Assembly: GCA_029820295.1 (NCBI GenBank)
Contig: JALGVA010000023.1
Coordinates: forward strand, 1-45,833
DNA: 45,833 bases
Source: Candidatus Zipacnadia bacterium
GTDB taxonomy: Bacteria; Armatimonadota; Zipacnadia; Zipacnadales; UBA5352
Direction: 5' to 3'
This document shows positions 1-45,833 of this stretch, one piece after another. Both the position numbers and the translations under genes were made by a program. The number at the start of each line of letters is the position of its first letter. The stretch's first letter is position 1. The notes under the pieces are model-generated. The model searched no databases. It had not been told where the DNA came from and worked only from the letters and a program-made list of their open reading frames with translations.

Positions 1-1692
1 GCGCGCCACGGCCTGAGCGTGAGCATGCTCAGTGACTTCGCGCGCCGCGGCGACGCCGGCTACGAGATGCTCGACAGGATGGTCGCCGAGCACCCGGACG
101 TGGGATGGGCGCTGGTCTTCCACGAATGCAGCTTCGGCGAGGGCGTGCGCTACCCGCCCGAGTTCCTCGGCCGCGAGCCGCCGGAGCTGAGCGAGGAGCA
201 GCGCACCAGGCTCCAGGAGTGGATCGACCGCGGCGTCGCCTACAGCCGCTACATCCGCGAGCGCTACCCGCACATCAAGCTGATCGTGGGCAACTCCAGC
301 CTGAGCTTTGCCGCGGGCCTGATGCGCGCGGGCTATCCGGCCGAGTACGTGGATGCCTGGGGGGATGAGGACCTCGGCCAGGCGATCCCGCCCGAGGCGC
401 CACCGTCGGCCTTCAAGTCGATCTACTGGCAGCGCGAGTACGCCGACCTCTACGGCTACGATGTGCCCCAAACCGCGTGCTACGAGTGGCGCGGGCGCGG
501 CACCCAGCCGGGGAACCTGAACGAGCTGACGCAGGCGCAGCTCTACTCGCGCGACGTCCTGCAGGGGCTGGCCTTCGAGATGCCGCACATCAACCCGGGA
601 CTGCTGCACGATGTCGGCGACTCGTACTACTTCAGCCGCTGGGGCGGCAGCGGCTTCTGCCACCGGTATCCGCTGCTCAACCCCAAGATCAGCTACGTGG
701 CGATGGCCACGCTCACCCGCGAGCTGGACGGCGCCACCTTCCGCCGCCGGCTCGACACCGGCTCGCCCACACTCTACGCCCTGGAGTTCGCCCGTGATAC
801 CGGCCTCGTCTACGCCCTGTGGCTGCCGCGCGGTGAGCGCGACGTGGACGTTGCCTTCGCGCGGAACACGCAGTTCACGCGCACGGACATCATGGGCAAC
901 GCGCAGCAGGTCAACACCCGCGACGGTCGCGCGCACATGATCGTCTCGGCCTCGCCGGTCTATCTGCGCACGGACGTGGCCATCGAGTCCTTGCGCCCCG
1001 GAGCCACGCGCTGCGAGCCCGCGCCCGAGGGCCTGCAGGTGGTCGATTCCCTGACCGACCTGTCCCGCTGGCGGCAGGTGACGGCGCCCGACGAGCAGCT
1101 CGACACCATCCACTTCGACTTCCCGCGCACCCTCGGCGACATCGACCTGCGCGTGGCCCCGGAGCCTCGGATGGGCGAAGCGCTGGAGCTGACCCTCAAC
1201 CCGCAGCCCGAGGTCCCGTGGCCGGTCTCGCGCTACGTGGTACTGGAGGCCACCGGCGACCTGCCCGCGCCCGGCGAGCCGACCGCCATCGGGCTCTGGG
1301 TGCGGGGCAACTCCTGCTGGGGACGGGTGTTCTGGGAGTTCGAGGACGCCACGGGCGAGCGCTTCTTCTCGGTGGGCGCGTCCGAGGGCGGCTGGAGCGT
1401 GGGTGACTGGGAGTGCGCGACCTTCGTCAACTTTGACGGCTGGAACTACCTCTCGGTCGAGCTGCCCTTCCGCCACGCCAGCGGTTATCCCGGCCCGCCG
1501 CGGCGCAACTGGCTGTGCGGCGGCGGCGATACCGTGGTGGACTACCCCATCCGCTTCACGCGCCTGGTCGTGGAGATGCGCGACACGGTGCTGCACCTGA
1601 CCGAGCCGCTCCCGGTCCCCGATCGCACCATCGCGCTGCGCGACCTGTCGGTGAGCTACGGGACGCGCATGGGCGAGCAGCCCGAGATGTGA
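1..1692 (+). CDS. Glycoside-hydrolase-like protein, 3' part (5' end outside window)
   Basis: The reading frame is open from base 1, so the gene starts upstream; the first possible internal start is a GTG at 19. The visible ~563 residues begin within what looks like a TIM-barrel-type region: a segment rich in Trp, Tyr and acidic residues around WALVFHECSFGEG, and IKLIVGNSS further on. A beta-rich C-terminal part follows (visible residues ~240-557). Its last ~170 residues (from about YVVLEATGDLP) look like a carbohydrate-binding jelly-roll. This resembles large secreted glycosidases of Armatimonadota-like bacteria, but no catalytic residues can be assigned without the N-terminus. The gene is followed after 82 nt by a URO-D family gene on the same strand, so they may be co-transcribed. 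Glycosidase function is an inference from architecture and neighbours. Confidence 0.6.
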   Translation, partial: ARHGLSVSMLSDFARRGDAGYEMLDRMVAEHPDVGWALVFHECSFGEGVRYPPEFLGREPPELSEEQRTRLQEWIDRGVAYSRYIRERYPHIKLIVGNSSLSFAAGLMRAGYPAEYVDAWGDEDLGQAIPPEAPPSAFKSIYWQREYADLYGYDVPQTACYEWRGRGTQPGNLNELTQAQLYSRDVLQGLAFEMPHINPGLLHDVGDSYYFSRWGGSGFCHRYPLLNPKISYVAMATLTRELDGATFRRRLDTGSPTLYALEFARDTGLVYALWLPRGERDVDVAFARNTQFTRTDIMGNAQQVNTRDGRAHMIVSASPVYLRTDVAIESLRPGATRCEPAPEGLQVVDSLTDLSRWRQVTAPDEQLDTIHFDFPRTLGDIDLRVAPEPRMGEALELTLNPQPEVPWPVSRYVVLEATGDLPAPGEPTAIGLWVRGNSCWGRVFWEFEDATGERFFSVGASEGGWSVGDWECATFVNFDGWNYLSVELPFRHASGYPGPPRRNWLCGGGDTVVDYPIRFTRLVVEMRDTVLHLTEPLPVPDRTIALRDLSVSYGTRMGEQPEM

Positions 1693-1704
1693 AGCGCCCC
1701 GGGC

Positions 1705-1750
1705 GTTGTCGTTTGCCGTTGCCGGTAGCTGACCGCTGGGAGCCGATAGC
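1705..1750. repeat. Intergenic low-complexity repeat (GGTAGCTGACCGCTGG type)
   Basis: This short intergenic stretch mixes GCCGTTGCCGG with TAGCTGACC and AGCCGATAGCC words. The same vocabulary recurs between unrelated genes at 22084-22134, 23367-23402, 23444-23485, 24964-25086 and 25798-25835. It looks like a dispersed, short tandem-type intergenic repeat family of unknown role. Confidence 0.5.
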
Positions 1751-1751
1751 C

Positions 1752-1768
1752 GGCTCCCCAGGGGAGCC
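1752..1768 (+). promoter_or_regulatory. 17-bp palindrome covering the ribosome binding site of the URO-D gene
   Basis: GGCTCCCC, one central A, then GGGGAGCC form a perfect palindrome. The right arm contains the only good Shine-Dalgarno sequence (GGGGAG) for the ATG at 1775. It may be an operator for a dimeric repressor, or an RNA hairpin that sequesters the ribosome binding site. The role is inferred. Confidence 0.4.
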
Positions 1769-1774
1769 GCTCGC

Positions 1775-2893
1775 ATGACCCACAGAGAGCGCCTCGAGAT
1801 CGCCTGGTCGTTCCGCGAGGCCGACCGCGTGCCCATCGAGTTCCCGGTCAGCGCGCTGGTGCGCGATGACCCGCGTTGCGCCCGGCTGGTGCGGCTGGCC
1901 GATGAGTACGCCGACAACTTCGCGGGCGTGGCCGGCTACGACTGGGGCTTCCTCGGCCAGCCCGCCACGCGTACCGAGCGGCTGCTCGAGGACACCGGCG
2001 ACTGCCAGCGCATCGAGTGGACCATGCACACGCCCGTCGGTGAGTTCGTCGCGGTCATCCGCCGCCCGCGCTTCGACACGGGCATCGAGGACTACCACTG
2101 GGAGAAGCGCTACATCGAGCAGCCGGCGGACCTCGAGCGGGTGCTGAGCAAGCCGCTGGAGCTGCGCGCGCCCCTCAAGGATGCCTTCGACCGCGGGATG
2201 GCGGCCATCGGCGAGAGCGCCATGCCGGTCATCGCCCTGTACCACCCGCTGGGCACGCTCGTGCGCAGCGCCAACATGGAGGCGGTCTACTCGTGGTTCC
2301 GGGCGGAGCCGGAGCTGATGCACCGCTTCCTGCGCGTGTCCAACGACTACGTGGTCGCCGCCGTGCACGCGATGGCCGATGCGGGCATCTGCGGCAACTT
2401 CATCAGCTACGCCCACGAAATGCTCATCCCACCGTGGATGGGCCACGCGCTCTTCGAGGAGTTCGTCTTCCCTTACGACAGCCAGGTCTACGGCGCCATC
2501 CACGAGCGCGGTGGGCGCTTCCGCGCGCACTGCCACGGGAACTGCATGGATTTCCTCGAACGCTTCGCCGATATGGGCATCGACTCGGTCGAGCCGCTGG
2601 AGCCGCCGCCCTACGCCGACTGCGACCTCGCCGAGGCCAAGCGCCTGGTCGGCGATCGCATGTTGCTGTCGGGCAACATCCCGTCGCAGGCGTTCGTGTT
2701 CTGGGAGCCCGAGCAGGTGGAGGAGGCGGTCCGTGAGGCCATCGAGGCAGCCGCGCCTGGTGGCGGCTACACGCTGCGCCTCACCGGCGGCGGAGGCGGC
2801 CGGGGCTCGGAGCGCACCGCCGAACAGGGCGACCGCAACATCCGCTGCGCCGAGGCCTACTTCGACGCGGCGTTGAAGTATGGGTGGTACTGA
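1775..2893 (+). CDS. URO-D superfamily protein (uroporphyrinogen decarboxylase / corrinoid methyltransferase fold)
   Basis: This 372-aa protein has the hallmarks of the non-haem URO-D superfamily: an N-terminal RERLEIAWSFREADRVPIEF, the region RAHCHGNCMDFLERFADMGI (about residues 250-270), DSVEPLEPPP, and near the C-terminus LLSGNIPSQ plus APGGGYTL. Members found in sugar clusters are thought to be methyltransferases related to MtaA/MtbA rather than haem-pathway decarboxylases. The usual zinc-site motif in this branch reads H-x-C-G-N; here it reads H-C-H-G-N, so one cysteine ligand is replaced by histidine and shifted. No haem genes are nearby, and the gene lies between two secreted polysaccharide-related genes. 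Removal of methyl groups from modified sugars is possible but speculative. The ATG at 1775 is preceded by GGGGAG inside a palindrome. Confidence 0.8.
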   Translation: MTHRERLEIAWSFREADRVPIEFPVSALVRDDPRCARLVRLADEYADNFAGVAGYDWGFLGQPATRTERLLEDTGDCQRIEWTMHTPVGEFVAVIRRPRFDTGIEDYHWEKRYIEQPADLERVLSKPLELRAPLKDAFDRGMAAIGESAMPVIALYHPLGTLVRSANMEAVYSWFRAEPELMHRFLRVSNDYVVAAVHAMADAGICGNFISYAHEMLIPPWMGHALFEEFVFPYDSQVYGAIHERGGRFRAHCHGNCMDFLERFADMGIDSVEPLEPPPYADCDLAEAKRLVGDRMLLSGNIPSQAFVFWEPEQVEEAVREAIEAAAPGGGYTLRLTGGGGGRGSERTAEQGDRNIRCAEAYFDAALKYGWY

Positions 2894-2950
2894 AGAGACG
2901 AGAAGCTTCTGGAGCATGCAGACCTGAACCCGGCAAACGGAGACGCGTCA

Positions 2951-4936
2951 ATGCGCAGAGTCCTGCTCAGCATCGCACTCCTCGTGTTCCTGACGAGCAC
3001 GGGTTTTTCCGAGGTCAACCAGCAGATGATCGACCGCGTCGCCGCCGGTGAAGTCACCGAAGCGAAGGCGTCGTGGTGGGGCTTCGACGAGCGGGACTCG
3101 ACCGAGGCGCTGCAGGCCGCGATCAACTCGGGCGCGCCGAAGCTCATCGTGGAGAACATGGGCACGCCGTGGATCGTGCGTCCGATCGCTCTCGCGAGCA
3201 ACCAGGAGATCGTCTTCGAGGAGGGCTGCGAGCTCCTCGCGAAGCGCGGGGAGTTCAAAGGGACCACCGATACCCTGCTGTCCGCGCGCAACGTCAAGAA
3301 CCTCGTGCTGCGAGGGAACGGCACGGTCCTGCGCATGTGGCGAGAGGACTACGCCGATCCCGCGCTTTATGAGAAGGCGGAATGGCGCCACTGCCTGTCA
3401 ATCTGTGGCTGTACGAACGTCAGCGTTTCCGGCCTGGTGCTGCAGGACAGCGGCGGCGACGGCATCTATATCGGCGTGGGCTCGGGCGGGAGCACGAACC
3501 ACGATATCGCCATCAGGGACGTGGTCTGTGAGCGAAACTACCGCCAGGGCATCTCGGTTATCAGCGCCAACGGCCTGCTGATCGAGGACACCGTGATGCG
3601 CGACACCGCCGGCACGCCGCCCGAAGCCGGCATCGACTTCGAGCCGAACGCGCCCACCGAGCAACTGGCGAACATCGTCATGCGCAACTGCCTGACCGAG
3701 AACAACGCGGGCAGCGGCTACAAGTTCGCACTGCCCTACCTCAACGCGCAGTCGGAGCCGATCTCCGTGCGCATCGAGGACTCCCGATCGGTGAACGACC
3801 AGGACTGCGCGGTGCAGGTGGCAACCAGCGGTACCACCGCCTCGGCCTGCCGCGGCCTGATCGAGTTCGAAAACTGTGAGTTCGAGGGCGCGCTGCAGGG
3901 CGGTGTCTGGGTCGCCAAGCCCGCCGAACAGGGCCTGCTGCGCCTGATCGACTGCTCCGTGAGCGACTGCGCGTTGGAGGAGCCTGGCCGATCGCCGGTG
4001 ACGATCAGCAGCCGCAGCGGCTACTTCGAGCCGGTCGGGGGACTGGAGCTGCGCGGGCTCGTGGTGCGCGATCCGCTCGAACGCACGCCTGTGGGCGAAT
4101 CCGGCGGTATGCCCGTCAGCAACGTCAGCGGCACTGTCATCGTCGTCAATGCGGACGGACAGCGCTCGGAGATTGCGCTTACGCAGGAGCAGTTGGCGCG
4201 CTGGATGCCGGCGGCCTCGCTCAAGCAACTCCCGCTGATCGACGTCGAGGGCATGGCGTTTGCGCCCGCGGACGCTCAGGCGCCCGCAACCGAACCGGTC
4301 AGTTGGCCGATCATTCGCGGCCGAGGCACGTACAAGCTCTGGGCTGCGCAGGGAGACACCGTGAACCTGCTGGTGCGCCAGATGCAGGTCGGCAACTACG
4401 GCGGTAGGCCAATGCCCGCAATAGTCACCGGCCCGGGTGGCGAAGAGGTGTACAGAGGCGAGGTGGACTTCCAGGCGGAGGCCGAGATGAGTTTCGTCGC
4501 GCCTGAGGAGGGCACGTACACACTCGAGGGCAATGCCGGCGGAAATCGTTTCGGCGTGGTTGCATGCTCTCACCCGATCGGTATCATCGGCGAGCACGGC
4601 ACCATCCACCTGATACGATCCGCCTGCGCCCTGCAGGTGTATGTGCCCGCGGGAGTGACGGAGTTCGCGGTGCGGGTCTCAGGCGAGGGGCGTGGTGAGG
4701 GCATACGCGCGACGCTGCTGGATCCCGCGGGTGAGGTCTTCGGCGAGCGCGACAACCAGGTGGGCACCCATCAGTTCGAGGTGACGCTGGACCAGCCGTC
4801 AGAGGGGCAGGTGTGGACGCTTCGGCTCGATGCACCGTCGGCGGTCGCGTGGGAGGATCACTACGTTGACATACGCGGCGTGCCGCCGATCCTTACGCCG
4901 GTTGGTGTTGCGCCTCTAAAACCCGTGAACCAGTGA
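2951..4936 (+). CDS. Secreted right-handed parallel beta-helix (pectate-lyase-like) protein
   Basis: The 661-aa product begins with a signal peptide (basic MRR, hydrophobic LLSIALLVFLTSTGFS, then EVNQ). Residues ~35-55 hold the strongly conserved ASWWGFDERDSTEALQAAI motif seen at the start of pectate-lyase-3-like folds. From ~75 to ~400 there are beta-helix rungs (NVKNLVLRGNGTVL, TNVSVSGLVLQDSGGDGIYI, NGLLIEDTVMRDTAG). The C-terminal ~200 residues look like beta-sandwich modules. The family contains polysaccharide lyases, hydrolases and epimerases; the substrate cannot be read from sequence. The start is chosen at ATG 2951, with GGAG about 8 nt upstream and the signal peptide immediately after. 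A broken second copy of its 5' end lies 31 nt downstream. Confidence 0.8.
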   Translation: MRRVLLSIALLVFLTSTGFSEVNQQMIDRVAAGEVTEAKASWWGFDERDSTEALQAAINSGAPKLIVENMGTPWIVRPIALASNQEIVFEEGCELLAKRGEFKGTTDTLLSARNVKNLVLRGNGTVLRMWREDYADPALYEKAEWRHCLSICGCTNVSVSGLVLQDSGGDGIYIGVGSGGSTNHDIAIRDVVCERNYRQGISVISANGLLIEDTVMRDTAGTPPEAGIDFEPNAPTEQLANIVMRNCLTENNAGSGYKFALPYLNAQSEPISVRIEDSRSVNDQDCAVQVATSGTTASACRGLIEFENCEFEGALQGGVWVAKPAEQGLLRLIDCSVSDCALEEPGRSPVTISSRSGYFEPVGGLELRGLVVRDPLERTPVGESGGMPVSNVSGTVIVVNADGQRSEIALTQEQLARWMPAASLKQLPLIDVEGMAFAPADAQAPATEPVSWPIIRGRGTYKLWAAQGDTVNLLVRQMQVGNYGGRPMPAIVTGPGGEEVYRGEVDFQAEAEMSFVAPEEGTYTLEGNAGGNRFGVVACSHPIGIIGEHGTIHLIRSACALQVYVPAGVTEFAVRVSGEGRGEGIRATLLDPAGEVFGERDNQVGTHQFEVTLDQPSEGQVWTLRLDAPSAVAWEDHYVDIRGVPPILTPVGVAPLKPVNQ

Positions 4937-4967
4937 TTTGCATGATCTCAGAGTCCGAGAGGACCAC

Positions 4968-5195
4968 ATGATGCGCTTGGTCGCGTGTACTGTCGCACTC
5001 TTATCCGTTGCAGGGCTCGCTGCAGCCGAAGTCAACGAGGAGATGATTGATCGCGTCGCTGGCGGTGAACTCACCGAGGCGAAGGCGTCGTGGTGGGGCT
5101 TCGACGAGCGGGACTCGACCGAGGCGCTGCAGGCCGCGATCAACTCGGGCGCGCCGAAGCCGGCGACCTGGCGGTCGAGGGCGTCGAAGTCGTAG
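4968..5195 (+). pseudogene. 5' fragment of a second beta-helix gene
   Basis: It starts with ATGATGCGC after a GAGAGG ribosome site and encodes a diverged signal peptide, then EVNEEMIDRVAGGELTEAKA, parallel to the intact gene at 2951. Bases 5079-5160 are identical over 82 bp to 3062-3143. Homology stops abruptly at 5160/5161, where the sequence becomes the antisense of an unrelated minus-strand gene. The frame then ends at 5195. It looks like a tandem duplicate that was truncated by a rearrangement, or an assembly join at the repeat. Confidence 0.75.
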
Positions 5196-5517
5196 CCGCC
5201 GGGAGCGCGCCAGAACTGCTCGAGGCGCAGGTCGACCATGGCGATGCGCAGCCCCACGTCCTCGAAGGAGAGTACCTCGGCCGAGACGAGGCCCTGCCAG
5301 AGGTCGGAGCGGCCGGACGAGACCTCGTCGGCCGGCACGAGCGCGCCGTCGGGGCGGGTGACGCGCAGGTCATCGACCGCGGCGCCGCCGTCATAGACGC
5401 TGATCTTCAGCGGTCCGGGGGCCAGCGGCTCAGGGTCGTCGCGCTCGGCGATGAACGCGCCATCGCGACCGGCGCCACCGGGCCGGCGCGCAGCAGCACG
5501 CCGGTGAGCTGATCCAT
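5161..5517 (-). pseudogene. Truncated and frameshifted N-terminal fragment of a glycosidase-like gene
   Basis: A start ATG at 5517, with AAGGGGAG upstream, lies 30 nt after the DUF4838 stop, as expected for the second gene of a minus-strand operon. That frame (MDQLTGVLLRAGPV...) stops after about 36 codons. The neighbouring frame continues as a credible protein (DGAFIAERDDPEPLAPGPLK, then ISVYDGGAAVDDLRVTRPDG, then LEQFWRAPGGYDFDALDRQV), so a frameshift near 5475-5500 is needed to join them. The last phrase is typical of the start of a glycosidase TIM barrel. The fragment is cut at 5161, exactly where the duplicated beta-helix segment ends. Confidence 0.6.
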
Positions 5518-5547
5518 GAGGCCATCTCCCCTTCGCCGAGCCAGCGC

Positions 5548-8460
5548 TCAGTCCACCGCCAGCAGCTCGACGTCGTCGAACCATGCGGCGCCGGGGGTGT
5601 CCATCAGGTTCAGGTAGAGCCCGAGTCCCTCACCGTTGGGGTGGATGTCCTCGATGGTGAACTCGCGCCACAGACCCTCGGTGTTGAGCACGTTCTGCGC
5701 CATGGTGCCCTCCCCCGCGCCGGTGACCCAGATGGCGACGCGCCCGCCGAAGTCATCGGAGGTGCGTACCCACACGCGCAGGCGATAGGTCTTCGCCGGA
5801 TCGACCGGGCCCATGGTGCGGTGCCAGCGGCCCCACACGCGCGTGCGCATGGTCTCCTCGATCTCGGGCGGGCCGGGCGCGGTGCAGGTGATCCGCGCGC
5901 ACAGCCGGCCGGTGTGCGGCTGCGTGGTGTCCATCTCCAGCTCGAACTCCCCGGCCATGACGCTCTTCTGCCACACGCCCGACTGCTCCTCGAAGCCGCC
6001 GTCGGTCACCAGGTTCGCCTGGTCATCGGCGCGGGCGGCGGCGGTGCCCAGCCAGACCGGGCGCCAGATGCCGCCGGCGCCCGCGTTGTCCTCGACACGC
6101 ACCGCCAGCACGTTACCCGCGCCGGGGCGCACCGCGTCGGTGATGTCCACCTCGAAGGCCTTCTGCCACGAGTCGGCATCGCCCTCGAAGGGGTAGGGGC
6201 GATCGAGCACGCGCCGGCCGTTGACCCAGACCGTGCAGGCCTCATCGACCGCGCCGAAGATCAGCCGCACGCGCTGCCCGGCAAGGTCGTGAGGTGCGGC
6301 GAAGCTCGTGCGGTACCACGCGAAGCCATCGTAGTCCACGCCGTGCTCGGCACGCCACGCCCGGCCGATGGGGAGCTGCTCCCATGGCCCGCTGACCTCG
6401 GTCTCGGCCCAGTCGGCGTCGGCGAAGCCGGGCGCGAACCAGCCCTGCTCTTCGCCGACCGCGTCGGGGTCCCACGCGAAGCGCCACGGGCCGGGCAGCG
6501 GCTCGCCGGGCTGGGCCATGAGCCGCAGCAGCTCCCGGTCCCAGGTGCGTACCTCGGCCCACGCCAGGAAGCCCATGTTGCACACCAGGTCGCCCTCGAT
6601 GGCGGCGCGGTAGTCGTCGAGCGCGGCGATGGCCTCGCGGAAAGGCGCGATGGCGCCGGTCTCGCGGTAGGCCTCGTAGGTGCGCTGCACGTCGAGGGTC
6701 ATGCGCGCGTTACGCAGGCCCTTGTGCAGCCACTGCACGCGGGCGAGCGCGGTGTCGTCGCCGGCCGCGGCGTGCTCGGCGGCCGCCAGCAGCGCCTCGC
6801 CACGGTCCATCGCCTCGGGGGTGAAGATCTGGTCGGCCTCGCGGTAGAAGTACGACCAGTGCAGGCCCTCGATCGGCTCGGTAACCGCATCGGAGACTTC
6901 GCGCCAGTGCTCGAAGTAGGCGCGTACCTGCTCCGCCGCCGGGCCGAAGGCCGCGTAGAACTCATCGAGGACCTGGTCGGGTGTCAGGTCCGGTCGGGCG
7001 GTGAGGCGGGCGAGCATGTACAGGTTCGGCGCCTGCGTCGCGTACTGACCGGTGAGCGAGTCGAAATCGGTGGCGATCATGCCTTGGTGCGCGCAGTGGC
7101 TGAACTCCTCGCCGAGGTAGTGCGCGACGTAGATCGGCATGTTGTGGCCTTCGAGCATGTAGTTGGGGCGCAGCATCAGGCGCACGCCGGTCGCCGCCCA
7201 GCCGTCCCACTGCTCGCGCATCTCCGCGCGCCGCTCCTCAGTCCACGGGAACATGACCGCGGGCACAATGCCGATGTAGATGTGATCGTTGAGCATGGTC
7301 TCACGCGGGGGCAGGCGGTAGTTGGCGTAGGCGTAGCCCATGACGATGGCGTCGGGGTCGTGCTTGCGCGCCTCGGCCTGCACCGCCAGGAAGTAGCGGG
7401 CGTAGCGATCCGACAGGCTCCCGAGGTAGCGGTACCAGTCGCCCTCGCCGGCTTCGAAGGCCGCGCGGGCCCGTTCCAGGCGCTCATCCCACGGGACCTC
7501 GAGGTCGGGGTCGGGGACGTCCCACGACAGGCAGCGCTCGCAGGTGCACTTGCCGGGGGTGTCGTTCTCGCTGGCGTCGATGTTCGGGTCCTCAGGAGTG
7601 CGCGTCGCCAGCCAGTTCTCGACGATGGCGCGATGGAATGCCGGCTCGGAGACATCCATCGCGATCAGCCGGTCGGCGCCGCCGTGGTAGGTCGGGTCGG
7701 AACGGCGCGTGCCGTCAGGCAGCAGGTTGAAGTACTCGGGATGCTCCTCGCCGAAGCGCTCCCACCAGTCCGTGAAGGCGTGCGCCATGTCGAAGTTCTG
7801 GCCCAGCGCGAAGCGATGCCGACGCAGCCACGCGCCCTGCGCCGAGATGAAGCGGCTGCGGTTCTCGGACGCGGCCCAGCCATCGGCGCCGGCGACCGTC
7901 TGCCCGCCATCGCGCCAGCGCGCGTGGACGAAGGCGGGCTGGCCGGTGATGTCGAGGTCATCGAAGGCGATGTCGGCGCGCTCGGGGATGACCTCGCCCA
8001 GCGGTCCGGGCCACAGCCAGCGCACACCGAGCTGCCGGTCCAGCAGATGGTACACCGCGAACATCGTTCCCACGCGTGTGCGGTTGTTGTGCAGGATCCA
8101 CGCGGCGGGGCCCTCGGTGTCGTCGCCGGCGAGGTAGAGCCGGCGCTCGTCGGCGCGGATGACGAAGCCGTTGATGGGCAGCTCCTCGGGCACGACGCTC
8201 GCTTCGGCGGTCGCGCGGCAGGCGCCGATCAGCACCACATTGCCGTCGAGGTCCGCCTCGGCTTCGGGCACGATGGCCAGCCTGGCGTCGGTGGCGCGCT
8301 CGAGGTGATGCTGCAGCTCCTCGGCGGCGAAGCTCTCGACCGGCAGCGGCTCATCGGGCACGACGATGGTCGCCGCCGGCTGGTGGTCGCGGACCAGCTC
8401 GACGCCGTGGGCGCAGGACGTCCCGGCCACCAGCGCGGCCAGGCTCAGCAGCAGGTTCAT
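5548..8460 (-). CDS. Secreted DUF4838 protein with C-terminal sugar-binding modules
   Basis: This 970-aa protein has a signal peptide (MNLLLSLAALVAGTSCAHG). Residues ~25-160 resemble the alpha-hexosaminidase-like N-terminal domain found in GH20/GH67-type enzymes (ESFAAEELQHHLERATDARL, and AVYHLLDRQLGVRWLWPGPL). The middle region (~180-560) matches DUF4838, including the cysteine cluster CTCERCLSWD, DASENDTPGK, and GYAYANYRLPP. Around residues 660-800 is a GH2-type galactose-binding fold (WYRTSFAAP, CTVWVNGRR). The last ~150 residues, starting NLVTDGGFEEQSG, look like a carbohydrate-binding module. DUF4838 proteins are thought to be glycosidases but their substrate is not established. The ribosome site is GGAGGTGA about 13 nt upstream of the ATG at 8460. 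The next gene in the same direction is the broken fragment at 5161-5517. Confidence 0.85.
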   Translation of the reverse strand: MNLLLSLAALVAGTSCAHGVELVRDHQPAATIVVPDEPLPVESFAAEELQHHLERATDARLAIVPEAEADLDGNVVLIGACRATAEASVVPEELPINGFVIRADERRLYLAGDDTEGPAAWILHNNRTRVGTMFAVYHLLDRQLGVRWLWPGPLGEVIPERADIAFDDLDITGQPAFVHARWRDGGQTVAGADGWAASENRSRFISAQGAWLRRHRFALGQNFDMAHAFTDWWERFGEEHPEYFNLLPDGTRRSDPTYHGGADRLIAMDVSEPAFHRAIVENWLATRTPEDPNIDASENDTPGKCTCERCLSWDVPDPDLEVPWDERLERARAAFEAGEGDWYRYLGSLSDRYARYFLAVQAEARKHDPDAIVMGYAYANYRLPPRETMLNDHIYIGIVPAVMFPWTEERRAEMREQWDGWAATGVRLMLRPNYMLEGHNMPIYVAHYLGEEFSHCAHQGMIATDFDSLTGQYATQAPNLYMLARLTARPDLTPDQVLDEFYAAFGPAAEQVRAYFEHWREVSDAVTEPIEGLHWSYFYREADQIFTPEAMDRGEALLAAAEHAAAGDDTALARVQWLHKGLRNARMTLDVQRTYEAYRETGAIAPFREAIAALDDYRAAIEGDLVCNMGFLAWAEVRTWDRELLRLMAQPGEPLPGPWRFAWDPDAVGEEQGWFAPGFADADWAETEVSGPWEQLPIGRAWRAEHGVDYDGFAWYRTSFAAPHDLAGQRVRLIFGAVDEACTVWVNGRRVLDRPYPFEGDADSWQKAFEVDITDAVRPGAGNVLAVRVEDNAGAGGIWRPVWLGTAAARADDQANLVTDGGFEEQSGVWQKSVMAGEFELEMDTTQPHTGRLCARITCTAPGPPEIEETMRTRVWGRWHRTMGPVDPAKTYRLRVWVRTSDDFGGRVAIWVTGAGEGTMAQNVLNTEGLWREFTIEDIHPNGEGLGLYLNLMDTPGAAWFDDVELLAVD

Positions 8461-8619
8461 GCGCAGGATCGGTCACCTCCGGGCGGGGCGCATCGCGGCG
8501 GAGGTAGCTTCGCGGCGGGAGGCCCGGCGGCCTGCACGCTCGCGGCGGCACGCGAACCGGTCCCACCATGCGAAACCAACCCCGCCCCTCGGACGTCTGA
8601 CCATGCGGAGGTGTCTCCC

Positions 8620-9378
8620 ATGACCGCGCGCCGGATCGTCGTTGCCCTCATCGCCCTGCTGGTGCTGGCGCCGCCCGCGCTGGCCGAGGACTTCTGGTTC
8701 GCCCAGGCCAGCGACACGCACATCTCGGACCAGCCCGGCGCCGCCCTCGTGCGCGAGGCCATCGCCATGATGGAGGCCGATGACCGCGTCGCCTTCAGCC
8801 TGTGGCTGGGCGACCTCACCGACCGCTCGACCGCCCCCGAGTTCGAGCTGGCCAAGGCCACGCTGTCGCTGTGCGAGAAGCCGTGGCACCCGGTGCGCGG
8901 GAACCACGACGTCCAGGGCGGCCTCTACGAGCAGTACTTCGGCCCGCTCAACTACGTCTTCGAGTACGAGGGCTGGGTGTTCATCATGCTCGACTCCAAC
9001 GGCGGCGAGCAGACGCTCATCGACGAGGCGCGCATGGCCTGGCTGCGCGAGCAGATCGCGACCATCGACCCGGCGGCGCCCATCGTCCTGTGCTGCCACC
9101 ACCCGCTGATCCTCGGCGGCGTGGTCCCGGTCGCCGGCGCGCCCGAGATCCTCGAGCTGTTCGCCGACCACGACCTGCGCGCGGTGCTCGCCGGGCACCT
9201 GCACCTCAACCAGGAGCACACGGTCAACGGCGTGCTGCACACCGTCACCAACTGCCTGGCCACCGTGCGCGGGAACATCGACCACGACCCGCGCCGCGGC
9301 TACCGCCTCTTCCACTGCGCCGACGGCCAGATCACCACCCAGTTCGTGCCCGTGCGGGAGATCCCCGCGGAGGAGTGA
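8620..9378 (+). CDS. Secreted calcineurin-like metallophosphoesterase
   Basis: The 252-aa protein has a clear signal peptide (TARRIVVALIALLVLAPPAL, then AED). It has the full set of calcineurin-like motifs: SDTHIS (residue ~30), LGDLTD (~66), RGNHDVQ (~95), CCHHP (~155) and AGHLHLN (~190). It is therefore expected to be an active two-metal phosphoesterase, acting outside the cytoplasm on a phosphoester that cannot be named. The ATG at 8620 is preceded by GGAGG at a normal distance. The reading frame stays open far upstream (to 5641), but that part is antisense to the DUF4838 gene and is not coding. The gene is divergent from DUF4838, with 159 nt between starts. Confidence 0.88.
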   Translation: MTARRIVVALIALLVLAPPALAEDFWFAQASDTHISDQPGAALVREAIAMMEADDRVAFSLWLGDLTDRSTAPEFELAKATLSLCEKPWHPVRGNHDVQGGLYEQYFGPLNYVFEYEGWVFIMLDSNGGEQTLIDEARMAWLREQIATIDPAAPIVLCCHHPLILGGVVPVAGAPEILELFADHDLRAVLAGHLHLNQEHTVNGVLHTVTNCLATVRGNIDHDPRRGYRLFHCADGQITTQFVPVREIPAEE

Positions 9379-9499
9379 TCGCCACGGCTCGGCTCCCGAC
9401 GATCCCGCGGCACCGCACCGGCGACGGGTGCGCAGGTCCGCCCGCAGGGCGCGACGAAGCGCGCGAGCCCGCCGCGGCCGGCCAGCGCCGACCTGCCCG

Positions 9500-9531
9500 C
9501 GCGTTCTTATTCCTGAGCGGCGAAGAACGCG
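9500..9531 (+). terminator. Possible transcription terminator after the phosphoesterase gene
   Basis: CGCGTTCTT and AAGAACGCG form a perfect 9-bp inverted repeat around a 14-nt loop, about 120 nt after the stop at 9378. There is no T-tract, so it is at best a weak or Rho-assisted terminator. Confidence 0.35.
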
Positions 9532-9580
9532 TTGCCCATCACCTTCGGCACGCCACACCGTAGTGCAGGCGCCCTCCGCT

Positions 9581-9630
9581 GCCGTGATCTGCTGTGCTCC
9601 GCCGTCATCGGCCGTCCTCTGCCGTTCTCC
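9581..9630. repeat. Five imperfect 10-bp tandem repeats
   Basis: Five consecutive decamers fit the loose consensus GCCGTNNTCY (for example GCCGTGATCT, GCCGTCATCG, GCCGTCCTCT, GCCGTTCTCC). They lie in the leader of the GHL6-like gene. Ten base pairs is close to one helical turn, so a protein-binding array is conceivable. Confidence 0.55.
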
Positions 9631-9703
9631 ACGCCGGAGGTCCTCTCCCCCACCTTGCCGAACCCGCTCGCGTCCGTCACTCCGCCCAGGGATGTGAGCG
9701 CGC

Positions 9704-11788
9704 ATGACCCCGGAGCAGTACTTCGCCCGCAAGCGCAAGGTCCACCTCGACATGCACCTGCCCGAGGATGCCCCCGACATGTTCGAGCGCTTCGACGCTG
9801 AGCAGTACGTGCGCACCCTCACCGACGCGCACGTCAACTCCGTCACCATCTTCGCGCATTGCCACCACGGCAACTGCTACTACGATACCGCCGTCGGCCA
9901 CAAGCACTCGCGGCTGAGCTTCGACTACGTGCGTGAGGTGGCGACCCAGTGCCGTCGCCAGGACGTGGCGGTCATGGCCTACATCTCCTGCGCGTGGAAC
10001 CATCGCGCCGGCGTGGAACACCCGGAGTGGACCCAGCGCGACGCCATGGGCCAGCCCCGCCCGCACCCGCGCTTCTGGTGGTGGATGTGCCTCAACTCGC
10101 CCTACGGCGAATTCATCCGCCAGATGACCCGCGAACTCGCCGAGGGCTACCCCATCGATGGCCTGTGGTACGACATCACCTATGTTGCCCCGCCCGCCTG
10201 CTACTGCGACTGCTGCCGTGAGATCTTCCGCGAACGCCACGGCATCGAGATGCCCGTCGATCCGCCGCCCGGGAGCGCGCAGGCGCGCATGCTCTACGAG
10301 TTCCGTATCGCCACCGAGGCCGACTTCCGCGCCGGCCTGGCCGAACTGATCAAGTCCATCAACCCCGACCTGCTCATAAGCTGGAACCACGCGGGCGATG
10401 TCACCCAGTGTTACCTCGACAACGACGTCCGCTCAGACATCCTGTTCCGCGAGGCGCACACGCCCGAGGACTGGCTCCCTGGCTTCCAGGCCCGGTGGTT
10501 CCAGCACTTTGACATGCCATATGAATGCTGTACGTCGCGCTTTCATTACGGTGGATGGTCGAGTTTCTCATATAAAAGTGCTGAAAAGTTGCATATTGAG
10601 GCGGCAACCGGGCTGGCCCACGGCGGAATCGTGGACATCGGCGACCAGGCGTACCACGACGGCACCCTCGACGCTGCGGCCTATCGGCTCATTGGCGGCG
10701 TCTACGAACGCGCCCGGAGCATCGAGCCCTGGTGCGCGGACACGCGCAGCGTCCCCAACATCGCCGTCCTGCACTCATCGCGCACCCATCACCTCGCCCA
10801 ATGGCTGGAGGGGCACGCCCTGCGCCGCCCGCTGGTCAGCGTCTTCGGCGCCGCCCGCGTCTTGAGTGACGCCGGCCGCCACTTCGACATCATCTCCCAG
10901 CGCGCCCTCGACCGCCTCCCGGACTACCACGCGCTGCTCGTGCCCGACCAGCTCGTGCTGACCGACCACGAAGTCGCCCTCCTGCGTGACTACGTCGTTT
11001 CCGGCGGCGCGGTGATCGCCGCGTACCGCTGCGGCATGCGCGACCAGGATGGGGCCGAGGTCTCCCCCACCTTCCTGCGCGAGGTGTGCGGCGTCGAGCC
11101 CGTGCGCTTCGCCGACTACTCCGTCGGCTACGTCTCCGGCCTGCGCTTCGCGGTCGATGCCCCCGACGCTCCCCTCGTCTTCCGCAGTCCCGGCGACGCG
11201 GGCGCCCCCATCGCCATCCCGGCGCTGGAGTGCGCGCCGATCTCGGCCGAGGTGCTCGCCGATCTCGAACATCCGATCTATGAACGCACCCCGGAGCACT
11301 TCTATGCCGCCAACAACCCGCCGCCCGCGGGCCCCTCCGGCTTCGGCGCGGTCTTCCTCAACCGCCTGGGAGACGGCGCCGCCGTCTACTTCCCCTTCGA
11401 CCTCTTCCGCTTCTTCCAGCTCGACACGTATCCGCCCCTGCGCAATATCGCCATCGCCATGCTCGATCGCGTCGCCCCGGTTCAGGAGGCCCTCGTGGAC
11501 GCGCCCGCGCAAGTCGAGGTCGTCCTGCGCCGGCGCGCCAACACACGCTTCGTACACCTTATCAACTACGCCAACCAGCGGTTCGGCCAGGGCTTCAGCC
11601 CCGTCGTAGTCGAGGATATCATCCCTGTCCGGGACATCCCCGTCCGCCTCCGCGGCGAGGCTATCGCCGTGATTGAGCGGCCCGCCGCGCGCCCCATCCC
11701 CTTTTCGGTCGAGCGCGGCTTCACCAGCTTCGCTCTCCCCCGCCTGGACCGGCACGCCATCGTGGAGATCCAGCTCGCGGCGCGCTGA
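9704..11788 (+). CDS. GHL6-like glycosidase with beta-galactosidase trimerisation-type domain
   Basis: This 694-aa protein has no signal peptide and is probably cytoplasmic. Residues ~1-260 look like a TIM-barrel hypothetical glycosyl hydrolase (GHL6-type): VHLDMHLPEDA near the start, NSVTIFAHCHHGNCYYDT, VAVMAYISCAWNHRAG, then PIDGLWYDITYVAPPACYCD. The Asp of WYD is a candidate catalytic residue and a cysteine cluster (CYCDCC) follows. Residues ~370-560 resemble a beta-galactosidase trimerisation/class-I glutamine-amidotransferase-like fold (DYHALLVPDQLVLTDHEVAL, RDYVVSGGAVIAAYRCGMRD). The C-terminal ~120 residues are beta-rich. It probably acts on oligosaccharides imported after extracellular cleavage by the neighbouring secreted enzymes. 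Bases 10500-10610 are markedly AT-rich with rare codons compared with the rest of the gene. The 1.5 kb downstream is non-coding. Confidence 0.75.
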   Translation: MTPEQYFARKRKVHLDMHLPEDAPDMFERFDAEQYVRTLTDAHVNSVTIFAHCHHGNCYYDTAVGHKHSRLSFDYVREVATQCRRQDVAVMAYISCAWNHRAGVEHPEWTQRDAMGQPRPHPRFWWWMCLNSPYGEFIRQMTRELAEGYPIDGLWYDITYVAPPACYCDCCREIFRERHGIEMPVDPPPGSAQARMLYEFRIATEADFRAGLAELIKSINPDLLISWNHAGDVTQCYLDNDVRSDILFREAHTPEDWLPGFQARWFQHFDMPYECCTSRFHYGGWSSFSYKSAEKLHIEAATGLAHGGIVDIGDQAYHDGTLDAAAYRLIGGVYERARSIEPWCADTRSVPNIAVLHSSRTHHLAQWLEGHALRRPLVSVFGAARVLSDAGRHFDIISQRALDRLPDYHALLVPDQLVLTDHEVALLRDYVVSGGAVIAAYRCGMRDQDGAEVSPTFLREVCGVEPVRFADYSVGYVSGLRFAVDAPDAPLVFRSPGDAGAPIAIPALECAPISAEVLADLEHPIYERTPEHFYAANNPPPAGPSGFGAVFLNRLGDGAAVYFPFDLFRFFQLDTYPPLRNIAIAMLDRVAPVQEALVDAPAQVEVVLRRRANTRFVHLINYANQRFGQGFSPVVVEDIIPVRDIPVRLRGEAIAVIERPAARPIPFSVERGFTSFALPRLDRHAIVEIQLAAR

Positions 11789-11866
11789 TCCTGCACTAAG
11801 CCGCTGCCTGACACGACCCGTTGTGGCCTGCCGCCCTCGGTACCCGTCACGCGGCTGCACTCCCGT

Positions 11867-11887
11867 TGTGGACAAGACTGTTGAAGT
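11867..11887 (-). promoter_or_regulatory. DnaA-box-like element, copy 1
   Basis: TGTGGACAA (the reverse complement, TTGTCCACA, is one mismatch from the DnaA box TTATCCACA) is followed after four bases by TGTTGAAG. The same composite occurs at 12136. The pairing suggests DnaA binding, not proven. Confidence 0.45.
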
Positions 11888-12135
11888 TTGGGAAAGCAGA
11901 TCTCCACACATCTATCAGTGCCGGCTTCGACGGCCCGACGAGCATCTCGCTGCTGCCGCGACACGTATCTGTGCTGCGGGACACGCGCTCATGAGCCCCG
12001 GCCACAACGGCCGTACGGCGAGACGCGGTGCCGCCCTCGTCCCCGGTAAGCAAGATCCCCCAGCGCGCCTTCAGCCGCGTCAGCGTCTGCCTGGTGACGG
12101 AGTGCAATGATGAAGCCATCATGCATGTCCGGGCC

Positions 12136-12156
12136 TGTTGATAACTCTGTTGAAGC
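12136..12156 (-). promoter_or_regulatory. DnaA-box-like element, copy 2
   Basis: TGTTGATAA (one mismatch from TGTGGATAA) is followed by CTCTGTTGAAG. It aligns with copy 1 at 11867 in the same orientation, as TGT-GA-AA then CTGTTGAAG, 269 bp away. Such GTTGATAACT words are common around bacterial origins. Confidence 0.4.
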
Positions 12157-12681
12157 TGTGCAATGATACCTATACATCCGATATGCAGAGCTATCCGGTA
12201 AGTCGCTCGCCGGACACGACCGGCCAACTACGGGGCGTTCAGGCCCCTCCACGCCGATGCGGAGAATGCAAGGCATTCCGCGCAGGCGGCGCTTTGCGGC
12301 CGGGTTTCCAGGCCCCCCTTGCCATGGGCGTGGTTGCCGGCGCGCTGCAGGCATCTGCTCCCATTACACTGAGAGGAGCGGGCCCCCAGGCCGGAGGCTG
12401 TGTATAAGGTCTTTACGGCCACCCCTCCATCTGGCCGCCGGGCTGGATCGCAGCTCGGAACCTGCGCGAGAATCGCCGCAGAGCGCACGGATCAGACCCC
12501 CCGGCTCGTCATCTGCGTTGCCTCTGCAGAACGCGGCGGGTGTGCGGCCTGTGCGCACATGGCCCGGCGGGCACGGCAGGCAGCCCGCGGCAATTGGCGG
12601 CGGGAAACTGGACTGGCGACCACCACAGCGCCGGGGGACCCCATCATGCGGCAAGTGGCAGCAGATTGGGCCTGCTTCGGA

Positions 12682-12697
12682 CTTTGAGTGATCAAAG
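12682..12697. repeat. 16-bp interrupted palindrome
   Basis: CTTTGA, spacer GTGA, then TCAAAG form a perfect inverted repeat in otherwise non-coding DNA. It may be a binding site; no partner can be named. Confidence 0.3.
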
Positions 12698-13079
12698 CCC
12701 GGCGCGGCAGGCGTACTCGTACCACGTCTGGCGCTGCATCGTGTCTCCCCCACCGCGGGCCGCGTCGTGCACTGCCGGCACTCGAGATATCACACCATTC
12801 AGTCACAGCGGCCGTTGCAGGGTCGCGGTGCTGACCGAATCCACGGACCGCCCATCCCTGCAGCGTCTGGCGGCCCCCTCCCGTAGCAGGTCGCTCGAAG
12901 CGCCGCGACGCACCTGGTCTCTTCAGCGCCGCATCTGCAGTTGCCTGTACTGGACGCCTCTGTCCCGCATTGAGGGCTCAGGGTGGCGCAGGCCCTGCGC
13001 CGCTCAGGGGTTCACCGCAGCACCTTGGGGCGCCAGTCCGGTAAGGTCTGCGCAGCAAGGCAGCAGCTCGGGCCTCGCT

Positions 13080-13095
13080 TGTTTCACGTGGAACA
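13080..13095. promoter_or_regulatory. parS site 1 (ParB-binding centromere)
   Basis: TGTTTCACGTGGAACA matches the near-universal 16-bp parS consensus (TGTTTCACGTGAAACA/TGTTCCACGTGAAACA) with one change or none per half site. ParB is encoded 1.7 kb away, and two more copies follow within 220 bp. Confidence 0.92.
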
Positions 13096-13174
13096 TCGGT
13101 CTTTCGCCATGGCTGCAGAAGCGAGGCCTGCCTGGCGTTGACATCGTGGATGCCTCTTGGCGGTGCGGGCACAT

Positions 13175-13190
13175 CGTTTCACGTGGAACA
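13175..13190. promoter_or_regulatory. parS site 2
   Basis: CGTTTCACGTGGAACA is identical to site 1 except for the first base. The second of three clustered sites upstream of rsmG-parA-parB. Confidence 0.9.
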
Positions 13191-13281
13191 CCGTCTACGG
13201 CCAGCCAGCTTGGAGACGGTACTTGCTTGCCCCCTTTGCCCTGCTCCGTCGCCGAACACTGGGCTATCGCCAACGGTCGTA

Positions 13282-13297
13282 TGTTTCACGTGGAACA
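13282..13297. promoter_or_regulatory. parS site 3
   Basis: TGTTTCACGTGGAACA is identical to site 1. It lies 33 bp upstream of the chosen rsmG start, so bound ParB could affect rsmG-parAB transcription. Confidence 0.92.
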
Positions 13298-13329
13298 TTT
13301 CCTGTTCACGGGAGGAACGCGCGTCTCGC

Positions 13330-13974
13330 ATGGTGAAGACACTCGTGATGAACCTGAATGAGCCCGCTCTCCAGCGATTCGAGCAGGCAGCCATGTCTGC
13401 AGGCATGGCGATCTCCGACCACGAGCGCGAACTGCTCTGCCATGCCGCAGACTGGCTCGCGTCCCTGAGCCGCGCCTCAGGCATTTCTGGCTATGAGACG
13501 GCCAGCCTCGTGCTTCTCCGCTCGATGGCGCCAGCCCTGGCCTACTTCGGCGCTGATGAGGCGCCACGATCCGGCCGAATCGCCGATATCGGTGCCGGGA
13601 ACGGTGCGATCGGAGCGACGATAGCGATTCTCGAACAGAATCTGCTCGTTGACCTTGTCGATCGAGCGCAGAGGGCGTATACTGCCTGCGAGATTCTGGC
13701 CGCACGCCTGGGGCTGCCGAACCTCCGCGCCGTGCGTGCGGACGTCCGGGGCCTGGCTGCTGCAGAGTACGATGCCGCGGTCTTCCGCGCACTCGCTACG
13801 GGTGAGCGCGCGCTGCCATTGGTGCGCCGGATCGTGCGCCCCGGGGGCTTCATCGGGGCCTTTCATCGAGCGGAGGACTCCGCGTTCCAGCCGGACGGAG
13901 GCAGCGGGGTGACCACGGCAGGCTCCTGGACCACGCTGGTCGAGGAGCTGGTTCTGACGGGCTATCAGGTTTGA
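13330..13974 (+). CDS. rsmG: 16S rRNA (guanine-N7) methyltransferase RsmG-like protein
   Basis: The 214-aa protein has the usual RsmG length and place, directly before parA-parB. A SAM-binding motif I, RIADIGAGNGAIGATIAI, is at residues ~80-97. LVDLVDRAQRAYTACEILAA follows, as do LGLPNLRAVRADVRGL and VFRALATGERALPLV, corresponding to the family's RA-motif, then RPGGFIGAFHRA. It is divergent: motif I has GNGAIG instead of the typical GSGAGFPG, and the N-terminal WN signature is not obvious. RsmG normally methylates G527 of 16S rRNA using SAM. The ATG at 13330 was chosen (GGAGG 14 nt upstream, rather far); ATG 13348 is an alternative start. The frame is open upstream through two parS sites, which argues against a longer protein. 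Confidence 0.75.
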   Translation: MVKTLVMNLNEPALQRFEQAAMSAGMAISDHERELLCHAADWLASLSRASGISGYETASLVLLRSMAPALAYFGADEAPRSGRIADIGAGNGAIGATIAILEQNLLVDLVDRAQRAYTACEILAARLGLPNLRAVRADVRGLAAAEYDAAVFRALATGERALPLVRRIVRPGGFIGAFHRAEDSAFQPDGGSGVTTAGSWTTLVEELVLTGYQV

Positions 13975-13977
13975 AGA

Positions 13978-14012
13978 GGTTTTCCACCGTGTGTGGAAAA
14001 CCCTGTGGAAGG
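13978..14012. promoter_or_regulatory. Head-to-head DnaA-box dyad in the rsmG-parA gap
   Basis: GGTTTTCCAC, a 5-nt spacer (CGTGT), then GTGGAAAACC form a perfect 10-bp inverted repeat, followed by TGTGGAAGG. Each arm contains a DnaA-box variant, TTTTCCAC. The same dyad lies in the dnaA leader at 30721-30742. It sits three bases after the rsmG stop and ~55 bp before the parA start, where it could couple parAB expression to DnaA. Confidence 0.6.
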
Positions 14013-14055
14013 TGTTGGCGTATCTCCACGGCCGTTCCGCGCGGAGGCGATGCCG

Positions 14056-14916
14056 ATGGCCCGCATATACACGGTCGTCAACCAGAAGGGCGGCGTTGCG
14101 AAGACCACGACCGTCATCAACCTGGCCGCGGTGGCGGCACTTGAGGGCAAGTCGGTGCTCGTCGTGGACGCCGACGCCCAGGGCAACGCCACCAGTGGCC
14201 TGGGCGTCCGGCGGGATGATATCGAGTTCTGCCTCTACGACCTCCTGATCCGCGTGGACGGGGAGGGGGGGCCGGCGGTGGATGAGGTTATCCAGCCGAC
14301 AGCCACACCGAATCTGGATCTTCTCCCCGCGACCATAGACCTTGCGGGCGCGCAGCTCGCGCTCGCGAACTCGATCGCCCGCGAGCGCCGGCTGGGGCGC
14401 GTGCTGGCCCCGGTACGGGCTGCCTACGATATCATCATGATCGACACGGCGCCCTCGCTGGGTCTCCTGACGATCAACGCCCTCGCTGCGGCCGACCGCG
14501 TGCTGATCCCCATCCAGTGCGAGTACTACGCTCTGGAAGGCCTCAGTCAGCTCCTGCAGATCATCTCCATGGTCCAGGCGGAACTCAATCCGGCGCTCAC
14601 CATGGGCGGCGCTATCCTGACCATGTACGACAGCCGTACGAATCTCTCCGAAGAAGTGGCAGAAGAAGTCCGTATGAACTTTCCCGGTCGCACTTTTCAG
14701 GCGAAAGTACCGCGGAATGTTCGTCTCGCTGAGGCGCCGAGCCAGGGCTTGCCGGGCGTCATCTACGACAAGCACTGCCCCGGCTCGGCCGCCTACCGCA
14801 GGCTCTACTGGGAGGTATTCGAGGATGCGCAGGAAGGCCCTGGGACGTGGTCTCAGCGAGCTGATCTCCGGCGAGGCCCTGGCCCGGACGAGGGCGGTAC
14901 TGGAGGTCCATGTTGA
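14056..14916 (+). CDS. parA: Chromosome-partitioning ATPase ParA (Soj)
   Basis: The 286-aa protein starts MARIYTVVNQKGGVAKTTT. This is the deviant Walker A motif of ParA/MinD ATPases with both the signature and catalytic lysines, and an Ala where Gly is commonest. DADAQGNATSG follows (residues ~40-50), then IIMIDTAPSLGLLTINAL (Walker B, ~130-148), PIQCEYYALEGLSQL, and RNVRLAEAPSQGLP with YDKHCPGSAAYRRL near the C-terminus. ParA forms ATP-dependent dimers on the nucleoid and moves ParB-parS complexes. The start at 14056 fits GGAGG eight bases upstream better than ATG 14050. The last 92 nt overlap parB, giving an unconserved tail of about 30 residues after YWEVFE. The protein belongs with the three parS sites upstream. 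Confidence 0.95.
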   Translation: MARIYTVVNQKGGVAKTTTVINLAAVAALEGKSVLVVDADAQGNATSGLGVRRDDIEFCLYDLLIRVDGEGGPAVDEVIQPTATPNLDLLPATIDLAGAQLALANSIARERRLGRVLAPVRAAYDIIMIDTAPSLGLLTINALAAADRVLIPIQCEYYALEGLSQLLQIISMVQAELNPALTMGGAILTMYDSRTNLSEEVAEEVRMNFPGRTFQAKVPRNVRLAEAPSQGLPGVIYDKHCPGSAAYRRLYWEVFEDAQEGPGTWSQRADLRRGPGPDEGGTGGPC

Positions 14917-15733
14917 CAAGCTCGAGCCTAACCCGTACCAGCCCCGTCACCACCTGAACGAGGACACGCTGGAGGAACTCACGCTGTCCATCGAGACGCA
15001 TGGCGTCGTGCAGCCCGTGGTGGTGCGGCGCACGGACGAGGCGGACGTGTACCAGATCATCGCCGGGGAGCGTCGCTGGCGGGCAGCGCAGCGCGCGGGC
15101 CTGCAGACGGTCCCGTGCATCGTGCAGGAGGCCACGGATGAGAAGGCGCTGGAGCTGGCGCTGGTCGAGAACCTGCAGCGCGAGGACCTCGGCCCGCTGG
15201 AGACCGCACACGCCCTGCAGCACCTCATCCAGGAGTTCGGCCTGACACAGGACCAGCTCTCCGAGCAGCTCGGGCGCAGCCGATCGACCATCGCGAACAC
15301 ACTGCGCCTGCTGGATCTGCCCGAGCCGATCAAGGAGGCGCTCGCAGACGGCCACATCACCCAGGGCCATGCCCGCGCGCTGCTGGCGCTGGCCTCGGAG
15401 CCCGAGCGCATGATGGCTCTGTTCGGGCGCATCCAGGACGAGGGGCTCACGGTGCGCGACACGGAGGCGCTGACCCGCGAACCCGAGCAGGCGGAGGCGG
15501 AGAGCGCGTCCGAGGCGGGGGAGAGCGGGCCGCCAGCGCCCCAGCCGACGGACCCGCACATCGAGGAGGTGAAGCGGCGGCTTCGTGACCACCTGGGCAC
15601 GAAGGTGACGCTGCTGCCCCGAGCCAAGGGGGGCGGGTCGATCCACATCACCTATCACGATGCCGAGGACCTCGACCGGATCCTGTCGCTGATCGCGCCC
15701 GAAGGGCCCCACACCTACACACCTGTGCGCTAG
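14825..15733 (+). CDS. parB: Chromosome-partitioning protein ParB (Spo0J), parS-binding CTPase
   Basis: The 302-aa protein opens with RRKALGRGLSELISG, the ParA-interacting N-terminal motif. LEPNPYQPR and IIAGERRWRAAQRAGL follow (CTP-binding ParB/Srx fold with the GERRWRA box, residues ~70-95). The helix-turn-helix region runs ENLQREDLGPLETAHALQHL through LGRSRSTIANTLRLL to GHITQGHARALLAL. A linker of ~30 acidic and Pro-rich residues leads to the C-terminal dimerisation domain (IEEVKRRLRDHLGTKVTLL). It loads at parS and spreads as a sliding clamp. The ATG at 14825 lies inside the 3' end of parA, in another frame, so the two are translationally coupled. Confidence 0.95.
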   Translation: MRRKALGRGLSELISGEALARTRAVLEVHVDKLEPNPYQPRHHLNEDTLEELTLSIETHGVVQPVVVRRTDEADVYQIIAGERRWRAAQRAGLQTVPCIVQEATDEKALELALVENLQREDLGPLETAHALQHLIQEFGLTQDQLSEQLGRSRSTIANTLRLLDLPEPIKEALADGHITQGHARALLALASEPERMMALFGRIQDEGLTVRDTEALTREPEQAEAESASEAGESGPPAPQPTDPHIEEVKRRLRDHLGTKVTLLPRAKGGGSIHITYHDAEDLDRILSLIAPEGPHTYTPVR

Positions 15734-15883
15734 GGCGTAGTCGGTTCCAGACATCTTCTAATGCAACTTCAATGCTATTGATAGTAACTGGCATTGCCCC
15801 CGATGCATGGCAGGTTCGCTGCAGGATCGGGCTGATCGCTTGACATTCCTGCCACCTGAGACCAAGCCAAGAAGGGCGACCTC

Positions 15884-16843
15884 ATGCGGGACATCCGCGT
15901 CGCGGCCGCGCAGTTCGAGAACCGTAACGGCGACAAGCAGCACAACCTCGCCGCCATGCGGCGCCTGGTCGAGAAGGCAGTCGGCCTGGGCGCCGAGGCG
16001 GTGAGCTTCCACGAGGGATGCATCCCGGCCTACACGTTCCTGCGCAACCTCTTGCGCGATGAGCTGGTGGCGCTGGCGGAGCCGGTGCCCGGGGGGCCGA
16101 GCACCCAGAGGCTGATCGAGATGGCCGCGGAGTTCGATGTGGCGCTGCTCGCCGGGCTGCTGGAGCGCGGCGCCGACGATCGTCTCTTCAACTGCCATGT
16201 CTGCGTGACCGGTGAGGGCCTGGTGGCGAAGCACCGCAAGCTGCATGCGTTCATCAGCCCGCACCTGAGCAGCGGTGACGACTACACGGTGTTCGACCTG
16301 AAGGGCGTGACCTGCGGCATCCTCACCTGCTTCGACAACAACCTCGGCGAGAACGTGCGCATCACCACGCTGCTGGGCGCCGAGGTGATCTTCATGCCGC
16401 ACGTGACCTGCTGCCTGCCCTCGACCATGCCCGGGCGCGGCCTGGTGGACCCGGAGCTGTGGCACAACCGCGAGCGCGATCCGGTGCCGCTGATGCAGGA
16501 GTTCATGGGGCCGAAGGGGCGCGGCTGGCTGATGCGCTGGCTGCCGGCGCGCGCGTGGGAGAACGGGATCTACGCGGTGTTCAGCAACCCGGTAGGCATG
16601 GACGATGACCAGGTCCGCAACGGCAACGCAATGATCCTTGACCCGCACGGGGAGATCATCGCGGAGTGCAACACGCTCGGCGACGACGTGGTGGTAGCGC
16701 TGTGCACGCCGGAGAAGATCGAGCAGTCATCCGGCCGGCGCTACCTGCGCGCACGCCGACCGGAGCTGTACGCGGAGCTGACGCGGGAGACGCGGGAGAG
16801 GCCGGTGATCGACTCGGGCTGGGGCGTCGTCAGGGAGGAGTGA
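15884..16843 (+). CDS. Carbon-nitrogen hydrolase (nitrilase/amidase superfamily)
   Basis: The 319-aa protein carries the nitrilase-superfamily catalytic triad: Glu in VSFHEGCIP (~44), Lys in AKHRKLHAFI (~116), and Cys in GILTCFDNNLGENV (~149). The start DIRVAAAQFENRNGDKQHNL is typical, as is VIFMPHVTCC after the Cys. The family hydrolyses amides such as carbamoylated amines or omega-amides; the presence of Phe after the catalytic Cys and the length do not settle the substrate. No signal peptide is visible, so it is cytoplasmic. It follows parB by 150 nt, long enough for its own promoter: a TTGACA at about 15839 has no clear -10 partner. It is convergent with the next gene. Confidence 0.85.
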   Translation: MRDIRVAAAQFENRNGDKQHNLAAMRRLVEKAVGLGAEAVSFHEGCIPAYTFLRNLLRDELVALAEPVPGGPSTQRLIEMAAEFDVALLAGLLERGADDRLFNCHVCVTGEGLVAKHRKLHAFISPHLSSGDDYTVFDLKGVTCGILTCFDNNLGENVRITTLLGAEVIFMPHVTCCLPSTMPGRGLVDPELWHNRERDPVPLMQEFMGPKGRGWLMRWLPARAWENGIYAVFSNPVGMDDDQVRNGNAMILDPHGEIIAECNTLGDDVVVALCTPEKIEQSSGRRYLRARRPELYAELTRETRERPVIDSGWGVVREE

Positions 16844-16931
16844 CGCACGTAGCGGAGCGCGTCGGTCGCGCGGAGTCGGCGACGATGCGAGCCCATCAGG
16901 TCAAGGGCCGCTTGGTCTCCCGGCCAACGGG

Positions 16932-17996
16932 TCAGGAGGGCGGCGCCGCAGTGACGGTGAAGCCGGTCTGCGCGAGGGCCTCGCCCTCATCGCCCAGGTG
17001 CACGCTCACCCGGTAGTCTCCGGGCGGCAACTGCTGCCCCTCGCCGACCTCCAGCCACGCCTGCCCCCGGCCCTCTTCAGCACTGACCGCGACCTCGGTG
17101 CGCGCATCGGTGAGTTCGGTGTCGCCGGCCCACCAGCGCACTGTCAGCACGGCGCCGGGCGTTACGCCGGCGTAGGTGAAGGCCACGTAGATGCGGCCGT
17201 CGCCGGGGAAGGCCGCCGCGGGATCGACCGGCTCGCCGTCCTCGCTCACGCCGGCGCAGGTCTGCAGCGAGCGGATCACCGGCGGGCCAGCCGGTTCGCC
17301 GCCACCGGCGAGGATCTTCGCCGCGTTGGGCAGCGCCATGAAGCTGTCGCGGGCGCTCACGTCGGGCACTTCGCTTGAGGTTAGCTCGACCTCATAGACG
17401 CCGGTGGCGAAGCCAGAGGGCGCGGCCGACTCGGCCTGCCCACCGCCTGGCGGCTCGACCTCGGCCGCCTCGTCGCCGCCGCCCGTGGGCGGGTAGATGC
17501 TGAAGCGGCCGAGGGCGTGGTCGGCATCGGGCGCGCGCTCGAGGTCACGCAGCTCAAGCGGGCCGAGTTCCTCGCCCTCGTGCCACCAGCGCGCGGAGAG
17601 CGGCGCGTCGGATGGGACACGGCTGAGTTCGTAGAAGCAGTACACCACGCGCGACTCGGCGGGGATGATGTCGGGTGTGCGCTCGGGGCGCCGGGGAGTG
17701 GGGGAGAAGAGCAGGCGCGTCTCATACGCTCTGGTCGAGGCCGGCCCCTGCGGAGGTGTGCTGATCTCCTCGCGCTGCGCCGGCCTGCGCGCGACCAGCA
17801 GCGCCACCGCCGCGCCCAGCATGACTCCGAGCAGCGCCAGGAAGCAGCCCACCACCCATGGGCGACGGCGCCGCCGCCCAGGCCCGGCAGGCGGCGGCGC
17901 GGGCTCACCCTCGTCGGCGCCGGGTATCTCGCCGATCACTCCCTGGTCCTCGTCGGCCTCGGCTGCCGTGTCATCCGGAGGCGGCTGATCGGTCAT
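16932..17996 (-). CDS. Membrane-anchored protein with two related beta-sandwich repeats
   Basis: The product is 354 aa. The first ~45 residues are acidic and Pro-rich, followed by RRRRRPW and one membrane helix (VVGCFLALLGVMLGAAVALL, ~50-69). This predicts N-in/C-out topology with an extracytoplasmic body. The body has two similar halves. Both have a Tyr/Phe-rich strand, then ARWWHEGEEL (~140) or VRWWAGDTEL (~285), then a strand leading to GVYEVEL or GDYRVSV. They look like duplicated Ig-like sandwiches, separated by a Gly/Pro/Glu-rich linker. I do not recognise a named family. It follows the sugar-isomerase-like gene by 29 nt with AGGAGGG upstream, so the two are co-transcribed. Confidence 0.75.
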   Translation of the reverse strand: MTDQPPPDDTAAEADEDQGVIGEIPGADEGEPAPPPAGPGRRRRRPWVVGCFLALLGVMLGAAVALLVARRPAQREEISTPPQGPASTRAYETRLLFSPTPRRPERTPDIIPAESRVVYCFYELSRVPSDAPLSARWWHEGEELGPLELRDLERAPDADHALGRFSIYPPTGGGDEAAEVEPPGGGQAESAAPSGFATGVYEVELTSSEVPDVSARDSFMALPNAAKILAGGGEPAGPPVIRSLQTCAGVSEDGEPVDPAAAFPGDGRIYVAFTYAGVTPGAVLTVRWWAGDTELTDARTEVAVSAEEGRGQAWLEVGEGQQLPPGDYRVSVHLGDEGEALAQTGFTVTAAPPS

Positions 17997-18025
17997 GGTC
18001 CCCGGTGGCCCTCCTGGTTAGTTTA

Positions 18026-18835
18026 TTACCACTCATCCACTTCGATCGCGCGGAACACCTCGACCCACTTGCGCAGGCCGGTCTCCACAGGCTCGATGTC
18101 CGGGATCTCGTACTCCAGCGCGTAGTCGCCATCGTACCCGATGCCCTCGAGGGCGGCGACCACCCACGCCGGATCGACCTCGCCCTGACCCAGGTGCGTG
18201 CGCTCGAAGCCGTCGGCGGTACGGCGACCGTCCTTGACGTGGACGTGGACGATCCACTCGGCGAACTCGTTGAAGGCCTCGCGGTAGTCCACGCCGGCGT
18301 GCAGCAGGTTGCAGGGCTCGTAGAGCACGCCGAACCACGGAGACCCCACCGCCTCGCACAGCTCGACCGCGTGCTCGGGGTTGCCGGCGATGCTGCCGCG
18401 GTGATTTTCCATCCCCAGCAGCACACCCGCCTCGGCGGCGTGGTCGGCGCTCTGGGCCATGAGCGGCGCGATCCGCTCGATGATCGCCGGGTCCTCGCCC
18501 CGGCCCGGCATGACCCGGATAGAGCGACAGCCGAGGCGCGACGCGGCGTCGATCGTTGCGAACATGCGTTCGAGTTCGGCGTCACGCTCCGCCGCATCGT
18601 CCGAGATGAAGGCGGCGCCGGGGTACGTGCCCAGGTTGGCGATGGCCACGCCGATGCGCTCGGCGCCGACCTGGATGCCGGCGACCGCCTCAGCGCGCGC
18701 GTCTTCGGGAAAGTGCGGGTCGCGGCCCCAGAGATCGGCGCGGTAGACCCCGCAGTCGGCCAGCACCTGCAGGGCGTACTCCCAGGGTTGCTCGCGCAGC
18801 GGGTAGGTGCAGGCGGAGATGCGGTCGATGTCCAT
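18026..18835 (-). CDS. Sugar phosphate isomerase/epimerase-like TIM-barrel protein
   Basis: The 269-aa protein fits the xylose-isomerase-like TIM-barrel superfamily (AP endonuclease 2 family). It has ISACTYPLREQPWEYAL at the N-terminus and AIANLGTYPGAAF. Barrel strands ending in metal-ligand candidates are VLLGMENHRGS (Glu, ~145), VLYEPCNLLHAG, WIVHVHVKDGR (His/Asp, ~195), and YALEYEIPD (Glu, ~245). Relatives isomerise or epimerise sugars, inositols or hydroxypyruvate. The exact substrate is unknown; the carbohydrate-rich genome makes a sugar likely. The preceding gene on this strand, the histidine kinase, ends 116 nt upstream. Confidence 0.82.
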   Translation of the reverse strand: MDIDRISACTYPLREQPWEYALQVLADCGVYRADLWGRDPHFPEDARAEAVAGIQVGAERIGVAIANLGTYPGAAFISDDAAERDAELERMFATIDAASRLGCRSIRVMPGRGEDPAIIERIAPLMAQSADHAAEAGVLLGMENHRGSIAGNPEHAVELCEAVGSPWFGVLYEPCNLLHAGVDYREAFNEFAEWIVHVHVKDGRRTADGFERTHLGQGEVDPAWVVAALEGIGYDGDYALEYEIPDIEPVETGLRKWVEVFRAIEVDEW

Positions 18836-18951
18836 GGGCGGCCTCCTCGGCGGTTGCTCAGGGCGGCAGGGACAGACCTTCGCGGGTGGCGCGACGGAAT
18901 CCTCCGCGGCGTTGCGGCCCGGAGGTGGGGGAGAGGCGCGGCGCCGACGTC

Positions 18952-20580
18952 TCAGGCCTCGGTGTCCACGGGCAGGCAGATGGAGAAGGTGGAGCCGCGG
19001 CCCTCCTCGCTCTCAAGCTCGATGCGGCCGCCGAGCATGGTGACGATCTGGCGCGTCATGAACAGGCCAAGGCCGAGGCCGTCGGTGGCGGGGCCCTCGG
19101 CGTGCTCGGGGCCGCGGACGAACTGCTGGAAGACGCGCTCCTGGAACTCGGCAGGGATGCCGCGACCCGTGTCCGACACCGCGATGCGCACCTCGCCGTC
19201 GGTGCACGCGGCGCTGAGGGTGATGCTGCCGCCGGCCTCGGTGTACTTGACGGCGTTGTCGCCGAGGTTGTGCAGGACGTCCTCAAGGCGCGCCGCGTCG
19301 GCGTTGATGGTGGGCACGTCGTCCGCGCAGGTGGCGCTGAAGTTGAGGCCCTCGCCCTCGGCCCGAATGCGCAGGGACTCGGCGACGCGGTCAACGATCT
19401 CACAGACGTTGACGGGCTCGATGCTGAGCTGCGCCCCGCCCTCCTCGAGCGCGGCCAGGTCGAGGAACTGGCGGGCCAGGCGCAGCATACGGTCGACCTC
19501 GCGGTCGAGAATGTCCACGAGGCGGCCGGCGCCCTCGTCGGTGAGCTGCCCGGCCAGCTCGCCGAACACCGAGGCGATGGTCTTGAGCGTGGTCAGCGGT
19601 GAGCGGATCTCGTGGGAGAGGAAGCGCGCGCCGCTGGCATGGGCGCGGGCGAGTAGCTTGAGGTCGGTGATGTCCTGGCAGATGATGAGGTGGGCGATGC
19701 GCCGGCGCAGCGCGTCGTCCACGCGCACGGTGGTGACGCGCAGCTCGAGGTGCTCGCGGGCATCGACGTCCACATCGTGGGGGCGCTGGTCCTCGGGTGA
19801 GGCACTGACGATGCGTCGTAGCGCCTCGTAGCGCGGGTCGTTCGGCAGGCGGTTGATGTTGAGGCCGACGATCTCGCCCACAGGCAGGCCCACGAAGCGC
19901 TCCACCTGGGGGTTGACCAGCCGGATGACGCCCGCGCGGTCGATGAGCAGCACGGCCTCGTCCATGAAGCGCACGATCAGCTCGTTGGTGCGCCGCTCGC
20001 GCTCAAGCACCGAGGTCTGGCCGAGGACGACCCAGCCGACGGCGATGAAGGCGAAGCTGAGCCCCGTCAGACGCCAGACGTGACCGTTGTCGAGGGGCCG
20101 GCCGACGGTGAAGGCGACCAGCAGCAGGATGATGATCCCGGTGGCCAGGGGAACCGCGCTGCGGTTCATGCCCATCACGGCGCTGGCGAAGATGATGGGC
20201 ACGATGAGCAGCGCCACGAAGGGGCTGGCGATGCCGCCGGTGCCCAGGACGAACAGCCCCAGCCAGGCGATGTCGCCGAGCAGGATGACCAGGGCGCCCA
20301 CGTCCATGCGCCCTGCCTCGTGGATGTGGTTCCAGCGGGCGGCATAGCGGGTCCACAGGGTCAGGAAGACGCCGATGATCAGGCCGGTGTACACGGCCAG
20401 TCGGCTGGTGATGCCATGCGGGGAGGCGAGCGCAACGACCAGAATCAGGAAGAGCAGGGCGATGCGGACGTTGTCCACCGAGCGGACCAGCGACAGCTCA
20501 AAGAACCCGGCTTCGTCGGCGCCCAGCTGCATGCCGTTGCGCGTGCCGACCGTCGGGTCAGGCCTGTCCTGCGCAGACAT
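18952..20580 (-). CDS. Membrane sensor histidine kinase with PAS domain (orphan)
   Basis: The 542-aa protein has an N-terminal membrane region of five or six helices (IALLFLILVVALASP through LSFAFIAVGWVVLGQ, ~30-190). A PAS domain follows (~205-310, MDEAVLLIDRAGVIRLVNPQ). HisKA has FLSHEIRSPLTTLKTIASV (phospho-acceptor His ~323). HATPase_c has LHNLGDNAVKYTEAGG (N box, ~440), SDTGRGIP (G1) and GLGLGLFMTRQIV (G2). All kinase motifs are intact. The ATG at 20580 has GGGGGA upstream and follows a TATAAT promoter; the frame extends to 20727 but that part covers the promoter. No response regulator is adjacent, so its partner is elsewhere. The membrane part, without a large periplasmic loop, suggests sensing in or near the membrane. 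Confidence 0.9.
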   Translation of the reverse strand: MSAQDRPDPTVGTRNGMQLGADEAGFFELSLVRSVDNVRIALLFLILVVALASPHGITSRLAVYTGLIIGVFLTLWTRYAARWNHIHEAGRMDVGALVILLGDIAWLGLFVLGTGGIASPFVALLIVPIIFASAVMGMNRSAVPLATGIIILLLVAFTVGRPLDNGHVWRLTGLSFAFIAVGWVVLGQTSVLERERRTNELIVRFMDEAVLLIDRAGVIRLVNPQVERFVGLPVGEIVGLNINRLPNDPRYEALRRIVSASPEDQRPHDVDVDAREHLELRVTTVRVDDALRRRIAHLIICQDITDLKLLARAHASGARFLSHEIRSPLTTLKTIASVFGELAGQLTDEGAGRLVDILDREVDRMLRLARQFLDLAALEEGGAQLSIEPVNVCEIVDRVAESLRIRAEGEGLNFSATCADDVPTINADAARLEDVLHNLGDNAVKYTEAGGSITLSAACTDGEVRIAVSDTGRGIPAEFQERVFQQFVRGPEHAEGPATDGLGLGLFMTRQIVTMLGGRIELESEEGRGSTFSICLPVDTEA

Positions 20581-20697
20581 CTGCGATTCCCCCTGTGCAA
20601 GGGCGCCCCGCACTTGTGGCGGAGCATGGTGCGTCGGCCGCCGAACGTTGGGCCGAGATGTGTCGTCCCAGCGCTCGGTTCTCTGCGCTTTCGCGAC

Positions 20698-20727
20698 ATT
20701 ATACACGGCCGCGCCAGACTCGTGCAA
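20698..20727 (-). promoter_or_regulatory. Sigma-70-type promoter for the histidine kinase gene
   Basis: On the minus strand, TTGCAC (20722-20727), an 18-nt spacer, and a perfect TATAAT (20698-20703) lie ~120 nt before the kinase start. The -35 overlaps the right arm of the serS terminator hairpin. Confidence 0.6.
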
Positions 20728-20746
20728 GCGCGCGAAGCGCGCGCTT
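20726..20746 (-). terminator. Hairpin downstream of serS
   Basis: AAGCGCGC, a 5-nt loop (GAAGC), and GCGCGCTT form a perfect 8-bp stem 41 nt after the serS stop. There is no U-tract on the minus strand beyond TT. It is likely the serS terminator. Confidence 0.5.
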
Positions 20747-20787
20747 CAGACCCCGACGCCCGGCGCCCACCTGCCGCGTCGCCGAGG

Positions 20788-22071
20788 TTACGAGGCCGGC
20801 GCGGGGATCTCCACGGCGCCGCCCATGTACGGGCGCAGGGCGTCGGGGATGGTCACCGAGCCATCGGCCTGCTGGTAGCTCTCGAGCACGGCGGCGAGGC
20901 AGCGGCCGGCCGCGAGGCCTGAGCCGTTCATGGTGTGCACGAAGCGCGGCGAGGCGTCGGGCTCGGGGCGGTAGCGCGTGTTGCACCGGCGCGCCTGGAA
21001 CTCGCCGTACTGGCTGCACGAGCTGATCTCCACCCACCGGTCCATGCCGGGCATCCACACCTCGAGGTCGTAGGTGCGCTGCGGCTGGAAGCCCAGGTCG
21101 CCGGTGCACAGCACGGTGCGGCGGTAGCGCAACTCCAGGCGCTGGAGGATCACCTCGGCGTTGAGGGTGAGCTTCTCCAACTCCTCGTCGGCGCTCTCGG
21201 GCGTGACGAACTTCATCAGCTCGACCTTGTTGAACTGGTGCAGGCGGATGAGTCCGCGCGACTCCTGGCCCGCCGAGCCGGCCTCGCGACGGAAGCTGGC
21301 GGTGTAGGCGGTATAGTACCTGGGCAGCTCCTCGGCCGCCAGGATCTCGTCCTGGTGGATGTTGGTGAGCGGCACCTCGGCGGTGGGGATGAGGTAGAGG
21401 CCCTCGCGGGTCTTGAACTGGTCCTCCTCGAACTTGGGCAGCGTCGCAGTGCCAATGAGCGAGCGCTCGTTGGCCAGATAGGGCGGCAGCACCTCGGTGT
21501 AGCCGTGCTCGCGGGTGTGGATGTCGAGCATGAAGTTGATGAGCGCGCGCTCGAGCGTAGCGCCGAGGCCCATGTCCATGACGAAGCGCGCTGAGGCGAT
21601 CTTCGCTGCGCGCTCGAAGTCGAGGATGCCCAGGCGCTCGCCCAGCACCCAGTGCGGCTGCGGCTCGAAGTCGAAGCTCGGGGCCGCGCCGCGCTCGTAG
21701 AGCACCGGGTTGTCGGCGTCGGAGTCGCCCTCGGGCACCTCGGAGTGCGGGATGTTGGGCAGCTCGAGCAGCATGGCCTCGAAGTCCGCCTGCACCTGCT
21801 CGAGTTCGGCCTCCTGCTCGTCGATCTGCCGCGAGATCTCGGCGACCTGCGTCTTGAGCTGCTCGGCGCGCTCGCGCTCGCCGTCGCGGTAGGCCCGGCC
21901 GATCTGCTCGGACAGCCGGTTCTTCTCGGCGCGCAGGTTCTCGACGGCGAGCAACTCGCGGCGGCGCGCCTCCAGCTCGATCAGGCGGTCGAGGTTGTAG
22001 TCGAAGCGGCGCTTGCGCAGCGCCTCGCGCACGATCTCGGGGCTCTCGCGGATGATGCGGTGATCGATCAT
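20788..22071 (-). CDS. serS: Seryl-tRNA synthetase
   Basis: The 427-aa protein has the class II SerRS layout. The N-terminal tRNA-binding coiled coil runs over residues ~28-105 (RLIELEARRRELLAVENLRA to QIDEQEAELEQVQADFEAM). NIPHSEVPEG follows. The catalytic domain has GLGATLERALINFMLD, EVLPPYLANERSLIGTATLP, motif 2 TAYTASFRREAGSAGQESRG (~255-275), RLHQFNKVELMKF, and motif 3 MNGSGLAAGRCLAAVLE (~390-407). It charges tRNA-Ser with serine via seryl-AMP. The ATG at 22071 begins the conserved MIDHRIIRESPE. Its leader, behind the exchanger gene, holds two strong hairpins. Confidence 0.97.
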   Translation of the reverse strand: MIDHRIIRESPEIVREALRKRRFDYNLDRLIELEARRRELLAVENLRAEKNRLSEQIGRAYRDGERERAEQLKTQVAEISRQIDEQEAELEQVQADFEAMLLELPNIPHSEVPEGDSDADNPVLYERGAAPSFDFEPQPHWVLGERLGILDFERAAKIASARFVMDMGLGATLERALINFMLDIHTREHGYTEVLPPYLANERSLIGTATLPKFEEDQFKTREGLYLIPTAEVPLTNIHQDEILAAEELPRYYTAYTASFRREAGSAGQESRGLIRLHQFNKVELMKFVTPESADEELEKLTLNAEVILQRLELRYRRTVLCTGDLGFQPQRTYDLEVWMPGMDRWVEISSCSQYGEFQARRCNTRYRPEPDASPRFVHTMNGSGLAAGRCLAAVLESYQQADGSVTIPDALRPYMGGAVEIPAPAS

Positions 22072-22083
22072 GAGCGGGTCAAC

Positions 22084-22134
22084 TCCCTGGGACGGCAACG
22101 GCGGGAATCGGCAATCGGCAATCGGGAACGGCGG
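22084..22134. repeat. Intergenic repeat (GGCAACGG / AATCGGC type)
   Basis: The serS leader contains GGCAACGGCGGG, then AATCGGC repeated and GGGAACGGCGGACGG. These are the same CGGCAACGG words as at 23367-23402 and 25050-25086, in otherwise unrelated intergenic regions. Confidence 0.5.
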
Positions 22135-22147
22135 ACGGGCCTCCCCC

Positions 22148-22189
22148 GCCCGACTTGCGTCGGGCCGCCCCCTCCGTTCCGGAGGGGGC
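22148..22189 (-). terminator. Two tandem GC-rich hairpins between the exchanger gene and serS
   Basis: The first (22148-22165) is GCCCGAC, loop TTGC, GTCGGGC. The second (22167-22189) is GCCCCCTCCG, loop TTC, CGGAGGGGGC. Both stems are perfect and lie 77-118 nt before the serS start and ~150 nt after the exchanger stop. They may terminate the exchanger transcript or act as an attenuator for serS. No T-box core was recognised. Confidence 0.5.
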
Positions 22190-22335
22190 CGACGGCAGTT
22201 GCGGGCGCCTCGTTCCGCGGCACGGCCAGTCCTGCCCGTGCGCCGTTCGGTCGGTCGATGCGGTGACGACCCAAATCCGCGCACGGCAGGCGGCGCACAG
22301 ACAGGCGGCCTGCAGGGCGGCACGACGGGTGGCCG

Positions 22336-23358
22336 TCAGTGCCCGGCGGCGCCGTTGGTCAAGGCGATCGCCAGGAAGGCCACGTAGAGCGGCAGGCCCA
22401 CCAGCAGCGCCCACGGCGACAGCTTGCCCTGCGTGCGCATGTGCAGGTAGACCAGCGTGCCCGACAGCAGCGCGATCGCCGCCGAGGCCAGGCCCGGCGT
22501 GTCGAGCACCCACGGCGTGGCGAACATGCCCACGGTCACCGGGATGGTGCTCTGAAAGACCATCGCGCCGGTGATGTTGCCCATGGCCAGCGTGTCTTTG
22601 CCGTCGCGCACCCACAGGACCGAGTTGAACTTCTCGGGCAGCTCGGTGGCGATGGGCGTGATGATGATCGACAGCACCAGCGGCGACACGCCGGCGAGGC
22701 CCGCCAGCTCGATGAGATGGTCCACGAACAGGTGCGCGCCGACGAAGATACACGCCAGCGCCAGCACTATCTGCAGCGAGACGTAACGCAGGCGCGGCAC
22801 CACCGCGTTGGGCTGCATGCGCAGCGGCACCAGCTCACACTCGTCGGCGATGCACGTGCCGCTCCTGAAGTGCACCCAGACGTAGTAGGCGTAGGCCAGC
22901 AGCAGCACGATGCCGACCGCCCACTTGGCCTCACGGATCGGCAGGAACGACGCGCCCACCGCCGCCAGATAGGCGACCAGGAAGTAGCCGAGATCGTGGC
23001 TGAGCACCTGCGCATCCACGGCCATGTCGGCGCTCTCGCGGCGCCCCGAGCGCGTGTACCCGAGCACCCCGAAGGCGGTGACCGTGAAGGCCAGCGTGGC
23101 CAGCATGAAGGGCGCGCCCAGGATGCCGCCGGTACCGATCTCACGCGCCTCCTCGCCGCCCTTGATGAAGGCGACGATGGGCACCAGAGTCTCGGGCAGC
23201 GCGGTGCCCACCGCGGCGAGCACGCTCCCGCAGGCGCCCGTGGACAGGTTCAGCTTGGCGCCGAACCACTCGATAGCGTTCGTGAACAGCTCGCAGCCGG
23301 CGAGGATGACCAGCAGCGCGCCGGCGGCCAGCGCAATCTCAAGGCCCAACAGCGACAT
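22336..23358 (-). CDS. Na+/Ca2+ exchanger family (CaCA) antiporter
   Basis: The protein is ~340 aa with about ten membrane helices. Two inverted alpha-repeats define CaCA exchangers: SVLAAVGTALPETLVPIVAF (~46-65, the GT-LPE motif) and LSIIITPIATELPEKFNSVL (~225-244, with the matching TELPEK). The acidic residues in both repeats, which bind the cation, are present. It should exchange Ca2+ (or another divalent cation) for Na+ or H+ across the inner membrane. The start is uncertain: ATG 23358 has the AGG of GGAAAGG directly before it, and GTG 23367 in the same frame is possible. It sits between rtcB and serS, with no functional link apparent. Confidence 0.88.
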   Translation of the reverse strand: MSLLGLEIALAAGALLVILAGCELFTNAIEWFGAKLNLSTGACGSVLAAVGTALPETLVPIVAFIKGGEEAREIGTGGILGAPFMLATLAFTVTAFGVLGYTRSGRRESADMAVDAQVLSHDLGYFLVAYLAAVGASFLPIREAKWAVGIVLLLAYAYYVWVHFRSGTCIADECELVPLRMQPNAVVPRLRYVSLQIVLALACIFVGAHLFVDHLIELAGLAGVSPLVLSIIITPIATELPEKFNSVLWVRDGKDTLAMGNITGAMVFQSTIPVTVGMFATPWVLDTPGLASAAIALLSGTLVYLHMRTQGKLSPWALLVGLPLYVAFLAIALTNGAAGH

Positions 23359-23366
23359 CCTTTCCA

Positions 23367-23402
23367 CGCCGGGAACCGGGAGACGGCAACCGGCAACCCG
23401 GA
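23367..23402. repeat. Intergenic repeat (GGCAACCGG type)
   Basis: GGGAACCGGGAGACGGCAACC and GGCAACCCGGAACG follow one another immediately upstream of the exchanger start. They share words with the repeats at 22084 and 25050. Confidence 0.45.
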
Positions 23403-23443
23403 ACGCTTACGGTAAAGGCCGAATGCGGGCCGACCGCGCGCAA

Positions 23444-23485
23444 TGGGCTGGTAGCTGGCCGCTGGTAGCTGGTAGCCGGCAGCTA
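23444..23485. repeat. Intergenic repeat (CTGGTAGCTGG type) overlapping the rtcB stop
   Basis: GCTGGTAGCTGGCC, then GCTGGTAGCTGGTAGCCGG and CAGCTACC are built on a roughly 7-bp TAGCTGG period. They run into the rtcB stop codon (23483-23485). Related repeats are at 1705 and 24964. Confidence 0.55.
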
Positions 23486-31261: not shown

Positions 31262-32839
31262 ATGCACAGGACGGTACTCGCAGTGCTGGCGCTGATGGCC
31301 GGGGGTTGCGCGGCCCGCGGGGACGTGACCATGGTGGATGGCGGCGCAATCAGGGGGGAGCTGTCGGCCGATGGCCGGGTGGCGGTCTGGCGCGGTATCC
31401 CCTATGCGGCGCCGCCGGTGGGCGAGCTGCGCTGGCGGCCGCCGCAGCCGGTCGAGCCGTGGGACGGGGTGCGGGCGTGCACGGAATTCGGCCCCGCCTG
31501 CCCGCAACCCCCCTCGCCGCTCGCTGTGACGCGCGATCCAGGTGTGCAGAGCGAAGACTGCCTCTACCTGAACATCTATGCCCCCACGGACTGGCCTGAC
31601 GGGCCGCTCCCGGTGATGGTGTGGATACACGGCGGCGGCTGCACGACCGGCGCGGGGTCGCTGGACGTGTACGACGGCGAGATGCTGGCGAGGCTCGGTG
31701 TGGTGGTAGTCACGATCAACTATCGCCTCGGACCGCTGGGCTTTCTTGCACACCCGCTGCTGTCGGCGGAGTCGCCCGATGGGCTGTCGGGCAACTACGG
31801 GATGCTCGATCAGATCGCCGCGCTGGAGTGGGTGCAGCGCAACATCGCGGGCTTCGGCGGCGACCCGGGATGCGTCACGATCTTCGGCGAATCCGCCGGT
31901 GGGGCGAGCGTGGCGCGGCTGCTGGTGTCACCGCCGGCGGCGGGGCTGTTCCATCGGGCGATCGCGCAGAGCGGGGCCGCGCGCGGGCACAATCGCCACC
32001 TGCGCGAGGAGCGCGAGGGGCTGCCGCCGATGGAGCAGGTGGGCGAGGAGCTGTTTGCGGCGCTGGGCTGCGATCGGGCGGAGGATCCGCTGGCGGCGGC
32101 GCGCGCAGTCCCACCAGCCGAGCTGATCGCAGCCGCGAACCCGCAGGTGGGCCTGCTGGGGCCGGGGACAAGGTACGGGTGGGTGATCGATGGCCGGACG
32201 CTGCCGGAGAATCCGGAGCTGCTCCTGGCGGCGGGACGAATGCATCGCGTGCCCGTCATGGCGGGCGGCAACGCGGATGACGGCTCGATGTTCGCCGACC
32301 GCGCGCCTATCCGGACGCCCGCGGGCTACCGCTTCGCGGTGCGGCGTCTGGCGGGCGATCGAGCGGACGAGCTGCTGGCGCTGTTCCCGGCGGAGACCGC
32401 CGGGGAGATCCCGGGCGCGATGAGTCGGCTGCTGACGGTCGGCTCGTTCGTGGCGCCGGCGCGGGCGCTGGTGGCGGCGATGGCGGATGCGGGCGAGCCG
32501 GCGTACCTCTACCACTTCACGCGCGTGCCGGCGCGCGGACCGGCGACGCGGCTGGGGGCGTTCCACGGGCTGGAGATCCCCTACGTCTTCGGGCTGGCGC
32601 CGAAGCTGCCCGGGACCGATGCCACCGACCGCGCGCTGTCGGCGGCGATGAGCGCGGCATGGGTGCGCTTCGCGGCCACGGGCGACCCGAATGGGGGAGA
32701 GCTGCCCGCGTGGCAGCCCTGGACCAACCTGACCGAAGCCTGCATGTACTTCGGCGACGAGGTGAGCGCGGGCGTGGCGCCGGAGCTGGAGGCGTGTGAG
32801 ATCCTGGACGCGCTGGCGGCCCAAGGGCTCGGCGGGTAG
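31262..32839 (+). CDS. Secreted type B carboxylesterase/lipase family protein
   Basis: The 525-aa alpha/beta hydrolase begins with an export signal ending in LALMAGGC, a possible lipobox, so it may be lipid-anchored. Family signatures are SEDCLYLNIYAP (~100), the oxyanion-hole WIHGGGCTTGAGSLDVYDG (~122-140), INYRLGPLGFL, nucleophile elbow FGESAGGASVARLL (Ser ~210), the acid in GGNADDGSMF (~338; Asp instead of the more usual Glu), and His in FHGLEIPYVFG (~434). It should cleave carboxylic esters, perhaps acyl groups on plant polysaccharides given the genome's other enzymes. The ATG at 31262 has GGGAGG upstream; the frame is open further 5' but without a signal peptide. It is convergent with the propeller array, with a shared terminator between. 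Confidence 0.9.
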   Translation: MHRTVLAVLALMAGGCAARGDVTMVDGGAIRGELSADGRVAVWRGIPYAAPPVGELRWRPPQPVEPWDGVRACTEFGPACPQPPSPLAVTRDPGVQSEDCLYLNIYAPTDWPDGPLPVMVWIHGGGCTTGAGSLDVYDGEMLARLGVVVVTINYRLGPLGFLAHPLLSAESPDGLSGNYGMLDQIAALEWVQRNIAGFGGDPGCVTIFGESAGGASVARLLVSPPAAGLFHRAIAQSGAARGHNRHLREEREGLPPMEQVGEELFAALGCDRAEDPLAAARAVPPAELIAAANPQVGLLGPGTRYGWVIDGRTLPENPELLLAAGRMHRVPVMAGGNADDGSMFADRAPIRTPAGYRFAVRRLAGDRADELLALFPAETAGEIPGAMSRLLTVGSFVAPARALVAAMADAGEPAYLYHFTRVPARGPATRLGAFHGLEIPYVFGLAPKLPGTDATDRALSAAMSAAWVRFAATGDPNGGELPAWQPWTNLTEACMYFGDEVSAGVAPELEACEILDALAAQGLGG

Positions 32840-32866
32840 GACACGGTCGGGCGACGTGGACGGTGA

Positions 32867-32895
32867 AGGCCCCGCCCGGTGGATGGGCGGGGCCT
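32867..32895. terminator. Bidirectional terminator between the esterase gene and the lipoprotein array
   Basis: AGGCCCCGCCC, loop GGTGGAT and GGGCGGGGCCT form a perfect 11-bp stem in the 84-nt gap between two convergent stop codons. There is no T-tract on either side. Confidence 0.65.
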
Positions 32896-32923
32896 CACAG
32901 GACCGACGACAGGGTGCGTGGAG

Positions 32924-34528
32924 TCAGTCGATGATGCTGACGGCGCCGTCGAGGCTGATTCTGACCGAGGAGACAGCGCCGCCAATACGGTTGCCCTGCG
33001 CGTCGAAGACGGCGGCGAAGGCGCCATCGACCACAAGGGCGTCAGCATCGAGGCGCTGCGTGACGGTGGCGGGCCCGGCGCCGGCGACCGAGGGGTAGGC
33101 GGCGTCCTCCAGCGCGAGCACAGACGCCAGCCTGCCGGTGATAGCGTTGAAGTACATGACGATCGCGCCGGTTCCGGGGTCGAACTGCCAGACGCTCGGC
33201 TCCACGCCGCGGCCGGCGTCCTGGCGGACGTTGGCGATCTCGTCGGCCTCGACGACCACGCCGGCCATCTGGTAGCCGGGGCCGTCCAGGGGCGTCACCT
33301 CAAGCGATCCGGCGTCGGCGGGGGTGACGCCGATGCGCACGAAGTTCATGTAGCCGTTGGGGTCGAAGGCCACCACGCCGGCGTAGGCGTCGGACCAGAC
33401 GGGGTCGAGGCCGCCCCAGTCCGTCCCCGGGCCGCCGATGAGCACGCGTTCGACCTGCAGGGTCGGGCTGCCCAGGTCGGCCCAGCCATCCCAGTCGGAG
33501 TTACTGGTGAGGCGGAAGTCGCGGCGCGGCAGGTCGGCCTGCTGGATGATGAGTTCGCGGTTGCCCGAGTAGACGCGCTCGAAGGCGATCCACCTGCCGT
33601 CCGTTGACCACGACGGCCTCTCGTCCGAGCCGGCGCGGCGGCTGAAGTTGGCCTGGTTGGTGCCGGCCGAGGTCATGATGAAGATGTCGGTGCCCCAGCC
33701 CTGGGCGGTGTAGGCGATGCGCTGCGCCTGCGGGTCGAAGACGGGCTCGCCATCGACCGAGGAGTTGTTGGTGAGGCGCGTCTGGCTGGTGCCGTCCTCC
33801 TGCATCTTGTAGATCTCGGCGATGCCGTCGCGGTTGCTCACGAACAGGATCTGGGGGGCGGCCAGCGCACGCGACCAGTACGGGCTGTCATCCCCGGCGG
33901 CGTGGTTGGTCAGGTTGACCTCGGAGGAGCCGTCGGCGGTCGCCTTCCAGACGTCCCAGTTCCCTCGCAGTGAGCCGTAGGCGACCTCCCTGCCGTCTGG
34001 GGACCAGGTGGCGTAGCGGTCGAGGTAACTGTTGTTGGTGACGGCGTAAGGGCTGGAGCCGTCGGCGTTGGTCACGATGATCTCGGCATCCTGGGCGGGC
34101 CAGGTGCGGTCGAACACGATCCTGGTGCCGTCCGGCGACCACTCCGGGCGGTACTCGTTGGCGGTGTTGTCGGTGATCTGGACGGCGTTACTGCCGTCGA
34201 GGTCACAGACCCAGATGTTCCACTCTGGGCCGCCACGGTCGCTGGAGAACACGATGCGGTCAAGGAGCGCCTGTGAGGCCAGGTAGTCGATGCGCGCGCC
34301 GTGCAGCGCCACGAAGGAGCATGGGCCGAGGCTGCCCGTGGGGAGGGCGTCGGCCCGGAAGCCCGCGGTGCTCGCGGGCCTGACCAGCATCGGGCCGACC
34401 TGCACGGCGTCCCCCACGGTGGGGCCATCGGGGGCTTCGGGGGCCGGGGCGGGGGTGATGCCGCCGCCGCAGCCGGCCAGCATCAGCGCGAGAGCCACGA
34501 TCACTGCTGAGCAGTACCATCGTGCCAT
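32924..34528 (-). CDS. Tandem propeller lipoprotein 1 (last gene of the array)
   Basis: This 534-aa lipoprotein has the signal WYCSAVIVALALMLAGC with lipobox LAGC. A conserved segment follows (~45-95: VGPMLVRPASTAGF, then IDYLASQALLDRIVF). Six PD40/TolB-like blades lie at ~95-350; each ends like DLDGSNAVQITDN and begins like EWSPDGTRIVFDR. The C-terminal region (~350-534) starts LGSPTLQVERVLIGG and includes DWGGLDPVWSDAYAGVVAF, NVRQDAGRG and FAAVFDAQGNRIGG. TolB-like propellers bind partners; no enzyme motif is seen. It is the most diverged in the LGSPT-to-GG motif (VERVLIGGPGTDWGG). ATG 34528 has GGAAGGTGA upstream; 32 nt from the preceding gene. Confidence 0.85.
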   Translation of the reverse strand: MARWYCSAVIVALALMLAGCGGGITPAPAPEAPDGPTVGDAVQVGPMLVRPASTAGFRADALPTGSLGPCSFVALHGARIDYLASQALLDRIVFSSDRGGPEWNIWVCDLDGSNAVQITDNTANEYRPEWSPDGTRIVFDRTWPAQDAEIIVTNADGSSPYAVTNNSYLDRYATWSPDGREVAYGSLRGNWDVWKATADGSSEVNLTNHAAGDDSPYWSRALAAPQILFVSNRDGIAEIYKMQEDGTSQTRLTNNSSVDGEPVFDPQAQRIAYTAQGWGTDIFIMTSAGTNQANFSRRAGSDERPSWSTDGRWIAFERVYSGNRELIIQQADLPRRDFRLTSNSDWDGWADLGSPTLQVERVLIGGPGTDWGGLDPVWSDAYAGVVAFDPNGYMNFVRIGVTPADAGSLEVTPLDGPGYQMAGVVVEADEIANVRQDAGRGVEPSVWQFDPGTGAIVMYFNAITGRLASVLALEDAAYPSVAGAGPATVTQRLDADALVVDGAFAAVFDAQGNRIGGAVSSVRISLDGAVSIID

Positions 34529-34560
34529 CCGGGTCACCTTCCCTGTTGCGCCTGCTGTGT

Positions 34561-36177
34561 TCAGCGCAGCACCGAGAGCGTGGCGGTGTCGTCCATCGCC
34601 ACGGCCGCGGCGCCGTTGGGGGCGAGGTTGCGTCCCTGCGCGTCGAACACCGCCGAGAACGGGCCTTCACTGACGAGCGCGCGCGCCTCGAGGCGCTGGG
34701 TGACGGGATCGTGCTGGCCCGCCGCCGAGGGGTAGGCGGTGTCGTCAAGGGCCAACACCGCGGTAAGCTTGCCGGTGCAGGCGTCGAAGTAGAGTACGGC
34801 GGCGGTGACGCCGAGGGGGTCCAGGTCCCACACGGTGGGCTCGCGGCCGCGGCCGGCGTCCTGGCGCAGGTTCACGATCCTGGTGGCCTCGACCAGCACG
34901 CCTGCGGGGGCGCCGCCGCTAATCGCGGTGTGGCTCAGCGGCGAGATGTCCAGGCTGCCCAGGTGCGCCGGGGAGATGCCGATGCGCACGAAGTTGCAGT
35001 AGCCGTGAGAGTCGATGGCGGCGACGCCGGCGTAGGCCGACGCCCAGATCGGGTCGTTGCCGCCCCAGTCGGAGCCGGCGGGGCCGATGAGCACGCGGTC
35101 GGTCTGCATGGTGGGGCCGCCCAGGTCCGGGTCCTCCTCCCACGCGCTGTTGTGGGTCAGGCGGAACTTGGCCCATGGGCTGTCGGTCTGCTGGAGCACG
35201 AGTTCGTCGGCGCTCCCGGACGCATCAGACTGGTAGCAGATGAAGCGGCCGTCGGACGACCAGCACGGACGCTTCTGAATCCCCGGGGACGCGGAGAAGT
35301 TGTACGGGGTGCCGGAGCCGATGTGGCCTACGAAGACGTCGGGGTGGACGTCGTAGGCCATCCGGTTGTGGGCCGGGTGGTATCGGGGGCAGCGCTCCTT
35401 GGTCGCAGTATTTGTGCGCTGCACCTGGTTGCTGCCGTCCGCGTTCATCTCATAGATGTCGCCGGAGCCGGTCCGAGCGCTGCAGAACAGGATCGTCGGG
35501 TCGTCGAGCCTCGGCGACCAGTCGGGTTCGGTGTCGTCGCTGGGGTGGTTGCTGAGGTTGGTGGCTCCGCTGCCGTCGAGGAAGGCGGAGAAGATCTCGC
35601 TGTTCCCGCTCAGGTCGCGCTCGAAGGCGAGCCTGCGCCCCGCGGGGCCGAAGGTGGGGCTGTCCTCGTCGTTGGCGGTGTTGGTGACCGCGTAGACCCC
35701 CGAGCCGTCGGCGTTGATCATCATGATCTCGGCATCCTGGCCCGACCACGCCCGCACGAAGGCGATCTTCGTGCCATCAGGCGACCAGCGGGGGCAGTAC
35801 TCATAGGCGGCATTGTTGGTGAGCTGCACGCGGTTGGAGCCATCGAGGTTGCACACCCAGAGGTCAGGTGACATGTCCCCGTAGCCGAAGACGATGCGGT
35901 CGAGCATGGCCTGGGAGGCCAGGTACTCGATGGTGGAGCCGTGCAGGGCCACGAGGCTGACCTCGCCGTCGGTGGGGATATCCTCGGCGACGAAGCCGGC
36001 GGCCGAGGCGGTGCGGATGACCAGCGGGCCGACCTCGTGAGTCACCAGGTCGCCGCCCGTAGGTGGACCGGGCGATGGCGACGGCGTGGAGACCAGCGGG
36101 CTTTCGCCCGAACCACAGCCGATCAGGGCGATGGTCAGGGCGGACAGGGCGATGAGCAGGGACGTGGTGCGCAACAT
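34561..36177 (-). CDS. Tandem propeller lipoprotein 2
   Basis: The 538-aa paralogue has signal LLIALSALTIALIGC (lipobox LIGC). EVGPLVIRTASAAGFVAEDI and IEYLASQAMLDRIVFGYGDM follow. Blades include SGQDAEIMMINADGSGVYAV and WSPDGTKIAFVR. The C-terminal region has LGGPTMQTDRVLIGPAGS, DWGGNDPIWASAYAGVAAID and NLRQDAGRGREPTVWDL, ending FSAVFDAQGRNLAP. It is closest to protein 3 (both have TASAAGFVAEDIPTDGEVSL and SPWAKF-LTHNS), suggesting a recent duplication. One substitution in the LGSPT motif (LGGPT). The start is ATG 36177, before the lipoprotein signal; longer in-frame extension overlaps gene 3 and is unlikely. Confidence 0.85.
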   Translation of the reverse strand: MLRTTSLLIALSALTIALIGCGSGESPLVSTPSPSPGPPTGGDLVTHEVGPLVIRTASAAGFVAEDIPTDGEVSLVALHGSTIEYLASQAMLDRIVFGYGDMSPDLWVCNLDGSNRVQLTNNAAYEYCPRWSPDGTKIAFVRAWSGQDAEIMMINADGSGVYAVTNTANDEDSPTFGPAGRRLAFERDLSGNSEIFSAFLDGSGATNLSNHPSDDTEPDWSPRLDDPTILFCSARTGSGDIYEMNADGSNQVQRTNTATKERCPRYHPAHNRMAYDVHPDVFVGHIGSGTPYNFSASPGIQKRPCWSSDGRFICYQSDASGSADELVLQQTDSPWAKFRLTHNSAWEEDPDLGGPTMQTDRVLIGPAGSDWGGNDPIWASAYAGVAAIDSHGYCNFVRIGISPAHLGSLDISPLSHTAISGGAPAGVLVEATRIVNLRQDAGRGREPTVWDLDPLGVTAAVLYFDACTGKLTAVLALDDTAYPSAAGQHDPVTQRLEARALVSEGPFSAVFDAQGRNLAPNGAAAVAMDDTATLSVLR

Positions 36178-36208
36178 CGTGATCACTCCCGGGACGGCGT
36201 GCGGCGGA

Positions 36209-37813
36209 TCAGTTGGCGTTGACGGCGCCATCGGCGCCGATGGTAACGCGCGACGATGCGCCGGCGACGCGAGTGCCCGACGAGTCGAAGACGGCGGCGA
36301 AGCTGCCGGTGACGACAAGCGAGTCGCCATCGGCAGATTGGGTGACGCCGGCCGGGGCTCCGGCGGCGGACGGGTAGGTGGAGTCGCGCAGCGGCAGCAC
36401 CAGGATGAGCTTGCCGGTCCGCACGTTGAAGTAGAGGATGGCCGCGGTCACAGTCTGGGCGCTGAAGTCCCAGAGCGTGGGCACGCGCTCGCGGCCGCCG
36501 TCCTCGCGCAGGTTGACGATGGCGGCGGCCTCGACCACTACGCCGGCGAGGCCAAGGCCGCAGGTGACAGCCGGGGAAAGCGGCGAGATGGCCAGTGTTT
36601 CGACATCGGCGGCGTGGATGCCGATGCGCACGAAGCTGCGGTAGCCGTCGTAGTCGATGGCCACGATGCCGGCGTAGGCCGACGCCCAGACCGGGTCGTT
36701 GCCGCCCCAGTCGGAGCCGGGTGGGCCGATAAGCACGCGGTCGGTCTGCATGGTGGGGCTGCCCAGGTCAGGGCAGATGTCGTTGAAGCTGTTGTGGGTC
36801 AGGCCGAACTTGGCCCACGGGCTCTCGGTCTCCTGGAGCACCAGTTCATGGTCGCCCCCGCCCGCAGTAGATTCGTAGCAGATGAAGCGGCCATCGGACG
36901 ACCAGCACGGCCTCATCTGGCCCCCGCGCGACGCCGAGAAGTCGTAGGGTGTCCCCGAGCCGATGTTGGTGACGAATACGTCGGCCGCATTGTCGTAAGC
37001 CATACGGTTGTGCCGGGGATGGAAGCTGGGCGAGAACTCGCCGTCCGGCGTGGTTGTCCGCTGCACCTGGTTGCTGCCATCGGCGTTCATCTCGTAGATG
37101 TCGCTGGGGAGCGTCCGCTCGCTGACGAACAGGATGGTCGGGTCGTCAAGCGTGGGCGACCAGTCGGGGTCGTAGTCGTCGCTGGGGTGCGCGCTGAGAT
37201 TGTCCGCGCCGCTGCCGTCGAGGAAGGTCGAGTAGACCTCGCGGTTCCCGCCGAGGTCCCGGTCGAAGGCGATCCTCCGCCCTGCCGGTCCGAAGGTTGG
37301 GTGGTGTTCGTTGAGCGCGTTGCTGGTGACCGCGTAGACTCCCGAGCCGTCGGCGTCCATGATCATGATCTCGGAGTCCTGGCCCGACCACGTCCGCTCG
37401 AAGGCGATCCTCGTGCCATCGGGCGACCAGCAGGGGGCCATTTCCTCGGCGGCGTTGTCGGTGAGCTTGACCCGGTTGGAGCCGTCGAGGTTGCAGACCC
37501 AGATGTCGGGTGAGGCACCGCCGTAGGAGAAGACGATGCGGTCGAGCAGAGCGGTGGAGGCGAGGTAATTGATGGTAGAGCCGTACAGCGCCACGAGGCT
37601 GACCTCGCCGTCGGTGGGGATATCCTCGGCGACGAAGCCGGCGGCCGACGCGGTGCGGACGACCAGCGGGCCGACCTCGTACTCGGCCGCGCCGGCGCCC
37701 GGGCCGGGCGCGGGTGGTTCGGGCAGCGGTGAGATGGAAGCGACGTCACCGCCGCAGCCGTAGATCAGGGTGACCGCCCCCAGGAGACAGACTACGGTCG
37801 CATGTCTGGGCAT
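36209..37813 (-). CDS. Tandem propeller lipoprotein 3
   Basis: The 534-aa paralogue has signal VVCLLGAVTLIYGC (lipobox IYGC). EVGPLVVRTASAAGFVAEDI and INYLASTALLDRIVFSYGGA follow, nearly the same as protein 2. Blades include WSPDGTRIAFERTWSGQDSE. The C-terminal region has LGSPTMQTDRVLIGPPGS, DWGGNDPVWASAYAGIVAID, NLREDGGRERVPTLWDF (DGGRER instead of DAGRGE) and FAAVFDSSGTRVAG. The degenerate blade 5 (YDNAADVFVTNIGSGTPYDF) is shared only with protein 2. The start is ATG 37813; gap to gene 4 is 36 nt. Confidence 0.85.
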   Translation of the reverse strand: MPRHATVVCLLGAVTLIYGCGGDVASISPLPEPPAPGPGAGAAEYEVGPLVVRTASAAGFVAEDIPTDGEVSLVALYGSTINYLASTALLDRIVFSYGGASPDIWVCNLDGSNRVKLTDNAAEEMAPCWSPDGTRIAFERTWSGQDSEIMIMDADGSGVYAVTSNALNEHHPTFGPAGRRIAFDRDLGGNREVYSTFLDGSGADNLSAHPSDDYDPDWSPTLDDPTILFVSERTLPSDIYEMNADGSNQVQRTTTPDGEFSPSFHPRHNRMAYDNAADVFVTNIGSGTPYDFSASRGGQMRPCWSSDGRFICYESTAGGGDHELVLQETESPWAKFGLTHNSFNDICPDLGSPTMQTDRVLIGPPGSDWGGNDPVWASAYAGIVAIDYDGYRSFVRIGIHAADVETLAISPLSPAVTCGLGLAGVVVEAAAIVNLREDGGRERVPTLWDFSAQTVTAAILYFNVRTGKLILVLPLRDSTYPSAAGAPAGVTQSADGDSLVVTGSFAAVFDSSGTRVAGASSRVTIGADGAVNAN

Positions 37814-37849
37814 TGCTCGGTACCTCCGTGACGTCGGGTTGACGGCAGG

Positions 37850-39460
37850 TCACTGCAGCACGACCGGTGGGCCGGCCGGGTCGATGGCCACCTGGCTGGC
37901 GGCGCCGGCGACCCGGTTACCGGCGGCATCGAAGACGGCGGAGAAGCTCCCTCGGGCGATGGCGGTGTCGCCCCGGGTCGTGTAGCTGACCAGGTCGCGC
38001 CCGCCGGCGCCGGCCGGGAGCACGGTGTCCTCCGAGGCCAGCGCCGCGACTACCTTGCCGGTCATCGGGTGGAAGTGCAGGATGACCGCGCCGGGGGCGG
38101 GCGTGCCGAACTGCCAGACCGTGGGCGGATTGCCGCGCCCGGCGTCCTCGCGCAGGTTGGCAATGGCATCGGCCTCGACCACGGCCACTGCGAGGATGCG
38201 CGCAACGTCGTCCAGCCCGGTGATGTGCACGGTGTCGGCGTCGGCGGCGGCGACGCCGATGCGTACGAAGTTGTAGTAGCCCACGTAGGTGTAGGAGCAG
38301 ATGCCGGCGTAGGCGCTCGACCAGACCGGATCGGTGCCGCCCCAGTCGGAGCCGTCGGGGCCGATGAGCACCCGGTCGGTCTGCATGGTGGGGCTGCCCA
38401 GGTGGGGGTCGTGCCAGTTGTCAACCCCACTGGTGACCTGGTAGGTCGCGTAGGGCTCGTAGGTCTGCTTGATGAAGATGTGCGGGTGGCCGCCGGTGGT
38501 CTGCTCGTAGACCACCCACTTGCCGTCGCCGGACCACGCCGGGTGGGTCGGCCCCGCCGGGTGCCGGACGAGGGTATGCACGTCTGCACCGATGTTGTCC
38601 ATCACCAGGATGCCCTGGGAGCCGCCCATAATGCCGACGTAGGCGATCTCCTCGGCCTCCGGTCCCCACGCCGGGAGAGTGTCGTTGTTGACGGAGGGGG
38701 ACAGCGCCAGCGGGCCGCTGCCGTCCTCGTTCATGCAGTAGACGTCGTCGTTGCCCGCGCGATTGGTGACGAACAGGATGTCCGGGTCGTCGCCGTCGGG
38801 CGACCAGAAGGGCGTGTAGTCGCCGGCGGCGTGGTTGGTGATGTTGGTCGGGCTCCGGCCGTCGTCGGCCATGATGTAGACCTCGTGGTTGCCGTCGCGA
38901 TCGGCCTGGAAGGCGATTCTGCCGTCATCGGGCGACCACGTCGGGTGCCGATCGGTGGTCGTGTTGCTGGTCAGCGCGGCAGGGCTGGAGCCGTCGGCGT
39001 TGACTACGACGATCTCCTTGTCGGAGGCCGGCCACCGGCGGCACAGGGCGATGCGGCGGCCGTCCCGCGACCACTGCGGGTCCTCCTCGTAAGCAGTGCT
39101 CGAGGTGATGCGGGTGAGCCCCGAGCCGTCGAGGTTGCACACCCAGACGTTCTGGCCGGGCCCCACCCCCCGGTCGCTGACCATGACGACGCGGTCGAGC
39201 AGCGCCTGGGACGCGAGGTAGTTGATGCGAGCGCCGTAGAACCCGACGACCGAGCAGGCGCCCCACTCGTTGGGGATGTTCTCGACCTTGAAGCCGGCGG
39301 TGCTGGCGGGGCGGACGAGCATGGGGCCGACCGAGAGGACATCGGCCCCCACGCCCGGCGAGCCGGGTGTGGGCGCAGGTCCATCGCCACCTCCGCCACA
39401 TCCGACCACGAGGGAGGCGAGTGCGGCTATGAACAGGAGCATCAGGTGGCGGCTGTGCAT
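37850..39460 (-). CDS. Tandem propeller lipoprotein 4
   Basis: The 536-aa paralogue has signal LMLLFIAALASLVVGC (lipobox VVGC) and a Gly/Pro-rich spacer. SVGPMLVRPASTAGF and INYLASQALLDRVVMVSDRG follow. Blades include WPASDKEIVVVNADGSSPAA and FWSPDGDDPDILFVTNRAG. The C-terminal region has LGSPTMQTDRVLIGPDGS, DWGGTDPVWSSAYAGICSYT, NLREDAGRGNPPTVWQF and FSAVFDAAGNRVAG. The start is ATG 39460, with GAGGTGA upstream. Confidence 0.85.
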   Translation of the reverse strand: MHSRHLMLLFIAALASLVVGCGGGGDGPAPTPGSPGVGADVLSVGPMLVRPASTAGFKVENIPNEWGACSVVGFYGARINYLASQALLDRVVMVSDRGVGPGQNVWVCNLDGSGLTRITSSTAYEEDPQWSRDGRRIALCRRWPASDKEIVVVNADGSSPAALTSNTTTDRHPTWSPDDGRIAFQADRDGNHEVYIMADDGRSPTNITNHAAGDYTPFWSPDGDDPDILFVTNRAGNDDVYCMNEDGSGPLALSPSVNNDTLPAWGPEAEEIAYVGIMGGSQGILVMDNIGADVHTLVRHPAGPTHPAWSGDGKWVVYEQTTGGHPHIFIKQTYEPYATYQVTSGVDNWHDPHLGSPTMQTDRVLIGPDGSDWGGTDPVWSSAYAGICSYTYVGYYNFVRIGVAAADADTVHITGLDDVARILAVAVVEADAIANLREDAGRGNPPTVWQFGTPAPGAVILHFHPMTGKVVAALASEDTVLPAGAGGRDLVSYTTRGDTAIARGSFSAVFDAAGNRVAGAASQVAIDPAGPPVVLQ

Positions 39461-39498
39461 GACAGGTTCACCTCGTTGGTGCGGGCCGTGATGGGCGG

Positions 39499-41121
39499 TC
39501 ACTGCACGTCCTGCGGCTGGCCGTTGGCGCCGAAGACGACGCGCGTGGCGCCGTCGGGCGCGAGGTTGTGGCCCCGGGCGTCATAGACGGCTGCGAAGCT
39601 GCCCGCGGCGACCGTGCGGCCGGCCTCGACGCAGTGCGTGATGGCGGGAGCAGCGCCGTCGCCCGCCGGCAGCGCGGAGTCGCGCAGGACGATGACCCCG
39701 ACCAGCTTGCCGGTCTCGTAGTAGAAGTAGGTGGCGATCGCGGTTGGGTAGGGCGGTGCGAAGGCCCACACGGTGGGCAGCTTCCCCCGACCGGCATCCT
39801 CGCGCAGGTTGGCGATCGCCCGCGCCTCGATCACGCCGGCATTGAGGCCCTGTCCGGGGTCGGGCAGGGGCGTGACCTCGACCGTGTCGGCATCCGCCGC
39901 GGCGACCCCGATGCGCACGAAGTTGAGGTAGCCCTCATGGTTGAAGGCACAGATGCCCGCGTAGGCGTCGGACCAGAGCGGGTCCTTGCCGCCCCAGTCA
40001 GAGCCCGCCGGGCCGATGAGCACGCGCTCGGTCTGCACGGTGGGGCTGCCCAGGTGCGGGTTGCGGTGGTTGCGCGGGCCTGAGGTGACCTTGAAGGTGG
40101 CGTAGGGGGCGCCGGTCTGCTTCAGGAAGATGTGCATGCTGGGTCCACGGCTGTCGTCGAAGGCCACGAACTTGCCATCCGAGGACCAGCAGGGGTTGTA
40201 CTGGTTGTCAGGGTGGTGGACGATGCTGTGCTGGTCGTTGCCCTGCGCGTCCATGGCGAAGATGTCGCTGCCCCACCACGAGCGCTCGTAGACGATGTTG
40301 TCACCATCGGCGTCCCACATCGGCTTGAACTCGGAGTAAGCGGTGGTGGTGAGGGCGGTCGGGCTGGCGCCGTCCTCGTCCATGACCCACAGGTCCCGAC
40401 CACCGGCGCGCGTGGACGAGAACACGATCTTGGGGTCCTCCAGGTTGGGGGACCAGCAGGGGTAGTCATCGAGGGCCGCGTTGTTGCTCAGGTTGGTCTG
40501 ACCGCTGCCGTTGGCGAACATCCAGAAGACTTCCCAGTTGCCCGACGGGTTGGTCTCGTAGACCAGTGCGCTGCCGTCGGCCGACCAGTGGGGGTAGCCG
40601 TCGGTGCGCGAGTTGTTGGTCAACGCCGTCGGACTGGAGCCGTCGGCGTTGATGCGGATGATCTCCTTATCGGAGGCGGGCCATGCCCGGGCAAAGGCGA
40701 TGCGGGTGCCGTCGGGAGACCACGCGGGCTCACTTTCCGCGGCGTCGTTGACTGTGACCTGGGTCAGGCCGGAGCCGTCCAGGTTGCACACCCAGATGTC
40801 GAAGTCGAGGTTGCCGTCGCGGTCGCTGGCGAAGACGATGCGATCGAGCAGCGCCGTGGAGGCGAGATAGTCGATCTTCGCGCCGTAGAGCGCCACCACT
40901 GAGGCCATGCTGAGCGGGTTCGGCAGGCTCTGCGTGGTGAAGCCGGTGGCGGCGGCGGTGCGGACGACCAGGGGGCCGACCTCGTACTCCGCGGCGCCGG
41001 CGCCGCCGCCCGGTGGTGGCGGTGGGGGGGCGCCGGCGCCATCGCCGCCACCACCTCCACACCCGGCGAGCGTGATCGCAAGCGCCGCGACGAGGAGCGC
41101 GGCCAGGTTAGTACGGTGCAT
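39499..41121 (-). CDS. Tandem propeller lipoprotein 5
   Basis: The 540-aa paralogue has signal LAALLVAALAITLAGC (lipobox LAGC), followed by a Gly run and a Pro run, typical of a flexible lipoprotein tether. EVGPLVVRTAAATGF and IDYLASTALLDRIVFASDRD follow. Blades include WPASDKEIIRINADGSSPTA, which is almost the same as in protein 4. The C-terminal region has LGSPTVQTERVLIGPAGS, DWGGKDPLWSDAYAGICAFN, NLREDAGRGKLPTVWAF and FAAVYDARGHNLAP. The gap to gene 6 is 60 nt, the largest in the array. Confidence 0.85.
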   Translation of the reverse strand: MHRTNLAALLVAALAITLAGCGGGGGDGAGAPPPPPPGGGAGAAEYEVGPLVVRTAAATGFTTQSLPNPLSMASVVALYGAKIDYLASTALLDRIVFASDRDGNLDFDIWVCNLDGSGLTQVTVNDAAESEPAWSPDGTRIAFARAWPASDKEIIRINADGSSPTALTNNSRTDGYPHWSADGSALVYETNPSGNWEVFWMFANGSGQTNLSNNAALDDYPCWSPNLEDPKIVFSSTRAGGRDLWVMDEDGASPTALTTTAYSEFKPMWDADGDNIVYERSWWGSDIFAMDAQGNDQHSIVHHPDNQYNPCWSSDGKFVAFDDSRGPSMHIFLKQTGAPYATFKVTSGPRNHRNPHLGSPTVQTERVLIGPAGSDWGGKDPLWSDAYAGICAFNHEGYLNFVRIGVAAADADTVEVTPLPDPGQGLNAGVIEARAIANLREDAGRGKLPTVWAFAPPYPTAIATYFYYETGKLVGVIVLRDSALPAGDGAAPAITHCVEAGRTVAAGSFAAVYDARGHNLAPDGATRVVFGANGQPQDVQ

Positions 41122-41181
41122 GGCTCTCTCTCCCTCTCGGCGGTCAGGGTTCCTGCGGCTTCTGATTGTGTCCCGGCAGGT

Positions 41182-42801
41182 TCAGCCCCCCACCGCCACG
41201 ACACCGTCGGCTGCGATGGTGACCGATGATGCGGCGCCGGCGATCCTGTTGCCGGATGCGTCGAAGACGGCGCTGAAGCGGCCCTGCAGGACGAGCCGGT
41301 CGCCGTCGGAGCGCTCGGTGACCGCGGCCGCGCGTGCGCCCGCGGCGGAGGAGTAGCCGGTCTCATCAACACACACCACCGACGCCAGCTTACCGGTGCG
41401 GGAACTGAAGTAGAGCAGGGCGGCGCCGGGATCCAGCGGGTCCAGGTCCCAGACGGTGGGCTGACAGCCCCGCCCGGCATCCTGGCGCAGGTTGACGATC
41501 CGGCCGGCCTCGACCAGTACGCCGACGGGCGGGTCGTCCATGGAGATCATCGCGGTATGGGTCAGCGGGGTGATCTCCAGGCTGCCGAGGGCGGCGGTCG
41601 GGACGCCGATGCGCACGAAGTTCAGGTAGCCCGTGTCGCTGTGTGCGGCGATGCCGGCGTAGGCGGAGGTCCAGATGGGGTCGAGGCCACCCCAGTCGGC
41701 GCCGGCGGGCCCGATGAGCACGCGGTCGGTCTGGGCGGTGGGGCTGCCCAGGTGCGGCCAGCCGTCGTTGGCGGCGTCGGTGGTGACGCGGAAGGCGTGG
41801 AACGGCTCGGTGGCCTCCTGCACCCAGATGTCCCAGTTGCCGGCGCGGTTGCTGCGGAAGGCGATCCAGCGGCCATCGCTGGACCACGCGGGCAACTGGT
41901 CCTCGTCGGGATGGTTGCTGAAGTTGCGGAGGTTGTTGCCGCTGCTGGTGGCGACCAGCACCTCGCTGTTGCCGTTGCTGTAGCGCTGCCAGGCGACGTC
42001 GAAGCCGTCCGGGCACCATGTGGGGTTATGATCGTCGTCGGTGGGATCGCCGGTCACGTAGGTCTGGTTGGTGCCATCATGCTCCATGCTCAGGATCTCG
42101 TAGTCGCCGCAGCGGGGGGAGGCGAACAGGATACTGTTGGTGACTGCGTTGAGGCACCAGTCGGGGTCCTCATCGGCTCCGGCGTAGTTCGTCAGGTTGG
42201 TGGGGTGACTGCCGTCGGCGAACATGCAGAAGATCTCCTGGTTCCCCAGGCGGTCGGTCTCGAAGGCGATGCGCCGGCCGTCGGGCGACCAGGTGGGATG
42301 GGTGTCGAGTCCATCGTTGTCGGTGAGCGCCTCGACACCCGCGCCGTTGGCGTTCATGGTCATGATCTCGCGATCGTTGCCGGGCCACTCGCGGTCAAAG
42401 ACGATACGGGTCCCGTCGGGCGACCACTGGGGCAGGTACTCGGCGGCGGTGTTGTTGGTGAGCTGCACCAGATTGGAGCCGTCGAGGTCGCACACCCAGA
42501 CGTCGAAGTAGCCGTCGCGGTTGCTGCTGAACACGATGCGGTCGAGCATGGCCTGGGAGGCGAGGTAGTCGATCTGCGAGCCCCACAGAGCGACGAAGGT
42601 GCAGTGGCCGCCGACCACGGGTACCGGCTCGGCCTTGAAGTGCGCGGTGCTGGCGGGGCGGATCAGCAGCGGCCCCACCTCGACCAGCTCCGCCGCCGGA
42701 TCCCCCGGCGTGCCGGGGTCAGGCAGCGGTGCGGAGCCGCCGCAGCCTGCCAGCACGATCGCCAGGGCGAGCAGCGCGGTCGCGAAGCAGCGTGTGATCA
42801 T
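41182..42801 (-). CDS. Tandem propeller lipoprotein 6
   Basis: The 539-aa paralogue has signal ATALLALAIVLAGC (lipobox LAGC). EVGPLLIRPASTAHF and IDYLASQAMLDRIVFSSNRD follow. Blades include NLVQLTNNTAAEYLPQWSPD and WPGNDREIMTMNANGAGVEA. The C-terminal region has LGSPTAQTDRVLIGPAGA, DWGGLDPIWTSAYAGIAAHS, NLRQDAGRGCQPTVWDL and FSAVFDASGNRIAG. The start is ATG 42801, with GGAGGGTGA upstream; the in-frame extension to 42828 has no signal-like character. Confidence 0.85.
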   Translation of the reverse strand: MITRCFATALLALAIVLAGCGGSAPLPDPGTPGDPAAELVEVGPLLIRPASTAHFKAEPVPVVGGHCTFVALWGSQIDYLASQAMLDRIVFSSNRDGYFDVWVCDLDGSNLVQLTNNTAAEYLPQWSPDGTRIVFDREWPGNDREIMTMNANGAGVEALTDNDGLDTHPTWSPDGRRIAFETDRLGNQEIFCMFADGSHPTNLTNYAGADEDPDWCLNAVTNSILFASPRCGDYEILSMEHDGTNQTYVTGDPTDDDHNPTWCPDGFDVAWQRYSNGNSEVLVATSSGNNLRNFSNHPDEDQLPAWSSDGRWIAFRSNRAGNWDIWVQEATEPFHAFRVTTDAANDGWPHLGSPTAQTDRVLIGPAGADWGGLDPIWTSAYAGIAAHSDTGYLNFVRIGVPTAALGSLEITPLTHTAMISMDDPPVGVLVEAGRIVNLRQDAGRGCQPTVWDLDPLDPGAALLYFSSRTGKLASVVCVDETGYSSAAGARAAAVTERSDGDRLVLQGRFSAVFDASGNRIAGAASSVTIAADGVVAVGG

Positions 42802-42837
42802 CAGTCTCACCCTCCACAGGTCATGCATGTCCCGGGC

Positions 42838-44439
42838 TCACTGGAGCACCGAGATGTCGCCCCCAGCGGCCAGCGCGACCCGCGCCGCGCCGGTGGGGGC
42901 GAGGTTACGGCCGTGCCCGTCGAAGACGGCGCTGAAGACGCCCGCGACCGTGACCACGCCGGCGCCGGCGCTCACGGCCGGGGCGGCGGTGGCGGCGGGG
43001 TAGCTGGCGTCGTCCACCGCGAGCACGGAGACGAGCTTGCCGCTCACCGGGTCGAAGTAGAGCACCGCGGCGCCGGCGTCGAGAGGATCGAGGTCCCAGA
43101 CGGTGGGCTCCTCACCGCGGCCGGCGTCCTCGCGCAGGTTGACGATCTCGTTGGCCTCGACCAGCACGCCCACGGGTGACGAGGTGGACGGGCTGGTGAC
43201 CATCAGCGGTGTGATCTCGAGGCTGCCCAGGTCGGCGGCGTGGAGGCCGATGCGCACGAAGTTGCGGTAGCCGTCGTCATCGAAGGCGCACACGCCGGCG
43301 CAGGCGTTCGCCCAGATGGGGTCGAGGCCGCCCCAATCGGAGCCGGGCGGGCCGATGAGCACGCGCTCGGTCTGCATGGTGGGGCTGCCCAGGTGGGGAT
43401 ACTCATCGAAGGCGGCGTGCGTGGTGACGCGAAAGGCGCGGTACGGGTGGTCGGTCTCCTGCAGCCAGATGTCGTAGTTGCCGGCGCGGTGGCTGTCGAA
43501 GGCGAGCCACCGGCCGTCGCTGGACCAGGCGGGGTTACGGTCGGCGCTGGGGTGGTTGGAGAGGCGGCGTTCGTTGGAGCCGCCCTCGGTGATGTCGAAG
43601 ATGTCATGGTCGCCGGTGCCCACCTGGCGGTCGAAGCCGATGAGGTAGCCGTTGGGGTGCCACGTCGGATGGTAGTCATTCGCGGTGTTGCTGGTGACCG
43701 TGGTGAGGCCCGTGTCGTCGGCGCGCACCGTGTAGATCTCGTAGTCGCCACCGGAGCGGTCGCTGCAGAAGCAGATGCGCGGGTCGGAGGAGTGCGACCA
43801 GTCGGGCCAGCGCTCCGCGGCGGTGGTGGCCGCGAGGTAGTGGGGGGCGCTGCCGTCCGCGTACATCGTGTAGATCTCCCAGTTGAGGCTGCGGTAGCTC
43901 TCGAAGGCGATGCGCCGGCCGTCGGGCGACCAGGTGCCGCTGGTGTCGTCCTGGGTGTTGTCGGTGAGCGCGGTGATTGACGAGCCGTCGGCGTCCATGA
44001 CGATCAGCTCGGCGTCGGCGGCACCCCAGCGACGGTCGAACACGATGCGGGTGCCGTCGGGCGACCACTGAGCGCGGTACTCATCGGCGGCGTTGTTGGT
44101 GAGCTGGGTGAGGCCGGAGCCGTCGAGGTCGCACACCCAGATGTCACTGTAGCCGTCGCGCCTGCTGGTGAAGACGATGCGGTCGAGCAGCGCCTGGGAG
44201 GCGAGGTAGTCGATCTGCGATCCCCACAGGGCGACGAAGGCGCAGCCGCTGGTGATGCGCAGGGGCTCGGCGGTGAAGCCCGCGGCGCTGGCCGGGCGGA
44301 CGAGCATGGGCCCGACCGCCACCAGGTCGGCATCTCCGGCGGCCGGTGGCGCGGGGCCGGGCACCGGCGGCGAGCCGCCGCAGCCCGCCAGCGTGATCGC
44401 CAGCGCGAACAGCCCGGTCGCGAGCAGCCATCTGGTCAT
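42838..44439 (-). CDS. Tandem propeller lipoprotein 7
   Basis: The 533-aa paralogue has signal LLATGLFALAITLAGC (lipobox LAGC). VGPMLVRPASAAGFTAEPL and IDYLASQALLDRIVFTSRRD follow. Blades include LTQLTNNAADEYRAQWSPDG and WSPDGRRIAFESYRSLNWEI. The C-terminal region has LGSPTMQTERVLIGPPGS, DWGGLDPIWANACAGVCAFD (Cys for Tyr in the usual AYAG), NLREDAGRGEEPTVWDL and FSAVFDGHGRNLAP. The start is ATG 44439, with GGAGGGTGA upstream. It is the best candidate for the parent of gene 8 (HNLREDAGRGEEPT and WDLDPL are shared). Confidence 0.85.
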   Translation of the reverse strand: MTRWLLATGLFALAITLAGCGGSPPVPGPAPPAAGDADLVAVGPMLVRPASAAGFTAEPLRITSGCAFVALWGSQIDYLASQALLDRIVFTSRRDGYSDIWVCDLDGSGLTQLTNNAADEYRAQWSPDGTRIVFDRRWGAADAELIVMDADGSSITALTDNTQDDTSGTWSPDGRRIAFESYRSLNWEIYTMYADGSAPHYLAATTAAERWPDWSHSSDPRICFCSDRSGGDYEIYTVRADDTGLTTVTSNTANDYHPTWHPNGYLIGFDRQVGTGDHDIFDITEGGSNERRLSNHPSADRNPAWSSDGRWLAFDSHRAGNYDIWLQETDHPYRAFRVTTHAAFDEYPHLGSPTMQTERVLIGPPGSDWGGLDPIWANACAGVCAFDDDGYRNFVRIGLHAADLGSLEITPLMVTSPSTSSPVGVLVEANEIVNLREDAGRGEEPTVWDLDPLDAGAAVLYFDPVSGKLVSVLAVDDASYPAATAAPAVSAGAGVVTVAGVFSAVFDGHGRNLAPTGAARVALAAGGDISVLQ

Positions 44440-44474
44440 CTCTTTCACCCTCCGCACTGCATGCGTGCTCGACC

Positions 44475-45833
44475 TCAGTCAAGCACTGAGATGCTGCCAT
44501 GTGCTCCCAGCGCGACGCGGGAGGCGCCGCCCCGGGCGAGGTTGCGGCCCTGTGCGTCGAAGACGCCGCTGAAGACGCCGGTGACGATGGTGTCGGCGCC
44601 GTCGGCGCGGGCGTGTACGGCGGGCGCGCCCGTGGCGGCGCTGGGGTACGCGGAGTCATCCACCGCCAGGACCGAGATCAGTTTCCCCGACGCGTCATCG
44701 AAGTAGAGCACGGCCGCGCCGACGTTCAGCGGGTCGAGGTCCCAGAGGGTGGGCTCCTCGCCCCGGCCGGCGTCCTCGCGCAGGTTGACGATGGTGGCCG
44801 CCTCAACCAGCACGCCGACCGGGTTGCCGGAGCCGGAGAAGGCGCTCGGGGCCACCAGGGGCGTGACGTCCAGGCTGCCCACATCGGCGGAGTAGATGCC
44901 GATGCGCACGAAGTTGCGGTAGCCGTCGTTATCGAAGGCGCACACGCCCGCGTAGGCGCTCGACCAGATGGGGTCGAGGCCGCCCCAGTCGGCGCCGGCG
45001 GGCCCGATGAGCACGGGGTAGTTCTCGTTGGCGTAGTGGTCGGTCACGCGGTAGGCGCGATAGGGGGCCTCCGCCTCCTGCAGCCAGATATCGTCATTCC
45101 CGGCGCGGCTGCTGCTGAAGGCGATCCACCTGCCGTCGCTGGACCACGCCGGGGCGTCGTCACCGGCCGGGTGGTTGGACACGCGGTGCTCGTTGGTCCC
45201 GTAGCGGTCCGTGCGGAAGATCTCGCGCTCGCCGGGCATCAGCCACCGGGACATGGCGAGGCAGCAGCCTGTCGGGTGCCAGCTCGGGTAGTAGTCATTA
45301 GTCGTGTTGCTGGTGACGGCCGTCTGGCTGCTGCCGTCCGGCTTCATGGTGTAGACCTCGTAGTCGCCGGTGCGGCCGCTGCAGAAGGCGATGAGGGGCG
45401 TGGACATGGAGGGGGACCAGTCGGGGTACTGGTCGCCGGAGCCGTGGTTGGTCAGGTTCTCGAACCCGCCGCCGCTCTCGTAGCGGGCGCAGATCTCCCA
45501 ATTGCCGGGCTCCATGCTGGCGTAGGCGATGCGCCGGCTGTCGGGGGACCAGGTGGGGTCGGAGTCCTGCTGGGTGTTGTTGGTGAGCGCCTCGATGGCC
45601 GAGCCATCGGCGTCCATGGTGATGATCTCTGGGTCCTGGGCCGGCCAGGTGCGGTCGAAGGCGATACGGGCCCCGTCGGGCGACCACGCGGGCCGGCGCT
45701 CGTCCGCCGCGTTGTCGGTGAGCTTGACGAGGTGCGAGCCGTCGAGGTTACACACCCAGATGTCCGGGGACAGGTTGCCGCGGGCGAACACGATGCGGTC
45801 AAGCATGCCCTGGCAGGCCAGGTACTCGATCTC
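44475..45833 (-). CDS. Tandem propeller lipoprotein 8 (5' end outside window)
   Basis: The last 452 residues are visible; the frame is open at the window edge (EIEYLACQGMLDRIVFARGN), so the signal peptide is outside. All six blades are present (WSPDGARIAFDRTWPAQDPE, then EIITMDADGSAIEALTNN). The C-terminal region lacks 11 residues present in all seven other copies: it reads NYPVLIGPAGADWGG where others read YPHLGSPTMQTERVLIGP. The deletion is in frame (33 nt, junction at 45014/45015), and the rest (NLREDAGRGEEPTLWDL, FSGVFDAQGRNLAR) is intact. It is the most upstream gene seen in the array, and the operon may continue beyond the window. Confidence 0.85.
   Translation of the reverse strand, partial: EIEYLACQGMLDRIVFARGNLSPDIWVCNLDGSHLVKLTDNAADERRPAWSPDGARIAFDRTWPAQDPEIITMDADGSAIEALTNNTQQDSDPTWSPDSRRIAYASMEPGNWEICARYESGGGFENLTNHGSGDQYPDWSPSMSTPLIAFCSGRTGDYEVYTMKPDGSSQTAVTSNTTNDYYPSWHPTGCCLAMSRWLMPGEREIFRTDRYGTNEHRVSNHPAGDDAPAWSSDGRWIAFSSSRAGNDDIWLQEAEAPYRAYRVTDHYANENYPVLIGPAGADWGGLDPIWSSAYAGVCAFDNDGYRNFVRIGIYSADVGSLDVTPLVAPSAFSGSGNPVGVLVEAATIVNLREDAGRGEEPTLWDLDPLNVGAAVLYFDDASGKLISVLAVDDSAYPSAATGAPAVHARADGADTIVTGVFSGVFDAQGRNLARGGASRVALGAHGSISVLD

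Follow-up and report, generated by a model that had tools for sequence, protein, structure and literature searches.

Why would a bacterium need so many envelope proteins of one kind? The question is raised by a contig (C272) of a metagenome-assembled genome, which was analysed over its whole length of 45,833 bases (the window) and whose positions 32924-45833 are filled, according to the ORF list, by eight back-to-back paralogous ORFs on the minus strand. The genome (G000; 5.63 Mb in 331 contigs) is 98.6% complete and 4.1% contaminated. The encoded proteins have 534-540 residues, with the first of them truncated at the contig end. The features referred to below are as follows.

44475..45833, minus strand: g1, truncated at its 5' end, where the contig stops; PD40 110.4 bits
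42838..44457, minus strand: g2, 539 aa; predicted lipoprotein with PD40 propeller and C-terminal domain; structure modelled
41182..42801, minus strand: g3, 539 aa from the ATG at 42801
39499..41121, minus strand: g4, 540 aa
37850..39460, minus strand: g5, 536 aa from the ATG at 39460; the longest ORF starts at GTG 39502
36209..37813, minus strand: g6, 534 aa; its ortholog is C595:7313-8572 of the sister genome G001
34561..36177, minus strand: g7, 538 aa from the ATG at 36177; its ortholog is C595:4015-5784 of G001
32924..34537, minus strand: g8, 537 aa; the last gene of the array
42838..43404, minus strand: C-terminal domain of g2, about 188 aa, an example of the unrecognised domain that closes every copy
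45720..45833, no strand: assembly junction, 114 bases that recur unchanged at an end of contig C37 and of contig C212; from here the array has two alternative continuations

The ORF coordinates confirmed the first-pass annotation of eight consecutive same-strand genes separated by 31-60 nt, when ATG starts are taken; the gaps depend on this choice, shrinking or turning into overlaps when the longest-ORF starts are used. Pairwise identity among the copies in this genome is only 41-64% (in a table that includes three copies from other contigs), and they are therefore distinct genes. PD40 (PF07676) scored 45.2-121.3 bits in all eight copies, above the Pfam cut-off of 20.9. As for the claim that every signal peptide and lipobox is intact, all seven starts visible in the window carry a Cys after a hydrophobic stretch (xxGC), the pattern of a bacterial lipoprotein signal peptide and lipobox, but the start of g1 lies outside the window and the lipobox of g6 (36209-37813) has a Tyr at -2. 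A scan for promoters and terminators returned no promoter-like and two terminator-like sites, both counts being within the shuffle expectation and thus uninformative on an operon.

The array had been described as holding at least eight genes, and its real extent is larger, as position 45833 is the end of the contig and not of the array. Two contigs of the same genome, C37 (8,832 bases) and C212 (3,349 bases), each begin with an exact match to the window's last 114 bases. C37 carries two further full copies and then the start of the array, with divergent ArsR and thioredoxin genes. On C212 there are a full copy, another that has lost a large internal part (C212c) and, at the contig end, a fragment, so that the earlier view of all copies as intact does not extend beyond the window. 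When all candidates were scored, this genome had 13 copies or parts, counted as places with the C-terminal domain. In the sister genome, contigs C594 and C167, both with array genes, are likewise joined by exactly 114 bases. Because exact 114-base joins recur in both genomes, the 114 bases are most simply the assembler's overlap; the available text of the paper describing the class Zipacnadia gives IDBA-UD as the assembler (PMC10290634), and the window probably belongs to its data set. The alternative upstream paths, C37 and C212, meet inside the coding region of g1, whose two alternative heads are 61% identical in DNA ahead of the common 114 bases. The two heads may belong to differing co-occurring strains, may reflect an identical stretch in two copies, or may be an assembly effect, as near-identical repeats could produce at the contig end.

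A structure was predicted for the mature g2 protein, using 24 input sequences from the window and the named loci. In the full model (mean pLDDT 88, pTM 0.82) a six-bladed propeller is predicted, with Z of 31-35 against TolB structures; residues 40-313 align to TolB with Z 35 and 2.3 Å over 268 residues, at 16% identity. The predicted propeller is thus TolB-type, and this alignment, together with PD40 in every copy, bears out the six-bladed TolB-like propeller that had been read from the sequence. What the array proteins have in common with TolB (TIGR02800; Tol-Pal) is, however, this six-bladed PD40 propeller, as they lack the TolB N-terminal domain and have instead a lipoprotein start and an extra C-terminal domain. 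Sequence matches begin at about residue 139-167 of TolB chains, and only about 40 residues precede the propeller. The two copies tested scored 148.4 and 135.5 bits with TIGR02800, in the propeller part only, where the equivalog cut-off is 343.15; TolB itself is excluded by this sub-cut-off score and by the missing N-terminal domain. No protein above the equivalog cut-off was found in the window's genome or in any of 41 related genomes, and among the flanking ORFs scanned with Pfam (part of the ORFs) there was no tolQ, tolR, tolA or pal, and no transporter or secretion gene. Although all eight copies match the PD40/WD40-like proteins, PD40 covers the repeat only, and the C-terminal domain lies outside it. 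The available text of PMC12204202 describes OMP-TolB-like and propeller-only proteins, with TolB-type propellers in varied architectures; the proteins described there have a Rossmann-like domain or a beta-barrel, in contrast to the array's own C-terminal domain.

That C-terminal region, of about 190 residues, ends every copy, and its proposed status as a new domain family agrees with our searches, none of which matched it to a known domain. With Pfam, the best match anywhere in the 29 members scanned was PepSY in one member (E 0.0071). NCBIfam gave no match for the two C-terminal segments tested, the best PDB sequence matches of the region had E values of 0.88 and 1.4, and no known C-terminal domain was found in PHROGs. 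Modelled alone, the domain is predicted to be mostly strands (pLDDT 72.6). Foldseek returned a best E of 0.3 and nothing at E <= 0.001, and the best VIA match was to propeller proteins (Z 4.2, rmsd 5.8 over 106 residues). Weaker VIA rows included RseB, VioE and GerS (Z 2.3-3.0), proteins of LolA-like fold. As these structural matches are below the tool's meaningful level, no known fold is claimed for the domain. The region is better predicted in the full g2 model than alone, and in the full model two long strands (35-51, 304-321) bracket the propeller. Without recourse to coordinates, we infer that the first 40 residues may join the C-terminal region in a single base, with the propeller as an insertion. 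The C-terminal motifs pointed out in the first-pass annotation (of the LGSPTxQTxR, DWGGxDP and REDAGRG types) are real in the alignment of the copies, with g1 lacking the 11 residues that hold LGSPTxQTxR.

By C-terminal domain, the nearest named records come from MAGs labelled 'Candidatus Zipacnadia bacterium' (Meg22 bins), together with a single MAG of 'candidate division WS1'; NCBI taxonomy ranks Zipacnadia as a class. According to the available text of the class description (PMC10290634), the Meg22 cores originate from the Guaymas Basin and lipopolysaccharide genes were found, and these bacteria are described as likely gram-negative; the words propeller, WD40, TolB and lipoprotein are all absent from that text. 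A genome of the same genus, G001, carries, spread over seven contigs, 14 nearly full copies (ORFs that cover 470 or more of the 491 profile positions) along with 12 additional pieces. The worry that relatives might be single-copy only, and the array an assembly expansion, is thereby removed, since this sister holds even more copies. Orthologs of g6 and g7 were found in G001 with support of 100/98 and 100/99; their order is kept, with another copy between them.

The family extends beyond the genus. A genus-level profile of the C-terminal domain matched 28 of the 291 genomes of the phylum, and a broader profile built from 29 members matched 34 (23 of 194 among the better genomes), of which G006 and G134 are weak members (E about 3e-4) and G005 owes its place to a probably mis-binned contig. 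In these two phylum-wide searches, which scored at most 11-12 candidates, the copy numbers per genome are lower bounds, while the search of 41 related genomes scored all candidates and found the family absent from 32 of them. Outside the genus there are at least 1-7 matches per genome, the same architecture being usually present in at least 1-5 copies; the single-contig genome G061 has at least one. PD40 propellers were seen in all ten distant members scanned with Pfam, out of 24, and a simple pattern found a lipoprotein start in 22 of the 24, of which at least one site (L052) may be due to chance. Short tandem runs occur elsewhere (G170 has one of three copies; in G171 a single contig carries four), as do neighbouring pairs in each of G078, G018 and G025. 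Judged by sequence, this is an unnamed, phylum-wide family of putative lipoproteins, greatly expanded in this genus. G005 does not count as a further genus. It has two dnaA genes, one of which, on contig C81, is 99.7-100% identical to the window's, while the other is 77% identical; because of this, C81 looks mis-binned. No relatives were found in viral contigs or in plasmids, and on this ground a mobile origin was rejected.

We compared regions of the protein across 26 copies from the two genus genomes, leaving out copies of short span. The N-terminal segment with blades 1-2 had a mean identity of 0.59 and the C-terminal domain one of 0.56-0.58, against 0.38 in blades 3-6. Orthologs show the opposite ranking: blades 3-6, the most different part among paralogs, are the best kept (88% and 87% identical), and the C-terminal domain does the reverse (75% and 62%), a contrast that stands on two ortholog pairs only. 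NG86 dN/dS was 0.28 for g7 and C595:4015 and 0.38 for g6 and C595:7313, because of which the two genes look kept, by purifying selection on these pairs. The nearest relative lay in the same genome for 21 of the 26 C-terminal domains (shuffle p 0.004) and for 13 of the 26 blade 3-6 segments (p 0.53); the p values serve as a guide only, as copies were treated as independent though they are related. Such a bias is what would be expected if C-terminal parts were exchanged within a genome. In the propeller, top loops, placed by hand, had higher entropy than bottom loops (1.89 versus 1.40 bits, permutation p 0.003). Since propellers commonly have variable loops, the contrast does not prove binding. 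The regional pattern, in the loops and in blades 3-6 against the base, is consistent with the earlier idea of a set of binding variants.

Our leading reading, which we put forward tentatively and at somewhat less than even confidence, is that the tandem genes, probably an operon, encode a repertoire of putative binding lipoproteins anchored in the envelope, with specificity in blades 3-6 and a common base. Each copy would be exported, lipid-anchored in vivo at the lipobox Cys and, at whichever cell face the anchor would place it, would present a TolB-type six-bladed propeller on a base to which the conserved N-terminal segment of about 40 residues, blades 1-2 and the unnamed C-terminal domain all contribute. 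Ligand-binding specificity particular to each copy would reside in blades 3-6, and the base, common to all copies, may serve to anchor the protein or to contact a partner that the copies share. The genes, presumably co-transcribed, would have multiplied by tandem duplication and may still be reshuffled by recombination through their conserved segments. A more elaborate version is rather doubtful: a modular receptor repertoire near the replication origin of an uncultured lineage, again with specificity in blades 3-6, in which gene conversion homogenises the base and recombination in the conserved strand of blade 1 swaps heads, giving co-occurring strains different upstream stretches and changing copy number.

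It is also possible, if unlikely, that the copies arose by tandem duplication of a single envelope protein and all keep its one job, drifting apart and being lost and gained without specialised specificities. Tandem runs do recur in the phylum (G170, G171, G078, G018, G025), copy turnover is visible in the extra gene between the g6 and g7 orthologs in G001 and in the deleted copy C212c, and both genus genomes have the array close to dnaA, a region of high gene dosage during growth. However, the paralogs are old, at 41-64% identity, purifying selection acts between orthologs, and the 87-88% conservation of blades 3-6 between orthologs goes beyond what pure redundancy needs. The TolB-type propeller, in a group where none of the 41 related genomes has a protein reaching the TolB equivalog cut-off, might instead point to a periplasm-facing scaffold, in which the copies would assemble into a heteromeric structure or, like TolB, couple outer membrane to cell wall where true TolB is missing. 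We consider this distinctly unlikely, given the missing TolB N-terminal domain, the absence of the family from 32 of the 41 related genomes, and a copy number between 1 and at least 14 among relatives, which is hard to fit to a fixed stoichiometry.

The repertoire of putative binding lipoproteins also has to be weighed against enzymes, in which a propeller is combined with a catalytic or substrate-binding C-terminal domain whose substrate range differs by copy. Proteins with PD40 propellers include S9 peptidases and oligogalacturonate lyases (seen here as weak Pfam echoes), and the C-terminal domain has the conserved polar motifs DWGGxDP and REDAGRG. But S9 peptidase/DPPIV propeller enzymes have an alpha/beta-hydrolase domain after the propeller, whereas the C-terminal part of the array proteins had no hydrolase or lyase match in Pfam or NCBIfam, and many distant members lack DWGG and REDAGRG, which leaves no family-wide catalytic set; a catalytic role is accordingly improbable. 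Recombining tandem paralogs are known at conflict loci, such as that of the esaG immunity genes (PMC9484751, in its available text), and a further rival is diversity driven by phages or neighbours, with the copies as phage receptors, decoys or immunity-like proteins. PADLOC, however, assigned none of the three copies tested (of eight) to a family, the viral contigs held no relatives, and no toxin or phage genes were among the ORFs scanned around the array, so that we regard this as very improbable. Hardly credible is a misassembly that expanded one gene. The sequence is from a metagenome bin and the contig breaks inside the array, but the eight copies on one contig differ at 36-59% of residues and the sister genome has its own array, including two orthologous copies; divergence and the sister array refute an artefact for the eight copies, the junction at 45720-45833 being a matter apart.

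Pathogens are known to carry tandem arrays of paralogous lipoproteins; the array described here, with at least 13 copies or parts, belongs to a lineage of environmental sediment that is known through metagenome bins. The likeness to the Lpl genes of Staphylococcus aureus, described in the available text of PMC4470592, is a run of paralogous lipoprotein genes, but the organism and envelope are different and the eight array copies match only propeller-type Pfam families, not Lpl. The esaG genes, in the available text of PMC9484751, are tandem non-identical paralogs that recombine via conserved blocks. The array resembles them in its conserved blocks, its own recombination being suggested by two genomes only, while the proteins and their function are unrelated. 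Literature searches on Armatimonadota propellers, lipoproteins and paralogs, on PD40 and on tandem lipoprotein clusters gave no description of the array or the domain among the matches listed (titles and abstract starts, with most subscription journals outside coverage). The C-terminal domain, nameless in the libraries searched, gains a defined family (34 of 291 Armatimonadota genomes), and the array supplies naturally varied propellers on which the evolution of specificity could be traced.

The surroundings of the array are common to both genus genomes, with ArsR, thioredoxin and a beta-helix protein at the 5' side and dnaA and dnaN near the 3' end; in the window, a carboxylesterase lies between the 3' end of the array and dnaA/dnaN. 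Family genes are near dnaA in G000, G001 and G025, and by gyrA in G001 and G004. Because the gyrA neighbour is inconsistent, with no such link in G000, and the gene order differs in G025, we do not adopt this position as a functional clue and report it as an observation only.

The propeller lipoprotein family has genes close to dnaA in three genomes, and beside gyrA in two (window 27264-30889 and loci L099, L103, L097 and L101), which would possibly place them around the replication origin. Gene order around dnaA and gyrA differs among these loci. We noted that one further contig, L042 (JALGUJ010000151.1, from Meg22_1214_Bin_167), carries together the last array gene (g8), the carboxylesterase gene and a dnaA nearly identical to that of the window. 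This contig was probably mis-binned, because its bin also holds a second, different dnaA.

TolB-like propellers are abundant in 41 related genomes, and none of them there reached the TolB equivalog cut-off. A propeller ORF of 375 aa (L160:6612-7736), near the other dnaA of genome G005, lacks the C-terminal domain.

At the right end of the window, positions 45720-45833 pair with both C37:1-114 and C212:1-114, two contigs of the same genome, so that a single contig end has two different continuations. The branch point lies inside a coding region, giving one gene two alternative N-termini. Another array copy (L002:2038-2976) carries an in-frame deletion that begins in mid-propeller and extends into the final portion of the C-terminal domain.

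Large proteins are encoded in the left part of the window:
5548-8460 and 9704-11788, bearing DUF4838, GH2-type and GHL6 domains.
Judged from these domains, this part is a predicted carbohydrate-active neighbourhood. An 82-base exact direct repeat is also found there, at 3062 and 5079.
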